Assembly: GCF_023195885.1 (NCBI RefSeq)
Contig: NZ_JALPKO010000002.1
Span: forward strand, 310,001 to 374,000
DNA: 64,000 nt
Source of the DNA: Methylonatrum kenyense
Lineage (GTDB): Bacteria > Pseudomonadota > Gammaproteobacteria > Nitrococcales > Aquisalimonadaceae
Direction of reading: 5' to 3'
The notes beneath the pieces were generated by a model. It saw only the letters and a program-made list of their open reading frames with translations. It had not been told where the DNA came from and ran no database searches. Made by a program: the position numbers and the translations under genes. Shown in pieces: positions 1 through 64,000 of this stretch (position 1 is the first letter of the stretch; every line of letters begins with the position of its first letter).

Positions 1-2
1 GG

Positions 3-884
3 CGTGCCGGGCTTGCCATGCTGCCTGCCGCCACGCTGCTGCTGGCTGCGCCAGCGGCCATCGCCGACGATATGTTTACCCGGGACCACGGTGGCCCGCC
101 GGAGGAGCGTGGTGCTCTGCGCATCTGTGCCGATCCGAACAACATGCCGTTTTCGGGTGCTGGCGGTGAGGGCTTCGAGAACAGGATGGCCGAATTGTTC
201 GGTGAGTCGCTGGACCTGCCGGTCGAGTTCTTCTGGCTACCCCAGCGGTTTGGTTATATTCGCGCCACGCTGCGCAGCTGGGTCGACGAGGAACGTCGTT
301 ATCGCTGTGACATCATGATGGGTGTGCCGCAGGAGGCATCAGGGCTAAGCACCACGACGCCTTACTATTACACAACCCATATGCTGGTCTTCAAGAAGGA
401 CCACCCGGTCTTCAGCGAATACGAACAGGCCAACGATCTCCTTGCCAAGGGTATTCCCGCCGATACCAAAATCGGCGTGTTCGATCGCTCGCCGGCCAAT
501 GAATGGATGATCCGCAATGGCATGCGGAACAACATCAAGGGCTACATCATGGCGGACGGCGACATCGGTTTCTATCCCGGCAAGGTTATCGAGGGTGACT
601 TGGCCGAGGGCAATATCGATGCTGCGATCATCTGGGGTCCCATCGCCGGTTATTACGCGAACAAGGTCACCGAGGAGACGGGGCAGGAAATTGCCATGCT
701 GCCGATGGAGTCCGACGTGCGGGCCCAATTCGACTTCGGCGTCTCGGTGGGCGTGCGTGCCGGCGACCACGAACTGATGCGGCCACTGCAGGTGGCGCTG
801 CGTGAAAACGAGGACGAGATCAAGGCCTTGCTCGACGAGTATCACGTGCCGCAGGTTGATCGCCCGGAACGGCGTCGGCGTTAA
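3..884 (+). CDS. xoxJ: XoxJ/MoxJ-like periplasmic binding protein (5' end outside window)
   Basis: This is a periplasmic solute-binding-fold protein of the family that accompanies PQQ methanol dehydrogenases (MoxJ/XoxJ). The frame is already open at base 3. The first ATG in the window (18) would leave a hydrophobic signal segment ending in AAPAAIA without a basic n-region, whereas the upstream codons add an arginine, so the true start is probably left of the window. The mature part opens with the family-like LRICADPNNMPFS stretch, and RCDIMMGVP and TTPYYYTTH lie further on. Known family members are thought to help methanol dehydrogenase maturation or electron transfer. No xoxF is visible here and would be expected upstream. 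A terminator hairpin follows, so this looks like the last gene of its operon. Assignment to the family is firm; XoxJ rather than MoxJ is inference. Confidence 0.75.
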   Translation, partial: RAGLAMLPAATLLLAAPAAIADDMFTRDHGGPPEERGALRICADPNNMPFSGAGGEGFENRMAELFGESLDLPVEFFWLPQRFGYIRATLRSWVDEERRYRCDIMMGVPQEASGLSTTTPYYYTTHMLVFKKDHPVFSEYEQANDLLAKGIPADTKIGVFDRSPANEWMIRNGMRNNIKGYIMADGDIGFYPGKVIEGDLAEGNIDAAIIWGPIAGYYANKVTEETGQEIAMLPMESDVRAQFDFGVSVGVRAGDHELMRPLQVALRENEDEIKALLDEYHVPQVDRPERRRR

Positions 885-923
885 GGAAACACTGAATTAT
901 TCGCGCGCCTGCGTTGGAGTCCG
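884..923 (+). repeat. Dispersed repeat family, copy R1
   Basis: The segment starts at the last base of the xoxJ-like stop codon and reads GGAAACACTGAATTATTCGC, then a CGCCTGCGTTGGAGTCCG tail. It closely matches the reverse complement of 3299-3340 and more loosely that of 37471-37503. The family shares a block like GGGARACACTGATTTATTCG followed by CGCCTGCG. Confidence 0.6.
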
Positions 924-945
924 AAATCAATGTCTTTGGTGGTAA

Positions 946-984
946 CGGGTGGAGTGGCATGGCCACTCCCGCCCGAGTCTTTTT
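946..984 (+). terminator. Rho-independent terminator after the xoxJ-like gene
   Basis: An 8-bp stem (GGAGTGGC at 951-958 with GCCACTCC at 962-969, loop ATG) is extended by a GGG/CCC pair. It is followed by TCTTTTT at 978-984. It separates the xoxJ-like gene from the next coding region. Confidence 0.7.
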
Positions 985-1018
985 GTCGACAATAATTTCG
1001 CGTTTGGAGGAGCCCCCC

Positions 1019-1711
1019 GTGAAACCCTTATCATTACTGGCAACGCTGACCCTTGGTCTGAGCATGGCGGCGACAACGGCTTATGCCGATAACCGGGATG
1101 AGTTTTCCAAGGCCAATCAGCTGCTTTTCCTGACGCCGCATATGGATGCGCTTGACGAATCCGGAATCGATGTCCGCTATCGGTATGAGCGGTCCGGTAC
1201 GCACCAGGAGCCGGACGACGTCTTCTCGGATCACATCACCCTGACCATCACCGACGTGCTGGATGACAGCTTCCGCGCCGGTGAGGTGGAGTTCCTGACC
1301 GGTGAGCGGCAGCGGCCTTTCCCGGGGTTCCGGCAGGCACGAGGCAACCCGGTCCTGGCCGGATTTCTGCAGCATGACGTGCATCGCATGGGCCTCGCCT
1401 CAAGTGCTCCGGTCCGGTATTTCCAGGATCGGATCAAGATAAAGCTGGAAGAAGAACCGGTCATGGAGGAAGTCAGCTTCGAATTCGACGGTGAGGAGTT
1501 CGACGGCCACCGCATTACCGTGACGCCGTACGCCGATGATTCGGATCGCAGCCGGTATGACCGGGAGTTCTGGGAAAAGTACTACGTCTTTACGGTTTCG
1601 GAAGAGCTGCCGGGCTTCATTTATCAGCTCGAGGCGGTTGCACCGAATTCCAATGGAGAAGAGCCGTACTACAAGGATGTCCTGACCCTGGAATCGATCG
1701 AGCGGCCGTAG
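1019..1711 (+). CDS. Exported protein of unknown function
   Basis: I do not recognise this 230-residue protein. It has a clear signal peptide (basic start, leucine-rich core, cleavage near AATTAYA-DN around residue 24) and an acidic mature part rich in beta-like stretches, so it should be periplasmic or outer-membrane associated. The GTG start at 1019 is chosen because GGAGG (1006-1010) sits 8 bases upstream and because it places the signal peptide at the N terminus. An in-frame ATG at 914 would run through a repeat and a terminator. There are no cysteines in the mature part and no catalytic motif that I can see. It follows the xoxJ-like gene but is separated from it by a terminator, so it is probably transcribed on its own. 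A role in methanol oxidation is only a guess from position. Confidence 0.75.
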   Translation: MKPLSLLATLTLGLSMAATTAYADNRDEFSKANQLLFLTPHMDALDESGIDVRYRYERSGTHQEPDDVFSDHITLTITDVLDDSFRAGEVEFLTGERQRPFPGFRQARGNPVLAGFLQHDVHRMGLASSAPVRYFQDRIKIKLEEEPVMEEVSFEFDGEEFDGHRITVTPYADDSDRSRYDREFWEKYYVFTVSEELPGFIYQLEAVAPNSNGEEPYYKDVLTLESIERP

Positions 1712-1761
1712 GCAAGAGCAGGCCGGCATCGCATCAATCGACCCGGCAGGCCGCCGATGTA

Positions 1762-3186
1762 TCAGTCATCGGCGGCCTTTTCCTTGCTGCTGCTCCGCTT
1801 TCGCCGGGCCTTCATGGTCGGCCCAGGGTTGCGATGCACCAGCTTGTCCTCCGGCGGTGGATCAACCAGCGCACCCCAACGGAGTTCCTCGTCCTGGACG
1901 TAGCGCTTGCCAAGCTGTAGCGCGATCTGCGCGCGCGCCAGTTCCACGCCCAGGTAAAAGGCATGGCCACCATCCTCCTCCACGCCCAGGTGGGGAAACA
2001 GTTCAAACGGGTCGTGATGGCTGTGCAGTCCGTCGCGATTGTAGATATGCAGGCCTTCTTCGGTCACGTGAATCCGGAAGTTCGGGTCGCGGACGCGGCC
2101 GGCGAGTTCGCGAATCTCGTCCAGGGTGTCCGGGTACGGTTTGCGCTCGTGCAGGGCGAGCAGGTCGCCCCCGTAGCCTTTCGGAAGATCCTGATTCTCC
2201 CGGGATGCGTACATGACCCGGCGCGCCCGATCAGTTTCCCGGACCACGGTTCGCGCGTGCTCCGAGACCTGTGTCGTCAGCATGTAGGTAATGCGAAGCT
2301 CCGAGCAGATGCCCATGAGCAACGTGCTGATGCCGACGGTGTCCGCCTCGGTCAATTCGGTCACATTGCCCGCGCCGAACATGATGTCGGTTTCCGGATG
2401 CCGTTGCCGCAAGTCGCGATAGCGGCAGATGGCCTCGGTAAAGCCGAAATGAATGGGGTCGAGAATGGCGTCGGCGACATGATGACGGCCCCGCTGTTCC
2501 ATGCCCTTGATGGCTCGGCTCAGCGAATCCAGGTCACCTGCCTCGGCCGGAATCAGGATCGGCGTCGACGGGACCTCATCGGCAATCCACAGCGTGTTCT
2601 CGGTCAGGCTGAGCAGATAGTCGGCACCGGCCCGCCCGCCGCGCAACAGGTCATCGCTATTCAGTGAATCGACACTGACCTTGAAGCCCGCCTGCTGCAG
2701 GGCCTGGACCGATTCCTCCAGGTGCGGAAACGGCGTTTCCGGCAGGCAGCCCAGGTCGATGACATTGGCGCCTTCCCGGCAAAGGGTCTCGGCACGCCGG
2801 ACGATGTCTGCCACCTCCAGTCGCGGTGCGTCAGTAATCTCGGCAAAGATGTTTAAGTCATAGCGACTCAGGTCCGGGGCCTTGCCCTTGAACCCCAGGT
2901 GAACCGGAAGGTCTTTCAGGTCAGTGGGACCTCGCTCCACCGGAATGCCATAGCGTTGTTCCAGTTCCCGGATGTCCCCGCGGCAGTGGCCAGGCAGCAT
3001 GATGCGGTCAACGTCGCTGACGCTTGGCAGACGCCGGCCGATCATCGCCACGGTCATCAATGCGGCCACATTGATGCCGATATTGTGCACGTGGTAACGG
3101 CCCTCCTCCGAATCCAGTTCGGCAAGGATTCGACGCAGGCTGGGCTCTGCAAGGTGGCCGGTCAGGAATAAGATGGAGTCGCTCAC
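1762..3186 (-). CDS. Dihydropteroate synthase-like (DUF6513) protein, candidate methanopterin-pathway enzyme
   Basis: This 474-residue protein belongs to the dihydropteroate-synthase-related family found in methanogens and H4MPT-using methylotrophs. The middle part (about residues 105-300) looks like a pterin-binding TIM barrel, with NIFAEITD, an ANVIDLGC element at the place where DHPS has its DIGGES-type motif, SVDSL, and MFGAGNVTELTEAD. The N-terminal 100 residues (FLTGHLAE, IMLPGHCRGD) and the C-terminal extension are specific to this family. The likely role is joining the pterin to beta-RFA-P in dephospho-H4MPT synthesis, by analogy with archaeal members; this is inference. The start is GTG with no obvious ribosome site, and its leader carries a hairpin-forming repeat. 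The last 15 residues are Lys/Arg-rich. Confidence 0.75.
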   Translation of the reverse strand: MSDSILFLTGHLAEPSLRRILAELDSEEGRYHVHNIGINVAALMTVAMIGRRLPSVSDVDRIMLPGHCRGDIRELEQRYGIPVERGPTDLKDLPVHLGFKGKAPDLSRYDLNIFAEITDAPRLEVADIVRRAETLCREGANVIDLGCLPETPFPHLEESVQALQQAGFKVSVDSLNSDDLLRGGRAGADYLLSLTENTLWIADEVPSTPILIPAEAGDLDSLSRAIKGMEQRGRHHVADAILDPIHFGFTEAICRYRDLRQRHPETDIMFGAGNVTELTEADTVGISTLLMGICSELRITYMLTTQVSEHARTVVRETDRARRVMYASRENQDLPKGYGGDLLALHERKPYPDTLDEIRELAGRVRDPNFRIHVTEEGLHIYNRDGLHSHHDPFELFPHLGVEEDGGHAFYLGVELARAQIALQLGKRYVQDEELRWGALVDPPPEDKLVHRNPGPTMKARRKRSSSKEKAADD

Positions 3187-3211
3187 GAGTGGCCTATCAG
3201 GCTGCAGTCGG

Positions 3212-3300
3212 CCGCATTTTTCGCGAATGCAGTGTTGCGCCGCTTGACCGCGGAATAACTGCGGCGCTGCGCAGCACGCCTTGCCTCGGGAAAAATGCGG
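3212..3300. repeat. Nested inverted repeat in the DHPS-like gene leader
   Basis: CCGCATTTTTC (3212-3222) is perfectly complementary to GAAAAATGCGG (3290-3300). Inside it, GCGCCGC (about 3237-3243) pairs with GCGGCGC (about 3260-3266). It directly adjoins repeat copy R2, so the whole 3212-3340 block may be one mobile or REP-like element. It lies 26 bases upstream of the GTG start of the DHPS-like gene. Confidence 0.55.
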
Positions 3301-3340
3301 ACTCCAACGCAGGCGTGCGAATAAATCAGTGTCTCCCTAG
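3299..3340 (-). repeat. Dispersed repeat family, copy R2
   Basis: Read on the minus strand it gives CTAGGGAGACACTGATTTAT, then TCGCACGCCTGCG and TTGGAGTCCG. This matches copy R1 at 884-923 with few differences. See the nested inverted repeat beside it. Confidence 0.6.
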
Positions 3341-3411
3341 ACGCCAGGTATCCGTGGACGCACCGGCAGTCACGGCGTGCCCGGTCGTGCGACAGCCAGA
3401 CTGCTGCATGA

Positions 3412-3431
3412 CCGGGCCAGGAACGGCCCGG
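3412..3431 (-). terminator. Possible terminator hairpin after the AcoR-like gene
   Basis: CCGGGCC (3412-3418) and GGCCCGG (3425-3431) form a 7-bp stem with a 6-base loop, 18 bases past the stop of the AcoR-like gene. There is no T-run after it on the minus strand, so it is weak as an intrinsic terminator. Confidence 0.35.
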
Positions 3432-3448
3432 GGCGGGTCGCGTCTCGT

Positions 3449-5428
3449 TCAGGAATTTCCCAGCTTCACATTATGCCGGCGCATCTTGCGATAGAGGGTG
3501 TTTCGGCAGACGTTGAGGTGCTTCGCGACGCGGGTGATGTTCCAGCGATGGCGTTCGAGGACCTCCACCAGCGCTTCCCGCTCCGCAGCTTCCAGCGGGT
3601 TGGTGCTGACTGGCGCCTCACCGCCGTCGTCCTGTCCGCCGGAGTCCCCCGACATGGAGCCGGTCATCTCCATCTGCCGGAGTTCCGGAGGCAGATGCTC
3701 AAGCTCCATCACATCGTCCGACAAGGCCAGCGCTGTTCGCAGCACAAGCCGCAGCTGACGGATGTTGCCGGGCCAAGGGTACTCGTGCAGCAACGACCAG
3801 ACCGCATCATCGATCTCCACGTTCCGGCCATCCTGGACCTCGGACTTGAGGATTTCGTTGATCAGACGCCGTTTGTCACTGCGTTCATTCAATGACGGCA
3901 AGGTCAGCGTCAGGCCGTTAAGGCGGTAATACAGGTCCTCACGGAAGGCATCGCGCTTGACCAGATCCTTCAGCGAGCGGTGGGTCGCACTGATGATACG
4001 AATATCCACCTTGACCGCGGTGCTGCTGCCCAGCGGCAGTACTTCCTTGGTCTCAAGCACGCGTAATAGCCGGGCCTGCAACTCCACCGGCATATCGCCG
4101 ATTTCATCCAGGAACAGTGTGCCCCCATTGGCATCCAGAATCTTGCCACGCTGACCCTTGCGACTGGCACCGGTGAATGCACCGGCGCGGTAACCGAACA
4201 GCTCGCTTTCGATCAGGGTGTCGGGTATCGAGGCGCAGTTGACGGCGATGAACGGCTGATCTGCCCGGCTGCTGGAGTCATGGATTGCACGGCTGAAGAC
4301 TTCCTTGCCGGTACCGGTCTCACCCTGCAGCAGCAGCGGAATATCCTGTTCGAGGATCCGCTTGGCGCAGCGGATGTTGTACGCCATCGTGCTGTCGCCG
4401 TAGTGCAGGTTGTCCAGCGGCGTGCTATCCGGCACCGCGCCGGGCGCATTACCGGCCTCGGACCGGCTATCCGTGTCGGGGACCGTTCCCACGAGTTTGT
4501 CTTCCATGCCTCGCGGACGCTGCACCACCGCGAAGAATAGCCGGCTATGTGTGACTTCGCGGAGCGGCTTCGGATGCAGGCCCTGAAAACGCGGTCCGAT
4601 ACACAGTTCCTCCATGCCGGTTTCGAACAGTTCATCGATGCCCTGGCCACGGAGCTGGTTTTGGTCCTCCATGCCAAGCTGCATCAGCGCACTGCGATTG
4701 GCGTTCAGGATCTGTCCGTCACCGCGAATGGCGATCATCCCCTCACCAGAGGTCGCCACGTATTCGGCGCGGCTGTGAAAGCGCAGCACGAAATCCTCTT
4801 CGTGGGCCTTGAGGAACAAGCGGTTTTCGATGATCTGTGCCGACATGTCCACCAGGGCCATGGTGTGCTGCTGGGCGTACTGGGAGTCACTGGACGCGTC
4901 CAGCACGCCGAGCAGAGAACCGTCGGGACTGCGAATCGGCACGGCGGCACAGGTCAGCCCGGTGTTGCGCGAAAGAAAATGCTCGGCGTGGTGGATGACC
5001 ACCGGACGTTTCTCGACCAGGCAGGTGCCCATGCCGTTTGTGCCCTGTTCGGGCTCGTTCCAGAGGCCGCCGGCACGGAGGCCGCTCTCGCGCACCGACC
5101 GTTCAAAGCCGGCTTCGGAAAGGCAGCGCAGAATGACGCCTTCGTGATCGGTCAGGACCACGGCATATTTCGACCCGGCCACCTGCTGGTAGAGAGTCTG
5201 CATCTCGAAATCAGCGATCTCGATCAGATCACTGAGGCGATCCTCCCGCTCCCGCAGTTCCGGATGTGTCAGGATCGGTGGTGACTTGTCGTCATCGGGG
5301 TTCAGTCCGTAATGTTCGGCGCAGCGGCGCCATGACGCCTCTATTGTCGTTTTCCCGATTCTCCTCTCTCCATCCAGAGTGGCCCGCACCAGGGCCGCAT
5401 GATCAACTGCGCTATCAGGCATCGTCAT
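3449..5428 (-). CDS. Sigma-54-dependent AcoR/DhaR-type transcriptional activator
   Basis: This 659-residue protein is a cytoplasmic enhancer-binding activator for sigma-54 promoters. It has an N-terminal GAF-type sensor (about 70-205, with the EQGTNGMGTC signature at 128-136 typical of AcoR/DhaR), a PAS-like segment (about 220-300), an AAA+ domain with Walker A GETGTGKE (369-376), the sigma-54 contact loop GAFTGA (416-421) and Walker B TLFLDE (437-442), and a C-terminal Fis-type helix-turn-helix (about 615-655). Relatives sense acetoin, glycerol or alcohols and activate dehydrogenase genes. Here, formate dehydrogenase and methanol-oxidation genes flank it, so control of C1 or alcohol oxidation is plausible but not shown. 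The ATG at 5428 has a GGAAGAGAG-like site upstream. It is separated from the upstream HPPK-like gene by 319 bases and probably has its own promoter. Confidence 0.9.
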   Translation of the reverse strand: MTMPDSAVDHAALVRATLDGERRIGKTTIEASWRRCAEHYGLNPDDDKSPPILTHPELREREDRLSDLIEIADFEMQTLYQQVAGSKYAVVLTDHEGVILRCLSEAGFERSVRESGLRAGGLWNEPEQGTNGMGTCLVEKRPVVIHHAEHFLSRNTGLTCAAVPIRSPDGSLLGVLDASSDSQYAQQHTMALVDMSAQIIENRLFLKAHEEDFVLRFHSRAEYVATSGEGMIAIRGDGQILNANRSALMQLGMEDQNQLRGQGIDELFETGMEELCIGPRFQGLHPKPLREVTHSRLFFAVVQRPRGMEDKLVGTVPDTDSRSEAGNAPGAVPDSTPLDNLHYGDSTMAYNIRCAKRILEQDIPLLLQGETGTGKEVFSRAIHDSSSRADQPFIAVNCASIPDTLIESELFGYRAGAFTGASRKGQRGKILDANGGTLFLDEIGDMPVELQARLLRVLETKEVLPLGSSTAVKVDIRIISATHRSLKDLVKRDAFREDLYYRLNGLTLTLPSLNERSDKRRLINEILKSEVQDGRNVEIDDAVWSLLHEYPWPGNIRQLRLVLRTALALSDDVMELEHLPPELRQMEMTGSMSGDSGGQDDGGEAPVSTNPLEAAEREALVEVLERHRWNITRVAKHLNVCRNTLYRKMRRHNVKLGNS

Positions 5429-5747
5429 GTCACAAGCTCTCTTCCGGGATTATCGTTGTTCTTGTCTGTTGTTTGTTGTCGCCGATGGTTTGTCCCCCTG
5501 AGCATTTCACCGCGCCGGCACCATGTTGCGCCGACACGGATAACCGGCATTGGCCGGCAAAAGCTGAATCGCTTCCTCGCGGGATGGTGATAAGTGTAGC
5601 CATCAGCATAGCAGGCCGCCGCACAAGGCGGCGTTTCCCTGACCGATCGACGCCGGTCTCTCCTGAGCCACGTAGCAATATGGCAGTGCGACGCCCAGTA
5701 TTCAAGGCGAATGGAAGGCGGCCTGCTGCCGGTGAGAGGCGGTCCAG
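5429..5747. other. Intergenic region upstream of the AcoR-like gene
   Basis: No convincing gene is seen in this stretch. It should hold the minus-strand promoter of the AcoR-like gene. The 50-60 bases next to that gene read, on the minus strand, as an A/C-rich low-structure leader (ACAACAAACAACAGACAAG). A hairpin GCCGCC/GGCGGC (5615-5620 with 5627-5632) lies nearer the HPPK-like gene and could mark its transcript end, but it lacks a T-run. A 91-codon open frame (5430-5705, minus) has no family features and is rejected. Confidence 0.5.
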
Positions 5748-6410
5748 TCAGTGCGCCACTGGCCCGGCGGTGGTTATCCGATTCTCGCCCCGCAGCTGCA
5801 ACAATAATGGGGTGTGACCGATGCGCCAGCCGCCGATATCCAGTTCCCGCAAGGGCCCCGGCCTTTCCGGTGTCATCGGCGTGGCGACATTGAGCGCTGT
5901 CACGATCTCGTGCATGGGCCGTTGGATATAGGCGGGAAGGCTGCGCCAGTCCGTTTCGCCCAGCGCGGCAGCGCGGTCCAGCGGACCGGCCAGAATATCC
6001 AGGTCGATGCTGACCGGCAGAGGGGTGTCGTCAGCTGCTCGCCGGCGGCCGAGGCGGCTTTCGATGCGTTGCAGTTCGGCCTTGAGTTGCCGGGCCGACA
6101 TCGGGCTGCGCAGATAGACCGCCAGGTTCAGGAAGCGGTCGCCGCCTGCCTGGTTGCCAGCGGCCTCGGTACTGTACACGCGGCTGACAACCAGGGCCCC
6201 GTGCCGCCGTGCCAGCATCGTCAGGGTAGCGACCAGGCGCAACTCCGCCTGGTCATTGCTGCCCAGCGACAGCACATAGCCCGACCCCGAATCCGTCGCC
6301 AGGCCGCATTCCCGCTCCAGGGACAAGGGCAGTGGCGATGGCACGCCGGAGGCAAGCCAGGCCTTCATTCCCACGGCCGGCATTGTTCGTAAAGCCCGCG
6401 AGCTTGTCAT
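5748..6410 (-). CDS. Divergent HPPK (FolK)-like pterin pyrophosphokinase
   Basis: HPPK transfers pyrophosphate from ATP to 6-hydroxymethyl-dihydropterin. This 220-residue protein has the N-terminal LSLGSN motif, a FLNLAV element matching the family's YLNAAV, and SIDLDIL, which carries the two magnesium-binding aspartates. It departs from FolK in two ways: the WGPR segment just before the aspartates reads TPLPV, so the usual arginine is absent, and the downstream VPH...R.F.L.PL block is poorly kept. It starts 20 bases after the formate dehydrogenase catalytic gene and is probably its operon partner. In this setting it may serve methanopterin rather than folate synthesis. Several ATG/GTG codons occur near the start, and the first about 40 residues may not all be translated. 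Confidence 0.65.
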   Translation of the reverse strand: MTSSRALRTMPAVGMKAWLASGVPSPLPLSLERECGLATDSGSGYVLSLGSNDQAELRLVATLTMLARRHGALVVSRVYSTEAAGNQAGGDRFLNLAVYLRSPMSARQLKAELQRIESRLGRRRAADDTPLPVSIDLDILAGPLDRAAALGETDWRSLPAYIQRPMHEIVTALNVATPMTPERPGPLRELDIGGWRIGHTPLLLQLRGENRITTAGPVAH

Positions 6411-6430
6411 CCGACTACTCCCGGCGCAGC

Positions 6431-8647
6431 TCAGCTACCCGAGCCGGCTCGCCGCGCCTCGTCGCTCAGCGGCACAATGGAAACGGCGCTGTACTTGAAC
6501 GACGGGATCTTGCCCTGCGGGTCCACAGCCGGATCGGTCAGCACATTGGCGCAGGCCTCGCGGAAGTGCATCGGGATGAACACCGAGCCTTCGGCCACCC
6601 GGTCCATCAACTGCGCCTTGAGCTGGATGGTGCCGCGACGCGAGCGGACCTCCACCATCTGACCATCCGTGACGTGCAACGAGACCGCGTCATTGGGATT
6701 GATCTCGACAAAGGCTTCCGGGCTGATCGTGTGCAGCGCGGTGGAGCGCCGGGTCATGCTGCCGGTGTGCCAGTGCTCGAGCATACGGCCGGTATTCAGC
6801 ACCAGGGGATACTCGGCGTCGGTTTTCTCGTGTGGCGGGCTCTGACGCGCGGCGACCAGCCTGGCCTTGCCGTTCGGCCGCGGGAAGCTTTCGCTGAACA
6901 CAATGCGCTCGCCCTCGGAGTTAGCCGGATCGTGGCAGGGGTACCATTTGCCGTCCCGTCCCAGCACTTCGTGACTGAGATTCTGGTACTCGGTGGTGCA
7001 AGCGACGAACTCGTCGAACACCTCCGACACCGAGTGGTAGGCCATGTCGGCACCCATACGCTTGCCGATCTCGCAGATCAGCTCCCAGTCCTGGCGGGCA
7101 TCCCCCGGCAGGGCCAGAGCCGGCCGGCCGATCTGCACGCGCCGGTCGGTATTGGTGTAGGTGCCGAGCTTTTCCATGAACGAGCTGCCGGGCAGGATGA
7201 CGTCGGCGAACTCGGCGGTCTCGGTCATGAAGATGTCCTGCACCACCAGGAAGTCGAGAGCCATCAGTCCCTTGCGCACCTTGTTCGTGTCCGGGTCGGA
7301 GACGAACGGGTTTTCGCCCTGGACATACATGCCCTTAATGCTGCCGTCCAGCGCGCCGCTCATGATTTCGGTGACGGTCAGGCCCGGGTTCGGCGACAAC
7401 TCGGTGTTCCAGTAGGCCTCGAATTTCTTCTGGATCTCCGGATCGTCGACCGGCTGGTAGTCGGGGTAGACCATCGGGATCAGACCGGCGTCGGAGGCAC
7501 CCTGCACATTGTTCTGGCCGCGCAGCGGATGCAGGCCGGTACCCGGCTTGCCGACATTGCCGGTGATCATAGCCATGGCGATGATGCAGCGTGAGTTGTC
7601 GGTGCCGTGGGTGTGCTGGCTGATGCCCATGCCCCAGAAGAACATGGAGCGATGGTCGGCGCCGAGCAGCCGGGCTGCCTCGATCAGCGCGTCCTTGTCC
7701 ACGCCGCAGAGGTTGGCGACCACCTCCGGCGTGTACTCCTCGACCGTTTCGCGAATCTCGTCAAAGCCTTCGGTCCGCTGCTCGATGAAGTCATGATCGA
7801 GCAGGTCTTCCTTGATCAGGACATGCATGATGCCGTTGAACAGCGCCACGTCGGTGCCCGGATGGATCTGCAGGTAGATCGCCGCGTGGTCCGCCAGCCG
7901 CGGCCGCCGCGTGTTCACGATCACCAGCTTGGTGCCTTTCTCGGCGGCCTCCTTGATGAAGGTGGCGGCCACCGGATGGTTATCGGTGGGGTTGCAGCCG
8001 GCGAGCAGCGCCGTGTCGGCGTTCTCGATGTCGCGCACGACATTGGTCACGGCGCCGGAACCGACGCCTTCGAGCAGGGCGGCAACCGAGGAGGCATGGC
8101 ACAGCCGCGTGCAGTGGTCAACATTGTTCGTGCGGAAGCCGGTGCGTACCAGCTTCTGGAACAGATAGGCTTCCTCGTTGGAGCCCTTGGCCGAGCCGAA
8201 ACCGGCCAGCGCATCGCCACCGTGGGTGTCGCGGATCCCGGCCAGCTTGCGGCCAACCAGTTCCAGCGCTTCCTCCCAGGTCGCCTCGCGGAAATGCGGC
8301 ATGACGTCGTCGTAATCAACGATGCCGCCGGCCTTGCGCTTGCCACCGCGTTCGCCCTTGACATCCGCCGACAGCGCGGTCTTCGGGTAGCTTTCCTCGC
8401 GCCGGATCAGCGGTTTGGTCAGGCGCTGGGCGTGCATCGCGTAGTCATAGCCGTAACGCCCCTTGACGCACAGGCGGCCGGAGTTCGCGGCACCGTCCCG
8501 TCCGGTGACGTCCAGGATCTGTGTCTGTTCACCGTCCACCCGATAGGTGAGGGCGCAGCCCACGCCACAGTATGGGCACAGCGAATCGACGCCCTTGAAG
8601 CCAACGGCCTTGCGGGTTTCGGCAGTGGAACCAGGAATCTTGCGCAT
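6431..8647 (-). CDS. fdsA: NAD-dependent formate dehydrogenase, molybdopterin catalytic subunit
   Basis: This 738-residue cytoplasmic subunit oxidises formate to CO2 on a molybdenum (or tungsten) bis-pterin centre. The N terminus has the [4Fe-4S] ligands in CPYCGVGC (24-31) and C60, followed by K62. The active-site cysteine is C183 in TRLCHASS, where some relatives have selenocysteine, with the conserved histidine next to it. The C-terminal dinucleotide-binding part includes NTGRMLEHWHTGSMTRR. FdsA proteins usually begin with a [2Fe-2S]/[4Fe-4S] ferredoxin region; here that region is the separate gene immediately upstream. The ATG at 8647 is preferred over an upstream ATG because AAGGAGG lies 7 bases before it. 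It belongs to an operon with the FdsG-FdsB fusion and the ferredoxin protein. Confidence 0.92.
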   Translation of the reverse strand: MRKIPGSTAETRKAVGFKGVDSLCPYCGVGCALTYRVDGEQTQILDVTGRDGAANSGRLCVKGRYGYDYAMHAQRLTKPLIRREESYPKTALSADVKGERGGKRKAGGIVDYDDVMPHFREATWEEALELVGRKLAGIRDTHGGDALAGFGSAKGSNEEAYLFQKLVRTGFRTNNVDHCTRLCHASSVAALLEGVGSGAVTNVVRDIENADTALLAGCNPTDNHPVAATFIKEAAEKGTKLVIVNTRRPRLADHAAIYLQIHPGTDVALFNGIMHVLIKEDLLDHDFIEQRTEGFDEIRETVEEYTPEVVANLCGVDKDALIEAARLLGADHRSMFFWGMGISQHTHGTDNSRCIIAMAMITGNVGKPGTGLHPLRGQNNVQGASDAGLIPMVYPDYQPVDDPEIQKKFEAYWNTELSPNPGLTVTEIMSGALDGSIKGMYVQGENPFVSDPDTNKVRKGLMALDFLVVQDIFMTETAEFADVILPGSSFMEKLGTYTNTDRRVQIGRPALALPGDARQDWELICEIGKRMGADMAYHSVSEVFDEFVACTTEYQNLSHEVLGRDGKWYPCHDPANSEGERIVFSESFPRPNGKARLVAARQSPPHEKTDAEYPLVLNTGRMLEHWHTGSMTRRSTALHTISPEAFVEINPNDAVSLHVTDGQMVEVRSRRGTIQLKAQLMDRVAEGSVFIPMHFREACANVLTDPAVDPQGKIPSFKYSAVSIVPLSDEARRAGSGS

Positions 8648-8673
8648 GATGGATCCTCCTTCGCGGGCAGCCT

Positions 8674-9351
8674 TCAATCGCTGCCCAGCGGCTCCAGTTT
8701 AAGGTCGGCCAGTGCGCGGTTGGTCAGCGCACCGGTGGGACAGACAGCCATGCATTCGCCACAGGACACGCAGGTACTCTCGCCCATGGGCGTGTTCAGG
8801 TCGAAGGCGATGCGGGTGCCATAGCCCTTGCCGGACCGGGTAATCACATCATTGTGCTGCAATTCGTTACAGCCGCGCACGCAGCGGTCGCACAGGATGC
8901 AGGCCTGGTGGTCGACGGCGATCACCGGCGAGGACAGATCCACGCCCTGCGGCCGCCCGCTGGCGCCGTCGCGCAGGCGCACCTCGGTGATGCCGTAATC
9001 ACGGGCCATGTTCAGCAACTCGTCGTCACCGGTGGCGGCATCGCGTGCACTATCCTCAGGATAGTCGGCCAGCAGCATCTCCAGCAGCATGCGGCGGTGC
9101 TTTTCCACCTTTTCCGAGCGCGTGTCGACTTCCATGCCATCTTCGCAGGGCCGCACGCAGGAGGCCTGCAGATTGCGCGCACCGGTATCGACAACGCACA
9201 TCCGGCAGACGCCCACCGGGCGCATGCGCGTGCTGTGGCAGAGCACCGGAATATCGATGCCGAGTTCGCGGGCCGCATCCCAGATCGAGGTGCCGGCCGG
9301 AACCTCGGTGGCCTGACCGTCGATGGTCAGCTTGACGGTGTCATTGCTCAT
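8674..9351 (-). CDS. Formate dehydrogenase ferredoxin-domain subunit (FdsA N-terminus/HoxU-like)
   Basis: This 225-residue iron-sulfur protein matches the N-terminal third of NuoG or FdsA. It has a [2Fe-2S] ferredoxin domain with cysteines in VLCHSTRMRPVGVCRMC (about 37-52) and RPC, a histidine-type [4Fe-4S] region (about 80-120), and two [4Fe-4S] motifs, ACILCDRCVRGC and STCVSCGECMAVCPTGA, in the C-terminal half. It should relay electrons from the catalytic subunit to the flavin subunit. It overlaps the upstream flavoprotein gene by 4 bases and ends 26 bases before the catalytic ATG, so the three genes are co-transcribed. A HoxU-type hydrogenase subunit is the alternative reading, but no hydrogenase genes are present. 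Confidence 0.88.
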   Translation of the reverse strand: MSNDTVKLTIDGQATEVPAGTSIWDAARELGIDIPVLCHSTRMRPVGVCRMCVVDTGARNLQASCVRPCEDGMEVDTRSEKVEKHRRMLLEMLLADYPEDSARDAATGDDELLNMARDYGITEVRLRDGASGRPQGVDLSSPVIAVDHQACILCDRCVRGCNELQHNDVITRSGKGYGTRIAFDLNTPMGESTCVSCGECMAVCPTGALTNRALADLKLEPLGSD

Positions 9352-10973
9352 GCGTCCTCCTTCGTTCCGAGCCGCCGGGCGACCTCGGGAAACAGTTCCA
9401 TCACCCCGGTCACCGGCGACAGCGCCACCTGACCGAGGCCGCAGATCGAGGTCTGCGCCAGCGTGTCATCGAGTTCGTGCAGCAGCTCGGCAAGGCCGTC
9501 CTCGACCTCGCCGTTGAGCGCATCTTCAAGCATGGCCACGGCCTTGTTGCTACCCACACGACAAGGCACGCACTTGCCGCAGGACTCATTGCGGAAGAAA
9601 CGTGCCTGCGCGGTGGCGAGATCCAGTAGGTCGCGGCCTTCGGCCACGGCAACAAAGGCACCCGAGCCGAGTGCGCTGCCGGCCTTCTGCATGGCATCGA
9701 AGTCCAGCGGCGTGTCCGCCTTGTCGGCCGGCAGGAAGCGGGTCGAGGCGCCGCCCGGCGAGAAGGCCAGCAGCTGTTTGCCATCCGCGACGCCGCCGGC
9801 CCGGGCAATCAGATCAGTTACCGTGGTGCCCATGGGTACGCAGTAGACGCCCGGTTTGGCGACATCACCGGATACCGCCATGTACTTGAGACCCGGACAG
9901 TCGTTGGTGCCCTGGCTCTGCCACCAGTCGCCGCCGTTTTGCAGGATCATCGGCACCGCGGCGAAGGTCTCGACGTTGTTCATCAGTGTCGGCAGGCCGT
10001 TGAGGCCGACGTTGGTCGGGAACGGCGGCTTGTTGCGCGGCTCGCCGCGCTTATCTTCCAGCGCCTCGAGCAGGGCCGTCTCCTCGCCCAGGATGTAGCC
10101 GCCGGGTGAGATGAAGACCTCCATGTCGAACGGCTTGCCCGGACCGAAGGCGTCCGGCCCAAGCACCCCGAGTTCGCGCGCACGCACCAGTTCGCGGCGC
10201 AGGATTTCGGCGGCCTCCCCGTACTCGTGGCGCAGATAGATGATGCCGCGCTCGGCCTCCACCACCCAGCCGCCGATGATCATGCCTTCGATCATCAGAT
10301 GCGGCAGGGTCTCCATGATGCAGCGATCCTTGAACGTGCCCGGTTCACTCTCATCGGCGTTGCAGACCAGCTGCTTCGGCCCGCCCTTGGCGCCGCGGGT
10401 GAAGGCCCATTTCATGCCGGTGGGGAAGCCGGCGCCGCCCATGCCGCGCAGGCCGGAGGCCTTGAGCTCGTCGATCACCGTGTCGCGGCCCGCATCGGCG
10501 GCACCGTCACGCAGCGTCTTGAACATGCCGTAGTGGGCATCGGCGGTCGGGTACGGGTCGGTGGCGGCGTCAACCGCCTGCAGCACATTGTGCGCCTGCG
10601 CCTGACCGTCGAGCGCGAGCCGAACCTCGGTGGCATTGCTGGCCGCGTGGTGATGGTCCACCAGGGCGACCGGTGCCTGCTCACAGCGTCCCAGACAGGA
10701 GACCTCGCGCACCTCGACGTCCGGATCCTGCCGCAGTTCCTGCAGCAACTCCTCATGGAAGGCGGGTGCGCCGTGCATGCGGCAGACGACGTCGCGGCAG
10801 ACCTCGATCACGTGTTTGGCGCCGGGCTCTTCCTGAAACACCGGATAGAAACTCCGCAGCCCCTCCAGCCGGTAAAGCGGTTCACCGGTCTCCTTTGCCA
10901 GCTGGCTGAGCGTCTCGTCGCTCAGCCAGCCCTCTCGCTCCTGCAAAGCGAGCATCGTTTGCAACAACTTCAT
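9348..10973 (-). CDS. fdsB: Formate dehydrogenase NADH-module subunit, FdsG-FdsB fusion
   Basis: This 541-residue protein joins a thioredoxin-like NuoE/FdsG domain (about 1-140, with CRDVVC and CLGRC holding a [2Fe-2S] cluster) to a NuoF/FdsB domain. The second part has the FMN/NAD region (GMGGAGFPTGMKW, CNADESEPGTFKDR), a SLBB-like segment, and the [4Fe-4S] motif ESCGKCVPCR with the later SICGLG cysteine. It passes electrons from formate to NAD+. The ATG at 10973 is chosen over an upstream TTG (11015) because a GGAG lies before it and the N terminus then fits NuoE-type proteins. It is the first gene of the minus-strand formate dehydrogenase operon. In many bacteria fdsG and fdsB are separate genes. 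Confidence 0.9.
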   Translation of the reverse strand: MKLLQTMLALQEREGWLSDETLSQLAKETGEPLYRLEGLRSFYPVFQEEPGAKHVIEVCRDVVCRMHGAPAFHEELLQELRQDPDVEVREVSCLGRCEQAPVALVDHHHAASNATEVRLALDGQAQAHNVLQAVDAATDPYPTADAHYGMFKTLRDGAADAGRDTVIDELKASGLRGMGGAGFPTGMKWAFTRGAKGGPKQLVCNADESEPGTFKDRCIMETLPHLMIEGMIIGGWVVEAERGIIYLRHEYGEAAEILRRELVRARELGVLGPDAFGPGKPFDMEVFISPGGYILGEETALLEALEDKRGEPRNKPPFPTNVGLNGLPTLMNNVETFAAVPMILQNGGDWWQSQGTNDCPGLKYMAVSGDVAKPGVYCVPMGTTVTDLIARAGGVADGKQLLAFSPGGASTRFLPADKADTPLDFDAMQKAGSALGSGAFVAVAEGRDLLDLATAQARFFRNESCGKCVPCRVGSNKAVAMLEDALNGEVEDGLAELLHELDDTLAQTSICGLGQVALSPVTGVMELFPEVARRLGTKEDA

Positions 10974-11003
10974 CCCGGAACGCTCCGTCCAAACGCTATA
11001 AAA

Positions 11004-11030
11004 TTTATACTGCAATGCCCATGCCGTCAG
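11004..11030 (-). promoter_or_regulatory. Candidate promoter of the formate dehydrogenase operon
   Basis: On the minus strand TATAAA (11009-11004) lies in an AT-rich patch, unusual for this genome, with CTGACG (11030-11025) as a weak -35 at 15 bases spacing. A start about 10 bases on would give a leader of about 25 bases before the ATG at 10973. The spacing is short, so confidence is low. Confidence 0.35.
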
Positions 11031-11230
11031 TTTCCCGGCAGGTCATGCCCGAAGGCAGCACCGGTCCAGAACCGGGGCCTGCCCAATGGAACCGCCGCCA
11101 GTTGCAGCGTATCCGTCATACTTTCGGCTCTTGGCGGCCGTTGTGACACGGCCGGAACAGGCTGTACCTTGGGCGCATACGCACGCATTGCGCCGTGCTC
11201 CCACAACCCCGTTCCATGGAGGTCCGCATC

Positions 11231-11617
11231 ATGAACAGCACCGATCGCCGCAAGGACACCGTCTACGACGAGGCAACCATCAAGACCCGCCTGGCCGAGG
11301 AACTTCCCAACTGGTACTTCGAAAACGGGTGGATCCGGCGCAAGTACAAGACTTCCGGCTGGAAATCCACCCTGATGGTGATCAACACGGTTGGCCATCT
11401 TGCCGAGGCCGCGTTCCACCATCCCGACATCTCGGCGTCCTACGCCTTCGTCGTGGTCAAGCTGATGAACCATGCCGCCAAGGGTGTCACCGACAAGGAC
11501 TTCGAACTTGCCCGCAAGATCGAGGACGTCGTCATGTGGCAACCCGGCCTGATCGAAGGGGGCTCGCTTGAGGGCACCCCGGACGATCCGCGTTTCAAGT
11601 ACATCAAGTACGACTGA
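11231..11617 (+). CDS. Pterin-4a-carbinolamine dehydratase family protein
   Basis: This 128-residue protein belongs to the PhhB/DCoH family, which dehydrates or recycles 4a-hydroxy-pterins. The signature HHPD (with the preceding AEAAF), then a tyrosine, a histidine in LMNHAAKGVT and an aspartate (KDF) are in the right order. The ATG at 11231 is selected because GGAGG (11218-11222) stands 8 bases before it. There is no phenylalanine hydroxylase gene nearby. It lies divergent from the formate dehydrogenase operon and convergent with fhcC. Family members not linked to aromatic hydroxylases have been proposed to act in molybdopterin metabolism; here either molybdopterin or methanopterin upkeep is possible. 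Confidence 0.85.
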   Translation: MNSTDRRKDTVYDEATIKTRLAEELPNWYFENGWIRRKYKTSGWKSTLMVINTVGHLAEAAFHHPDISASYAFVVVKLMNHAAKGVTDKDFELARKIEDVVMWQPGLIEGGSLEGTPDDPRFKYIKYD

Positions 11618-11631
11618 ACGGCGGTGCCGCC

Positions 11632-12444
11632 TCAATCCTGCAGTAACAGGATCTCACCCAGGCCCTGGACGCTGCGGTCGCCCAGCCAGCGCTGGACCCG
11701 ACACGGGTTCAGCGCTACAAACGGGCCGTCCAGCCCGCGCCAGGCCTTGCTCATCAGCGCCAGAATCGACAGCGCCTGTTCGCCGTTATCCCGGAACAGC
11801 GGCGACAGGCTGGCCGGCGGCTGCCGCAACAGAATCGTGCCGCGCCGCATAGCCCAGCCCAGGCCATGGCCGGTGCTGCCCAATACGGCAATCGTGCCGG
11901 CGCGCATCCTGGCCGCAGTCCATGCGCCGCTGTTGCCTTCGATCAGTACCGAACCGCGCCGCATGCGTTCCCCGACGCGATCGCCGGCGTTGCCGCGAAC
12001 CAGCAGCAGGCCGCCTTCCATGCCGTACTTTTCGCCGGGACGGGCCGCAGCCAGGCAATCGCCGGCATCCCCGTCGATCACGATCCGGCCGCCCCGCATG
12101 CCGTTGCCCGCGTACTCACCGGCATTGCCGGTGATATGCAGTTCGCCGCCACGCATCTTGCGCCCGGCATACGGCCCTGCCGGGCCATGAACGCGGATCG
12201 TACCCTCGCTCATGCCGTAGCCAATGCCCCACAGGCAGGCCGCGTCGGTTTCGAATTCCAGTGTCTCGCCGGGCGCGCCGGAGATGTCGAACAGCTCGCC
12301 CAGCGGCAGCCGCTCGGCACCCTTCCACACCTGGAGTTGGGCAACACCCTCCGGGCTCAGTTCACGCAGCCGTTCCGGCACCAGATGGCTGACGTCGATG
12401 GTCGACGCCGTGGGTTCACGCAGGCGCAGGCGCAATGCGGTCAT
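11632..12444 (-). CDS. fhcC: Formyltransferase/hydrolase complex subunit C (FhcC)
   Basis: FhcC is the structural, repeat-built subunit of the complex that takes the formyl group from H4MPT via methylofuran and releases formate. The 270-residue protein shows the family's GXGXG beta-helix: repeated blocks such as GPAGPYAGRKMRGG, GNAGEYAGNGMRGG and GNAGDRVGERMRRG at 13- to 19-residue spacing (about 95-215). It is homologous to FwdC/FmdC of methanogens. It overlaps fhcD by 4 bases and is the last gene of a fhcB-A-D-C operon. Its stop lies 14 bases from that of the convergent pterin dehydratase gene. Confidence 0.92.
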   Translation of the reverse strand: MTALRLRLREPTASTIDVSHLVPERLRELSPEGVAQLQVWKGAERLPLGELFDISGAPGETLEFETDAACLWGIGYGMSEGTIRVHGPAGPYAGRKMRGGELHITGNAGEYAGNGMRGGRIVIDGDAGDCLAAARPGEKYGMEGGLLLVRGNAGDRVGERMRRGSVLIEGNSGAWTAARMRAGTIAVLGSTGHGLGWAMRRGTILLRQPPASLSPLFRDNGEQALSILALMSKAWRGLDGPFVALNPCRVQRWLGDRSVQGLGEILLLQD

Positions 12445-13340
12445 GCCATCACCTCCCGCAGATGGAAATGGTGTTTGCCGAGCTTGCCGCCGTAGTTGCC
12501 AGCGGTCACCGTCAGCACGCCCTGTTCACTGCCACGCCCGGTGATCGCCTGGATGCCGCTGCGCATCGCGCGCGCGACATGGTCCGGCGTCAGTCCGTTG
12601 ACCACGATTTCCAGGACTGCGCCCACCTCCGGGCCGAGTTCACTGCGTGGCGACACGCCACGCAGGGTTGGACAGTAGGCATCATTGCTCGAGGCCATCA
12701 GGGCCTTGTACTGCGAGCCGACCTTGGATCCGGAGCGCACGACACCACCCGGGAAGGGCATGATCACGCCTGATTCCTGCTTCATCGCGGCCACTGCATC
12801 CGCTGCGGCGTCCAGCGCCTGGCGATGACTGCGGGCGCTGAAGATCAGGTTGCCGCCGCCCACCGCAGACACCATGCCGGTGGACTCCTGGCAGATGAAT
12901 TCGCCGTCCATCACCGGAACGCGCCAGTAGCGCACGCCGTCGACCACCTTGGACGCCTGGTAGCCGTCACCGAAGAAACGGATCTGGCTGCCCATCGGCA
13001 CCTGGCGTTCGCCCTCGATGCCGGAATAGATGGCCGAACCCGGTGCTGTCAGCACAGCCTGGCCGACACGGTTGGAGACCTGTTTCCCCAGGTCTTTGCT
13101 ACTGACCGCGAACAGCAGGCAGGCCACGCCGGGGCGGCCGTCCGGGGTTTCCGCGGCCGGCAGCTGCGTCTCGATGCCGCCCTCGACCCCGCAGCCGATG
13201 ACCGACGTTGCAAAACCGGTGAAGGCATTGGCGGCATGGTTGGCCCAGGTCTCGTCCGGGCCGGTGATGATGACGCGTGTGGCCCGCATGTCGAAGGCCT
13301 CGGCGTAGGTGTCCTCAATGTATACGCCGTTGATCTTCAC
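12441..13340 (-). CDS. fhcD: Formylmethanofuran:H4MPT formyltransferase (FhcD)
   Basis: FhcD moves the formyl group between N5-formyl-H4MPT and methylofuran in the cytoplasm. The 299-residue length and the start (KINGVYIEDTYAEAFDMRA) match archaeal Ftr. Other family segments are ATSVIGCGVEGGIE, GDGYQASK and GGNLIFSA. It overlaps fhcA and fhcC by 4 bases at each end, so it is translated from the same message. Nothing in it looks damaged. Confidence 0.95.
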   Translation of the reverse strand: MKINGVYIEDTYAEAFDMRATRVIITGPDETWANHAANAFTGFATSVIGCGVEGGIETQLPAAETPDGRPGVACLLFAVSSKDLGKQVSNRVGQAVLTAPGSAIYSGIEGERQVPMGSQIRFFGDGYQASKVVDGVRYWRVPVMDGEFICQESTGMVSAVGGGNLIFSARSHRQALDAAADAVAAMKQESGVIMPFPGGVVRSGSKVGSQYKALMASSNDAYCPTLRGVSPRSELGPEVGAVLEIVVNGLTPDHVARAMRSGIQAITGRGSEQGVLTVTAGNYGGKLGKHHFHLREVMA

Positions 13341-14980
13341 CGTTCCCTCCGACAGCTGTAGGCCACCAGTTTGCCGCGCCCGTCACCCTCGATGTCGTCA
13401 TCGCGGACCGGGTAGTTGGCCAGGCCCATCGCGTAATGCGAGCGGAAGTGTTCGTCCAGCGATGTCTCGATGCCGGCGTCGTGTTCGGTCTGCATCCAGT
13501 GCGTCACACCCCAGGAGATATCCACCAGCTTGCCGTCACGAACCACCAGCGTGCCGTCCTTGAACACCAGGCTGGCGTCGCGGAACACGGCTTCCCAGTC
13601 ATCACCCGGCGTGTACACCGCGATATCCGCGGCCGAGCCGGGCGCCAGGTTGCCGCGTTCGGTCAGGCCCAGCAGCCGTGCCGGGCCGGACCGGGTGATG
13701 ACGGCGATTTCGTAGAGATCGTATTCCCGCTCCATAGATGCCAGATGGGTCGCGGCCTGCGCTTCGGCGTGGACGCTCGACAAGCGATCATTGCGGAAAC
13801 TGCGGTCCATCAGCAGACGGATCAGGTGCGGGTAGCTGGTGAACGAGGCGCCGTTCGGGTGATCGGTGGTCAGCACTACCCGCCAGGGGTCGTTGACGCC
13901 GAGGAACAGTTCCAGGCCGATGGCCCACTGCAGGGCGTTGACGAAACTCTTGTCGCGGTACTTGAAGGGCACCACGCCGCAGCCGGCCTCGCATTCCAGA
14001 TCCGCCGCCAGCCAGCGTTTCGGGTTGGCATGCGGGTGCGCCGCATACTGCAGCATGGCGTCAGCCGAGATCGTGCATGTCTGGCCGAACATCACCTGGC
14101 CGACATCGACGCTGACGTTGTCATGGCCGTTGATGTACTCGGCGATCGGCGCCGCCGCCGAGGAGAAACCCATGTCGCCCTCGGTGCCGTAGCTGTGGAA
14201 CTGCAAATGGGTCAGGTGCACCGGTACGCCCCCGGTGGCTCCCATGGTTGCCAGCGTGGTCTCGACGTTGCCCGGCACGCCCAGGTTGCAGGTATGCACA
14301 TGCAGCGGTTTCGGCACGCCAAGTTCCTGCACCGCTGTCGACAGGGTCTCCAGCACACGCCGACCGGTGACACCGTAGTACGGGTTGGTTTCGTCCAGGT
14401 CCATCTTGCGCTGGTTGAACTTGAAGGCGTTGATGCCGCCCGGATTGACCACCTTGATGGCCATGCAGCGGGTCGCCTGCAGGATCCAGCTCACGTAATC
14501 GTTGATCTGCGCCTGCGGCGCGTCGGCCGCCAGCAGCTTGAGCAGGAAGTCGTCGTTCCCGAGCATGGCGAAGCCGCCCTTGTCCATGATCGGGATATCG
14601 CCCATTTCCTGATGCGCCAGGCGGGCGTTGACCGGCAGCAACGCCGGCTCGAACACCGCGGTATAACCCATCCGTGCGTACTCCAGCCCGGTTTCCCAGG
14701 CCGTCGGCACCGGGCCACGCAGGCTGTCTTCGACTTCGGCACGGAGTTCCGGCGGCAGCAGCGTGCGGGCGATATTGACCTTGCCGCCGCCGACATGGGT
14801 ATGCATATCGATACCGCCGGCCATGACAATCTTGCCGCGCAGCTCATAGGTCTGCTGGGGTTCGGCATCGGCGCCCGGCGCATCGATAATGCGGCCGTCC
14901 CGCACCCAGATGTCGCGGACCTCACCGTTGATGCCCTGCACCGGATCGTAGACGGTGCCGCCACGAAGCAGTGTCAGCAT
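13337..14980 (-). CDS. fhcA: Formyltransferase/hydrolase complex subunit A (FhcA)
   Basis: FhcA is an amidohydrolase-fold subunit that hydrolyses formyl-methylofuran to formate. The 547-residue protein starts like other metallo-hydrolases (LLRGGTVYDP) and carries the metal-binding HTHVGGG after GGIDM, histidines in HVHTCNLG and HLTHLQFHSYG, and TTDHPNGASF near residue 350-360 holding the likely catalytic aspartate. It overlaps fhcB by 7 bases and fhcD by 4. Length and motifs agree with methylotroph FhcA and archaeal FwdA/FmdA. Confidence 0.95.
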   Translation of the reverse strand: MLTLLRGGTVYDPVQGINGEVRDIWVRDGRIIDAPGADAEPQQTYELRGKIVMAGGIDMHTHVGGGKVNIARTLLPPELRAEVEDSLRGPVPTAWETGLEYARMGYTAVFEPALLPVNARLAHQEMGDIPIMDKGGFAMLGNDDFLLKLLAADAPQAQINDYVSWILQATRCMAIKVVNPGGINAFKFNQRKMDLDETNPYYGVTGRRVLETLSTAVQELGVPKPLHVHTCNLGVPGNVETTLATMGATGGVPVHLTHLQFHSYGTEGDMGFSSAAAPIAEYINGHDNVSVDVGQVMFGQTCTISADAMLQYAAHPHANPKRWLAADLECEAGCGVVPFKYRDKSFVNALQWAIGLELFLGVNDPWRVVLTTDHPNGASFTSYPHLIRLLMDRSFRNDRLSSVHAEAQAATHLASMEREYDLYEIAVITRSGPARLLGLTERGNLAPGSAADIAVYTPGDDWEAVFRDASLVFKDGTLVVRDGKLVDISWGVTHWMQTEHDAGIETSLDEHFRSHYAMGLANYPVRDDDIEGDGRGKLVAYSCRRER

Positions 14981-16341
14981 GAGGAGGTCTCCCGGGCCGG
15001 CAATCCGGCCAGTATCCGGTCAAGCACGTCGGCGGCGGCTGGTTGTTGACTATCTCGCAAGCTGCGCAGCGGCAAGCTCACCACGTGGTCGCTGCGCACG
15101 CTGGTACCGGCATGGTCAAGCCCGGGCACACCGATGGGGATCAATACATCAGGCTGCCAGTCGAGGCGCTCGGGATACGGCGTCAGGACGATACTTGGCA
15201 CCTCGGCCTTGCCCGGCAGGTGATCCCCTTCCATGCCACCGATCCAGACCATGCAGTCCGTTGTGCCCGAAGACAGCAAGCGCCCGGCATCGATCAGTCG
15301 TGGTTCGTAGATCACGTCATCGCCCCGGAAGCGGATGCGACCGGGATACCCGGTGGACCAGAGGCAGACTTCCTCGAACGTGGTTGCGCTCTCGTTTCCC
15401 GCCAGCGCCAGGCCGCCCCAGCGCTTTTCGGCATTCAGGGACTGCACCAGCGTCTGCAATGCTTCCACCAGCAGATCGCCATGCGCGCCCAGGCCCGCAG
15501 GCCCCCAGACCACGGCGCCATAGTCCACCTCGCGCATGCGCGAGGCCAGTTCGGCCAGTGCCGTCATTGGCAGGTCCGAAGTCGCCGCGTCGTCCAGGTC
15601 GCGTTCTTCCAGCAGGCAGCGCAGGGCGCCGATGGCATAGGGGACGTCGTAGACCGGGCAGTCGATGTGCTGCCAGTGCAGTTGTTCGCTGTCGGAGGCG
15701 TCGGGCGCCTGCGGGCCGATGACTACGACCTCGCGGGGCTTGCCGTCCAGGAATGCCGCCTGGCTACCCTCCAGAACCCGCTCGGTCAGTCGAGGCATGA
15801 CGTCCACACCATTGGTGCCGACCAACAGAACCAATTCCGCTCGATTGCGCAGTTCCGACATTGTCGTGCTCATGCCGCCGGATGACTGCATGGCGAGCAC
15901 GCCCTGAAAGCCCCCGATACCATGCAGATGATCCATTGAGGCTTGGGTGCGTTGCGCCAGCCGCAGCGCTGCGCGGCTGCCGGCAACATCCGTGGCAAGT
16001 CCGGTCAGCAGGGGCTCGCGCGCCTCACCCAGCAGACCTGCGGCCTGGCTCACGGCGGCATCAAGGCTGGCCTCGGCACCGTTGACCCGGGCTTTGGCAC
16101 TGCTCGGCGGCTGGCCAAAGCCGGCGCGACTGCGCACGCAGGCGCCATGCTCTATCGCAAAGCCGGAATCGCTGGCGCGCAGTGCAAGATCGTCACAGCC
16201 CAGGCCGCAAAAGGGGCAGGGCACATTGCGTGCGTTGTCCAAGTCCGAAATCTCCGGATCGGGAATGTGTTGGAAACTGCTCCGCCCCGACCGCTGCGCC
16301 TCTTCTGATCGGGCGCATTGCTCTGCCGGGTGATCGGGCAT
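14974..16341 (-). CDS. fhcB: Formyltransferase/hydrolase complex subunit B (FhcB)
   Basis: FhcB is the methylotroph counterpart of the molybdenum/tungsten subunit FmdB/FwdB. Methylotroph FhcB proteins are known to lack redox function and act structurally, as the complex hydrolyses rather than oxidises. The 455-residue protein has the N-terminal CPFCGLGCDDL element (about 41-51), related to the iron-sulfur motif of FwdB, and a molybdopterin-oxidoreductase-like body. The N terminus before that element is about 40 residues and has no strong ribosome site, so the start could be later. It heads the operon fhcB-A-D-C and is divergent from the beta-RFAP synthase gene. Confidence 0.88.
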   Translation of the reverse strand: MPDHPAEQCARSEEAQRSGRSSFQHIPDPEISDLDNARNVPCPFCGLGCDDLALRASDSGFAIEHGACVRSRAGFGQPPSSAKARVNGAEASLDAAVSQAAGLLGEAREPLLTGLATDVAGSRAALRLAQRTQASMDHLHGIGGFQGVLAMQSSGGMSTTMSELRNRAELVLLVGTNGVDVMPRLTERVLEGSQAAFLDGKPREVVVIGPQAPDASDSEQLHWQHIDCPVYDVPYAIGALRCLLEERDLDDAATSDLPMTALAELASRMREVDYGAVVWGPAGLGAHGDLLVEALQTLVQSLNAEKRWGGLALAGNESATTFEEVCLWSTGYPGRIRFRGDDVIYEPRLIDAGRLLSSGTTDCMVWIGGMEGDHLPGKAEVPSIVLTPYPERLDWQPDVLIPIGVPGLDHAGTSVRSDHVVSLPLRSLRDSQQPAAADVLDRILAGLPARETSSC

Positions 16342-16676
16342 TTAATCATCAATGCAGATTCGCTGTCATGTTGCGCAGCAGAACAGGGCCTGGTCCTGTG
16401 AGGCACAGGGAATCGATCAGCGTTTCCCGAGGTAGGTGCTGAACAGTCTGTGCATGAAATAAGACAGAAACATGGTCTGGCCAACGGCTGGTCGAAGCCG
16501 ATTCCTATCCCCGGTCCGCGTCCTGCGGACCCTCGTCGTGCCCCTGTGGACCGTCACGCAAGCTCGATAACCGTCGCCCACTTTGTCGCTGCTTTGACGG
16601 AAAAATTTCCGCGTCACGGTCCGCATTTCGGCCCGCCGATCCGGGCGGCTGGCACAGGCGTTGCAGCCACCGCGGT
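16342..16676. other. Divergent control region between fhcB and the beta-RFAP synthase gene
   Basis: These 335 bases hold no convincing gene. They must carry the promoters for the two main halves of the C1 cluster. The clearest element is an interrupted palindrome at 16595-16616 (listed separately). No good -35/-10 pair could be named with confidence. Confidence 0.5.
16595..16616. promoter_or_regulatory. Palindromic operator-like site upstream of the beta-RFAP synthase gene
   Basis: CGGAAA (16598-16603) and TTTCCG (16606-16611) are complementary around AA, and the flanks TGACG and CGTCA extend the symmetry with a two-base offset. The site lies 60-80 bases before the ATG at 16677, a position fitting a dimeric regulator. 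No known box is recognised. Confidence 0.35.
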
Positions 16677-17666
16677 ATGAACAAGTCATCTTCAACGGTG
16701 CGGGCGTCGCGGGTCCGCGTGCAGGCACCAGCCCGTCTGCATATGGGGTTTCTCGACCTCAACGGCGGGCTGGGTCGCCGCTTTGGCAGTGTCGGCCTGG
16801 CGCTGGACCCGATTTCCACGGTGCTCTGGGCCGAGCCGCATTCGGAGGTGCTGGTGGAGGGCGATGCACCGGAGCGAGCGCCCCGCGTTGCCGGTCAGAT
16901 GCTGGCCCAGCTCGGTCACCCCGGCGGGATTCGCCTGCATTTCGAATCGATGATCCCCGAACACGTGGGACTTGGCTCCGGCACGCAACTCGCGTTGGCG
17001 GTCGGAGCCGCGATCAGCCATCTGTACGGCCTCGACTGGGATACCGCGCGGGTCGCGCACCAGCTTGATCGCGGCGCACGCTCAGGCATTGGTGTCGGTG
17101 CTTTTGACCACGGAGGCTTTCTGCTTGATGGCGGTCGTGGCGAGGCCGATCGACCACCGCCGCTGCTGTCGCGGCTGGACTTCCCGGAGACCTGGAGCAC
17201 GGTGCTGATCCTCGACCGGACGGAGCGCGGTTTGCACGGCGCGGCGGAGCTGCAGGCGTTCCGGGATCTGCCGCAGTTCCCCGCGGATACGGCCGCGCAC
17301 TTGTGCCGGGTGGCGCTGATGCAGCTGCTTCCGGCGATCCGGGAGCAGGATCTGGCGTTGTTTGCCCGTGCAATCTGGAGCCTGCAAACCGCGGTCGGCG
17401 ATCATTTTGCGCCGGCTCAGCAGGGTCGTTTTTCCAGTCCGGCGGTTGCCAGCCTCCTGGAACAGGCGGCCGCCGAGGGTTTGCCCGCCGGCCAGAGTTC
17501 CTGGGGACCGACCGGGTTTGTCGTGCAGCCGGACCGTGCCGGCGCGGAACGGTATTGCGAGCGGCTGGGTGGGCAGGTCCCGGAACTGGAGTTCCTGATT
17601 TGCCGTGGCCGCAACACGGGGGCCGAGGTGCTGGTCGAGCATGCCCAGCGACTGGCGTCAAGTTAG
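16677..17666 (+). CDS. Beta-ribofuranosylaminobenzene 5'-phosphate synthase
   Basis: This enzyme condenses 4-aminobenzoate with PRPP, releasing CO2 and pyrophosphate, in the first committed step that joins the arylamine to the future H4MPT. The 329-residue protein has the GHMP-fold start RLHMGFLDLNGGLGRRFGS, the glycine-rich VGLGSGTQLALAVG loop, RGARSGIGVGAFDHGGF, and a C-terminal GQSSWGPTGF block. All are hallmarks of the methylotroph/archaeal family. It heads a plus-strand run of cofactor genes; the next start is 3 bases past its stop. Confidence 0.93.
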   Translation: MNKSSSTVRASRVRVQAPARLHMGFLDLNGGLGRRFGSVGLALDPISTVLWAEPHSEVLVEGDAPERAPRVAGQMLAQLGHPGGIRLHFESMIPEHVGLGSGTQLALAVGAAISHLYGLDWDTARVAHQLDRGARSGIGVGAFDHGGFLLDGGRGEADRPPPLLSRLDFPETWSTVLILDRTERGLHGAAELQAFRDLPQFPADTAAHLCRVALMQLLPAIREQDLALFARAIWSLQTAVGDHFAPAQQGRFSSPAVASLLEQAAAEGLPAGQSSWGPTGFVVQPDRAGAERYCERLGGQVPELEFLICRGRNTGAEVLVEHAQRLASS

Positions 17667-17669
17667 CGG

Positions 17670-18857
17670 GTGGCCGGGAACCGACTCGCCGGCGGTCGCG
17701 ATGACAGACCGTATTTGCTCGTCGGCACCAGCGTTCGCGGGCTGGCGCAGTCGGCGATCAAAGGTGGCTACCGCGTTATCGCCATGGACGCGTTCGGCGA
17801 TGCCGACACGCTTGCTGCGGCGGAGGTGTTCGTGCCCCTGCCGCTGCGCGGCGGGGTGGTCGATGTGGCGGGCCTGGCGGAGAGCGTTTCGGCCGTGGCG
17901 CGCCGTCACCGGCCCGCGGGCCTGGTGTATGGCAGTGGCCTGGAGGCGGTGCCGTTTCTGCTGGATCGCCTGGGCCGTCATCTGCCGGTGACCGGCAATC
18001 CGGCCGCGGTGCTGGCCGCGGTGCAACGGCCGGAACAATTGCAGTACTGGCTCGAAGGCGGGCCAGTGGCGTTTCCGGACACGCAGACGGCAAGGCCCGA
18101 TGATGCTGCGCACTGGCTGGTCAAGCCGCTGGCCGGAAGCGGCGGCAGCGGCGTCCGACCGGCCGCGGTGGTTGCCGAGCCGAATGAAGTCTATCAGCGC
18201 CGGATTCACGGCGTGTCGCGGTCGGCCCTGTTTCTGGCCGACGGCAAGCGGGCCTGCCTGCTGGGTGTCCATCAGCAGTGGTGCAGGCCGGATAACAGCG
18301 ATGGGGGAGGATTTCTGCATGGTGGCGCGGCCAATCGCAACGATCTGACCGGTGCGCAACTGGAGCGGCTGCGCGCATTACTGGATGCGCTGACTACGCG
18401 GGCCGGCTTGCGCGGCCTGAACGGCGTTGACTGCATCGATGACGGCCAGCAGCTCTGGCTGCTGGAAATCAATGCCCGCCCATGTGCCAGTCTGGATCTG
18501 TATGATGCCGCGCTTCCCGGTGGCCTGTTCCACTGGCACCTGCGGGCCATGGCGGGTGTGCTGCCCGAAGCGCCCGGTCAGGTACCGCAGCGCGGCTATC
18601 GGGTGGTTTATGCGCCGCATGCGCTGCGCGTGCCGCGCGCCATTGACTGGCCTGACTGGATCTCGGACCGTCCGTTGCCAGGGAGCCGGATTGCCGCGGG
18701 TGCGCCGGTCTGCACCGTGCATGCCGAGGGTGGTGATTTCGATGCCTGCTGCCGCTGCCTTGCGGCCCGTGAACAGCGACTGTTGCAGGCACTGCGTGAA
18801 CCGCGGCGGCGCTGGTGGCGCGTCCTGGCGGGCGGCAGAAACCGAATCAGTTCTTGA
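17670..18857 (+). CDS. ATP-grasp protein of the H4MPT gene cluster (COG2232-type)
   Basis: This 395-residue protein is a predicted ATP-dependent carboxylate-amine/thiol ligase of the type conserved in H4MPT gene clusters. It has an N-terminal Rossmann-like part (YLLVGTSVRGLAQSA, then VIAMDAFGDADT), the ATP-lid area VKPLAGSGGSGV (about 150-162), and the metal-binding LLEINARPCASLDLY (about 267-281). Its C-terminal 100 residues are cysteine-containing and less conserved. The substrate is not known; a step in side-chain assembly of methanopterin or methylofuran is the usual inference. It starts with GTG 3 bases after the beta-RFAP synthase stop. Confidence 0.75.
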   Translation: MAGNRLAGGRDDRPYLLVGTSVRGLAQSAIKGGYRVIAMDAFGDADTLAAAEVFVPLPLRGGVVDVAGLAESVSAVARRHRPAGLVYGSGLEAVPFLLDRLGRHLPVTGNPAAVLAAVQRPEQLQYWLEGGPVAFPDTQTARPDDAAHWLVKPLAGSGGSGVRPAAVVAEPNEVYQRRIHGVSRSALFLADGKRACLLGVHQQWCRPDNSDGGGFLHGGAANRNDLTGAQLERLRALLDALTTRAGLRGLNGVDCIDDGQQLWLLEINARPCASLDLYDAALPGGLFHWHLRAMAGVLPEAPGQVPQRGYRVVYAPHALRVPRAIDWPDWISDRPLPGSRIAAGAPVCTVHAEGGDFDACCRCLAAREQRLLQALREPRRRWWRVLAGGRNRISS

Positions 18858-18884
18858 TATTACCAACAGAGGGGATGAACCGAG

Positions 18885-19868
18885 GTGTCACTCAAGAGTC
18901 TTTCCAACGCACCAAGCATCAGTGACGGCGCCGATGCGATCGTGCGCCAGCTTGTCGACAATGCCGATGCCTTCCGGCTCGGTGTCAGCCGCAGCAGCAG
19001 CGGCGTCACACTGATCGACGCAGGTATCGATAAACGCGGTGGCCTGGAAGCCGGTCGCCTGATCACCGAGATCTGCATGGGTGGGCAGGGCCGCGTCAGT
19101 GTGCACGGCGGTTCCGGTATTTCCGACTGGCCGATGGCGATCAGCGTGCACAGCGTGAACCCGGTACTTGCCTGCCTTGCCAGCCAGTACGCGGGCTGGA
19201 GCCTGTCTCACAAGGAAAGCAAGTTCATGGCCCTGGGCTCCGGCCCGGCCCGTGCGCTGGCGCAGAAGGAGCCCTTGTTCGAGGAGCTCGCCTACCGTGA
19301 CCGCAGCAGTCGAACCAGTCTGGTGCTGGAAGTCGATCAGGTGCCGCCGGACGCCCTGCTGGAAAAGATTGTCGCCGATTGTGGTCTGGCCAGCCCGGAA
19401 GAGCTGACCATCATCCTGACGCCGACGCAAAGCCTGGCCGGCATTACCCAGGTGGTGGGCCGCGTGCTCGAGGTGGCGCTGCACAAGGTGCATACCCTGG
19501 GCTTCGATCTGGACAAGGTGGTCGATGGCCTGGGCTGGGCACCGTTGCCGCCTGCCGGTGGCGACTTCCTGAAAGCCATGGGCCGGACCAATGACGCCAT
19601 CATTTTCGGCGGCACCGTCGTGCTCCAGGTCGATGCCGACGATACCGAGGCGGAGAAGCTGGCGCTGGAGATGCCGAGCCAGGTGTCGAAGGACTACGGC
19701 ACGCCGTTCGCCGAGTTACTGAAGCAGTTCGAGTTCGACTTCTACAAGATGGATCCGAACCTGTTCAGCCCGGCACGGATCGTGATCAATGCCCTGCCCA
19801 GCGGCAAGCGGTTCGTGGCCGGCCGGGTCGACGAGGACGCCCTGACCCGCGCCCTCGACGGTCAATAG
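18885..19868 (+). CDS. mch: Methenyl-H4MPT cyclohydrolase
   Basis: Mch hydrolyses N5,N10-methenyl-H4MPT to N5-formyl-H4MPT, feeding the Fhc complex. The 327-residue protein matches the family length and shows the diagnostic segments GGLEAGRLITEICMGG (about 46-61), VNPVLACLASQYAGW and the ALGSGPARAL block (about 119-128), followed by DRSSRTSLVLE. The GTG start at 18885 has an AGAGGGG about 10 bases upstream. It sits in the plus-strand run between the two ATP-grasp genes, as in other H4MPT-using bacteria. Confidence 0.95.
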   Translation: MSLKSLSNAPSISDGADAIVRQLVDNADAFRLGVSRSSSGVTLIDAGIDKRGGLEAGRLITEICMGGQGRVSVHGGSGISDWPMAISVHSVNPVLACLASQYAGWSLSHKESKFMALGSGPARALAQKEPLFEELAYRDRSSRTSLVLEVDQVPPDALLEKIVADCGLASPEELTIILTPTQSLAGITQVVGRVLEVALHKVHTLGFDLDKVVDGLGWAPLPPAGGDFLKAMGRTNDAIIFGGTVVLQVDADDTEAEKLALEMPSQVSKDYGTPFAELLKQFEFDFYKMDPNLFSPARIVINALPSGKRFVAGRVDEDALTRALDGQ

Positions 19869-19879
19869 GCCGGGCGTCC

Positions 19880-20791
19880 ATGAGCACCACGGTTGCCATC
19901 GTCACCGATACGCCGGGCTGGCACGGGGCGCGGCTGCGCGATGCATTCCGCCGTCGCGGCTGCGATGCACCCTGGCTGCAGTTGCAGGACTGCGTGATCG
20001 ACACCCGTCTGCCCGGTGGCGTCCGCTTGCCGGGTTTCGGCGGCCGGCTGCCGGATGCCGTGTTCGTGCGCGGCATTCCCGGTGGCAGCCTGGAGCAGGT
20101 GGTTTTCCACCTGAACATCCTGCATATCCTCCAGGCGCTGGGCGTGCCGGTGTACAACGACGGCCGCGCCATCGAGCGCAGCGTGGACAAGGCCCTGACC
20201 AGTGCACTGCTGGCCCGTGACGGTATCAACACGCCGCCGACCTGGGTCTGCGCCAACCGGGACGAAGCCGAATCCATCCTGGCCCGGGAGTTTGCCGCCG
20301 GCCATCGCGTGGTGATCAAGCCCCTGTTCGGTGCCCAGGGCGAGGGTGTGCAGCGCCTGGAACGCGCCGGTGACCTGCCTCCGGCCGCCGCCTGTCAGGG
20401 TGTGTATTACCTGCAGCGGTACGTGGACACCGGCGAAAGCCGGGGTCGCGACTGGCGGGTGCTGGTGGCTGGTGGGCATGCGGTGGCGGCGATGCAGCGC
20501 ATCGGCCTGGACTGGATCAGCAATGTTGCGCGTGGCGGCGAGGTGCGCTCGGTGCCGCTGGCACCGGAGCTTGCCGAGCCGGCCGAGCGGGCCGTTGCGG
20601 TGCTCGAGATGGATTATGGTGGCGTCGACCTGATTCGAGATGCCGATGGCCGGATCCATGTGCTGGAGGTCAATTCGGTGCCAGCGTGGCGGGGCCTGCA
20701 GACTGTCGTGGAAACGGATATCGCGCAGTTGCTGGCGGATGACCTGCTGCGCCGCAGGTTGGGGCGGCCGGCACTGGAGGTCGTGTCATGA
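19880..20791 (+). CDS. RimK/MptN-like ATP-grasp glutamate ligase
   Basis: This 303-residue ATP-grasp enzyme resembles archaeal MptN, which adds L-glutamate to H4MPT, and RimK. The ATP-binding part includes YNDGRAIERSVDKALTS (about 93-109), VVIKPLFGAQGEGVQRL (about 144-160) and the metal ligand region VLEVNSVPAWRGLQ (about 258-271). It starts 11 bases after mch and overlaps the next gene by 4 bases. The bacterial cofactor is dephospho-H4MPT, so the exact acceptor (pterin or methylofuran) is not settled by sequence. Confidence 0.8.
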   Translation: MSTTVAIVTDTPGWHGARLRDAFRRRGCDAPWLQLQDCVIDTRLPGGVRLPGFGGRLPDAVFVRGIPGGSLEQVVFHLNILHILQALGVPVYNDGRAIERSVDKALTSALLARDGINTPPTWVCANRDEAESILAREFAAGHRVVIKPLFGAQGEGVQRLERAGDLPPAAACQGVYYLQRYVDTGESRGRDWRVLVAGGHAVAAMQRIGLDWISNVARGGEVRSVPLAPELAEPAERAVAVLEMDYGGVDLIRDADGRIHVLEVNSVPAWRGLQTVVETDIAQLLADDLLRRRLGRPALEVVS

Positions 20792-21699
20792 CCGCCGGGG
20801 CGCCGCTGCAGACCATGCCGCCGCAGCGGGCCTTTCGCTGGGCCTGCTGCATGGATCTGCGGGCGCTGAAGCCGGGCAATGTTGCCGCCAGCCGCCCCGG
20901 TCACGGCATGAGCGGCCGCGACTTCCTGGTTAGTGCGCGCCGTTCGGCGCCGGTGCTTTGCGCGCCCGGGTCCAGTCTCGGCCAGCGCCTGCGAGACGCC
21001 GCCGCAGCCACCCGGGAGGCGGTGGGCTGCAATACCAATCTCGGGATCCTGCTGCTCTGTGCGCCGTTGCTGATGGCGGCGCAACGGCGGTCTTCCGACC
21101 AGGGCTTGCAGGCCGCTGTCGCCGACGTGCTCGGGCAGGCGGATCGGACCGATACCAGGTATATGTACCAAGCGATCCGGATCGCGTCGCCCGGTGGTTT
21201 GGGTGATGCACCGAAGCATGATGTCCGGCAACCGGTGGATGCCTCGGTGCTCGAGGTCATGGGCGAGGCCGCCCATCGTGACCGGATTGCCGCGCAATAC
21301 GTCAACGGCTTTGTTGATCTGCTGGGCCCGCAACGTGAACAACTGGCGAGGGACTGGCGCCGCTGGCAATCGCTGAACTGGGCAACCACGGCACTGTATC
21401 TGCGGTTGCTGGCCGAGGCCCCGGACAGCCATACCCTGCGCCGGCAGGGTGCGCCGACGGCCAGATGGCTTATGGAACAGGCGGCGCCGCTGGCAGCAGC
21501 GGTCGCCGCCAGTGACGAGCCGGGCCAGTTGCGTGGCCGGTTGCTGGCCTTTGATCGGGAACTGCACGCAGCGGGAATCAACCCCGGTACCTGCGCTGAC
21601 CTGACTGTCGCCACCATCTGCGGTCTCCTGCTGGAGCCGGATCCGGGGGCAGCAGGGCAGACAGCGCGGGACGCCGCCGCCGGGAGGGCGCGGCCGTGA
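20788..21699 (+). CDS. CitG/MdcB-like (triphosphoribosyl-dephospho-CoA synthase family) protein
   Basis: The 303-residue protein is a member of the CitG/MdcB family (COG1767), which in citrate or malonate lyase systems joins dephospho-CoA to a triphosphoribosyl group. Here it shows the family start (ACCMDLRALKPGNVA), CNTNLGILLLCAPL (about 86-99), and SPGGLGDAPKHDV. No citrate lyase or malonate decarboxylase genes are present. CitG-like genes recur in H4MPT clusters of methylotrophs, so a ribosyl- or phosphoribosyl-transfer step in cofactor synthesis is likely, though unproven. It overlaps the upstream ligase gene by ATGA. Confidence 0.75.
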   Translation: MTAGAPLQTMPPQRAFRWACCMDLRALKPGNVAASRPGHGMSGRDFLVSARRSAPVLCAPGSSLGQRLRDAAAATREAVGCNTNLGILLLCAPLLMAAQRRSSDQGLQAAVADVLGQADRTDTRYMYQAIRIASPGGLGDAPKHDVRQPVDASVLEVMGEAAHRDRIAAQYVNGFVDLLGPQREQLARDWRRWQSLNWATTALYLRLLAEAPDSHTLRRQGAPTARWLMEQAAPLAAAVAASDEPGQLRGRLLAFDRELHAAGINPGTCADLTVATICGLLLEPDPGAAGQTARDAAAGRARP

Positions 21700-21713
21700 A
21701 CCGCAACCGGACG

Positions 21714-22412
21714 TCAGTCAGCCTGCCCCGTGCAGATCGCTGTCAGGCGGTCCGGAGCAAGCCGGCAGTCCCAGAGTGCCGAGGCCAGCAGCACGCCGGC
21801 GGCCCCGGCGTCCCGCGCCACCTGCAGATCCTCGGCGTGGCGGATGCCGCCCGCCAGGTGAAAGCGGTGATCCGGGGCACGCTGGCGCAGCATTTCAAGC
21901 CGTGCCAGGTCCGGCCCGCGGTTGCTACCCACCCGCCGCAGGTCCATCAGGATCAGATCCTGCGGCCAGTCTGCGGTGGCCTGCTCCAGCTCCTTCGGCC
22001 CCAACGTCTCGGCACCGCGTCGGTCCAGCGACAACACCGGTTGACTGCTGCCCGCGAGTGCCGCCCGAAGTGCCGGCAGGCTGGCGAAGGCCTCGCTGCC
22101 CAGTACCGGCCGCACGCCTTCTGGCGGGCGCAGTGGCCCGGCGTCCAGCCAGACCGTTCCCGGCCAGTCCCGGGCCAGCGCGGCGACCAGCGCGAGCTGG
22201 TCGCCGCTGCCGGTAATCGCATCCAGGTCGGCCAGATAAAGGGTATCGAACGGGTGCAGCTCAAGCAGTGCCGCCAGCACGGCCTCGGGCCTGCTGTCGG
22301 CAATCAGGGCACAGTCCAGCGGCTGGTAGCGATCGCGACTTCCACCGGCTGCCCGCACCACGCGATCGTGCATCAAGTCCACCGCCGGAATGATCTGGAG
22401 GGGGGCTGACAT
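21714..22412 (-). CDS. HisA-like TIM-barrel protein of the H4MPT gene cluster
   Basis: This 232-residue protein is related to HisA (phosphoribosyl-formimino isomerase) and belongs to the archaeal/methylotroph HisA-related group (COG1411-type). It opens with IIPAVDLMHDRVVRA, where HisA has IPAIDL, and has YLADLDAITG, LMDLRRVGSNRGPD and a glycine-rich FHLAGGIRHAEDL phosphate site. The role in cofactor synthesis is unknown. It is the only minus-strand gene inside a plus-strand run. Its ATG abuts the next gene's ATG exactly, forming CATATG at 22410-22415. Confidence 0.75.
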   Translation of the reverse strand: MSAPLQIIPAVDLMHDRVVRAAGGSRDRYQPLDCALIADSRPEAVLAALLELHPFDTLYLADLDAITGSGDQLALVAALARDWPGTVWLDAGPLRPPEGVRPVLGSEAFASLPALRAALAGSSQPVLSLDRRGAETLGPKELEQATADWPQDLILMDLRRVGSNRGPDLARLEMLRQRAPDHRFHLAGGIRHAEDLQVARDAGAAGVLLASALWDCRLAPDRLTAICTGQAD

Positions 22413-23351
22413 ATGCGCGTGGTGATCCTCGAATCGGTATTTTCCGGCGGTATCGGTGATCCCGCGCTGGCACGGCGACTGGCGCCGGAAGCCCGTCAGA
22501 TGGTCATGGCGATGCTGGAGGATAGCATTGCCGAGGCCGCTATTGAGCCGCGTGTTCCCGTTACCGCCGACCTTGCCGATCTGATTCCGGCCGTCTATCG
22601 CGTGGTTTCAAGCCCCGGGGAACCGCTGGCGGACTTCTGGCGTCGGGCCACGGCCGATGCGGATGCCGTGATCCCGATCGCGCCGGAGACCGGCGGTGCA
22701 CTGGCCCGCATGACCAGGCTTCTTCAAGCGTCCGGCCGCCGCCTGCTCGGCAGCTCGGATGTGGCAGTCCGGATCGCCGGCAGCAAGGCCCGTACTGCGG
22801 CGGTATTGCGGCAGGCAGGGGTGGCAGTGGCACCGACCTGGGCCAGCGGTGACGCTTTGCCCGACCACGCCGGGTCCTGGTTGCTGAAGCCGGATGACGG
22901 TGCGGACTGCGAGGGCATTCAACTGTTGCGCACGGTACCGGCGCGCATCCCCGAAGGCCAGGTGCTGCAGCCGGTTCTGCCGGGATGCTCCTGCAGCCTG
23001 TGCCTGCTCATTACCACTGACCGGGTAACAGTGCTGGGTTGCAATGAGCAGCAGATCAACGGCGACGGCGAGACATTTCGTTACCACGGCAGTCAGGTTG
23101 CCGTGCGGCCGGTGCTGGCGCGGCACCGGCAGTTGGCCGATGCGATCCACATGGCAATCCCCGGTCTGTACGGTTTCGTCGGCGTGGATTTTCTGGACGC
23201 TGACGGTGACCTGACCGTGCTGGAGGTCAATCCGCGGCCCACCACCTCCTTCGCCGGCTTGCGTGCCGCCACCGGCACCGGGCTGGGTGTCCATCTGCAG
23301 ACCCTGCTGCGGTCGTCGACGGTGCCGGAAACGCAAAAGGTGGCGCCATGA
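22413..23351 (+). CDS. mfnD: MfnD-like ATP-grasp ligase (methylofuran glutamate ligase)
   Basis: MfnD of methanogens joins glutamate to tyramine in methanofuran synthesis; methylotroph homologues are thought to add glutamates to tyrosine or a tyramine-like core. The 312-residue ATP-grasp protein starts VVILESVFSGGIGDPAL, has SWLLKPDDGADCEGIQLL (about 150-167) and the metal site DLTVLEVNPRPTTSF (about 270-284). Its ribosome site (GGAGGGGGG, 22396-22404) lies inside the 5' end of the antisense HisA-like gene. It overlaps the mfnF-like gene by 4 bases. Confidence 0.78.
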   Translation: MRVVILESVFSGGIGDPALARRLAPEARQMVMAMLEDSIAEAAIEPRVPVTADLADLIPAVYRVVSSPGEPLADFWRRATADADAVIPIAPETGGALARMTRLLQASGRRLLGSSDVAVRIAGSKARTAAVLRQAGVAVAPTWASGDALPDHAGSWLLKPDDGADCEGIQLLRTVPARIPEGQVLQPVLPGCSCSLCLLITTDRVTVLGCNEQQINGDGETFRYHGSQVAVRPVLARHRQLADAIHMAIPGLYGFVGVDFLDADGDLTVLEVNPRPTTSFAGLRAATGTGLGVHLQTLLRSSTVPETQKVAP

Positions 23352-24379
23352 GCACCGTCGTGGGTTGGGATATCGGCGGCGCCAACCTGAAGCTCAGTGT
23401 GCTCACCGATGGTGTGGTGCGGGCGACCCTGCAACTCCCCTGTCCACTCTGGCGTGGCCTGGACCGGCTGGAGCAGGCCCTGGACCAGGCGCGCCAGCGA
23501 CTGGATTGGCCAGGCCGAAAGACCCGACACGCAGTGACACTGACCGGTGAACTGGTTGACCTGTTTCCGGACCGCACCACCGGTGTGCAGCAGATCCTCG
23601 ATGTGGTGGTGGCACGCTTGCCCGGGCCGCTGGCGGTTTATGGTGGGCCCAGCGGTTTGCTGTCGCCGGCTGCAGCGCGTGAACACCCCACCAGTGTGGC
23701 TTCCGCCAACTGGCATGGCAGTGCGCGACTACTTGCCATGACTGGTGGTGACGGTGTGTTGGTGGATGTGGGCAGCACCACCAGTGACATCATTCCGGTA
23801 CGCGATGCCACGGTATGTCACCAGGGGCTCAGTGATCACGAGCGGCTTGTGTCCGGGGAACTGGTGTATGCCGGGGTGTTACGCACGCCAGTGATGGCCA
23901 TGGCCCGCTCGGTGCGTCTGGACCGGCAGCAGGTGCCGCTGATCGCCGAGTTGTTTGCCACCGCCGCCGACGTCTACCGCCTGACCGGCGACATCGCGCT
24001 GGATGCGGACCCCTGGCCGACCGCAGATGGCGGTGCACGGACGGTGGAAGGCAGCGCGCGCCGGCTGCTGCGCATGATCGGGCTGGATTTCCAGCAGGCC
24101 GGACTGGACCGTGCCCGAACCCTGGCGCAGCAGTTGCGTCGGCTGCAGTTACGGACCCTGGGGCGCGCCCTGGACAAGGTGGATGGCGCCGGTACGGCGC
24201 GCCTTGTCGCAGCCGGTAACGGCCGCTTCCTGGTGCATGAGCTGGCGCAGCGCTTGGGCCGCCCCTGCGACGATTTCGAGCAGGCCTGCGCCATCCATGC
24301 CCTCGATCCCGACATGGATCTGGCCAATTTTGCCCCGGCCATTGCCGTCGCCATGCTCTGGGAGCAGACCCGTGACTAG
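23348..24379 (+). CDS. mfnF: MfnF-like furan-amine condensing enzyme
   Basis: MfnF (COG1548) couples the furan-methyl diphosphate to the glutamyl-tyramine part of methanofuran, in an ASKHA-type fold often mislabelled hydantoinase/oxoprolinase. The 343-residue protein shows the N-terminal phosphate loop VVGWDIGGANLKLS (about 4-17), ASANWHGSARLL, and the second loop GVLVDVGSTTSDIIPV (about 137-152). Length and motifs fit the H4MPT-linked family. The start overlaps mfnD by ATGA and the stop is overlapped 8 bases by the GTG of the next gene. Confidence 0.82.
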   Translation: MSTVVGWDIGGANLKLSVLTDGVVRATLQLPCPLWRGLDRLEQALDQARQRLDWPGRKTRHAVTLTGELVDLFPDRTTGVQQILDVVVARLPGPLAVYGGPSGLLSPAAAREHPTSVASANWHGSARLLAMTGGDGVLVDVGSTTSDIIPVRDATVCHQGLSDHERLVSGELVYAGVLRTPVMAMARSVRLDRQQVPLIAELFATAADVYRLTGDIALDADPWPTADGGARTVEGSARRLLRMIGLDFQQAGLDRARTLAQQLRRLQLRTLGRALDKVDGAGTARLVAAGNGRFLVHELAQRLGRPCDDFEQACAIHALDPDMDLANFAPAIAVAMLWEQTRD

Positions 24380-25772
24380 GGCGATACGCATTGGCAGCCT
24401 GCCCTACGTGGAGGAAGGGGCGCGGCTGTTCGAGGCAGTGGCGCACTGGCCCTGGTCGGTGTTCCTGGATAGCGGTCCGGCCAGTCGCCGTCACGGCCGC
24501 TACGACATCATTGCCGCGAATCCGATGACCGTGCTGATGACCCGGGGGCGGCTGACCGAGATCCGGCGTGAACGGGAATCGGTTCTGTCCTCGGCGGATC
24601 CGCTGGAACTGCTTGGCCGCGAGCTCGGACCGCTGGTCGAGACACCCGATTTCCTGCCGCTGGCCGGCGGCTGCCTGGGTTATTTCGCCTACGATCTGGC
24701 GCACCGGCTGGACGGGCGGCATGGCGTGGCGAGCCCGGGCGAGGGGCTGCCGGAGATGGCGGTCGGCCTGTACGACTGGGTGGTGGTGATCGATCACCAG
24801 GAGCGTCAGGCCTGGCTTGCCAGCCAGGGCCAGAGTCATGACACGACACACATGTGGCCCGAGCTGATTGCCCTGTTCAGCCAGCCGCCGCCCGAGCGAT
24901 CACGCCGGCGTCATCGCCTGCGGGTTTCGCCGGGGCTGGAGTCCAATCTGGACGAAGCCGCCTACCGGCGCTGCTTCGATCGCATGATGGACCATCTGCA
25001 GGCCGGCGACTGCCGTCAGGTGACGCTGTCGAGGCGCTTTGATGTCAGCGTCTCCGGCGATCCGTGGAACGGCTACAAGCGGCTGCGCATGCTGAATCCC
25101 GCCGCCTTCGGTGCGTTCCTGCGGCTACCCGAATGCACGGTCCTCAGTAATTCGCCGGAGCGTTTCCTGCGCGTGCATGAGGGTCGGGTCGAGGCCAGCC
25201 CGGTAGGGGCGGCACGCAGCCGGTCTCGCGATGCCCTCAGCGATGCCGACCTGATGCGCCGGCTGCTGCAGGATACCGGCGAGAAAGCCGCCAGCGACGC
25301 CCTGATCCAGCTCATGCAGCAGGACCTCAGCCGATTCTGCCGGCGGGGAAGCGTCCGCGTCCTCGAACGCCACCGGCTGGAGAGCTCGGTTCATGTGCAC
25401 CATCTGATCAATCGCCTCAGCGGCGAGCTGGATTCAGCCTACAGTGCGCTGGACGCCCTCCGGGTCTGTTTTCCGGGCGCCTCCACCACCGGCACCCCGC
25501 GACAGCAGGCGATGCAGATCATCGACGAGGTCGAGCCTTGTGGCCGCGGGATCTGCAGCGGCGCCATCGGCTACCTGGGCGGCAATGGTCATATGGATCT
25601 CAATGTGGCCATTCACACCCTGGTGCATACCCGCGGCAAATTGCGCTTTTCCGCGGCCGGCAATCTGACCGAGGAGTCGGCGCCGGAAGACAGCTACGCC
25701 GAAACCAGTGAGCGCGCGGACACGCTGATGCAGTTGCTCGCACTGCGGGAGGTCGGCGATGCGCGTGATTAA
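24372..25772 (+). CDS. PabB-like protein lacking the catalytic residues
   Basis: This 466-residue protein is homologous along its length to aminodeoxychorismate synthase component I. The N-terminal half is well kept (LPYVEEGARLF, FLDSG, GRYDIIAANP, GGCLGYFAYDLAHRLDG). The C-terminal chorismate site is not. PIKGT, whose lysine is catalytic, reads PVGAA (277-281, glycine at 279). The AEN...VDL.RND block reads ASDALIQLMQQD. The arginine of IAIRT is H415 (VAIHT), and the AGGGIV loop reads AGNLTEE. DEVEP and GASTTGTPR partly remain. Normal PabB activity is therefore unlikely, yet the frame is intact and translationally coupled: GTG at 24372 inside the end of mfnF, and its end overlaps mfnE by 14 bases. 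The function is unknown; a new ligand or structural role is possible. Confidence 0.8.
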   Translation: MTRAIRIGSLPYVEEGARLFEAVAHWPWSVFLDSGPASRRHGRYDIIAANPMTVLMTRGRLTEIRRERESVLSSADPLELLGRELGPLVETPDFLPLAGGCLGYFAYDLAHRLDGRHGVASPGEGLPEMAVGLYDWVVVIDHQERQAWLASQGQSHDTTHMWPELIALFSQPPPERSRRRHRLRVSPGLESNLDEAAYRRCFDRMMDHLQAGDCRQVTLSRRFDVSVSGDPWNGYKRLRMLNPAAFGAFLRLPECTVLSNSPERFLRVHEGRVEASPVGAARSRSRDALSDADLMRRLLQDTGEKAASDALIQLMQQDLSRFCRRGSVRVLERHRLESSVHVHHLINRLSGELDSAYSALDALRVCFPGASTTGTPRQQAMQIIDEVEPCGRGICSGAIGYLGGNGHMDLNVAIHTLVHTRGKLRFSAAGNLTEESAPEDSYAETSERADTLMQLLALREVGDARD

Positions 25773-26331
25773 GCTCGGCGGCAGCCTGATGCAGGGCCCC
25801 TGGTTGCGTGCCTGGCTCGGCGCCGTCAGCCGTTGCCCCGATGCCGTGATCGTGCCGGGCGGCGGCATGTTCGCCAATGCTGTGCGCGAGGCGCAGGATT
25901 TCTGGGAATTCAGCGAGGACGTGGCGCACCGCATGGCGCTGCTGGCGATGGATCAGTTCGGGCTGATGTTGGCCGCAATGGACGAGCGGCTGGTGCCGGT
26001 CAGCAATGCGGCCATGATTCCCGGTCTGGTCGGCATAGGCCACGTGCCGGTCTGGTTGCCGGCCACCGAACTCAGTGGTGGTCACCCCGAGATTCACGAG
26101 AGTTGGGATTTCACCTCCGACAGCCTGTCCCTCTGGCTGGCGGCCACCCTGGCTGCGGACGAACTGATTCTGGTCAAGTCGGCCGATCCGCCGGGTGGAA
26201 ACCCGGGAATCCAGCAACTGGCCGATGGCGGCATTGTTGATGCGGCCTTCCCGGCACTGCTGGGCAGGTTCCCGATGGCGGTTCGCGTTCTCGGGCCGGC
26301 GCAATTGCCGGCACCGGACGCGCCGCTCTAA
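25759..26331 (+). CDS. mfnE: MfnE-like amino acid kinase-fold enzyme
   Basis: MfnE (COG2054) phosphorylates the furan-methyl phosphate to the diphosphate used by MfnF. The 190-residue protein has the amino-acid-kinase fold marks: VIKLGGSL at the start, VIVPGGGMFANAVREAQ (about 30-46), and LILVKSADPPGG (about 137-148) near the nucleotide site. It overlaps the PabB-like gene by 14 bases and ends 8 bases from the convergent mfnB-like gene. It is the last gene of the plus-strand cofactor run. Confidence 0.8.
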   Translation: MRVIKLGGSLMQGPWLRAWLGAVSRCPDAVIVPGGGMFANAVREAQDFWEFSEDVAHRMALLAMDQFGLMLAAMDERLVPVSNAAMIPGLVGIGHVPVWLPATELSGGHPEIHESWDFTSDSLSLWLAATLAADELILVKSADPPGGNPGIQQLADGGIVDAAFPALLGRFPMAVRVLGPAQLPAPDAPL

Positions 26332-26339
26332 ACGATTCG

Positions 26340-27071
26340 CTAGGATGCGGTTGCCGGCAACGCGGCGCTGGCGCCGCTATCGGATATCCGCAACACCGCG
26401 TCCCGCACCTGTTTTGGATCCAGTCGACCGCGGCGATCGCCATTACACAGCCCACCGCGAAACCCCAGGTAGTCGGCACCGAACGGTGCCAGTCCCGGAA
26501 TATCGCTGAGGCGAAGCGATCCGGCGAGCCCGGTGAGCAGTCCATGACGGCGGCTTGTCGTCACAAAGGCGGCAATCTCCCGGTTACTCAACAGCTCGGG
26601 CAGGGCGCCGTGGGACTTGTCGGCCGTGTCCAGCATGGCGCCGGCAAAGTCGGACGTCGCCAGGTCAGCCATTTCGCTGTCGCCCGGAACGCCATGATCG
26701 GCAAGCCAGACGGCGACCAGATGGTAGCGCCGCGCCAGCGGGGCGAGGGCCTCAAGGCAGGCCTCGAGCTGCTGGTCCATGCGCAGTCCGATCTTGACGA
26801 AATCCACACCACAATCGCCGATGGCGCGGACGCGTTCGGTCAGGCCGGCAGCTGGCAGCGGCGTGTCGCCGATGGTGGCGCTGGTCAGCGTTCGACCGTT
26901 CACCCTGCATACCGCATCGCGAATCATCGGCGGGTCCACCGCGCCCAGTGCGCCCCGCGACGGCTCCTTCATATCGATAAGGTCCACGCCGGCATCGAGT
27001 ACGATGTCGACCTCATCCATGTCGCGCACGCTGGCGAGGAGTTTCAGGCGCTTGCGTGTGTCTGCCGCCAT
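26340..27071 (-). CDS. mfnB: MfnB-like (5-formylfuran-3-yl)methyl phosphate synthase
   Basis: MfnB builds the furan ring precursor from two glyceraldehyde-3-phosphate molecules. The 243-residue TIM-barrel protein (DUF556/COG1891) has LLASVRDMDEVDIVL, the lysine of LIDMKEPSRGALGA (about 31-44), VKIGLR, and DTADKSHGAL (about 147-156), which carries the second family lysine. PFGADYLGFRGGLC forms the C-terminal phosphate site. It is transcribed with the DUF447 gene, whose end it overlaps by 28 bases, and converges on mfnE. Confidence 0.85.
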   Translation of the reverse strand: MAADTRKRLKLLASVRDMDEVDIVLDAGVDLIDMKEPSRGALGAVDPPMIRDAVCRVNGRTLTSATIGDTPLPAAGLTERVRAIGDCGVDFVKIGLRMDQQLEACLEALAPLARRYHLVAVWLADHGVPGDSEMADLATSDFAGAMLDTADKSHGALPELLSNREIAAFVTTSRRHGLLTGLAGSLRLSDIPGLAPFGADYLGFRGGLCNGDRRGRLDPKQVRDAVLRISDSGASAALPATAS

Positions 27072-27631
27072 TTGTCCACTGCCTCCATCAACCAGCCCCA
27101 GGCTTCCAGTTCCTCGGTGCCGGCAGTCTTGTCGATTGCAATGCGCAGGTAATCGATCTCCCTGTCCACTTTGTCGCGATCCAGCATGTGCAGCCGGCTG
27201 ACAAGGATGGATGCTTCCAGTACCGCCGCCTGCGCCCGGTTGAGACCCGGAAACGGTCCATGGCTGTAGGTGCCGAGTACGCGGCCGTAGAAATGCGGCC
27301 GCAAGTCATCGTCTTCCAGCTTATGCAGATCCAGTTCCGTGTGGCTGAGGGCTGCGGCCAGACGGAACCCCGAGATCTGTTCCGCCGGCTCCACCGGCCA
27401 GTCGCGGCGGCCGGTCAGCGCGCCCGCCATGATGCGGGTGTCGGTGATCGCGTTGACGGTGACGGTGCGCTCGCGCCGCAGATTTTCCAGCGTGCGTGAC
27501 GGATGAAAAGGCGCCAACAGCATTTCGTCGCCCACCAGCCGGACGCCCAACGGTGCGATGTGCGGCGAGCCGTCGGCGTTGCGGCTGACGACCACGGTCT
27601 CGAGGATGCGCTGCGCTGTGGTACTGCCCAT
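27044..27631 (-). CDS. DUF447 family protein of the H4MPT gene cluster
   Basis: This 195-residue protein belongs to DUF447, a split-barrel, probably flavin-binding family that recurs in archaeal and methylotroph C1 clusters. Segments such as ILETVVVSRNADGSPHIAPLGVR at the start (an FMN-binding-like barrel), FHPSRTLENLRRER and FPGLNRAQAAVLEASILVSR support this. The ATG at 27631 is preferred to a GTG at 27700 because the upstream extension looks non-conserved and a GGGAAG lies near. The function is not known; co-transcription with mfnB suggests a part in methylofuran or H4MPT metabolism. Confidence 0.72.
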   Translation of the reverse strand: MGSTTAQRILETVVVSRNADGSPHIAPLGVRLVGDEMLLAPFHPSRTLENLRRERTVTVNAITDTRIMAGALTGRRDWPVEPAEQISGFRLAAALSHTELDLHKLEDDDLRPHFYGRVLGTYSHGPFPGLNRAQAAVLEASILVSRLHMLDRDKVDREIDYLRIAIDKTAGTEELEAWGWLMEAVDKWRQTHASA

Positions 27632-27793
27632 CGACTTCCCGTCCCGGCTCGAACGCTGAATCAGGGCAGCTAGTCTAGGCAAACACCGGCCAGTTCGCAC
27701 GCCCGGCTTGGCGTTCTGGTTTCCGCGGGACGAAGCCGGTCCGGAGGCCGGCCGGGAATCGGACGCCGCCTATCGAGGCGGCCGCGCTGCCGG

Positions 27794-27799
27794 TATACT
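27794..27799 (+). promoter_or_regulatory. Candidate -10 box for the tRNA gene
   Basis: TATACT stands 45 bases upstream of the tRNA. No good -35 is seen at the right spacing, so this is tentative. Confidence 0.35.
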
Positions 27800-27844
27800 G
27801 GCCGCCGCTGCCTCCGCCCAGGAGGCGGCGAGCATGACAAGAAA

Positions 27845-27921
<77 letters not shown>

Positions 27922-28369
27922 TAAAAACAGCAGGTTATGTGTGACCTTCGGCATTCGCTAATATTAAGTAAGCGCACTGTAAGCATCTGTAACGCGTCCG
28001 TGCAGCACGCTTCTGCGGCACTGCTTAGTGATGAACCCCCGGGTTATTCATTGATAGGGGCAGGTCGGCCCTAGCCTTCTCTCGGTATCGTGATGTCTCC
28101 AACACGTGGAGACATATGTCTCTGGCTTACACTGAAAAGCCTCGGGATCATTTGGAATGATCGGTTTAGGATTTCCCACAGAGGCTCTTGAAGGCGCCTT
28201 GCGGACCCGTCATCAATCATTTTTCTTCTTTGAAACCATCGTCTCTAGGCCTTTGGGTATTCTGAATGGCTGTTGTCGTAGGTTTGATGAATCTGCCATC
28301 GTCGAACCGCGGCGAAAAATCTTCACCGAGCGTCCGCAACTGCATTTGCTGTTGCTGGCCCCGGGAAGT
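27922..28369. other. Upstream region of the hybrid histidine kinase
   Basis: These 448 bases contain no gene I can support. The frame of the kinase is open back to 28157, but that extension has no family features. Notable are an alternating-arm palindrome at 28093-28122 and a 7-bp hairpin GATCATT-TGG-AATGATC at 28146-28162, both listed or discussed elsewhere. Confidence 0.5.
28093..28122. promoter_or_regulatory. Alternating-arm palindrome, operator- or attenuator-like
   Basis: ATGTCTCC (28093-28100) pairs perfectly with GGAGACAT (28108-28115), and that same middle arm also pairs with ATGTCTC (28116-28122), making GAGACATATGTCTC a perfect 14-base palindrome. Two mutually exclusive hairpins are possible. 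It lies upstream of the histidine kinase. Confidence 0.45.
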
Positions 28370-30538
28370 ATGCCCGATGAAATGGAGGCCCCGTTGACCT
28401 CAGAACAGAAAATTGAAGAGCTGCAGAGACAGTTGCGGCGATGGTTACTGGAAAGCGAGTCGAAGGGCGAGGCGGGAACGCTGGCGGGCCTAGAGGATGA
28501 TGTCCGGGCGCTGGATACAAACCTCACGACGCTGTTCCCTTCCGGTCAGATCAACGACGATCCGCTCGGGACGCTCCGCGAGCAGGCCGTATTTCGCACC
28601 GTGCTCGAGTCGATGATCGAGGGGGTGATCGTCTCGGACATGGACGGACGGTTTCTGGTCTTCAATGCTGCGGCTCAGGAACTGCTGGGTCAGGGTGCCA
28701 CGGAAATAGGTCCCGAAGGCTGGAGTGAGCAGTACCGCCTCTTTTACGCCGACGGTAAGACGCTCTGTCGCTCGGAAGACATCCCCCTTGCCCGCGCCAT
28801 GTCTGGTGAGGTTGTTGACCGGGAAGAGCTAATCATCCGTGCTCCAAGGCGGGAGGAGGATACGTACATCAGCGTGAGCGCCCGTCCCCTGTGGAGTGAA
28901 ACAGGTGCGCAATTGGGTGGCGTGGTGGTGTTTCATGACATCAGCGGTTCGAAGCGGACAGAAAACGAGTTGCGCGAGGCCAGCAATCAAGCCGAGGAAG
29001 CATCGCGTACCAAGAGTGAGTTTCTCGCCAATATGAGCCATGAGATTCGCACACCGTTGACCGCAGTGCTCGGATTCGCGGATTTGCTGCTGGATTCGGA
29101 CCTGGGTGAGAGCGACCGGTTGAACTATATCCAGGGGGTTAGACGCAACAGCGAACACCTGCTCAATCTGATCAGCGACATCCTCGATCTCTCAAAATTG
29201 CAGGCGAATAAAGTGTTGGTCGAGCGGGCGGATTTCTCACTGCACCAGCTGTTACATGAAATTGCATCCGTAATGCAGGTGCGCGCCTATGAGAAGGGCC
29301 TGGGGTTTCATGTGGTTTATGACACCGCGATTCCGGTGCGCATCCGCAATGATGTCACGCGTATTCGCCAGATTCTAATCAATCTGCTCAGCAATGCCAT
29401 CAAGTTCACGCGCCGCGGTTCAGTCACCCTGAGCTGTCGTTGCCTGGACCCGGGAACCGATCAATCCCGCCTGGAGTTCTCAGTCTCAGATACAGGGCTT
29501 GGCATGAGCAAGGCGGAAATCGACAAGCTATTTCAACCGTTTCATCAGGCAAATCTGTCCACAACCCGGGAATTCGGTGGCACCGGCCTCGGCCTTGCCA
29601 TTTGCCAGAGTCTAACTGAAGCATTGGGGGGCGAGATGGGCGTCGAGAGCCAACCGGGCAAGGGAAGCGTTTTTCGGCTTGAGCTGTGCCAGCCGGTGGA
29701 TGCCAACGCGGAAATGGTGGCCGAGCATTGCGGAGTTAAAGACGGAGCAGGGCAAATGGGAGGGCCGGCTGCTAACAAACAAAGCCTGTCAGGGCGCATC
29801 CTGCTTGCCGAGGATGGGCTGGATAACCAGTTCCTGATATCCACGATGCTTATACGCCAAGGCTTGGACGTGGATATTGCCGGTGATGGGCAAAAGGCCG
29901 TCGACATGGCGTTGCAGGCCATGGCCGACGAAAAGGCTTATGACCTGATCCTTATGGACATTCAGATGCCGCGACTGGATGGCTATGGAGCGACGGCCAG
30001 CCTTCGAAGCAAGGGGTATACCAGCCCGATCGTTGCCCTGACTGCCCACGCAATGGCGGGTGAACATGAGCGCTGCCTGGCGGCCGGCTGTGATGACTAC
30101 CTGACCAAGCCAATTTTGCGCCCGAAACTGGTCGAGGCCGTGACAGCGTATCTCCGGTCGCCGCAGGATGATGCCACTCAGGGCGGCAACAGCGTTGAAG
30201 CTGCCCTTGTGGGCAGTGATTCCAGCCAGGCGATCTACAGCAGCTACGCCGATGATCCCGAGATGATGGACCTGGTCAGTGGTTTTGTTGATCGTTTATC
30301 GGGAACTGTCATGGACATTCAGGCAGCCGAAGAAGCCAACGATTTTGAACGCTTGCGTCGCCTGGTTCATCAACTCAAGGGCGCGGCCGGCGGTTACGGA
30401 TTTAAACAGCTTGGTGAGGCCGCCGACGCCCTCGAACAGGCGGTCCGGGATGGCCGTTCCCCCGCGACACGAGATTCAGCAATGGCAAGACTGGTGCAGA
30501 TTTGTAGCCGCGTCAGGAAGGTCCGTGGGGGGAGATAG
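28370..30538 (+). CDS. Hybrid sensor histidine kinase (PAS-HisKA-HATPase-REC-Hpt)
   Basis: This is a multi-domain phosphorelay kinase of about 722 residues, likely cytoplasmic as no transmembrane helix is evident. Order: a coiled-coil-like start, a PAS domain (about 75-190), HisKA with the phosphorylated histidine in MSHEIRTPL (about 224), HATPase with the N-box NLLSNAIKF (about 335) and GGTGLGLAI (about 403), a receiver domain with the phospho-acceptor in LILMDIQMP (about 527), and a C-terminal Hpt domain with histidine in HQLKGAAGGYGF (about 665). The start is uncertain. ATG 28370 is used here; TTG at 28394 has a better GGAGG site, and the frame is open to 28157. It abuts the REC-GGDEF gene directly, so phosphotransfer from Hpt to that receiver is likely. 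Confidence 0.87.
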   Translation: MPDEMEAPLTSEQKIEELQRQLRRWLLESESKGEAGTLAGLEDDVRALDTNLTTLFPSGQINDDPLGTLREQAVFRTVLESMIEGVIVSDMDGRFLVFNAAAQELLGQGATEIGPEGWSEQYRLFYADGKTLCRSEDIPLARAMSGEVVDREELIIRAPRREEDTYISVSARPLWSETGAQLGGVVVFHDISGSKRTENELREASNQAEEASRTKSEFLANMSHEIRTPLTAVLGFADLLLDSDLGESDRLNYIQGVRRNSEHLLNLISDILDLSKLQANKVLVERADFSLHQLLHEIASVMQVRAYEKGLGFHVVYDTAIPVRIRNDVTRIRQILINLLSNAIKFTRRGSVTLSCRCLDPGTDQSRLEFSVSDTGLGMSKAEIDKLFQPFHQANLSTTREFGGTGLGLAICQSLTEALGGEMGVESQPGKGSVFRLELCQPVDANAEMVAEHCGVKDGAGQMGGPAANKQSLSGRILLAEDGLDNQFLISTMLIRQGLDVDIAGDGQKAVDMALQAMADEKAYDLILMDIQMPRLDGYGATASLRSKGYTSPIVALTAHAMAGEHERCLAAGCDDYLTKPILRPKLVEAVTAYLRSPQDDATQGGNSVEAALVGSDSSQAIYSSYADDPEMMDLVSGFVDRLSGTVMDIQAAEEANDFERLRRLVHQLKGAAGGYGFKQLGEAADALEQAVRDGRSPATRDSAMARLVQICSRVRKVRGGR

Positions 30539-31450
30539 ATGGGGCAGACGCCAGATCGCCAGTGTGTGCTTGTGGTCGATGACTCCGAAGATATCCACCA
30601 ACTCGTCGGTGCGCGTCTCAAAACCGAGCAACTTGCCTTGCTGCATGCTTATGATGCCGACCAGGCACTGGAAATGGCCCGCAAAGACCGCCCAGATCTT
30701 ATCCTGCTGGATCTCGATATGCCGGGCACGGACGGTTTGACGCTTTGCCATATCATCAAAGGTGAAGACGGACTGAAGCATATACCGATCATTTTTCTGA
30801 CCGGTACGCTTGATGTAAAGACCAAGGTAAAAGCGTTCGAGCTTGGCGCGGTGGATTACGTCACCAAGCCCTTCGATGCGATTGAATTGAAGGCACGCGT
30901 GCGTGCAGCCCTTCGAACCAAGCGTTATCAGGATCTGCTGGCCAACAAAGCCCAAATCGATGCCTTGACGGGCCTCTGGGACCGCGGCTATCTCGATGAA
31001 CAACTTTCTGCGGAGATTGCGCTCCAGCAACGAAGCGGGCATCACGTTTCACTGCTCATGCTCGACATCGATCATTTCAAGCCCATCAATGATTCTTACG
31101 GGCACCCCTTCGGTGATCTGGTAATACAGCAGGTAGCGCGCGTTATCGGCCGCATTTCACGCGAAAGTGATGCAGTCTGTCGCTATGGCGGGGAAGAGTT
31201 TTGCCTGATCCTTCGGAATACCGCGACAGATGGTGCTGTGCTGCTGGCGGATCGGATCCGAAAAGAAGTTGCGGCACTCAGCTTTTCTGCCGACAAGGAA
31301 ACCATTGCGATTACCATCAGTATTGGCGTATCCGGCAGTGACACGCTTGAGGGCCCAGCGGCGTTGTCGGAGCAATTGCTTATCAATGCTGCTGACAAGG
31401 CGCTGTATGTGGCCAAGTCGAACGGTCGCGACCGCGTGGAGGTTGCGTAG
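30539..31450 (+). CDS. Response regulator diguanylate cyclase (REC-GGDEF)
   Basis: This 303-residue protein makes cyclic di-GMP under phosphorylation control. The receiver domain has the acidic pair VVDDS (13-16), the phospho-acceptor D58 in LLDLDMP and the lysine in VTKPFD. The GGDEF domain has intact GGEEF (217-221) and the product-inhibition I-site RESD (208-211), so it should be an active, feedback-controlled cyclase. The ATG follows the kinase stop codon with no gap, and the pair forms a two-component unit. A LapA-type adhesin, whose retention is c-di-GMP controlled in known systems, lies further right in the window, but a link is only suggested. Confidence 0.92.
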   Translation: MGQTPDRQCVLVVDDSEDIHQLVGARLKTEQLALLHAYDADQALEMARKDRPDLILLDLDMPGTDGLTLCHIIKGEDGLKHIPIIFLTGTLDVKTKVKAFELGAVDYVTKPFDAIELKARVRAALRTKRYQDLLANKAQIDALTGLWDRGYLDEQLSAEIALQQRSGHHVSLLMLDIDHFKPINDSYGHPFGDLVIQQVARVIGRISRESDAVCRYGGEEFCLILRNTATDGAVLLADRIRKEVAALSFSADKETIAITISIGVSGSDTLEGPAALSEQLLINAADKALYVAKSNGRDRVEVA

Positions 31451-31822
31451 TCGTAGATCACCCTTGTGACCGGCTGCGCTGGCAAAATTCGAAATTCAGG
31501 AAAGGGGGAATCGGGGGGAAATCGGGGAGGGGAAATCGGGGACACCCATAGATTTCCTGTTGGCCGGTCCACCACTTTCCCACCTCCTCGCTTCTTGTTG
31601 CCGGACCTCGCGATATCCGCAGTTCGCTTGGCAAGCGAGCCCGTGTATCCGGGCGGTTCGTCGGGTTGTCCGGGTGTTGCCACTCGTCGGCATTATGTGT
31701 CCGTCTGTATTCCCGCTTGACCTCCGATGTGGGCGCCATGGCCCATTTTGTGGTAATACCTTTGTAAAGTGCGCGATGAATAGCGCGGCATCCCGGGCGT
31801 TTCTGATAGCGCCGGGGCGACG
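31451..31822. other. Intergenic region with G-rich repeats
   Basis: No gene is supported in these 372 bases. The left part holds a G-rich tandem (31503-31543, listed separately). The rest is ordinary sequence leading to the PilZ-like gene. Short open frames here show no family features. Confidence 0.45.
31503..31543 (+). repeat. G-rich tandem, quadruplex-capable
   Basis: Runs of four to six G separated by AAATC or AATC (GGGGGAATC, GGGGGGAAATC, GGGGAGGGGAAATC, GGGG) give at least four G-tracts in 41 bases. It lies about 50 bases past the REC-GGDEF stop codon. It could fold as a G-quadruplex on the plus strand. Confidence 0.55.
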
Positions 31823-32287
31823 ATGAAGAACCTGGATCCACCCGCGAGACGGTGTCGATGTTGTTTCCCGCCCCGCGCTACCACGGCGAGCCGATACATG
31901 GAAAACCGACAGAATGTCCGACTGCCCCTTGCACTGAGCGGCCAGTTGACAATGGGTGCGCTGCGCAACCAGGTGGTGGAGACACGGGATGTCGGTCTGC
32001 GCGGCGCCCGGGTTTCGCCGGTGCCCTCGAACATCCGGCCCGGTGATGCCTGCACACTGACGCTGTTCATCGCTGACAGCGATGTGGATTGCGTCTCGAT
32101 CCGCTGCCGGGTTTGTCACGCCGACGGCGGGGCTTGCGGCGTTTCGTTTCTGGAAGCCGACGCGACGGACTTTGTCATGCTGGGCGACTACCTGAGCAGA
32201 ACATTCCGCGACGATCCCCGGCTGCAGGCCGAGATCATCGGCGGCCAGACGCCGACACTGACCGATTGGTCGCAGACACTGAACTGA
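31823..32287 (+). CDS. PilZ-like protein with an altered c-di-GMP motif
   Basis: The 154-residue protein has a PilZ-type beta-barrel pattern. The RxxxR element is present (RQNVR), but the second motif, usually D/N-x-S-x-x-G, reads DVGLRG, with glycine for serine. The extra cysteines (CRVCHADGGACG) are unusual. ATG 31823 has a GGGGCGACG before it, but the conserved region only begins at an ATG at 31898, and either may be the start. A c-di-GMP effector role is likely from the fold and from the neighbouring diguanylate cyclase, with weakened or altered binding as a real possibility. Confidence 0.6.
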   Translation: MKNLDPPARRCRCCFPPRATTASRYMENRQNVRLPLALSGQLTMGALRNQVVETRDVGLRGARVSPVPSNIRPGDACTLTLFIADSDVDCVSIRCRVCHADGGACGVSFLEADATDFVMLGDYLSRTFRDDPRLQAEIIGGQTPTLTDWSQTLN

Positions 32288-32310
32288 ATAAGGGCTTCGC
32301 CCCTTCCTGC

Positions 32311-33162
32311 CTATCCATCCGGTCCTGCCTGTCGCAGGCTTCGCCGCATCCAGTCGACCAGGTATTCCTTCTCGCCACGAATCAGCAGGGCCTCGGTGTG
32401 TCCGGCCGGTGTGGCGCGGCGCAGTTCCACCGGGCCCTCGGCGGCTTCCAGCAATGCCTGGGCGTGATGCGGCGGCACGATCTCGTCCTCCTTGCCCGCC
32501 AGTAGCAGAAGGGGAATGGGCGCGATGCGGTGGACCCTGTCGATTGGGTCGAACTGGTCGCTGATGGTTCGTGCCAGCGGCGCCTGGAATGGCCAGGTCA
32601 GCCAGAAACCGGCGAACTTCTCGCGGGCGATGCCGCGATAGCTGCTGAACGGGCTGTCGGCAATGACGCCGCGCACATTGGCCTTATGCCCCCGTTCGGC
32701 AACCAGGGTGATCGCCAGCGAGGCGCCGAGGCTCTGGCCGAAGACGATGAGTGCGTCCGGGTTCACGTCGTCGCGTTGCCGCACCAGGTCCAGTGCCGCC
32801 TCGGCATCCCGATGGACGCCGGCGAAGTCGGGCCGGCCCTCGGATTTGCCGAAGCCCCGGTAATCCAGCAGGAAGACATTGAAGCCCTGTTCCGGCAGCC
32901 AGTGGACCGCGCCGATATGGGTGCTGATGTTCTGGGCATTGCCGTGCAGGAACAGCACCGTGCCCTCTGCCTCGTTATCCGCCGGCAGCCACCAGCCATG
33001 CAGGCGCACGCCGTCGGTCGACTCGAAATAAACGTCCTCGTAGACGATGCCGTGATCGGCCGGGTCCAGGTAGTGTTCTTTGTCGGGGAAGAAGAAAAAT
33101 CCGGCGCAGCCGCTCAGCAGCAGGCAGCAGAGAAATAGCAGGCAGAACCTGATTGCACTCAT
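32311..33162 (-). CDS. Alpha/beta hydrolase lipoprotein
   Basis: This 283-residue protein has a lipobox (LLLSGC, cysteine at 19), so it should be membrane-anchored. The hydrolase core shows the oxyanion loop FLHGNAQN (about 71-78), LLDYRGFGKSEG, the nucleophile elbow GQSLGAS (about 143-149) and, near the end, an aspartate in GKEDEIVP and a histidine in AGHTEAL, completing a Ser-Asp-His triad. It is a BEM46/YfhR-like family; substrate unknown. Its start overlaps the DUF4105 gene by 4 bases, so the two are probably co-expressed. Confidence 0.85.
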   Translation of the reverse strand: MSAIRFCLLFLCCLLLSGCAGFFFFPDKEHYLDPADHGIVYEDVYFESTDGVRLHGWWLPADNEAEGTVLFLHGNAQNISTHIGAVHWLPEQGFNVFLLDYRGFGKSEGRPDFAGVHRDAEAALDLVRQRDDVNPDALIVFGQSLGASLAITLVAERGHKANVRGVIADSPFSSYRGIAREKFAGFWLTWPFQAPLARTISDQFDPIDRVHRIAPIPLLLLAGKEDEIVPPHHAQALLEAAEGPVELRRATPAGHTEALLIRGEKEYLVDWMRRSLRQAGPDG

Positions 33163-35045
33163 GGGTCAATGTACCAGTGCAGGATCAGGTCGACACGGTT
33201 CACGTGATGATCGAAATCCTGTTCCCGGCTGGCGCTCAGTCGCAGGCCGAGATGCCGGTTCAGGCTCAGATCCTGTTCCAGGGCCAGTCGCCACTGGAAC
33301 TGGTGGTCGGTGAATGCGCCACCCTCGGCACGCAGTCGGGTACGCCAGCGTTCGCCGCCGTACAGCAGGTCCAGCCGCGGGCCAAGGCCAGCCCGAACCG
33401 TATCATCCAGGTGAGCGGCGCCCCAGGCCGCGCCGCGTAATCCGGCATAGAACAGCCAGTTGTCTCCGGCCAGCCAGCTGAAACCGCCTCCACCCTCCAG
33501 ACCGGTTTGCAGACCATAGCCACCTTGCGGGCGCAGGCGTTGCTCCAGGCCACCGCCGATATGCCAGGAACGGCTCTGGAAAAAGGGTTCCCGGGGCACC
33601 AGCGACTCCACGTCCACCAGGCGCAGGCGGTCCAGCTGCAGGCGGTCGCGGTCCAGGTCATACAGCAGCCGCGTATCACCAAAGCTGATATGGGCGCCGT
33701 CCCGGTAACCCGGCGCCGGATCCAGCAGGTCATGGTAGGCGGGCCGCCAGTGCAGGCCGATGTGGTTGGCGTCGTCCCGGCGGCCGCCACCGAATCCCAG
33801 GCGCAAGGTGCTATGCCCTTCGTCCGGTCGCGTATCCGGCGTCGGCGGTTCATTGCTGTCCGGCGGCGGACCCAGCTCGCTGCGGGCGACGAGTAGCGAG
33901 CGCAGGCGCTCGCGCTGGACCTCATCGCCGGCCTCCATACGGTAATGCAGCAGATCATGGGCGCTTTCCAGCATCACCTGTTGGCGCTCCGGTTCCGCGT
34001 TGCCGGCCAGGCCTTCCGGGCCGTCCTCCAGCAACCGCCGCACCTGGTCGATTTCCTCGTCGTCGAGCCCGTCCAGCTGGTGCTCCAGACGGGTTCGGCT
34101 GGCCGGCCGGTAGCGCGTATCGGCCAGCATGCCCTCGGGTTCCAGGGCAACACGGATGGTGTCTGTGGGTGTTGCCCACCAACTGAACCGGTCGCTCAGG
34201 GTCAGTCCGGGGCGGGCCACCTCCAGCAGCTTGAGCAGGCGGTAGGAACAGTTCTGATGCAGGAAATAGTAGGGAAAGGCGATGCCACGCAGTTCCCAGA
34301 CGTGGCGCATCATCTGGTCGACTTCGTCCTGGTCAAGCGCCAGCTCGTACTCCCACAGGTCCCGGTTCTCCAGATGGTTGTATTCCTGCACCTTCTCGTA
34401 ATAGGGCATGACCGAGAAGCGGCCCGGATAGCCGCCCGTCAGGCCGCGCACCGCGAACACCAGGCCGCTGGTCTCATCGGTATCCGCCGCATGGTTGATG
34501 ACATAGGACAGCAGGCGGCTGCTGTCTTCGCCGGGCGGGTCGACGCGCAACAGCGTGTGGCCGTACATGGATGCCGGGTTGTTCATGTAGGCGTCGGCAA
34601 AGACGATGGTCACCGCGCCGGGGTTGATGGCCTCGATCCATTCCTGATAACGCTGGCACGGTGCCTCGGGGAAGTCGCCCGGATCGATCTCCAGCTGTTC
34701 CTTCAGCCAGTGATAGCGGGCGATGAACGCGCATTGCGGGTGTTGTTCGTCGCTGTCCGGCTCTACCGGCTGGAACAGGCCGCGCAGGGTCGCCTGCAGT
34801 TCGGCCTCGGGATCACGCCAGCCGTCGCTGGCGAGGAAGAATGCGGGATCGCGGGTGCCACTGCGCTTGCCCGGCAGTACCCGGCGCTGATCGTAGTGCA
34901 GCAGGTCCAGCCAGCCGCGTGATTCGGCCAGGCGCAGTTCTGTCGCGCGCTCCAGCAAGCGGTCGAGCTTCTCCTGGTCGGTTGCTGCCGCCATCGGAAG
35001 GGAGAGTCCGAGCAGTGCCAGCAGCATCCAGGTCCATCCGCGCAT
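33159..35045 (-). CDS. DUF4105 (Lnb N-terminal-type) exported protein
   Basis: The 628-residue protein has a signal peptide (cleavage near LPMAAA, about residue 21) and a large N-terminal DUF4105 domain. Within it, TIVFADAYMNNPASMYGHTLLRVD (parts at 145-168) and YYFLHQNCSYRLLKLLE (about 262-278) carry the conserved histidine and the HQNCSYRL element that make a papain-like core. The C-terminal half looks like an outer-membrane-associated beta region, with many charged and aromatic turns and a final WYIDP. The family is widespread in Gammaproteobacteria with no settled function. It is followed by the lipoprotein hydrolase gene. Confidence 0.8.
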   Translation of the reverse strand: MRGWTWMLLALLGLSLPMAAATDQEKLDRLLERATELRLAESRGWLDLLHYDQRRVLPGKRSGTRDPAFFLASDGWRDPEAELQATLRGLFQPVEPDSDEQHPQCAFIARYHWLKEQLEIDPGDFPEAPCQRYQEWIEAINPGAVTIVFADAYMNNPASMYGHTLLRVDPPGEDSSRLLSYVINHAADTDETSGLVFAVRGLTGGYPGRFSVMPYYEKVQEYNHLENRDLWEYELALDQDEVDQMMRHVWELRGIAFPYYFLHQNCSYRLLKLLEVARPGLTLSDRFSWWATPTDTIRVALEPEGMLADTRYRPASRTRLEHQLDGLDDEEIDQVRRLLEDGPEGLAGNAEPERQQVMLESAHDLLHYRMEAGDEVQRERLRSLLVARSELGPPPDSNEPPTPDTRPDEGHSTLRLGFGGGRRDDANHIGLHWRPAYHDLLDPAPGYRDGAHISFGDTRLLYDLDRDRLQLDRLRLVDVESLVPREPFFQSRSWHIGGGLEQRLRPQGGYGLQTGLEGGGGFSWLAGDNWLFYAGLRGAAWGAAHLDDTVRAGLGPRLDLLYGGERWRTRLRAEGGAFTDHQFQWRLALEQDLSLNRHLGLRLSASREQDFDHHVNRVDLILHWYIDP

Positions 35046-35061
35046 GGGCGGGTCTCATCCG

Positions 35062-35096
35062 TAAAAAAACGGCCGCCCGAAAGGGACGGCCGTTGT
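35062..35096 (-). terminator. Rho-independent terminator after the DUF3015 gene
   Basis: On the minus strand AACGGCCG pairs with CGGCCGTT, extended by CCC/GGG around a TTTC loop, and is followed by a run of seven T. It lies between the DUF3015 stop and the DUF4105 start. Confidence 0.8.
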
Positions 35097-35111
35097 CGAG
35101 GGTGACGTCGA

Positions 35112-35591
35112 TCAGACCGCGTAGCGGCTCAGCTCTGCATCTTCACGCAGGGCGTCGTCGATGGCGGAAATGACGTCGTCGGCAGTGACTTCGCTGCTGG
35201 AGAAGATGCTGCCGTAGTTCTGCTGCAGGGTCGTCTTGAAGGCCTGGCGATCCTCGGCTTCGATGCCCATCAGTTCGGCCAGCACGTCCAGGGATTCACC
35301 CTCGCCGACGGACATGTCACGAGCGATCAAATCCATGTTGCTGCCGGTGTACATGCCGAGGGCGGCGGTGGAGCGGACCACGCCGTCGCGGGTGCAGCCC
35401 AAGGTGCCGGAGGTGATGCCGAAGGTCTGGTTGCCGGAGGTGCCGTTGGTGGTCACGGCCAACACCTGCGGTGCAATCCCCGACTGGCCTTCCCAGGCCA
35501 TCGAGCCGAGGCCGCAGCCGGTGTTTTCGGCCTGGGCGGAAACCGACCACAGTGCCCCCAAGGCGACGGCAGCGAGCAGTTTGGTTTTCAT
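35112..35591 (-). CDS. DUF3015 family periplasmic protein
   Basis: This 159-residue protein has a standard signal peptide (MKTKLLAAVALGALWSVSAQA) and the DUF3015 pattern: TGCGLGSMAWEGQSG, APQVLAVTTNGTSGNQTFGIT, GTLGCT, then a C-terminal helical part. Two cysteines probably form a disulfide. The ATG at 35591 is chosen over an upstream in-frame ATG because AAGGAG stands 7 bases before it and the signal peptide starts here. The function of the family is unknown. A strong terminator follows, so it is a single-gene unit. Confidence 0.87.
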   Translation of the reverse strand: MKTKLLAAVALGALWSVSAQAENTGCGLGSMAWEGQSGIAPQVLAVTTNGTSGNQTFGITSGTLGCTRDGVVRSTAALGMYTGSNMDLIARDMSVGEGESLDVLAELMGIEAEDRQAFKTTLQQNYGSIFSSSEVTADDVISAIDDALREDAELSRYAV

Positions 35592-35621
35592 TGAGAACTC
35601 CTTTTTATCGATCCATCGCAT

Positions 35622-35958
35622 GAAATCGGTGCGCTATGCCCGACGGGCAGCCTGGCCGACGCCATCACGCCGGCTGCTCCCGAGTCCTGAGTATCACAGC
35701 AGCGCCTGCCTGGTCTATGGATGCGGACCCAAAAACTGTTTTAGTTAAAAGCGTTTAGCGTCGATTTGATCGGCACCAGGGAGGTCAAGAGTGGCAAGCT
35801 GGCTGCGAGGGGACCCGCCCTAACGGAACCTCTTGCATATCGTGTCATCATGGTGGCATCCGTTGCCTGGCTGTTAGTCCGAGATCCGGCTTCAGCCTAG
35901 ATCACCGGTCCTGCGACACTCGACGGCGTCATCGCCGTTGCCCGGGAGGCCCAGGCAA
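35622..35958. other. Divergent region between DUF3015 and selO
   Basis: These 337 bases hold no supported gene. An AT-rich patch (AAACTGTTTTAGTTAAAAGC, 35733-35752) probably marks the promoter zone for one or both divergent genes, but no clear -35/-10 pair is named. Confidence 0.4.
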
Positions 35959-37437
35959 GTGACCTTGCACATTCCTTTCGACAACAGTTATCAACACCTG
36001 CCGGAGGTGTTTCACAGCCCGGCCGCTCCGGCGCCGTTCTCCGCCCGGAGGCTGCTGGCGGTCAATCGTGAGCTGGCCGAGGAATTGCGGTTGCCGTTCG
36101 GTGGCTACGACGAAAACCGCCTGGCCGGCACCTTCTCCGGTGTCGAGCCGCCTCCGGGTGCGGCGATGCTGGCCCAGGCCTATGCGGGTCATCAGTTCGG
36201 CAACTTCGTACCCACGCTTGGCGATGGTCGGGCGGTGCTGCTGGGCGAGGTCATGGACCGTTACGGCCGGCGGCGTGATATTCACCTGAAGGGGGCGGGG
36301 CGGACGTCGTTCTCCCGCAGCGGCGATGGGCTGTGTCCGCTGGGTCCGGCCCTGCGGGAGTATCTGGTCAGTGAGGCGATGCACGCCCTCGGCGTGCCCA
36401 CCACCCGGGCGCTCGCGCTGGTGTTGACCGACGCCACCGCCTGGCGCGAGCAGCCGAAGCCTGCCGCGGTCATCGCCCGGGTTGCCGCCAGTCATGTCCG
36501 GGTGGGAACGTTCCAGTATGTCGCGGCGCGGGGCGACGATGACAATGTGCGTCGGCTGGCGGATTACGTCATCCAGCGGCACTATCCGGCGCTTGCCGAA
36601 TCCGATACGCCGTATCGCGACCTGCTGGCGGAGATCGCCGATCGTCAGGCTCGACTGATCACCGACTGGATGCGGTTCGGTTTCATCCACGGCGTTATGA
36701 ACACCGACAACATGGCGGTTTCCGGCGAAACCATCGATTTCGGGCCCTGTGCCTTCATGGATGAATTCCGGGCCGATGCCCGGTTCAGTTTCATCGACCA
36801 GCACGGGCGCTACGCTTACGCCAACCAGCCGTCTCTGGCGCTGTGGAACCTGAGCCGTTTGGCCGAGGCGATATTGCCTCTGCTCGATGCCGATCAGGAC
36901 CGTGCAGTCGCCATCGCGCAGGATGTCCTGGCCGGTTTCATGCCGGATTTCGAGGCCCGTTGGCGCAAGGCCATGGCCGCAAAGATCGGCCTTGCCGAAA
37001 CACAGGAAGATGATGCGGCCCTGGTCCAGTCGCTGCTGGAAGCCATGCAGCAGAATCGCGTTGATTTCACCCTGATGTTCCGGCGGCTGTGCGATGCGGT
37101 TGCGGATCCTGCTGCCAATGACGGCCCACGGGCGCTGTTCGAGAATGACGCCGACTGGACGGCCTGGGAGGCCCGATGGCGGCGGCGGCTGCAGGCAGAG
37201 GCGATGAATCCTGGCGAGCGGGCAAGGCGGATGCGGGCGGTGAATCCTGCGGTCATCCCGCGCAACCACTGGATCGAGAAAGCCATTCGCGCGGCCGAAG
37301 ATGCGGATGATTTCAGCGTGTTCGAGCGATTGCGTGGCCCGCTGATCAGGCCGTTCGAGGACACCCCGGACAACGCCGACCTGGTGCAGCCGCCGGCACC
37401 GGCGGAACGGGTCACCCAGACTTTCTGCGGCACATAG
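35959..37437 (+). CDS. selO: Protein adenylyltransferase SelO
   Basis: SelO is a pseudokinase-fold enzyme that transfers AMP from ATP to Ser/Thr/Tyr of target proteins and is linked to redox stress. The 492-residue protein has QAYAGHQFGNF, LGDGRAVLLGE, the KGAGRTSFSRSGDG loop, and the active-site HGVMNTDNMAV with FIDFGPCAFMD-like IDFGPCAFMD after it. Bacterial SelO lacks the C-terminal selenocysteine of animals; this one ends TQTFCGT, with a cysteine near the end. GTG at 35959 is preferred to TTG 35938 because GGGAGG lies 9 bases upstream. It stands alone, divergent from DUF3015. Confidence 0.93.
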   Translation: MTLHIPFDNSYQHLPEVFHSPAAPAPFSARRLLAVNRELAEELRLPFGGYDENRLAGTFSGVEPPPGAAMLAQAYAGHQFGNFVPTLGDGRAVLLGEVMDRYGRRRDIHLKGAGRTSFSRSGDGLCPLGPALREYLVSEAMHALGVPTTRALALVLTDATAWREQPKPAAVIARVAASHVRVGTFQYVAARGDDDNVRRLADYVIQRHYPALAESDTPYRDLLAEIADRQARLITDWMRFGFIHGVMNTDNMAVSGETIDFGPCAFMDEFRADARFSFIDQHGRYAYANQPSLALWNLSRLAEAILPLLDADQDRAVAIAQDVLAGFMPDFEARWRKAMAAKIGLAETQEDDAALVQSLLEAMQQNRVDFTLMFRRLCDAVADPAANDGPRALFENDADWTAWEARWRRRLQAEAMNPGERARRMRAVNPAVIPRNHWIEKAIRAAEDADDFSVFERLRGPLIRPFEDTPDNADLVQPPAPAERVTQTFCGT

Positions 37438-37470
37438 CGCAACGCCGCGAAGGGCCAAAACCGGTCTCGG

Positions 37471-37503
37471 GCGCAGACGCGGTAATAAATCCGCGTTTCC
37501 CTA
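37471..37503 (-). repeat. Dispersed repeat family, copy R3
   Basis: On the minus strand it reads TAGGGAAACGCGGATTTATT, then ACCGCGTCTGCGCCC. It is a diverged copy of R1/R2 and, like R1, starts at the stop codon of the neighbouring gene. CGCGG and CCGCG within it can pair around TAATAAAT. Confidence 0.5.
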
Positions 37504-38517
37504 GCCCAGCTCGACGCGATTGCGGCCATTGCGCTTGGCCCGGTACATCGCCTGATCCGCGCGATCCACCAGTTGCTCCGGCGTGTCCGAAAGGCGGTAT
37601 TCAGCAACGCCGAAGCTGAGGGTGATCGGATGGTCGATACTGAACGCGGTTTGGGCCACCACCTTCCGCAGTGCCTCGGCCAGCACCCCCGCGCCGGCCG
37701 CGTCGGTTGCCGGGCAGATCAGCAGGAATTCCTCGCCTCCCCAGCGGCCGAGGCAATCGGATTGTCGCGAGCGCTCCAGCAACAACGTCGCGAGTTCGCG
37801 GAGCACCCGATCGCCGGCGTGATGGCCGTAACGGTCATTAATCGACTTGAAGTGATCGACGTCCATCAGCACCACGGACAGGGGCTCGGTGCTGCGCTCC
37901 CGGCGCCGGATCTCGTCACTCAGGACATCATCCGCCTTGGCCCGGTTGAACAGTCCGGTCATGGTGTCGGTGACGGCCAGTCGCTCCAGGCGACGCTGGG
38001 CTTTCTCCAATGCCTCGGTGCGTTCCTGGACCATGCGTTCCAGCACCCGCGTCCGGTCCTCGATTTCCTTCAATGGGTAGGGTTCACCTGGTCCGTGAGC
38101 AGCGCTGGGCTGCGACAGGTGTTTGTGTACCACTTTCCATGCGCGTTGTTCCCGCTGCATGACAAGCGACATCCTGACGTGCCGCATGGTCACGGCCTGA
38201 CCCTGGATCTGCATGTCCCAGTCGCACTCGGCCATCACCAGGCCAACGTCTTCACTCAGGGCAATGGCGCGACTGTTGTGGATACGGCAATGGATCGGTG
38301 TCGGCACCTCGGCCACATCCCGTGCATATAATTCCAGTGCGCGGTCGAGGGCATAGACGCGTTCGTCAAGTCCGGTGCCGAACCCGGTGATCCGGTCGCT
38401 GGCCAGTGCCGCCGACGCCTCGGCATCGCGCTGCTCCCAGAACGTCCGGATGTAGGTGTGGAATGCCTCGAGCAGGGATCGCTCCAGTGTCGGCGTGTTG
38501 TTGCATTGGTCTGACAT
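37501..38517 (-). CDS. SnoaL-like/NTF2-fold diguanylate cyclase
   Basis: The 338-residue protein joins an N-terminal NTF2/SnoaL-like small-molecule pocket (about 10-135, with FHTYIRTFWEQRDAE and a conserved VVHKHLS end) through a short coiled coil (about 150-180) to a GGDEF domain. The cyclase motif GGEEF is intact (about 262-266) and is preceded by a RxxD inhibition site (RQSD). It should be a soluble enzyme making c-di-GMP in response to a ligand in the NTF2 pocket. No transmembrane segment is present. Repeat copy R3 begins at its stop codon. Confidence 0.87.
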   Translation of the reverse strand: MSDQCNNTPTLERSLLEAFHTYIRTFWEQRDAEASAALASDRITGFGTGLDERVYALDRALELYARDVAEVPTPIHCRIHNSRAIALSEDVGLVMAECDWDMQIQGQAVTMRHVRMSLVMQREQRAWKVVHKHLSQPSAAHGPGEPYPLKEIEDRTRVLERMVQERTEALEKAQRRLERLAVTDTMTGLFNRAKADDVLSDEIRRRERSTEPLSVVLMDVDHFKSINDRYGHHAGDRVLRELATLLLERSRQSDCLGRWGGEEFLLICPATDAAGAGVLAEALRKVVAQTAFSIDHPITLSFGVAEYRLSDTPEQLVDRADQAMYRAKRNGRNRVELG

Positions 38518-38683
38518 GCGCTGAAGCTATAGCAGGGATTCGCGGCTGGCAACGCGTTTTTTCGGGGCATCGGGGACTCGTGGAAAACCCTGGCAGGGAG
38601 CCCGGTTCTCGGCCGCTTTTCCGGCGGTATAAGTGGCGTCGTGCCTGGCACGTAGCGATCGGGTAGGCTGACATCACACGAGA

Positions 38684-38699
38684 GGCCGCCGAAGCGGCC
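38684..38699 (+). other. Hairpin in the leader of the UspA gene
   Basis: GGCCGC (38684-38689) and GCGGCC (38694-38699) pair around CGAA, a stable tetraloop type, 28 bases before the start codon and just before the ribosome site GAGGAG. It may affect message stability. Confidence 0.4.
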
Positions 38700-38726
38700 C
38701 GGATTCACGACGACGAGGAGAGACCT

Positions 38727-39194
38727 ATGCTGCGGCGGATTCTGGTTCCCGTGAATTTCACGATGCCCTCGGCTAGGGCTGTCGCGGTGGTCCGCGATTT
38801 CTGTCCCCCCGAGGCCACGATCCGACTGTTGCATGTGATTGATCCGGGGAGCCTCGCCGAGGAAGAAGACAATGCCGTCACCAATCCGATGCTCGCGGGG
38901 GATGAGCGGACCCTGGCCGAGAAACGGGCGCAGGAGCGCCTTGACGCCTGGCTGCGCGATGGTGAGGAGTCCGTGGTGGAGATCGGCAACGCCGCCGACC
39001 GTATCGGCGAACAGGCGGACCTTTGGGATGCCGACATGATCGCGATGGGTACGCGCGGCCGCAGCGGTATCAAACAGGTATTGCATGGTTCCGCCACCGA
39101 ATGGCTGGTGCGTCATGCGAAGCAGCCTGTTCTGGTGGTACACGATGTGGAACTGGGCGAGGATCAGGCACGGCACCTGCCGCCGATGGATTAA
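38727..39194 (+). CDS. Universal stress protein, UspA family
   Basis: This 155-residue cytoplasmic protein has the UspA fold start (RRILVPVNF), a central DMIAMGTRGRSGIKQVLHGS segment (about 104-123) matching the ATP-binding G-2x-G-9x-G-S/T pattern, and a PVLVVHD final strand. The ATP-binding type is therefore likely. The start is supported by GAGGAG 6 bases upstream. It stands alone, converging on the NAD kinase gene. The loop after residue 50 is acidic and longer than in the shortest homologues. Confidence 0.9.
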   Translation: MLRRILVPVNFTMPSARAVAVVRDFCPPEATIRLLHVIDPGSLAEEEDNAVTNPMLAGDERTLAEKRAQERLDAWLRDGEESVVEIGNAADRIGEQADLWDADMIAMGTRGRSGIKQVLHGSATEWLVRHAKQPVLVVHDVELGEDQARHLPPMD

Positions 39195-39236
39195 TCGCAG
39201 GCCGCCGTTGTCACGGAAGCGATGCGCCACACTGGA

Positions 39237-40004
39237 TCAGGGCTCAAACTGTTCCTTGACGATGCGCTCCTCCAGATTGTGCTCCGGGTCGAACAGCAGG
39301 GTCAGGGCGTGGGCATTGTCTTCGCGCACCGAGACGTAGCGCACGTCCCGCACCTCGGTGAAATCCGCCACCGCACTGACCGGGCGCTTGGTCGCCTGCA
39401 GGATCTCGAATTCCACATGTGCACTGTTGTGCAGTACCGCGCCGCGCCAGCGCCGTGGGCGGAACGCGGCAATCGGGGTGAGCGCCATGATGGCGGCACG
39501 CAATGGCAGGATCGGTCCGTCCGCTGACAGGTTGTAGGACGTGCTGCCGGCAGGCGTTGAGACCAGAACGCCGTCGGCTGTGAGTTCCCCCAGCCGCACC
39601 ACGCCATCGACGCTGATGCGGATTTTGGCAGTCTGCCGAGTTTCACGAAGCAGCGAGACCTCGTTGATCGCGCGTGCCTCGCGCAGGCTGCCGCTGGCCG
39701 TCCGGGCCTGCATGTGCAGCGGCTTGATGGTGACCGGCTCGGCGCGGTCCAGGCGCTCCAGCAGGCCGTTGTCCCTGGCCGAATTCATCAGGAAGCCGAC
39801 GCTGCCGCAGTTCATGCCGAACACCGGTTTGCCGAGATTCATGTAGCGGTGCAGCGTGCGCAGCATCAGCCCATCGCCACCGAGCGCGATGATCACGTCT
39901 GCCTCAGTGGCGGGCACATCGCCATGGCATCGACGCAATACTTCTGCGGTGCGCTGTGCCGCCTCTGAGGTACTGGCAACGATGGCAATGCGTGGATCAG
40001 ACAT
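39237..40004 (-). CDS. nadK: NAD kinase
   Basis: NadK phosphorylates NAD+ to NADP+. The 255-residue protein has the ATP/NAD motif [10 protein letters not shown] (about 41-50), [10 protein letters not shown], an INEVSL segment, and [16 protein letters not shown] (about 152-167). The length is at the short end of the family (usually about 290), and the N-terminal sheet is reduced, as in alphaproteobacterial types. It overlaps the start of the transporter gene upstream by 8 bases, so it is the last gene of a three-gene minus-strand unit. Confidence 0.92.
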
Positions 40005-41373
40005 GCGTAAACCCGTTGTTCTTGTTGCGGCTGTCCCATTCCTCGGCGCGTGCCTGGCCCCGGGCCTGGCTGACCGCCAGGCAGATCAGCATTGCCATGA
40101 TAAACAGGGCGGCGCAGAACAGGATCGACGCCTGTAGCCCGACTGCCGCCTGCAGCAGGCCAAGCCCGAGTATACCGATGACGCCGGCGAGTTTGTTGGC
40201 GAGGCCCCAGAAACCGTAGAACTCGGCGGCCTTGCTGGCCGGCGCCAGAATGCCGACCAGAGCGCGGCTGGCGGACTGGCTGGAACCCAGGCTTAGCCCG
40301 GCCAGGCAGCCCACCACCAGGAACAGGTGTTGCGCCTCCCAGTCAACGCCGAAGGCCGCGTTGATGGCCTCGGTGACCACGGGCGTGCCCCAGATCGCCA
40401 GGATGGCCAGCACCCAGAGTCCGAGCGCGCACTGGTAGGTGAACTTCGCTCCAAGTCGATCCTGGAGGAAGCCGAAGCCGATGGCGCCCACGGCGGCGGT
40501 GATCTGTACCACGATGAACATGATGTTGCGCACCGATTCATCCCAGCCGATGACTTGTGCGCCGTAGATGAAGGCGAAGGTGATGATGATCGAGATGCCG
40601 GCCATTGCGAACAGCACGGAGACCAGGAAGATGCTGAGGTCGCGGAACTGCCGTAATTCTTCCCAGGTGGTCTGCAGGCGCGCCAGTCCGGCACGGAAAT
40701 AGGTTTGGCCGGCGGGCAGTGCGCGCGGCACGCCGCGTTCCTTCAGCCAGACGAAGGTCGGAATCGCGGCCACCAGGAAAAATGCGGCGGCGAACGGGCC
40801 AACCCAGCGGATCCGGTCGAAGTTCTCGGCCGTGGCGTCACCCAGATAGGCCAGCGTGAAGCCCGCTGCGAACAGGCCGCCGACATAGCCCAGCGCCCAG
40901 CCAATGCCGGAAATCGTTCCGAGATCCCTGGACGGCCCCAGCTCCGGCAGGAAGGAGGCGATGAATGACTCGCCCACCGAATAGGCGTAGTTGGAGACCA
41001 CCAGCAGCAGCATACCGAGCACGATGTAACCGGGTGCGACGAAATAGAGCAGGGCGGTGCTGATCACGGTCAGCACGTAGCTGGCAAACAGGAAGCGCTT
41101 CTTGGCGGCCGAGAAGTCCATGATCGCGCCAAACAGCGGCGCGCTGATCACCACCAGCAGGTAGCCGGTGGAAATCGACAGGCTCCAGAGCAGGTTGCCA
41201 AGGCGGTAGTCGTCGCCGCGATCACCGACGATCACGGTGGTGAACAGCTCGCCGAAAATCACGGTGACGATCAGCAGGGTGTAGGCCTGGTTCGCAAAAT
41301 CGAACATGGCCCAGCCGAAGATCTCCCGCTTCGGCGCGCGTTGCGTTGGCCGACTGAGTCCGATCTGGCTCAT
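39997..41373 (-). CDS. UMF1-type MFS transporter (Atg22-like)
   Basis: This 458-residue integral membrane protein has about 12 hydrophobic segments and the UMF1-family start [19 protein letters not shown]. Other family features are [19 protein letters not shown] (loop 2-3), [10 protein letters not shown], and [18 protein letters not shown] in the second half. These proteins are similar to fungal vacuolar amino acid exporter Atg22, but the bacterial substrate is not known. Its ends overlap both neighbours (4 and 8 bases), so it is co-translated with the membrane hydrolase and NAD kinase genes. Confidence 0.88.
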
Positions 41374-42416
41374 CGCAGGCGTTCGCGACCGTCGGCGGTG
41401 CGCCGGTAGCGCTGCCAGTCATCGGCACCACTGCGGCACATACCGTAGGTGAACGGCGTGCGCATGCCCGGAGTCTGGAAGCGTAGATCACGGAACCAGA
41501 CGCAGCGTTCGCCGTCGACGGTCTCGATCGCATACAGCGCCGGCGCGTCGGCGAACCAGTGGTAGAATTGCATCGCATCCTCGGCCCAGACGGTGCGGGC
41601 CGCGGCGTCTTCCTCGCCGTCGCCGAATTTCCGATAGCTCTGCCAGACGGCCTGCTCCACCGGCGGATAGGCGGCATGCAGCCGGCGCAGGAAGCCGGCG
41701 TCCGGACCCGGGTCGGCAAGAGCCTCGCTGCGCAGCAGATTGAACCGCGCCAGAGTGTGTCGCTCCGGTTCGCTGATGATGACCTTCCAGTTGAACCAGG
41801 AAAGCGCCTGCGGGTAGGCCTCGATGCGCTCGACGGTCAGGCCCCGCTGTTCCGCCTGGGCAATACCGACCGCCAGCGCAGCCCGGTATTGGGTGTACTG
41901 CAGCAGCACCGCCGCGGTAATCGCGACCAGCGTCAGGCTGGCCGCGAGGCGGGGTCGCCAGACCAGTGACAGCAGCAGGCCGAGCACCAGGATGGCCGAG
42001 AACCAGGGGTCGATGATGAACGTCGTGTTGAAGCCCGGGGCCCAGTTGCTGAGCGGCGCCAGGATCTGGGTGCCGTAGCTGGTGATCAGGTCGCCGAGGA
42101 TATGGATCCCCAGGCCCAGGAAGCAGACGCCGTAATAGGCTTTCCAGGAATGCCGCCGGCCACCGAGCAGGGCGAAACCGATCGCCAGCACCCAGGCCCA
42201 AGCCGGCAGCAGCAACAGTGAATGGGTTTCGGCGCGATGCTGCTCCAGATACGCCACCTGGCCCCAGAGCCGGATCAGGATATCCGCGTCCGGCGCCCCG
42301 CCGGCGATGAAGCCGACGATGGTGCGCTCGCGCAAGGACAGCGTGTTGACCCGGTGTTCCGGCGCGGTGGCACGGGCAAGCACGGCGCCGCTGATGGCGT
42401 GAGTCAGGGTATCCAG
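41370..42416 (-). CDS. Membrane-bound metal-dependent hydrolase-like protein (YdjM type), apparent CTG start
   Basis: The protein belongs to the PF04307 membrane-bound hydrolase family, with histidine ligands near the N terminus, PDAD and ETHSLLLLP blocks, and several transmembrane helices in residues about 60-190. The usual family start MDxxTHAxxG is present only if translation begins at CTG 42416 (then LDTLTHAISGAV). A GGAGAG stands 6 bases upstream of that CTG. The next start codon, GTG 42381-42383, would remove 11 residues including the conserved TH. The C-terminal 150 residues form a soluble domain of unknown role. It overlaps the transporter gene by 4 bases. Confidence 0.75.
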   Translation of the reverse strand: MDTLTHAISGAVLARATAPEHRVNTLSLRERTIVGFIAGGAPDADILIRLWGQVAYLEQHRAETHSLLLLPAWAWVLAIGFALLGGRRHSWKAYYGVCFLGLGIHILGDLITSYGTQILAPLSNWAPGFNTTFIIDPWFSAILVLGLLLSLVWRPRLAASLTLVAITAAVLLQYTQYRAALAVGIAQAEQRGLTVERIEAYPQALSWFNWKVIISEPERHTLARFNLLRSEALADPGPDAGFLRRLHAAYPPVEQAVWQSYRKFGDGEEDAAARTVWAEDAMQFYHWFADAPALYAIETVDGERCVWFRDLRFQTPGMRTPFTYGMCRSGADDWQRYRRTADGRERLR

Positions 42417-42497
42417 ACGGTACTCTCCAGATGGCTGTTCTACTAACTTGCAGGCACTCGGCCGGCCGGATCGTCGGGCCCTGCTGTCGGCCGCCGC

Positions 42498-43133
42498 CTA
42501 GTTCACACGATCCGGCGACGTGGCCTGTGCTGGCGGCAGGGCCTCCAGAATTGTCGCGGCCTGCCAGCCGAAACGCCGGTTGATACCGTGCACCCCCCGG
42601 CGGAACAGTGCACGTGCCTGCTCCGGCCCTGACTCCGCATCACGCAGCCAGAGCACGAAGCTGGAGACAAACAGGCTGGTCAGCGCGGTTTCCTCCAGCG
42701 CCCGGCGCAAGCCGCTGGCATTGCAGTGGGCCGCCTCGCGCAGCCACTGTACCGTGCGACTGATGCGAAGCACAGACGGAATCTGGATGTGGATGTGGCC
42801 TGGTTCCAGCTTGCCGAGGATCATTTGCCGGGTCACACGATGGCGTGCCTGCATGGCATCGAGCCAGCAGAACAACAGGTGCTCCAGGCGTGACTCCACC
42901 GGCAGGCTGACCAGTGCCGGGTCGGCGGCGGCCCGCAGCATGGCCTGGTCGGCGCGGTCAAACCAGGCGTCGGCCAGCTCCTCCTTTTCGCGAAAGTGAT
43001 TGGACAGCTCCTGCAGCGGGCAGTCCAGTCGGTGCGCCACGTCCTGCAGGCGCACCGACTCCCAGTCCGCCTGCTCGGCGAGCTCCACGGCGGCATCGAC
43101 TATCTGGTCACGGGTCGGGTTCATCGGTGTCAT
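42498..43133 (-). CDS. TetR-type transcriptional regulator
   Basis: This 211-residue protein has an N-terminal TetR-like helix-turn-helix (about 4-55): PTRDQIVDAAVELAEQ, then VRLQDVAHRLDCPLQELSNHF and EKEELADAWFDRAD. The C-terminal ligand domain (about 65-200) is helical and resembles the COQ9-like branch (LEHLLFCWLDAM, ETALTSLFVSSFVLWL). Target and ligand are unknown. The reading frame is open much further upstream (to 43967), but that part is antisense to the hydrolase gene and lacks homology signs. ATG 43133 or 43124 is the likely start; both lack a strong ribosome site. Confidence 0.75.
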   Translation of the reverse strand: MTPMNPTRDQIVDAAVELAEQADWESVRLQDVAHRLDCPLQELSNHFREKEELADAWFDRADQAMLRAAADPALVSLPVESRLEHLLFCWLDAMQARHRVTRQMILGKLEPGHIHIQIPSVLRISRTVQWLREAAHCNASGLRRALEETALTSLFVSSFVLWLRDAESGPEQARALFRRGVHGINRRFGWQAATILEALPPAQATSPDRVN

Positions 43134-43220
43134 TCTCGCAACAAGACCATCATGGGGCTGAGTATAGAAAGCCAACATCGTAAACTCGCCGGTTTCCGGA
43201 ACTGACAAGCAGGAAGTGAC

Positions 43221-43721
43221 ATGATTCGACACGTCTGGTTTGCCCACGGCAAGGAAAGTGGCCCCTGGGGGCGGAAGATCAGCGCGCTGGCGGAGCAGGC
43301 CAGAGATCGGGGGCTGAACGTCGAGAGCCCGGACTACGGGTTTACGATGGACCCCGACGAGCGGGTGCGTCACCTGTTGTCGCTGCGCCCTCCAGTGGAC
43401 GAGGGACTCGCGCTGGTGGGTTCCAGCATGGGCGGTTACGTCGCTGCCGTGGCGAGTGGCAGCTTGCAGCCCGACGGCCTGTTTCTGATGGCTCCGGCGG
43501 TGGATATTCCCGGCTATGAAGCCGATACCACACCGCGGGCACCGGTGGTGTCCGTCGTGCACGGCTGGCAGGACGAGATCATTCCGCACGACGTTGTTTA
43601 TCGCTGGAGTGAGCGGCATCGGGCACCATTGACGCTGGTCGACGCCGAACACGCACTGAACTCGCGGCTGGATGAGGTCAGCGCCCTGTTCGAGAACTTC
43701 CTGGACCGCTTGCAGGCATGA
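43221..43721 (+). CDS. Small alpha/beta hydrolase (YqiA/YcfP-like)
   Basis: The 166-residue protein is a compact alpha/beta hydrolase. It has HGKESGPWGRKI at the N-terminal loop, the nucleophile elbow GSSMGGYVA (about 67-75), VHGWQDEIIP carrying the acidic residue (about 113-122) and a histidine in AEHALNSR. That completes a Ser-Asp-His triad. The substrate is unknown. It is divergent from the TetR-type gene (88 bases) and overlaps the downstream membrane protein gene by 4 bases. Confidence 0.85.
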   Translation: MIRHVWFAHGKESGPWGRKISALAEQARDRGLNVESPDYGFTMDPDERVRHLLSLRPPVDEGLALVGSSMGGYVAAVASGSLQPDGLFLMAPAVDIPGYEADTTPRAPVVSVVHGWQDEIIPHDVVYRWSERHRAPLTLVDAEHALNSRLDEVSALFENFLDRLQA

Positions 43722-44167
43722 GCACGGAAAAACCGATGAGTGATTCGATACGCAAGACGCCACCGCGACTGGCGCCCCTGCTGCACGGCGTGCTGGCCCT
43801 GATCGCGGCCAGTGTGCTGTATGTGCCGGTGCTGCGTCTGCGCGAGGCCGAGGACCTGAGCATTGCCGCAATCGGTGGCGCCTGGACCACGGTGTCGCTG
43901 GTGCTGCTGATCGGGCTGCTGGTAGCCGCGGTGCTGGTGGTCGTTGTCGACCGGGGTACCTGGTCACGCCTGCTGTTGCTGGATCTCGGGGTCATCGTCG
44001 GCCTCGTCCCCGCCGTGATCGGGCTGGTGCTGGGCTGGTCGGCCCCGGAAGGCGGTGTCGACGGCCTGGCCTGGGGCTTCTGGCTGGCCATGCTGTTGCT
44101 GGTCGCCCGGATTCCACTGACCTTGTGGATCCGCACCCATGCGGCACGCATGCCGCGGGACCGGTGA
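43718..44167 (+). CDS. Small integral membrane protein of unknown function
   Basis: I do not recognise this 149-residue protein. It has four clear hydrophobic segments (about 22-42, 53-77, 86-108 and 118-136), short cytoplasmic tails rich in basic residues, and no charged residues within the helices. Two ATG codons (43718 and 43736) could start it; the first overlaps the hydrolase stop by ATGA and is used here. It is likely co-translated with the small hydrolase. Confidence 0.7.
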   Translation: MSTEKPMSDSIRKTPPRLAPLLHGVLALIAASVLYVPVLRLREAEDLSIAAIGGAWTTVSLVLLIGLLVAAVLVVVVDRGTWSRLLLLDLGVIVGLVPAVIGLVLGWSAPEGGVDGLAWGFWLAMLLLVARIPLTLWIRTHAARMPRDR

Positions 44168-44242
44168 TCGGAACGATCGACAGGGTTTCGCGGTCGGGAA
44201 ACCGTTCCCGGTTCTTTCTGATCCCATTAACGGAGACTGCCC

Positions 44243-44749
44243 ATGCCCCGATTTCTGATCCTGCCCGGCCTGCTGCTAGCCACCTTGCCGTTGATCCTCG
44301 CCGCGGGCGACGGTATCTCCTCGGCCGAGCTGGAGGAACAAGAGGTATTGGGTCACGTCGAGGACGTGCGGCTCATGCCGGACGATATTCCGGCGCAGGC
44401 GCGGCTCGATACCGGGGCACGGCGCAGCTCCCTGCATGCGCGGGACATCGAGACCTTCGACAAGGACGGTGAGGATTGGGTGCGGTTCCTGTTCGACGAC
44501 CATGACGGCGGCAAACACGATTTCGAGCTGCCGCTGGAGGACGAAATCGAGGTGACCCAGGCCAGCGGCCAGGAAACGCGGTATGTGGTAAAGATCGGTC
44601 TCTGCGTTGCCGATCAGTACGAGGAAACCGATTTCACGCTGACCGACCGCAGCGCGCTGACCTATCCAATCCTGGTCGGCCGGACGTTCCTCTCGGAGGG
44701 GGTACTGGTCAGCTCGGAGCATGACCGGACGGTAAAACCTGGATGTTAG
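44243..44749 (+). CDS. Retropepsin-like aspartic protease, exported (RimK-associated type)
   Basis: This 168-residue protein has an N-terminal signal sequence (hydrophobic to LILAAG, about 21) and a single retropepsin-type domain with the catalytic aspartate D56 in RLDTGARRSSL. Further marks are FDKDGEDWVRF, TQASGQETRYVVKI, and YPILVGRTFL. It belongs to the PF05618 group of small proteases, often encoded with RimK-type ligases. A paralogue with the same layout lies at 52631-53152. It ends with a cysteine. Repeat element IR-A begins at its stop codon. Confidence 0.85.
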   Translation: MPRFLILPGLLLATLPLILAAGDGISSAELEEQEVLGHVEDVRLMPDDIPAQARLDTGARRSSLHARDIETFDKDGEDWVRFLFDDHDGGKHDFELPLEDEIEVTQASGQETRYVVKIGLCVADQYEETDFTLTDRSALTYPILVGRTFLSEGVLVSSEHDRTVKPGC

Positions 44750-44850
44750 TTTTCAGATTTCAGTGTTCAGTTTTCAGACGTCGAAGATCTGCAACGCATG
44801 GCCGTTAGCCGAATGTTTGTCTGAACACTGAAACCTGAACCACTGAACAC
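44749..44850. repeat. Inverted-repeat element IR-A
   Basis: The left arm (TTTTCAGATTTCAGTGTTCA) and the right arm (GTTTGTCTGAACACTGAAAC, then CTGAACCACTGAACAC) are imperfect inverted repeats around about 45 bases. The same arms occur at 50365-50489. It sits between convergent genes. A perfect hairpin, CGCTCATC-ATA-GATGAGCG, follows at 44852-44870 and overlaps the end of the tlpA-like gene. Confidence 0.65.
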
Positions 44851-44857
44851 TCGCTCA

Positions 44858-45370
44858 TCATAGATGAGCGTTAATCACCGGCTCTAACTCCTCCCGCGTG
44901 ATCTCGCGGGCGAAGCGATGCACGATATGGCCGTCCTGGTCGATGATGACGGTGTACGGCAACGTGCCGCTCTGGTTGCCGTAGGTCTCGAGGATTTCGG
45001 AAACGGCCTGTACGCCGATCAGGCTGGGGTAATTGACCTCGAACTCGGCATAGAAATCGCGGGCATCGTCCTCGCGGTCCATGGCAACGCCGAGGAAGCG
45101 CACGCCCCGTTCCTCGTACTCGTCCTGCAGTTCCATGAACATCGGAATCTCGTGCACGCAGGGCGGGCACCAGCTGCCCCAGAAGTTCAGCACCACCAGG
45201 TAGCCATCCCACTCGCTGATCGAGCGTTCCTCGCCGTCAAGATCAGGCAGCACAAACTCGGGCCGTGTCTCCGGGCCGCGCTCCTGCCAGGCCGTCCAGG
45301 CAAGGAAACCGCCAGCGCCGGCGGCGGCACCGAGCACAATAACGAGTAAAAGGGTGATCAGTTTCGGCAT
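44858..45370 (-). CDS. TlpA-family thiol-disulfide reductase
   Basis: This 170-residue periplasmic, membrane-anchored thioredoxin-like protein has an N-terminal hydrophobic segment (about 3-22) and the redox motif WGSWCPPCVHE (about 75-85). A cis-proline occurs later in TLPYTVII. It should reduce disulfides of exported or cytochrome c proteins. The ATG at 45370 lies 2 bases from the dsbD stop. It is the third gene of a cutA-dsbD-tlpA unit, so it may receive electrons from DsbD. Confidence 0.9.
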   Translation of the reverse strand: MPKLITLLLVIVLGAAAGAGGFLAWTAWQERGPETRPEFVLPDLDGEERSISEWDGYLVVLNFWGSWCPPCVHEIPMFMELQDEYEERGVRFLGVAMDREDDARDFYAEFEVNYPSLIGVQAVSEILETYGNQSGTLPYTVIIDQDGHIVHRFAREITREELEPVINAHL

Positions 45371-45371
45371 A

Positions 45372-47243
45372 TTATTCCCGCGCCGCCTCCACAACCTGCA
45401 CGAACTCATCCGGCGGCATGAAGCCGACGACCCGCTTGTCTTCGCGTTCCTGGCCGTCGCTGCCGTAGAAGATCACGGCGGGCGGCAGGAACACGTTAAG
45501 GTGTTCCAGCAGGGCCCGGTGGGAGCTGTTCATGCCGGTGACATCCACCTTCACCAGCTTGGTGTCCTCCAGCGCATCGCGGACCGTCTGATCGGCGAAG
45601 GTGTTCCGTTCCAGTTGCACGCAATAGACGCACCAGTCCGCGTACACATCCACCATCACCGCACGATCATCGGCATTGGCAGACGCGATGACCTGCTCCA
45701 GTTCCTCGACGTTCTCGACCACGCGCCACGGCAGCGGCTCGCGATCGTCGACCGCCAGCGGTGTCCAGAAGCTGTGGCCACCGATGGCGGCACCGGTGAT
45801 CAGCACTGCACCCCAGACGCCGGCCGCCGTTCCGGCCAGGCCGCGAGCGATGCCGGCGCCACCACCGACCTGGCGCCGGAACACGGCACTAAGCAGCCAG
45901 CCGGCAACGCCGAACAGGAGCATGGCCCAGAGTGCCAGTGCCACCTGGTCGGGCAGCAGGCGACCAAGCATCCAGATGGCGACACCGATGAAGATCACGC
46001 CGAACACCCGGCGGACGGTGATCATCCACGGGCCGGAGCGGGGTAGCCAGCGGCCTGCCGCGGTGCCGATCAGCAGCAGCGGCAGACCCATGCCGTTACC
46101 CATCGCGAACAGTGCCAGACCGCCGAGCACCGCATCGCCGGTGTTGCTGATGAAGGCCAGCGCGGCGATCAGGGCGGGGCCGGAGCAGGCGCCGACGATC
46201 AATGCCGACAACACGCCCATGATGCCGGCGCCAATGAAGGTGCCACCGCGTTGCCGGCGGGACAGCGCGCCCAGCCGGTTCTGGATGGCCGTTGGCATCT
46301 GCAGATTGAAGACGCCGAACATGGCCAGCGCCAGGAACACGAACAGGGCCGAAAAGACCCCCAGCACCCAGGGACCCTGCAGGTCGGCCTGGATCGCCGA
46401 GCCGGTCATGCCGGCCGCGGTTCCGGCCAGTGCATAGGTGACGGCGGTGGCCTGGATGAACACCAGCGACAGCAGGAATGCGCGGCCGCTTGATCGTTTG
46501 GCGTCGCCGGCGATGATGCCGGACAGGATAGGGATCAGCGGGTACATGCAGGCGGTGAAGGCCAGCAGCAGGCCGGCCATGAAGAAGCCGCCGAGGATCA
46601 GCGGCAGGCTGCCGCCACCGAGCAGGCCCTGCAGATCCCCTCCAGGCAATCCGGCGATGCCGCCATTGGCGCCGCCACCCGGACCGCCGCCAGCGGTGAA
46701 GCCGGTACTCTGGGAGCCCGCCGCCATATCGAAGCTGTTCTGCATCGGCGGATAACACACGCCGTTGTCGGCACAACCCTGATAATCCACGTGCAGCACG
46801 ACGCGATCGCCGTCCACCGGCCCGTCGAGCTGGATGTAGACCTCCAGGGTGCCGTAGTAGACCTCCATCATCCCGAAGTTGGGATCGTCCTTCTTGATGC
46901 CGTCCGGCATTTCGTAGCCGGCAATCTCGGCGCCGTCGACGGCGAAATCGAGCCTGTCGCGGTACAGGTAGTAGCCGTCGGCGGTGCGCCAGCGGGCAAT
47001 GATGATGTCGTCGCCAATCAGTTCCGCCGAGAACGGGAAGGCCTGATCCGGTGGCAGCAGGTCATCGTCGCCGCCACCACCAAACAGGGCCCGCAGTCCC
47101 GAGGACTGGCTGCTGCCTTCCTGGTACATCGGGATATCGCCACCGTTGCCGCCGTCCACCGCGGTCGCGGTGGCAGGCAGCAGCAGGCCGATGCAGAGCA
47201 TCAGCAGCAACAGCGGCAGGTGATGGAAGCGCAGTGTTGGCAT
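45372..47243 (-). CDS. dsbD: Thiol:disulfide interchange protein DsbD
   Basis: DsbD carries reducing power from cytoplasmic thioredoxin across the inner membrane. The 623-residue protein has a signal peptide (to about TATAVDGG), the N-terminal DsbD-alpha domain with cysteines in YQGCADNGVCYPPM (about 155-168), eight hydrophobic segments with the paired cysteines in FTACMYPLIPILSG and GACSGPALIAAL, and a C-terminal thioredoxin domain with YADWCVYCVQLE (about 532-543). A glycine-rich linker (AGGGPGGGANGG) joins the first and second domains. It starts 31 bases after the cutA stop. Confidence 0.95.
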   Translation of the reverse strand: MPTLRFHHLPLLLLMLCIGLLLPATATAVDGGNGGDIPMYQEGSSQSSGLRALFGGGGDDDLLPPDQAFPFSAELIGDDIIIARWRTADGYYLYRDRLDFAVDGAEIAGYEMPDGIKKDDPNFGMMEVYYGTLEVYIQLDGPVDGDRVVLHVDYQGCADNGVCYPPMQNSFDMAAGSQSTGFTAGGGPGGGANGGIAGLPGGDLQGLLGGGSLPLILGGFFMAGLLLAFTACMYPLIPILSGIIAGDAKRSSGRAFLLSLVFIQATAVTYALAGTAAGMTGSAIQADLQGPWVLGVFSALFVFLALAMFGVFNLQMPTAIQNRLGALSRRQRGGTFIGAGIMGVLSALIVGACSGPALIAALAFISNTGDAVLGGLALFAMGNGMGLPLLLIGTAAGRWLPRSGPWMITVRRVFGVIFIGVAIWMLGRLLPDQVALALWAMLLFGVAGWLLSAVFRRQVGGGAGIARGLAGTAAGVWGAVLITGAAIGGHSFWTPLAVDDREPLPWRVVENVEELEQVIASANADDRAVMVDVYADWCVYCVQLERNTFADQTVRDALEDTKLVKVDVTGMNSSHRALLEHLNVFLPPAVIFYGSDGQEREDKRVVGFMPPDEFVQVVEAARE

Positions 47244-47274
47244 GTTCGGATAGACCTGCGACAGGTCGCGGCGT

Positions 47275-47604
47275 TCAGCCCTCGGCGGTGGTTTGATAGC
47301 CGACCCAGGCCAGGTAGTCGTTCAGCCCGGTACTGATCGGCAGCGCAATGACCTCGGGCAGTTCGTCCGGATGCAGCCGGAGCACGGTTTCCTCCAGCTT
47401 TTTCCAGCGCCCGCGGGTGGTCTTCATCACCAGCAGCCACTCCTGGTCGCGGCAGGTTTCACCCTTCCAGCGGTAGACCGAGGTCAGGCCGGGGATGATG
47501 TTCACGCAGGCGGCAAGATTTTCCTCCACCAGGGTGTCGGCGATTTCGTTGGCGGTGTCCGCATCCGGACAGGTGGAAAGGCCCACCAGGTGTTCGGCGC
47601 TCAT
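47275..47604 (-). CDS. cutA: Divalent-cation tolerance protein CutA
   Basis: The 109-residue CutA is a trimeric cytoplasmic protein connected with copper tolerance. Family segments ENLAACVNIIPGLTSVYRWKG (partly at 28-48), EWLLVMKTTR, and HPDELPEVIALPI are all present. It is the first gene of the cutA-dsbD-tlpA unit, an arrangement common in Gammaproteobacteria. Start ATG at 47604; no unusual features are seen. Confidence 0.95.
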   Translation of the reverse strand: MSAEHLVGLSTCPDADTANEIADTLVEENLAACVNIIPGLTSVYRWKGETCRDQEWLLVMKTTRGRWKKLEETVLRLHPDELPEVIALPISTGLNDYLAWVGYQTTAEG

Positions 47605-47697
47605 GGGTTGACCCTCGTCGCAATCTCCGCGATGCGCGATTGTAGCAATGGATGCAGCGTTTGGGATGCCGCGCGCGAATCAATCGGTAGCGGTGGG

Positions 47698-48165
47698 TCA
47701 GCGCTCGTCCGGGTCCGGCGGCTGAGCCGGCCAGTCGACGATCCGCTCCTCGATGTGTTCGGGGTGCACATGCTGCTCGTTGACCACGCGGCCGCGCACC
47801 GATACGCCGGCCCGGTGCACGGTCTCCGGGTCACCGGAAACCAACGGGTGCCACCAGGCCAGATCCCGGCCCTCGGCCAGCCGCCGGTAAGCGCAGCTTG
47901 GCGGCAGCCAGTCGGCATAGCGGGCGGTGTTCAGGGTCATGTGGAGGCACTCCGGCACCCGCCCGAAGCGATTCGTGTAGTCGCCGCAGCGGCAGCTCTG
48001 CGTGTCCAGCAGGCGGCAGGCGATGTCCGTGTGCACGACCTCGGCGGTGTCCTCGTCCTCGAGTTTCTGCAGACAACAGCGGCCGCAACCGTCGCACAAC
48101 GATTCCCACTGACGCTCGCTCATCTGCGCCAGCGGCACGTGTTTCCAGAAGGCCTCGTCGCTCAT
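47698..48165 (-). CDS. UPF0260 (YcgN-like) cysteine-cluster protein
   Basis: The 155-residue protein has the UPF0260 pattern. WKHVPLAQMSERQWESLC starts it, DGCGRCCLQKL (about 25-35) and CRLLDTQSCRCGDY (about 50-63) supply the cysteine clusters, and PPSCAYRRLAEGRDLAWWHPL follows. It probably binds a metal or iron-sulfur centre; the function is not established. It starts 7 bases after the tspO-like stop and may be co-transcribed with it. Confidence 0.9.
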   Translation of the reverse strand: MSDEAFWKHVPLAQMSERQWESLCDGCGRCCLQKLEDEDTAEVVHTDIACRLLDTQSCRCGDYTNRFGRVPECLHMTLNTARYADWLPPSCAYRRLAEGRDLAWWHPLVSGDPETVHRAGVSVRGRVVNEQHVHPEHIEERIVDWPAQPPDPDER

Positions 48166-48172
48166 GGCGCGC

Positions 48173-48637
48173 TCAGTTCAGCACCCAGATACCAGCGTTC
48201 AGGCTGACCGCATTGCTTACCCAGAGCAAGTACGGCACCAAGAGCCAGCCGGCCAGTCGGTGTTGCCGGAAGAAGGCCACCAGCGTTGCCAGCAGCAGGA
48301 CCCAGAGCAGCAGCAGGTCCAGCAGCGCCAGCCCGACCCAGTGCAGGCCGAAGAACAGCCAGGACCAGAGCCCGTTCACGATCAACTGTGCGACGAACAG
48401 ACCCAGCGCGGTGCCGGCCCCCGGTTGCTCGCGGCGGCACCAGACCAGCCAGGCCGCCACCGCCATCATCGCGTAGAGCGCGGTCCACACGGGTCCGAAG
48501 AGCCAATTTGGCGGCGTCCACGGCGGCTTGTCGATGGCCGCATACCATTCGCCCGGCGTGAACCAGGCACCGAAGGCGGCTACCGCGAAGCAAATCACCA
48601 GCCAGGCCAGCAGCGCGGGCAGTCGGGCAATGGACAT
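48173..48637 (-). CDS. TspO/MBR family tryptophan-rich sensory protein
   Basis: This 154-residue protein has five transmembrane helices and the tryptophan-rich TspO pattern: WYAAIDKPPWTPPNWLFGPVW (parts at 28-48), WLVWCRRE, and LIVNGLWSWLFFGLHW (about 82-97). TspO binds porphyrins and modulates stress or pigment genes in some proteobacteria. The ATG at 48637 is preferred because GGAG stands 8 bases upstream and the first helix begins there. Upstream codons give a 30-residue arginine-rich extension that is not family-like. Confidence 0.9.
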   Translation of the reverse strand: MSIARLPALLAWLVICFAVAAFGAWFTPGEWYAAIDKPPWTPPNWLFGPVWTALYAMMAVAAWLVWCRREQPGAGTALGLFVAQLIVNGLWSWLFFGLHWVGLALLDLLLLWVLLLATLVAFFRQHRLAGWLLVPYLLWVSNAVSLNAGIWVLN

Positions 48638-48750
48638 GCGAGGACTCCAACGTCGGGGTCGGATCAGACAGCGCCTAACTGTATACTCTGCGCCCTCCGC
48701 GGAGACAGCCCCGTCTTCGCACCCCATTCGCAGGCAGGATCAGGAACCCG

Positions 48751-50317
<1,567 letters not shown>

Positions 50318-50331
<14 letters not shown>

Positions 50332-50366
50332 GCAGCGCCATGCGCCGCTCAATGCTCGCGGGCGTT
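50318..50366 (+). terminator. Very long terminator stem overlapping the prfC stop codon
   Basis: CCCGCGAGCATTGAGC (50318-50333) is perfectly complementary to GCTCAATGCTCGCGGG (50347-50362), 16 bp, with an inner GCGC/GCGC pair. The stop codon TGA (50329-50331) lies in the left arm. CGTTTT follows. It directly adjoins IR-B. Confidence 0.75.
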
Positions 50367-50489
50367 TTCAGGTTTCAGTGTTCAGTTTTCAGACAAACAT
50401 CCGGCAGTTGGGTACTCGTTGCAGGCCTGCAATCTACAGGCGGTGGCCGCGTGTTTGTCTGAACACTGAAACCTGAACCACTGAAAACT
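50365..50489. repeat. Inverted-repeat element IR-B
   Basis: The left arm (TTTTCAGGTTTCAGTGTTCA, then GTTTTCAGACAAACAT) and the right arm (GTGTTTGTCTGAACACTGAA, then ACCTGAACCACTGAAAAC) are nearly perfect inverted repeats around about 50 bases. It is the second copy of the element at 44749-44850. It lies between the convergent prfC and traB-like genes. Confidence 0.7.
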
Positions 50490-50496
50490 TTTCTTA

Positions 50497-51702
50497 TCAG
50501 CTTCCAACCAACCGCTCAAAAATCCGAAAGCCCGCAATATACGTCCCCGCCGCCGAGCCCAGCGTTGCGAACAGGAACACCAGCAGCGTGCGTGAGACGC
50601 GGTTGGTCCACCAGCCGCGGAGTCGGGCGACGTCCTGGCGCAGGCTGGCGAAATGGGAGACGGTCGGGCGGCGCAGGTAGAGCTCCACGCCGGCGGCGAC
50701 GAAGCCGGCTCCTATGGTCGGGTTGAGCGAGGTCAGTGGCGCGGCGAAGAAGGCGGCAATCACGGTGCCGGGGTGGCCCCAGGCCAGCGCGACCCCGAGT
50801 GCGGACAGGGTGCCATTGATCAGGAACCAGTCGGTGATCAGCTCCATGCCGAGCTCGAAGTTGCGGCTGAAACCGATCACGAAACCGGCTAGCACCAGGG
50901 CCACGATGATCCAGGGTATATAGCCGGTCCACTTGCTTGGCGGCGGTGTCGCCTCCAGTGACCGCCGCTCGGGTTCCGGGTCTGCCGGGAGTTCAGCCCG
51001 CAGGTGCTCGCCCAGCCCCTTCAGGTGCCCGGCACCGATGACAACCAGCACGTTGCGATAGCGGCCGGCCGGGTTTTTCTCCACCAGCCGCAGCGCCATA
51101 AAGCGATCGCGTTCGGCGATCAGCGGCCGGTAGAGGGCTTCGGACTGTGCGGCGAATTCGTTGAAGGTGGACTCCAGCACGTCGCCCTGCTTGAGTCTCT
51201 CGATCTCTTCCTCGCTCACGGTTTGCCGCGACAGCAGGCTTGCGAACAGCCCGGAGATAAGCCCCATCCGCTGCCACCAGGGCACGCTGCGATAGACGCG
51301 CTTCAGGGTCACGCCCACCTCGCGGTCGACCAGCAGCACCGGGATGCCGGCCTTCTCCGCTTCGCTGATTGCCATGCGCATCTCGGCGCCCGGCTCGATG
51401 CCGGATTGCTCCGCGACCCGCTGCTGGAAGGCGCCGAGTGCCAGGCTGGCCGCGACCATGCCGGCCTTGCCGCTGCGGATCACCTGGAACAGGTCCATGC
51501 GCGCCATTGCATCCGGGTCGACGATGCTGCGGTGCCGGGTCTGACACAGCTCGATGGCCACCGCATCGAACTCGCCGGACTGGATCAGCTCGGCAACCTC
51601 CTCGGCGCTGGCGCGCGAGACATGCGCCGTTCCCAGCAGGGTGTAACGGCATTGGCCCAGATCGACAATATCCCGTGGGCCCTGAATGGCACTGTCCGAC
51701 AT
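50497..51702 (-). CDS. TraB family membrane protein
   Basis: This 401-residue protein has an N-terminal TraB/GumN-type domain (about 15-255: YTLLGTAHVSRASAEEV, VAIELCQTRH, VLLVDREVGVTLKR, VVIGAGHLKGLGEHL) and four hydrophobic segments in the last 140 residues (about 265-285, 300-320, 330-350 and 378-398). The conserved GTAHVS and GAGHLKG loops resemble the active-site layout of Tiki/erythromycin-esterase-like proteins. The exact function is unknown. ATG 51702 is used; an in-frame ATG at 51741 would add 13 residues. It is divergent from the mtfA-like gene. Confidence 0.85.
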   Translation of the reverse strand: MSDSAIQGPRDIVDLGQCRYTLLGTAHVSRASAEEVAELIQSGEFDAVAIELCQTRHRSIVDPDAMARMDLFQVIRSGKAGMVAASLALGAFQQRVAEQSGIEPGAEMRMAISEAEKAGIPVLLVDREVGVTLKRVYRSVPWWQRMGLISGLFASLLSRQTVSEEEIERLKQGDVLESTFNEFAAQSEALYRPLIAERDRFMALRLVEKNPAGRYRNVLVVIGAGHLKGLGEHLRAELPADPEPERRSLEATPPPSKWTGYIPWIIVALVLAGFVIGFSRNFELGMELITDWFLINGTLSALGVALAWGHPGTVIAAFFAAPLTSLNPTIGAGFVAAGVELYLRRPTVSHFASLRQDVARLRGWWTNRVSRTLLVFLFATLGSAAGTYIAGFRIFERLVGS

Positions 51703-51781
51703 GAAGGCGCTCTCTGCTTCGCGAAGGCGATGATTATCCATGCCCGGGTGCCGTATTGCGAGGCGCCGGCCGCAGGTGGGA

Positions 51782-52624
51782 ATGTCGCAGGCCGCCATGG
51801 TGGAATACGATGCAGGTTCGGCGTTTCGCCGGCGGACAGATGAGGAATCCCAATTGCTTGACCGACTGCGGGCCTGGCGCCGCCAGCGGATCATCGAGCG
51901 CCGCGCGCCGTCACAGGCGCTATGGCTGGAAGTTGTCGGCAGCCTGCCGGTGCTGCGCGGGCTGGAGCCGCCGCAGCAGCAGGCACTGCGCGATCTCTCG
52001 ACGCTGTTGCTGCACAAGGTTCAGCTGGTGGAGGTGGCCGACGTCCGTCTCGGCGAGCGCGATGTCTGGTCTCTGGCGGCGCAGGCCTGTCTACCGATCC
52101 TGGAACTGGGCCTGGACTGGTACGAGGCCTGCGCGACAATCGTGGTCTATCCCGGAAACTTCGTTGCCCGTCATCGCTACCGCGATGAGGTGGGGCTGGA
52201 GCACGAGGACGTCGTGCCGTTGTCCGGCGAGGCCTGGGACAGTGGCCCGATCGTGCTGTCGCTGGACGATGTCCGCGACGCCGGAGCCGCGGACGGGTTC
52301 AATGTTGTGATCCACGAGTTCGCGCACAAGCTGGACATGCTGAACGGCGATGCCAATGGCCATCCGCCCCTGCACGGCAACATGCGCCTGGCGGACTGGA
52401 CCAGTGCCTTTACCGATGCCTACGCGGATTTCACCGCCCGTGTCCTCGCCGGGGAACATCCGGACGGCCTGGACACCTACGCGGCCGAGAGTCCGGCGGA
52501 ATTCTTCTCCGTGGCCAGCGAGAGCTTTTTCGAGATACCGGGCCGGCTGCGCCGGCTGTATCCCGAGGTCTACCGCCAGTTGGCCCTGTTCTACCGGCAG
52601 CGCCCCGACGAGCGCCTGGGCTGA
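51782..52624 (+). CDS. mtfA: MtfA-like zinc peptidase
   Basis: MtfA is a zinc metallopeptidase that in E. coli binds the repressor Mlc. This protein of about 280 residues has the zinc signature VIHEFAHKLDML (HEFAH at about 181-185) and a downstream glutamate (PAEFFSVASESFFE), as well as the family pattern WYEACATIVVYPGNF. Several ATG codons lie near the start (51740, 51782, 51797). 51782 is a compromise, since the region before 51797 shows no conservation and overlaps the divergent traB-like leader. No Mlc or sugar PTS gene is nearby. Confidence 0.87.
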   Translation: MSQAAMVEYDAGSAFRRRTDEESQLLDRLRAWRRQRIIERRAPSQALWLEVVGSLPVLRGLEPPQQQALRDLSTLLLHKVQLVEVADVRLGERDVWSLAAQACLPILELGLDWYEACATIVVYPGNFVARHRYRDEVGLEHEDVVPLSGEAWDSGPIVLSLDDVRDAGAADGFNVVIHEFAHKLDMLNGDANGHPPLHGNMRLADWTSAFTDAYADFTARVLAGEHPDGLDTYAAESPAEFFSVASESFFEIPGRLRRLYPEVYRQLALFYRQRPDERLG

Positions 52625-52630
52625 GCCGGT

Positions 52631-53152
52631 TCAGTCGTCATCGTCGCCGCAGTTCGGCTCGGCGGTGTACTTGCTGCCCGAGTCAACCAGGATGTGGTCC
52701 TTCATGAAACTGCGGCCGATCAGCATCTGGTAGCTGAGCCCGCTGCGATCCGCCAGGTTGACCTCCACCTCCCGCACGGTATTGCCGAGGCAGATCTCCA
52801 TTTTCACGACGGGCCGCTCGCTGGTGCCGCTGGCGCTGCGGATTCGTGCTGTCCGATGCAGCGGTTTCTCGAAGGTGGCTTCCTCGTCTTCGCCGTTACC
52901 GACCGTGAAGCGCACCCAGGTGTCGCCATCCTTCTCGAACTCCTCCACCTCCGGTGCGTTCAGCGAGGAGTTGTCGGCACCCGTGTCGAGCTTGGCGTCG
53001 ACGGCGAATCCTCCGGCCTGCAACTGCACTGTCTCGATCCAGCCCAGGATGTCCATCTGGCGTTCGGTGGACTGGCTCGGGCCGGCGATCAGCATGAGGC
53101 AGGCGGTCAACACCGACAGCGTCAACGGTTTGCGGAGGGGGTGAAAAAGCAT
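52631..53152 (-). CDS. Retropepsin-like aspartic protease, exported (paralogue 2)
   Basis: The 173-residue protein has a signal peptide (to about PSQS, residue 28) and a retropepsin-like domain with D56 in KLDTGADNSSL. It also has FEKDGDTWVRF, ASGTSERPVVKMEIC, and YQMLIGRSFM. It is a clear paralogue of the protein at 44243-44749, having the same order of motifs and the same position of the catalytic aspartate. It ends in an acidic tail (GDDDD). It converges on the mtfA-like gene with 6 bases between the stops. Confidence 0.85.
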   Translation of the reverse strand: MLFHPLRKPLTLSVLTACLMLIAGPSQSTERQMDILGWIETVQLQAGGFAVDAKLDTGADNSSLNAPEVEEFEKDGDTWVRFTVGNGEDEEATFEKPLHRTARIRSASGTSERPVVKMEICLGNTVREVEVNLADRSGLSYQMLIGRSFMKDHILVDSGSKYTAEPNCGDDDD

Positions 53153-53342
53153 AGGGCGGACTCCCGGAAATGTGACGTGTCCCGCATTTGTGGACCGGAC
53201 TATACGCTACTACCAATTATCGGTTTGAATCGCCCATGCAAACATGTCTCAATACGGAGACAGCTTGCGCGCGTGCATTCCATTCGTGCAAGCCAGGGGA
53301 CGGCTGCAAACGCGGCCAGCAGGGTGGGCGAAACAAGAACAG

Positions 53343-53363
53343 ACCGGCCATGCCGGTTTTTTT
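53343..53363 (+). terminator. Intrinsic terminator-like hairpin in the leader of the tolC gene
   Basis: ACCGGC (53343-53348) pairs with GCCGGT (53352-53357) around CAT and runs into seven T (53357-53363). It stands only 17 bases before the tolC-like ATG (53380) and points into the operon. No plus-strand gene ends just upstream, so it may attenuate the adhesin-secretion operon. Confidence 0.6.
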
Positions 53364-53379
53364 CACAAGGGGTGTGAAA

Positions 53380-55185
53380 ATGTTTAAAACGGCGAGAACA
53401 AGCCGTCGGGTGGGATTGGCGTCCGGCGCTCTCATGGGGCTCATGCTCTCCTCTTCCCTGCATGCTGCGAGCAACGCCACCGAGGCGGCGCAGCGTGCCA
53501 TCGACAACAACCCGCAGGTGCAGGCGCTTTACCACGCCTTCGCTGCCTCCGGCGACGAGAGGCGCGAGGCCTGGGGCGGTTATCTGCCGTCCATCGATCT
53601 CAATCTGCGCGGTGGCCGGGAGTACCGCGAGCGCGATAATCGCGGCAGTTTCACCACCGGCACCGCCGAGATCCAGTTGACCCAGATGCTGTACGACGGC
53701 TTCTTCACCCGCAGCGAAGTGGAGCGGCTGGACAAGGCGCGTCTGGTTCGCTACTACGAGTTGCTCGACGGCGCCTCCGATGTCGCGCTCGAGGCCATGC
53801 GGGCCTACGAAGACGTGGTGCGTCAGCAGACTCTGGTGGAATTGGCGCGCGACAACTACGCCCGCCATCGCGAGGTGTTCGACCAGATCGAGGAGCGGAC
53901 CCGCACCGGTGTGGGCCGCGGTGTGGACCTGGAGCAGATCAGTGGTCGTCTGGCCCTGGCCGAATCCAACCTCTTGACCGAGGCCTCCAACCTGCATGAC
54001 GTCACGGCCCGCTACCAGCGGATTGTCGGCGAGTTGCCACAGGATAATCTGGAGCGCACCGAACTGGACGGCAGCTCGATCCCCGAAGATGTGCGTGACG
54101 TGCTGACCATGGCCTACGAGGGCAACCCGGGCTTCCATGCCGCGATCGAGAACATCTCCTCGGCCCAGGCCAATGTCAGCACCCAGCGTTCCGCGTTTCA
54201 TCCGCGTCTGGACCTGCAGGCGCGGCAGTCCACCAACCGCAACGCCGAGCCGTTCCTCGGCACCGGTGACCGCGACATCACCGGAGATCGAGGCGTGGTG
54301 GAGCTGGTGCTCTCCTTCAACCTGTTCCGCGGCGGTTCGGATCGCGCAGCGGTAAGTCGTGCCACCAATGAATTGTTCGAAGCCATGGACCTGCGTGACC
54401 AGGCTTGTATCGACCTGCGGCAGGATGCCCAGGTGGCCTTCAACGATCGCCGCAGACTGGCACAGCAGAAGGATGCGTTGAACCAGCATCGCCTGTCGGT
54501 GGAAAAGGTGCGCGTGGCGTTCAAGGAACAGTTCGATATCGGTCAGCGCACGCTGCTTGACGTGCTCGACACCGAGAACGAGTTCTTCCAGGCCAGCCGT
54601 GCCTACGTCAATGCGATCCACGACCAGACCATCGCCGAGGGGCGGGTGCTGGATGCCATGGGCCGGCTGTTGCCGGCACTCGACCTGAGCCAGGATCCGG
54701 CATTGCTGCCGGGACTGGAGCAGGTGGGCGCCGATCCGGTTGTGCCCGATGGCGACAGTGTCTGCCCGCCGGACGAGGTGGGTTACATGGATCTGGACCA
54801 GCTCACCGCTGACCTGGAGCAGATGCGGGAGCGCGAACCGGATGTGGTGCTCGCCTCGGATACACTGTTCCAGATCAACAGTGCCGAGCTGATGGACCAG
54901 TTCCAGGAAGACCTGGATCGGCTGGCCGATCAGTTGCAGCGCATGGGCAACCTTGAGCGGGTGTTGATTGTCGGACATGCCGACAGCACCGGTACCGACG
55001 CGATCAATGATCCGCTGTCGGAGGCCCGCGCGCAGAGTGTGAAGGATTTCCTTGTCGAGCGCGGCGTTCCGGCGGATCGTATCCACACCGAAGGGCGTGG
55101 TTCGAGAGATCCGGTTGCCAGCAACGACAACCCTCGCGGTCGGTCCCAGAATCGACGGGTGGAGATCACCATCGACGGCGAGTGA
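53380..55185 (+). CDS. TolC-OmpA fusion outer membrane protein of the adhesin T1SS
   Basis: This 601-residue protein is the outer membrane channel of a LapE/AggA-type type I secretion system with an extra domain. After a signal peptide (about 1-30, LMLSSSLHA), residues about 31-450 are a TolC-type repeat pair: ASNATEAAQRAIDNNPQVQA, LTQMLYDGFF, GVGRGVDLEQISGRLALAESN, then the second half with NLFRGGSDRA and QFDIGQRTLLDVLDTENE. Residues about 485-601 are a complete OmpA-like peptidoglycan-binding domain (LASDTLFQINSAEL, VGHADSTGTDAIN, LSEARAQSV, SQNRRVEI). ATG 53380 follows AAGGGG at 7 bases. It is the first gene of the secretion and adhesin set. Confidence 0.9.
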   Translation: MFKTARTSRRVGLASGALMGLMLSSSLHAASNATEAAQRAIDNNPQVQALYHAFAASGDERREAWGGYLPSIDLNLRGGREYRERDNRGSFTTGTAEIQLTQMLYDGFFTRSEVERLDKARLVRYYELLDGASDVALEAMRAYEDVVRQQTLVELARDNYARHREVFDQIEERTRTGVGRGVDLEQISGRLALAESNLLTEASNLHDVTARYQRIVGELPQDNLERTELDGSSIPEDVRDVLTMAYEGNPGFHAAIENISSAQANVSTQRSAFHPRLDLQARQSTNRNAEPFLGTGDRDITGDRGVVELVLSFNLFRGGSDRAAVSRATNELFEAMDLRDQACIDLRQDAQVAFNDRRRLAQQKDALNQHRLSVEKVRVAFKEQFDIGQRTLLDVLDTENEFFQASRAYVNAIHDQTIAEGRVLDAMGRLLPALDLSQDPALLPGLEQVGADPVVPDGDSVCPPDEVGYMDLDQLTADLEQMREREPDVVLASDTLFQINSAELMDQFQEDLDRLADQLQRMGNLERVLIVGHADSTGTDAINDPLSEARAQSVKDFLVERGVPADRIHTEGRGSRDPVASNDNPRGRSQNRRVEITIDGE

Positions 55186-55244
55186 ACGGCCGGCACTGTA
55201 ACGTTGCCGCCTGCACGTTGCGGGCGGTGCCACTGGTTGAAGGG

Positions 55245-55274
55245 CGCCTGACTGGCCGTATGGCCAGTCAGGCG
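55245..55274 (+). other. Perfect 13-bp hairpin between tolC and lapB
   Basis: CGCCTGACTGGCC (55245-55257) and GGCCAGTCAGGCG (55262-55274) pair around GTAT. No T-run follows (TCTGTCCGG), so a processing or stability element is as likely as a terminator. Confidence 0.5.
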
Positions 55275-55297
55275 TCTGTCCGGACGGCTCACCGCAC

Positions 55298-57496
55298 ATG
55301 CAGTGGCTGTTCCGCGCAGCGAGCGGAAGGCAGGACGTGGTAGAACCCCATTTCGCACGGGCCGAGGAATTTTACGAAGGTGACGGCCTGCTGGCCTGTC
55401 TGCTTGCCGTGGCGCACAGCCACGGCCGGAGCGTCACCGGCGAGGCCCTGGTCCACGGCCTGCCGCTGGAAAACGGTCAGCTCACCCCCACCACATTTCA
55501 TCGCGCCGCCTCACGGGCGGGGCTGTCCTCGCGTGTCGTTCGCGAGCGGCTGCGCAAGCTGAACCCGATCCTGTTGCCGGCGATCCTGCTGCTGGAGGAC
55601 GATCAGGCGTGCATCCTCTGGGAGGTCGACTGGAGTGCGGGCCAGGCCCGGGTCTCGTTCCCGGAACTTGACGATGCCGCCGTGGACATGCCGCTGAACG
55701 AGTTGACGGCGCGCTATACCGGCAAGGCAATCCTGGCGCGGCCGAATTTCCGCTTCGACGCGCGGACGCCGGAAGTTCGCAAGAACCTGCGCGAGAAGCA
55801 CTGGTTCTGGGGCGTTATCGCCGAGAATCGTCGTCTCTACCGCGACGTGCTGCTGGCGGCGGTCATGATCAACCTGTTCGCAGTGGCCATGCCGCTGTTC
55901 GTCATGAACGTCTATGACCGGGTTGTACCCAATCAGGCCACCGAGACGCTGTGGGTACTCGCCGCCGGGGTCTTCCTGGTGCTGACCGCCGATCTGATCC
56001 TGCGCGTGATGCGTGCCTCGTTTGTCGATCTGGCGGCCAGCAGGGCGGATGTGAAGCTCTCTTCCTCATTGATGGAGCGCGTTCTGGGGATGCGCATGGA
56101 GGCACGGCCACAGTCCACCGGCTCGTTCGCCGCGATGATGCAGTCCTTCGAGTCGGTGCGTTCGTTCATCGGTTCGGCCACCGTGGTGTCGCTGGTGGAC
56201 CTGCCGTTCGTGCTGCTGTTCGTCGGCATCATCGCGATCATCGGCTGGCCGTTGATCATCCCGATCCTGATCGGCGGTACCGTGGTGCTGCTCTACGGGC
56301 TGGCGATCCAGAGCAAGATGCACAGCCTGTCGGAAAAGGCCTGGCGAGCCGGGGCGCAACGCAACGCGACCCTGGTGGAGAGCCTGAACGGTCTGGAGAC
56401 CATCAAGACCCTGGGCGCCGAGTCGCGCACCCAGTTGATCTGGGAGCGGACCACCGCCTATCTGGCGCGCACGGCGGCAAGCCTGCGCTTGCTGTCCGCC
56501 TCGGTCAGCAACGGCGCCACCTGGGCGCAGCATACCGTGGGGGTCTCGGTGATCATCATCGGCGTCTACCTGATCATGGCCGGCGAGCTCAGCCAGGGTG
56601 GCCTGATCGCCGCCTACCTGCTGTCGTCCCGGGCGATGGCGCCGATCTCGCAGACCGCGGCGCTGCTGACCCAGTACCATCAGGCCTCGACGGCACTGGA
56701 GTCGCTGGATCAGATCATGCAGGTGCCGGTGGAGCGGCCCGAGGGCCGCCATCCGATCAGTCGCGACACCTTCCAGGGTGATATCGCTTTCCGTGGCGTC
56801 AACTTCCGTTATCCGAACGAGGAATCGGATGCCCTGCGCGACGTCTCGTTCCGCATCAAGGCGGGCGAGCATGTCGCCGTGCTAGGCCGCACCGGCTCCG
56901 GCAAGACCACGCTGCAGAAGCTGGTGCTGGGGCTGTACCAGCCCAGCAGCGGCACGATCACCATTGATGGTGTGGATCTGCGCCAGCTCGACACAGCCGA
57001 ATTGCGGCGCAGTGTCGGCTATGTGTCGCAGGACATCATGCTGTTCCACGGAACCCTGCGCGAGAATATCGCCGCCGGGGCGGTCCGTGCCGAGGATGCG
57101 GACATCATCCGAGCCGCCGAGGCCGCCGGCCTGGCGCGTTTCGTCAACAGTCACCCAATGGGGTTCGACATGCCGGTGGGCGAGCGCGGCCAGCAGCTCT
57201 CCGGCGGCCAGCGCCAGGCGGTGGCGCTGGCCCGGGCGTTGCTGCACGAGCCGCCGATGCTGCTGCTGGATGAACCCACCGGCGCCATGGACAACGCCAC
57301 CGAGGAAGAAATCAAGACGCGACTCGGTCAAATCTCTGAGGGCCGGACACTGGTGGTCGTGACACACAGGACGTCACTGCTGGCGCTGGTGGACCGGATT
57401 ATCGTTGTGGACTCCGGCCGCATCGTGGCCGACGGGCCGAAGGACCAGGTCGTCGAGGCATTGCGGCAGGGCCGGATTGGCAGCGCGCGATCATGA
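55298..57496 (+). CDS. lapB: LapB-type ABC transporter for adhesin export
   Basis: This 732-residue inner membrane ABC exporter powers type I secretion of a giant adhesin. It has an N-terminal C39-like domain (about 25-150) in which the catalytic Cys-Gly is replaced by Asp-Gly (EGDGLLACLL), so it is a docking rather than a protease domain; a six-helix permease (about 175-470, AVAMPLFVMNVYDRVVPN near the start); and an ATPase with Walker A GRTGSGKTT (about 530), LSGGQRQ (about 634) and MLLLDEPTGAMD (about 655). The ATG at 55298 lacks a clear ribosome site; a GTG 15 codons later, after GGAAGGCAGG, is an alternative. It overlaps lapC by 4 bases. Confidence 0.93.
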   Translation: MQWLFRAASGRQDVVEPHFARAEEFYEGDGLLACLLAVAHSHGRSVTGEALVHGLPLENGQLTPTTFHRAASRAGLSSRVVRERLRKLNPILLPAILLLEDDQACILWEVDWSAGQARVSFPELDDAAVDMPLNELTARYTGKAILARPNFRFDARTPEVRKNLREKHWFWGVIAENRRLYRDVLLAAVMINLFAVAMPLFVMNVYDRVVPNQATETLWVLAAGVFLVLTADLILRVMRASFVDLAASRADVKLSSSLMERVLGMRMEARPQSTGSFAAMMQSFESVRSFIGSATVVSLVDLPFVLLFVGIIAIIGWPLIIPILIGGTVVLLYGLAIQSKMHSLSEKAWRAGAQRNATLVESLNGLETIKTLGAESRTQLIWERTTAYLARTAASLRLLSASVSNGATWAQHTVGVSVIIIGVYLIMAGELSQGGLIAAYLLSSRAMAPISQTAALLTQYHQASTALESLDQIMQVPVERPEGRHPISRDTFQGDIAFRGVNFRYPNEESDALRDVSFRIKAGEHVAVLGRTGSGKTTLQKLVLGLYQPSSGTITIDGVDLRQLDTAELRRSVGYVSQDIMLFHGTLRENIAAGAVRAEDADIIRAAEAAGLARFVNSHPMGFDMPVGERGQQLSGGQRQAVALARALLHEPPMLLLDEPTGAMDNATEEEIKTRLGQISEGRTLVVVTHRTSLLALVDRIIVVDSGRIVADGPKDQVVEALRQGRIGSARS

Positions 57497-58923
57497 GCAG
57501 CAAGAAGTCGGCTACCGCCGAGCAGAAAGGGTTCGATTTCGTCGGCAAGGTCAGCGAGAAGGGCGCGAAGCCCGGCCGTTCACTGGTGGACAGGTTGTTT
57601 TCACGCTGGGTGAGTTCCGCCGACCGGCTGCCGGCGGACTGGGAGGCCGACGCCGACTGGGCGCGGATCCAGCAGGAGCCGCTGCGCGCGCGCAAGCTGC
57701 TGTTCGGCGTCTTTTTGACCCTGATCGCGCTGGTGATCTGGTCCGCCTACGCGGAAGTGGACGAGGTCACCCGTGGCGACGGCCGCGTGATTCCCTCGCA
57801 GCAGTTGCAGGTGGTGCAGTCGCTGGACGGCGGCGTCATCGAAGAGGTGAACGTACGCGAAGGGGACATGGTCGAGGCCGGCGATGTGCTGATGCGCATC
57901 GAGGCTACCCGGTTCGTTTCCACCTTCCGCGAAAGCCGTGCGCAGTACCTGTCCACCCTGGCCCGGGTGCATCGCCTGCGGGCGCTGACCGAGGGCGAGG
58001 AGTTCGTGGTGCCCGACGAGGTTGCGGAGGAGTCGCCGGAGATTGCGCAACGCGAGGAGCGGCTCTACCGCACGCGGATCGAGGAACTGGAGGAACAGTT
58101 GGAGATTGCCCGATCCCAGTTGCAGCAGCGGCAGGAGGAATTGAGCGAGGCGCGGGCCAGGGAACGGCAGGCCTCACGTGCACATGATCTGGCCTCGCGC
58201 GAGCTGGAGATGACCCGGCCGATGCTGCGTTCCGGTGCGGTGTCCGAGGTGGACATTTTGCGCCTGGAGCGGGAAGTGTCCAATGCCTCCGGTGAGCGGG
58301 AACAGGCCCGGTCCCAGATCCAGCGTTTGCAGTCGGCCATCAGCGAGGCGGAAACCAAGATCCGCGAGGTCGAGGTCAGCAAGCGCAACGAATGGCGCGA
58401 GAGCCTGAACGAGGCGCTGGGTGACCTTGCCAGCCTGTCCGAAGGTGGCCTGGGACTTGCCGACCGGGTGCGGCTGGCCGAGATCCGCGCACCGGTGCGC
58501 GGCACCGTGCAGCGCGTACACCACAACACCATCGGCGGCGTGGTGCAGCCCGGCGGCGAGGTAGTGGAAATCGTACCAATGGATGACCAGTTGCTGGTGG
58601 AGGCACGCATCCCGCCCAAGGATATCGCCTTCCTGCGCCCGGGTCAGGAGGCGACCGTGAAGTTCAGCGCCTACGACTTCACGATCTTTGGCGGCATGAC
58701 CGGTACGCTGGAGCACATTAGCGCCGACACGATTACCGACGAGAACGACAACACCTATTATCTGGTGCGGGTGCGCACCGAGCAGGCGGATTTCGGCGAG
58801 GATCGCGCGATCATTCCAGGGATGACGACTCAGGTCGATATACTCACTGGCAAGAACACGATCCTGCAGTACCTGCTGAAGCCGGTCCTGCGGGCCACCT
58901 CCAACGCGCTGAGCGAGCGATGA
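57493..58923 (+). CDS. lapC: LapC-type membrane fusion protein (HlyD family)
   Basis: This 476-residue periplasmic adaptor links the ABC exporter with the outer membrane channel. It has a cytoplasmic N terminus (about 1-68), one transmembrane segment (FGVFLTLIALVIWSAYAE, about 71-88), a biotinyl-lipoyl-like half (SLDGGVIEEVNVREGD, about 112-127), long coiled coils (about 190-300) and the closing half with RAPVRGTVQRVHHNTIGGVV (about 333-352). The C-terminal barrel ends with ILTGKNTILQYLLKPV, typical of T1SS adaptors. It overlaps both lapB and the LuxR-type gene by 4 bases. Confidence 0.94.
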   Translation: MSSKKSATAEQKGFDFVGKVSEKGAKPGRSLVDRLFSRWVSSADRLPADWEADADWARIQQEPLRARKLLFGVFLTLIALVIWSAYAEVDEVTRGDGRVIPSQQLQVVQSLDGGVIEEVNVREGDMVEAGDVLMRIEATRFVSTFRESRAQYLSTLARVHRLRALTEGEEFVVPDEVAEESPEIAQREERLYRTRIEELEEQLEIARSQLQQRQEELSEARARERQASRAHDLASRELEMTRPMLRSGAVSEVDILRLEREVSNASGEREQARSQIQRLQSAISEAETKIREVEVSKRNEWRESLNEALGDLASLSEGGLGLADRVRLAEIRAPVRGTVQRVHHNTIGGVVQPGGEVVEIVPMDDQLLVEARIPPKDIAFLRPGQEATVKFSAYDFTIFGGMTGTLEHISADTITDENDNTYYLVRVRTEQADFGEDRAIIPGMTTQVDILTGKNTILQYLLKPVLRATSNALSER

Positions 58924-59546
58924 GCAGACAGGTCTTCATTGGCCATCGACCGGATTCCATGGCGGCACGCTGGCGTGCGGCCTTTCCCGACCTTGTGCTC
59001 GCCGAAAGGGCCGATTCGCTCGATGACCTGTCCGACGCGGACAGCGTCTGGATCGTCACCGACCTGCCCGACTGGAAGGCGCAGATCGAGACTGCCTCCG
59101 CCACCGGCGCCACTGTGGTGGGCCTGAGCCTGAACCCGAATCAGGAAGAGGGCCTGCAGGCACTGGAGGCCGGTGCCCGCGGCTACCTGCATGCCCTGGC
59201 CACCGCGGAGGTGCTGCAACAGGTGGTCACCGCCGTGCGCAGCGGCGGTCTCTGGGTCGGTCCGGAACTGCTGCGGCTGGTGGTGCGCACGGTGTCCGCG
59301 CGTCTTTCTGATGGCCGACCACCGAATTCCTCATTGCTGGATTCGCTCACCCCTCGAGAACGCCAGGTGGCTATGGCCGTCGTCACCGGAGCCAGCAACA
59401 AGGAGGTTGCGCGCTCGCTCGACATCACCGAACGCACGGTCAAGGCGCACCTGGGCGTTGTGTTCGAGAAACTCGGGGTCCGCGACCGCCTGCAACTGGC
59501 CCTTCGACTCGGCAACACGCAGACCGAGGTCGAGACCACGCAGTAG
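58920..59546 (+). CDS. LuxR-type regulator with degenerate receiver domain
   Basis: This 208-residue protein has a NarL/LuxR-type helix-turn-helix at the C terminus (about 143-198: LTPRERQVAMAVVTGASNKE, ITERTVKAHLGVVFEKLGV). The N-terminal 120 residues look like a receiver domain in layout (ending in LQALEAGARGYL...LQQVVTAVRSGG), but the N-terminal acidic pair is missing (VFIGHRPDS) and the conserved lysine position reads GYLHA. Only the aspartate in VTDLPDW might serve as acceptor. Phosphorylation control is therefore doubtful. It is coupled to lapC by ATGA and stands before the adhesin gene. Confidence 0.85.
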   Translation: MSRQVFIGHRPDSMAARWRAAFPDLVLAERADSLDDLSDADSVWIVTDLPDWKAQIETASATGATVVGLSLNPNQEEGLQALEAGARGYLHALATAEVLQQVVTAVRSGGLWVGPELLRLVVRTVSARLSDGRPPNSSLLDSLTPRERQVAMAVVTGASNKEVARSLDITERTVKAHLGVVFEKLGVRDRLQLALRLGNTQTEVETTQ

Positions 59547-59558
59547 CGAATCCCCTCG

Positions 59559-59577
59559 CCGGAGTGCCAAGCTCCGG
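59559..59577 (+). other. Hairpin before the adhesin gene
   Basis: CCGGAG (59559-59564) and CTCCGG (59572-59577) pair around a seven-base loop, 13 bases after the LuxR-type stop. Only a short pyrimidine stretch follows. It may end or slow the secretion transcript before the adhesin gene. Confidence 0.35.
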
Positions 59578-59734
59578 TTCCACTGACGCGTTTCCCCTCC
59601 ACCTGTCCATCGGTCCAATAGGCACTGCTTGCCTCCTTTCCTAGGGTGTTGCCTATCAGCACCAGTTTGTTGATCCGGACAGCACATACGCGCGGCCTGA
59701 TGCCGGCGGAACCGAGAACAAGAGGAATGGTGTC

Positions 59735-62700
59735 ATGGGTGATGTGATTGCGACGGTGACGTTTATCCAGGGTGAGGTCATTGCACGGGCGCCGGATGGC
59801 TCCGAACGGGTCCTCCAGATCGGCGACGAGATCCGCGAAGGCGAGGTCATCATCACCAGCGCCGGCGGACGCGTCGAATTCGACTTCGTCGATGGCGGCT
59901 TCTATGTCATGACCGAAGATGAAGAACTCACCGCGTCGATCGAGCTTGCCCAGGACACCGCGCCGACCGATGACGAGGCAGTCACCGATGACGACGTCGT
60001 TGCGGAAGTGCTTGAGGCCCTCGAAGGCGACGAGGACCTGCTGGAGGTCCTGGAAGACCCGGCTGCCGGCCCGGGCGGCGGCGACGGTGCCGGCGGCGGC
60101 CGCAGCTTCGTCCAGCTCGCCCGCATCAGCGAGCTCACCGGTGACTTGAGCTTTGCTTTCGGACAGAACGAACCGGGTGCATTTACCGGTTCCGAGGAAG
60201 AACTCTTTACCGAAGTGGCGGAAGACGAAACCACGCCGTCCACCGAACCCGAACCGCCCGCTGAAACGCCGGCATCGGGAAGCATCTCGGTGCTTTTCGA
60301 AGTGGGTTTTGCCACCAACTTGGAAATTCCCGACCGCCCGGTGCTTGAAGCCTTTGCTGTCGAGGGCGGCGAGCGAGATGTTGGTGACGACGTGCGCCTG
60401 GCACCGAGGAACCCGGACTCCACGGGGCTCGAAGGCAGCATTTCCGGCACGACCGAGAATGTCCCTGCTGGCAATGAGGTGACGATTGTCATCACTGACA
60501 GTGACGGCAACACCCTGGAAGTCGATGGTCCGGTAACGGTCCAGGAAGACGGCAGCTATGCAGTTGACGGCATCGACCTGTCCAGCTTAGTTAATGGTGA
60601 GCTGACTGTTGATGTGAGCGTTGCCGACCCGAACGGCGATACGCAGACCGACACGACCACCGGCGAAATCTTCGACGCGCCGATGGCCGACATCACCTTC
60701 AACGTGACCGCATCCGGCTTCGTAGACGGCGAAGGCTCCCCTGACATCGTACTTAACGGCTCCGTCAGCACGGAATCCACGCTCGATCAAACCATCACCG
60801 TGACTATCAGCGGGCCTGAAGGCTTCGAAGATGTGTCGTTCGACGTCGTTGCCGACGCGAATGGTTTCTGGGAAGCCAGCGAAGACGATTTGAACGCCCT
60901 GGATCTGGAAGACGGTGCGGAATATACCGCTTCGGTGACTTTTGATGATGGGCGTGGCGAGGCCACTGGTAGCAGTGCTTCCGGATTCGACCTTCCGTCC
61001 GTAGAGATCGATTATGGTCTGGAGTCGGAAGCGCTTCTTGTCGACGAACGCTTCCTCGATAACGGAACAGCCGCCGGTGAGGGTGAACCGACTGACTCAG
61101 GGGTCATACGCATCGATTCCGCGGGCGGCTTCACATCAGTAAGTATCGCCGGTCAGAAGGTCGAATTCTCGACTTTGGCAAACGACCTGCCCAGCGTCGG
61201 CGTGATTTCCACGGAAAAAGGTGAGGTAACCCTTACAAACTTCGAGGAGGTCAGTGATGGTGTTTACGACCTGACTTTCGATTATCTGCTCACTGAGAAC
61301 AGTCTCGAACACAGTTCCGAAGTGCCACGGGACCAGATTTCGAAAGATCCGATTGACGTTAGCGTTGAGGTGGCGGGGAATACTGCGACCTCTCAAATAG
61401 ATGTCACGATCGTCGATGATGTGCCGGTGGACAATAAGGATGCCGAGGCTGCTCTGAGCGTCCTGGTCAGCGAAATCGATCAGAACTTCGTCGATAGTGA
61501 CGGCGAGTCTGTCGACGCACCCAAGGCCTCCGGCTCCTTCGATGCCGACTGGGGTGCCGACGGTCCGGCTGATGACGACGCCATCCAGTTCGGCATTGTC
61601 GGTGATGAAAGCAGCCTTGTGGGCTTCGCCGAGGCCGCGACGGAACTGACCATTGAAGGCACCTACGGCAGCCTGGTGGTCACCGACGATGGTGAGGGCA
61701 GTTTCAGCTATACCTACACGTTGAAAGACGACGCCGGCGCGGCCGTGCTTGAGGCTGGTAGCCCACAGGATGTGTTCACCTATGTGCTCACCGACGGTGA
61801 CGGAGACACTGTCGACACCAACCTCACCTTCGATATCTCCGCCGAGCTACTCGAGTTCGACGGCCCGCGTATCGAGGGTCTGGTCGGCGATGGCGGCGAC
61901 GCTACCGTCTACGAAGCCTTCCTCGAAGGCGGCACCCGGGTGGGCCCCGACAACGGCAACACCGACAACGGCAGCTTCAACATCATCGCCGCCGCAGGCG
62001 TGGCCAGCCTGGCATTCGCCGGCGGGGACACGGACGCCGGAACAGACTTCAGCGCCTCGTTCGATCTCGGTCAGCTCGAAGATGCCGCCGAGTCAGAGCC
62101 CCTGACCGTCACCACCACCAAGGGTGTGCTGTCGATCACCGGCTTCACCGACAATGAAAACGGCACCTACACCGTTAACTACAGCTACGAGCTCACCGAA
62201 ACGGCTGATCACCCCGAACAGGGACGTGATGAACTCGAAAAGGATGTCATCGACGTCACCGTCACGGACAACGCCAACCGCACAGCCGAAAACTCCGTCG
62301 ACATCACCATCGTCGATGACGTGCCGGAATTTGAAGAGGGCGGCATTGACGATGCGGCGTTGTCGGCCGCCGAAGGCAGCAATTTCTCCGGTGACCTGAA
62401 CCTGACCATCGGCGCGGACAGCGAGGGCGCGTCGGTTCAGAACGTGACCCTGCAGGAGAATTCCGCTGGCTTCATCGAGGTGCAATACACAGAAAACGGA
62501 GCCAGCAAGTCAACGCTGTTGACTTCCGGTGGCAGTAAGCTGCAGTACGAATTCGATCAGGATGCGCAGCAGTTGATCGCCTTCAAAGAGGGCGAGAACA
62601 GTGATGATCCAGTGTTCACTATCGACTTCGATATCGAATCCGGCGACTACACTGTCAACGTGATTCAGGAGTTGGATGCGGTAGCAACGAGCTTTGTCGA

Positions 62701-64000
62701 TGCCAAGGTTCCGTCCAAGAAAGGCGGCGGCGTCGCACTGGATCTGACTCTGGATGGAACCGATCTCACCGCACAGTTCACGATGCTGAAAGGCGGGAAT
62801 GTCAACTGGTCGAATCAGGGGATTGGTGGTTCAAACAACCTGATCTCCGATGGCGACACGCTGGTTGCCAACTTTGATCAGGTGCTGACCGAGCTCAGTT
62901 TTACTGCGTCTCGCGGTCAAGGAAACTCCCAGACTGCAAAGTGGGAAATCTACCGTGATGGTGGGAAAGTCGGGGAGGGAACAGGTAACAGCATCGATTT
63001 TGCTTCCGGATTCGATGAGGTCCGCTTCCTTGGACATAGCGACAACCAGAGCAATTACCGTGTCAATGACTTCAGTGGCACCTATCAGGATGCCAACCTG
63101 AATTACGAACTGCCGGTGGACGTCACGGTGGTGGATGGTGACGGTGACCTCGCCGATTCCGATTTCGTCATCGATTTCACACCGGTGGGTCCCGACCTGG
63201 CGCAAGAACCGGCACCGGATCCGTTGCCGATTCCAGAAGCCACCGTGGATGTGGATCGGGAGATCGACTTCGAGACCGTTACGGTCCCGGGCAGTTTCGA
63301 GAACCTGGGCTCCGACGAGCCCGTTGGTGGCTCCGGCGACAATTTCTTCGACTCGCAGAACCCGGGCGTGGATAGCGGCTTCGCAACGCTGGATTTCGGT
63401 GCGGACAAGGCCGGGCAGATCGTCACCGTCTCCTGGACGCACCAAGCCTTCGGTGGCTGGGAAGACGGTGAAACCGGTCGCGGAGGCACCGAGGACATGT
63501 TCGAAGTCTTTGCCAACGACGCTCTGCTGGAAAAGTTCAACTACTACGATCCGCACAACAGCGACGACACGGTTTTCGATCCGGAGTCGCCGAGCTTCGA
63601 CGTGGTGCTGGATGAAAACGGCAAGGTGGAGTTGGAGTTCCGCGTGACCTCCACACATGTGGACGAGATCGTCAACGTCTCGGACATCTCGGCGAGCCTG
63701 ATGGCTGCCTCCTTCGTCTATCCGGTGACGCTCTCCGGCTCGATTGACGAGGGTTCCATCGAAACCTTCCTGGTGGATGTGGAAGGCGGGACGCTGGTGC
63801 AGAACGGCAACCCGCTGACGCTGAATGACGACGGCTTCTACGAACTCGATGGCGAGGACATTGCCGACCTTCAGGTCCGTCCCTTGGACGGTGCCGAGTC
63901 AATTTCGGTGAATACGCGGGCAATCTCGGACCAGGGCATGGAAAGCGCCTGGACGTCCGGCAGCGTGGACGTGCAGAACCTGGCGGCATCTGACAACAGC
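59735..64000 (+). CDS. LapA-type giant repeat adhesin, N-terminal part (3' end outside window)
   Basis: The gene is open from ATG 59735 (AGAGGA 8 bases upstream) to the window end: 1,422 residues and still incomplete. Residues about 1-140 are a LapA-like retention module (GDVIATVTFIQGEVIAR, LQIGDEIREGEVI, then FVQLARISELTGDLSF). Between them lies PAAGPGGG, with the di-alanine pair A110-A111, where LapG-type proteases cut LapA. The rest is very acidic, low in cysteine, and built of beta-sandwich repeats (Ig-like and T1SS-143-like: VTIVDDVP and ITIVDDVP boundaries, FTYVLTDGDGDTVDT). The protein should be exported by the upstream TolC-LapB-LapC system and held in the outer membrane. The C-terminal RTX secretion signal is expected beyond the window. 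Confidence 0.92.
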   Translation, partial: MGDVIATVTFIQGEVIARAPDGSERVLQIGDEIREGEVIITSAGGRVEFDFVDGGFYVMTEDEELTASIELAQDTAPTDDEAVTDDDVVAEVLEALEGDEDLLEVLEDPAAGPGGGDGAGGGRSFVQLARISELTGDLSFAFGQNEPGAFTGSEEELFTEVAEDETTPSTEPEPPAETPASGSISVLFEVGFATNLEIPDRPVLEAFAVEGGERDVGDDVRLAPRNPDSTGLEGSISGTTENVPAGNEVTIVITDSDGNTLEVDGPVTVQEDGSYAVDGIDLSSLVNGELTVDVSVADPNGDTQTDTTTGEIFDAPMADITFNVTASGFVDGEGSPDIVLNGSVSTESTLDQTITVTISGPEGFEDVSFDVVADANGFWEASEDDLNALDLEDGAEYTASVTFDDGRGEATGSSASGFDLPSVEIDYGLESEALLVDERFLDNGTAAGEGEPTDSGVIRIDSAGGFTSVSIAGQKVEFSTLANDLPSVGVISTEKGEVTLTNFEEVSDGVYDLTFDYLLTENSLEHSSEVPRDQISKDPIDVSVEVAGNTATSQIDVTIVDDVPVDNKDAEAALSVLVSEIDQNFVDSDGESVDAPKASGSFDADWGADGPADDDAIQFGIVGDESSLVGFAEAATELTIEGTYGSLVVTDDGEGSFSYTYTLKDDAGAAVLEAGSPQDVFTYVLTDGDGDTVDTNLTFDISAELLEFDGPRIEGLVGDGGDATVYEAFLEGGTRVGPDNGNTDNGSFNIIAAAGVASLAFAGGDTDAGTDFSASFDLGQLEDAAESEPLTVTTTKGVLSITGFTDNENGTYTVNYSYELTETADHPEQGRDELEKDVIDVTVTDNANRTAENSVDITIVDDVPEFEEGGIDDAALSAAEGSNFSGDLNLTIGADSEGASVQNVTLQENSAGFIEVQYTENGASKSTLLTSGGSKLQYEFDQDAQQLIAFKEGENSDDPVFTIDFDIESGDYTVNVIQELDAVATSFVDAKVPSKKGGGVALDLTLDGTDLTAQFTMLKGGNVNWSNQGIGGSNNLISDGDTLVANFDQVLTELSFTASRGQGNSQTAKWEIYRDGGKVGEGTGNSIDFASGFDEVRFLGHSDNQSNYRVNDFSGTYQDANLNYELPVDVTVVDGDGDLADSDFVIDFTPVGPDLAQEPAPDPLPIPEATVDVDREIDFETVTVPGSFENLGSDEPVGGSGDNFFDSQNPGVDSGFATLDFGADKAGQIVTVSWTHQAFGGWEDGETGRGGTEDMFEVFANDALLEKFNYYDPHNSDDTVFDPESPSFDVVLDENGKVELEFRVTSTHVDEIVNVSDISASLMAASFVYPVTLSGSIDEGSIETFLVDVEGGTLVQNGNPLTLNDDGFYELDGEDIADLQVRPLDGAESISVNTRAISDQGMESAWTSGSVDVQNLAASDNS

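Follow-up and report, generated by a model that had tools for sequence, protein, structure and literature searches.

A PabB homologue lacking catalytic residues lies between mfnF and mfnE and is kept under purifying selection in one soda-lake genus

The window analyzed here, a 64,000-nucleotide stretch of the genome of Methylonatrum kenyense, a member of a soda-lake genus, contains an H4MPT/methylofuran gene cluster in which a gene for a PabB-like protein stands between mfnF and mfnE. This protein is hereafter called the pseudoenzyme on account of its predicted loss of activity. Its open reading frame (24372 to 25772) contains no internal stops and is intact, and its overlaps with both neighbors recur in all four genomes of the genus. 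The genes around it were arranged as follows:

16677 to 17666, plus strand: beta-RFAP synthase family gene (NCBIfam profile match)
18885 to 19868, plus strand: mch (Pfam profile match)
22413 to 23351, plus strand: ATP-grasp, MfnD-like gene (NCBIfam profile match)
23348 to 24379, plus strand: mfnF, overlapping the pseudoenzyme gene by 8 bases
24372 to 25772, plus strand: PabB-like pseudoenzyme gene, 466 amino acids, with a GTG start at 24372 and a stop codon ending at 25772
25759 to 26331, plus strand: mfnE, overlapping the pseudoenzyme gene by 14 bases
26340 to 27071, minus strand: mfnB-like gene (4-HFC-P synthase), convergent

The window also contains fhcB. Beta-RFAP synthase is a user of 4-aminobenzoate, a vitamin precursor. 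As a side observation, the HisA-like open reading frame on the minus strand is a real gene, and the opposite frame is only antisense.

Both domains of the family were recognized in the pseudoenzyme above the Pfam gathering scores, Chorismate_bind (PF00425) with 208.9 bits and Anth_synt_I_N (PF04715) with 70.6 bits. The NCBIfam cut-offs were missed for all models among the matches listed (25 of 26); the PabB models gave 307.7, 239.9, and 236.9 bits against cut-offs of 622, 408.55, and 328.4 bits, the last being TIGR00553, which the canonical PabB of the same genome clears with 369.4 bits. An AlphaFold2 model built from 43 sequences (mean pLDDT of 89 and pTM of 0.90) found its best matches among solved structures in the chains of E. 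coli PabB (8rp0; Z of 50.3, 2.2 A, 445 residues), and by this prediction the pseudoenzyme is a full-length PabB fold rather than a fragment.

In PabB, the lysine of the PIKGT motif has a catalytic role, E302 and E439 are the two glutamates for Mg, and an arginine and the GGG loop hold chorismate. Alignment to E. coli PabB, on which the residue numbering is based, revealed replacements in the catalytic lysine motif (K274 to G279, T276 to A281), in the AEN block (E302 to A307, N303 to S308), at the glutaminase anchors (D308 to Q313, R311 to Q316), and at the arginine and in the glycine loop (R410 to H415, G424 to A429, G426 to N431), while E258 (E263 in the pseudoenzyme), H339 (H344), G425 (G430), and E439 (E444) were retained. 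The aligned segments have the following positions:

25158 to 25160, plus strand: E263 (E. coli E258), kept
25200 to 25214, plus strand: residues 277 to 281, PVGAA in place of PIKGT, with the lysine gone
25287 to 25325, plus strand: residues 306 to 318, AASDALIQLMQQD in place of AENLMIVDLMRND, with E302, D308, and R311 gone
25383 to 25406, plus strand: residues 338 to 345, SSVHVHHL, including a new H341
25611 to 25619, plus strand: residues 414 to 416, IHT, with E. coli R410 gone
25653 to 25670, plus strand: residues 428 to 433, AAGNLT in place of AGGGIV
25701 to 25703, plus strand: E444 (E. coli E439), kept

The sequence-only reading had given the same coordinates, intact frame, and overlaps of 8 and 14 bases, and its account of the residues (PIKGT changed to PVGAA, the AEN..VDL.RND block lost, the arginine changed to H415, and AGGGIV rewritten) was borne out by this alignment, to which the loss of D308 and R311 is an addition.

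Three further genomes of the genus (G001 to G003) carry the gene at the same position, and their proteins, 94, 88, and 54% identical to the window protein, have losses at the same sites, which excludes chance or an assembly error. The replacements in the most distant member (G003) differ, with AVAGS for PIKGT, LNT for IRT, and ACSQ for AGGG. In these four sequences, all of a single genus and three of them closely related, the PIKGT lysine site reads G, G, G, and A, the E302 site A, A, A, and Y (with E439 retained), and the R410 site H, H, H, and N, with the AGGG loop turned into AAGN or ACSQ. The D308 site reads Q, Q, E, and T (E in the G001 protein), the R311 site Q, Q, Q, and S, and the E. 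coli P240 site A, A, A, and E, and Y210 is likewise gone from all four. Retained throughout are E263, H343, H344, T373, G374, P376, and E444. H341 is identical in the four members, at a site that holds T in 125 and H in none of 141 intact proteins (see below).

Single replacements at the glutaminase anchors are known to be severe: according to the excerpted text of PMC7617670, D308A, D308N, or R311A alone abolishes the complex of E. coli PabB with PabA, and D308E only partly restores complex formation. Judging from its residues, the pseudoenzyme should neither convert chorismate nor dock a glutaminase in the known way. A scaffold for a glutaminase was rejected as an unlikely role, considering that both anchors are replaced in all four members.

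The genome contains three chorismate-enzyme genes, namely those for TrpE, the canonical PabB, and the pseudoenzyme. TrpE scored above its equivalog cut-off and is adjoined by a TrpG-type glutaminase, the canonical PabB lies on another contig, and PabC is present above its cut-off. No second TrpG or PabA was found in the genome apart from one weak match (32% identity, E value of 3.6e-9), which we take to be probably CarA, another amidotransferase. With intact PabB, TrpG, and PabC encoded elsewhere, the cell should be able to make 4-aminobenzoate without the pseudoenzyme gene. G001 to G003 each also encode a PabB in which PIKGT and the AEN..VDL.RND block are present; in G003, this protein is truncated by a contig edge before the arginine.

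PabB homologues were surveyed twice, once with two conserved N-terminal peptides as the query, which favors similar proteins, and for that reason again with mfnE as the query and fetched stretches. Among the 70 non-genus loci of the first survey, two end before the active site, and the lysine, E302, D308, and R311 are all present in the remaining 68; the arginine occurs in all 67 that reach its site. At 54 of these 70 loci, mfnE lies downstream on the same strand, with mfnF upstream in many of these. Both surveys together yielded 166 loci with PabB adjoining mfnE. Of the 146 different proteins that they encode, 141 are intact, 4 are degenerate, and 1 is cut; omitted from this count were mfnE loci with no PabB found alongside (2 of 30, 3 of 45, and 5 of 40) and 29 of 195 PabB-like loci in which mfnE was missing or not adjacent on the same strand. 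Thus, 141 of the 145 readable mfnE-adjacent PabBs keep the catalytic residues, and the four exceptions are those of the four genus genomes. This count becomes 140 of 144 if rows L129 and L131, identical over residues 100 to 430, are merged, and it takes as intact both L206 (IRS for IRT, with all catalytic residues present) and L063 (AGGA for AGGG). A recount found K, E302, D308, R311, R410, and E439 in all 141 intact rows. In one surveyed order, presumably Methylococcales, mfnE occurs in 225 of 251 genomes, from which 70 stretches (the 30 best scoring and 40 hand-picked for spread) were examined.

Two chorismate-enzyme genes were counted in 16 of 19 non-genus genomes with mfnE, three in 2, and four in 1. 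Taking the second gene of the two-gene genomes to be TrpE, the cluster pabB seems to be usually the sole pabB of such genomes. The gene pabB is named as an H4MPT-associated gene, commonly in methylotrophs, in the excerpts of two reports (PMC3615186, PMC4109929). One Gallionellaceae assembly retains two intact PabBs, and the loss of residues must therefore have a further cause besides redundancy.

Selection on the gene was estimated as dN/dS by NG86 with bootstrap ranges (YN00 returned no estimate for the majority of the gene pairs), and the comparison with G003, for which dS was taken as saturated, was confined to amino acid identity. The dN/dS of the pseudoenzyme was 0.035 (0.020 to 0.052) against G002 and 0.065 (0.045 to 0.093) against G001, and for the same pairs the canonical PabB gave 0.087 (0.059 to 0.113) and 0.154 (0.112 to 0.204), mfnF 0.079 and 0.132, mfnE 0.043 and 0.175, mch 0.051 and 0.072, and a RimK-like gene 0.029 and 0.077. 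Residues 271 to 350, the old active-site region, gave 0.023 and 0.046 on their own. The dS values of the pseudoenzyme (0.80 and 1.16) were inside the range of its neighbors, so that nothing points to a hidden constraint at synonymous positions. Decay was rejected, since dN/dS was below that of the working PabB of the genus; the protein is kept about as carefully as its working neighbors and therefore probably has a new, noncatalytic job.

These results bear on the remaining points of the sequence-only reading. Its view that the gene is under selection rather than decaying agrees with the dN/dS values, and the canonical pabB that it proposed to look for is present. Its suggestion that the ancestor once supplied 4-aminobenzoate is likely, in view of the intact pabB beside mfnE in many bacteria and the 16 of 19 genomes with only two chorismate genes. 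It had also held that normal homologues in the same cluster would mark this copy alone as damaged; such homologues are indeed the rule in bacteria of other genera (141 of 145), yet all four genomes of this genus share the damage, which is thus not peculiar to one copy. The new reaction or scaffold role that it suggested is a conjecture.

The distribution of conservation along the pseudoenzyme is the inverse of that in intact PabBs. Two segments are referred to below:

24372 to 24851, plus strand: residues 1 to 160, approximately the Anth_synt_I_N domain and the best-conserved part across the deepest split of the genus
24441 to 24524, plus strand: residues 24 to 51 (AHWPWSVFLDSGPASRRHGRYDIIAANP), 93% identical across the deepest split

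Between the window protein and that of G003, identity was 64% over residues 1 to 160, 50% over 161 to 270, 35% over 271 to 350, and 50% over 351 to 466. The means for the same segments were 42, 47, 65, and 65% in 2,799 pairs of intact proteins from the mfnE-based survey, all with 48 to 58% overall identity; these pairs share proteins and are not independent. Residues 1 to 160 were 64 to 66% identical across the genus split, compared with a maximum of 53% in the intact pairs. The identity of residues 1 to 160 minus that of 271 to 350 was +0.29 here and at most -0.09 in the intact pairs (0 of 2,799 inverted), and its maximum was -0.004 when all 141 intact proteins were used (4,811 pairs). Residues 52 to 95 and 126 to 150 were more conserved than in every one of the 2,799 pairs. 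Residues 24 to 51, at 93% against a mean of 57%, are not unique, as 62 of the 2,799 pairs were equally conserved. Conservation is gone in residues 276 to 284, 304 to 325, 367 to 378, and 419 to 436, with 33, 23, and 24% identity across the deepest split in the first, second, and last of these; the loop at 114 to 125 was lowest (22%). In addition, all four members retain 22 of 28 near-invariant residues in 1 to 160, 14 of 28 in 161 to 270, 9 of 36 in 271 to 350, and 21 of 49 in 351 to 466. The function now seems to lie mostly on the N-terminal domain, as far as these comparisons indicate, although, contrary to this, the C-terminal part is equally constrained within the close trio. We take the tryptophan (effector) site of the family to sit in the N-terminal domain, and an LxS motif within residues 24 to 51 is presumably part of this site (residues 32 to 34). 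According to the excerpts of PMC7617670, every E. coli ADCS structure described there contains bound Trp, which has no inhibiting effect.

As for the origin of the gene, 4 of the 54 genomes from the host's order contain mch, all four in this genus, so the cluster was probably acquired. A tree of 102 rows inferred by a quick method placed the four pseudoenzymes in one clade with a stem of 0.87, apart from the genus's own PabB. Constraining them to group with that PabB was 50 log units worse (p-AU of 0.024, for a group chosen with the tree already in view). A position outside the clade of the order's PabB and Ectothiorhodospira marina was compatible (p-AU of 0.547); long branches weaken both tests. 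A recent duplicate of the genus's own pabB was rejected on the former value. The nearest sequence by path was the PabB of E. marina, which is not a cluster PabB, and the long branches of the 102-row tree allowed no donor of the cluster to be named. Considering the distribution of mch, the shared gene order, and this long-branched tree, horizontal arrival with the cluster is most likely.

At slightly better than even odds, we consider that the gene is a fixed pseudoenzyme, derived from an acquired and redundant pabB, with a noncatalytic N-terminal role that is accessory or regulatory to MfnF/MfnE. The ancestor of the genus, which already owned a working pabB, would have received an H4MPT/methylofuran cluster that brought a second pabB between mfnF and mfnE, making the cluster copy redundant. 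In this copy, chorismate catalysis, metal binding, and glutaminase docking would then have disappeared, and the remainder would have been retained for a noncatalytic task, mainly via the N-terminal (effector) domain. The task would most likely be that of an accessory subunit or regulator of MfnF/MfnE, that is, in methylofuran assembly; co-translation is probable, and contact with these partners is suggested by gene order. A more specific and rather doubtful version is that the effector domain now works on its own as a sensor or carrier of an aromatic precursor of methylofuran (tyrosine, tyramine, or glutamyl-tyramine) and in this way regulates or supplies the step of MfnF/MfnE, which would leave of the former enzyme only its allosteric domain within a coenzyme operon; the conserved domain descends from an aromatic amino acid site and the precursor of methylofuran is thought, in the excerpts of PMC8141765, to be a dipeptide of glutamate with tyrosine or tyramine.

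Among other explanations, the protein could be a new enzyme that uses the old pocket, metal free or with another metal, for another methylofuran or H4MPT substrate by means of E263, H344, E444, T373, and H341. The seven residues retained in all four members, the H341-x-H343-H344 arrangement that is the same in all four and has its H341 in none of the 141 intact proteins, and the strong constraint on residues 271 to 350 within the close trio are consistent with it; however, identity across the deepest split is among the lowest in the segments of the old active site, the opposite of what a shared new active site there predicts, and we regard this explanation as unlikely. A regulator or decoy that binds TrpG, PabB, or TrpE and tunes the split among tryptophan, folate, and H4MPT would suit a genome in which a single TrpG-type glutaminase was identified to serve TrpE and PabB alike, as well as the conservation of the domain in which the family's tryptophan site is located. 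This reading is improbable considering that Y210 and both anchors are replaced in all four members, that D308A, D308N, or R311A abolishes the E. coli complex in the excerpts of PMC7617670, and that the D308E of G001, only partly restoring there, is accompanied by the loss of R311.

The overlaps of 8 and 14 bases in all four genomes would also fit a remnant in decay whose frame survives only because stops or frameshifts in it would have a polar effect on mfnE, to which it is translationally coupled. Such coupling would do nothing to maintain the amino acid sequence, whereas dN/dS (0.035 and 0.065) was below that of the working PabB and, as point estimates, below those of mfnF and mfnE, and residues 1 to 160 were better conserved than in any of the 2,799 intact pairs, making decay very improbable. 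Finally, it is scarcely credible that the protein still acts on chorismate with residues moved to other places, or that the sequence is an artifact: both domains score far above the Pfam gathering scores, but the losses affect the lysine, one metal ligand, the arginine, and the glycine loop at once, and four assemblies agree.

Compared with PabB, including the form encoded between mfnF and mfnE, the pseudoenzyme has the same predicted fold, length, domain order, and gene position, with 36 to 46% identity to the intact PabBs aligned; unlike PabB, it is without the catalytic lysine, one metal ligand, the arginine, two loop glycines, and both glutaminase anchors. A parallel in the same C1 pathway is FhcB, which, in the excerpts of PMC10100899, is without the family cofactor and is described as a scaffold of the Fhc (formyltransferase/hydrolase) complex. 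Like FhcB, the pseudoenzyme is a retained homologue of an enzyme; in contrast, it comes from an unrelated family, and the FhcB complex is structurally known, whereas for the pseudoenzyme a complex is suggested by gene order and overlap only. Its conserved domain corresponds to the effector domain of TrpE and PabB with bound tryptophan, but P240 of the E. coli type is replaced, and ligand binding is only putative. Among the literature matches listed, most subscription journals being outside reach, we found no catalytically dead PabB and no link between pabB and methylofuran, and a pseudoenzyme descendant of PabB has no earlier description among these matches.

With the intact gene type at the same operon position in many bacteria, the loss seen in one genus, and the selected part visible, this locus offers a change from enzyme to nonenzyme that is open to experiment. 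The pseudoenzyme is moreover a candidate new player in bacterial methylofuran synthesis, in which, according to the excerpts of PMC8141765, the transaminase is still unassigned. An annotation as pabB at this position would falsely imply that the cluster provides 4-aminobenzoate.

Two intact PabBs (fetched loci L068 and L091) are encoded in one Gallionellaceae assembly, and one of them adjoins mfnE; therefore, redundancy alone, that is, the presence of another working pabB in the genome, does not always lead to loss of catalysis. The PabB of Ectothiorhodospira marina (L037:8001-9362) is canonical, and no mfn genes were found near it in the fetched stretch of L037. In the 102-row PabB tree, built by a quick method and with long branches, this protein was placed outside the PabB clade of the order to which the window's genus belongs, and it was the outside row closest by path to the pseudoenzymes. 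Two mfnE matches per genome were detected in G173 and G540, two of the other genomes.

Further features were recorded in the window:
6431-8677, molybdopterin oxidoreductase subunit
9348-11015, fused NuoE-like and NuoF-like ORF
11027-11635, minus strand, 202-aa ORF
14974-16341, fhcB
21714-22415, minus strand, HisA-like gene (PF00977; Orf17-like)

The HisA-like gene lies within the plus-strand cluster, and its called start directly adjoins that of the MfnD-like ATP-grasp gene (CATATG, 22410-22415), leaving zero space for promoters unless either start was miscalled. FhcB, which had no Pfam match and scored below the TIGR03129 cut-off (241.4 versus 327.8 bits), is a diverged scaffold subunit, although such divergence is possibly normal for FhcB. 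The 202-aa ORF, likewise with no Pfam match, is flanked by fhcC on one side and by a set of formate-dehydrogenase-like genes on the other, and the NuoE-like and NuoF-like parts are joined in a single ORF near the molybdopterin oxidoreductase subunit.
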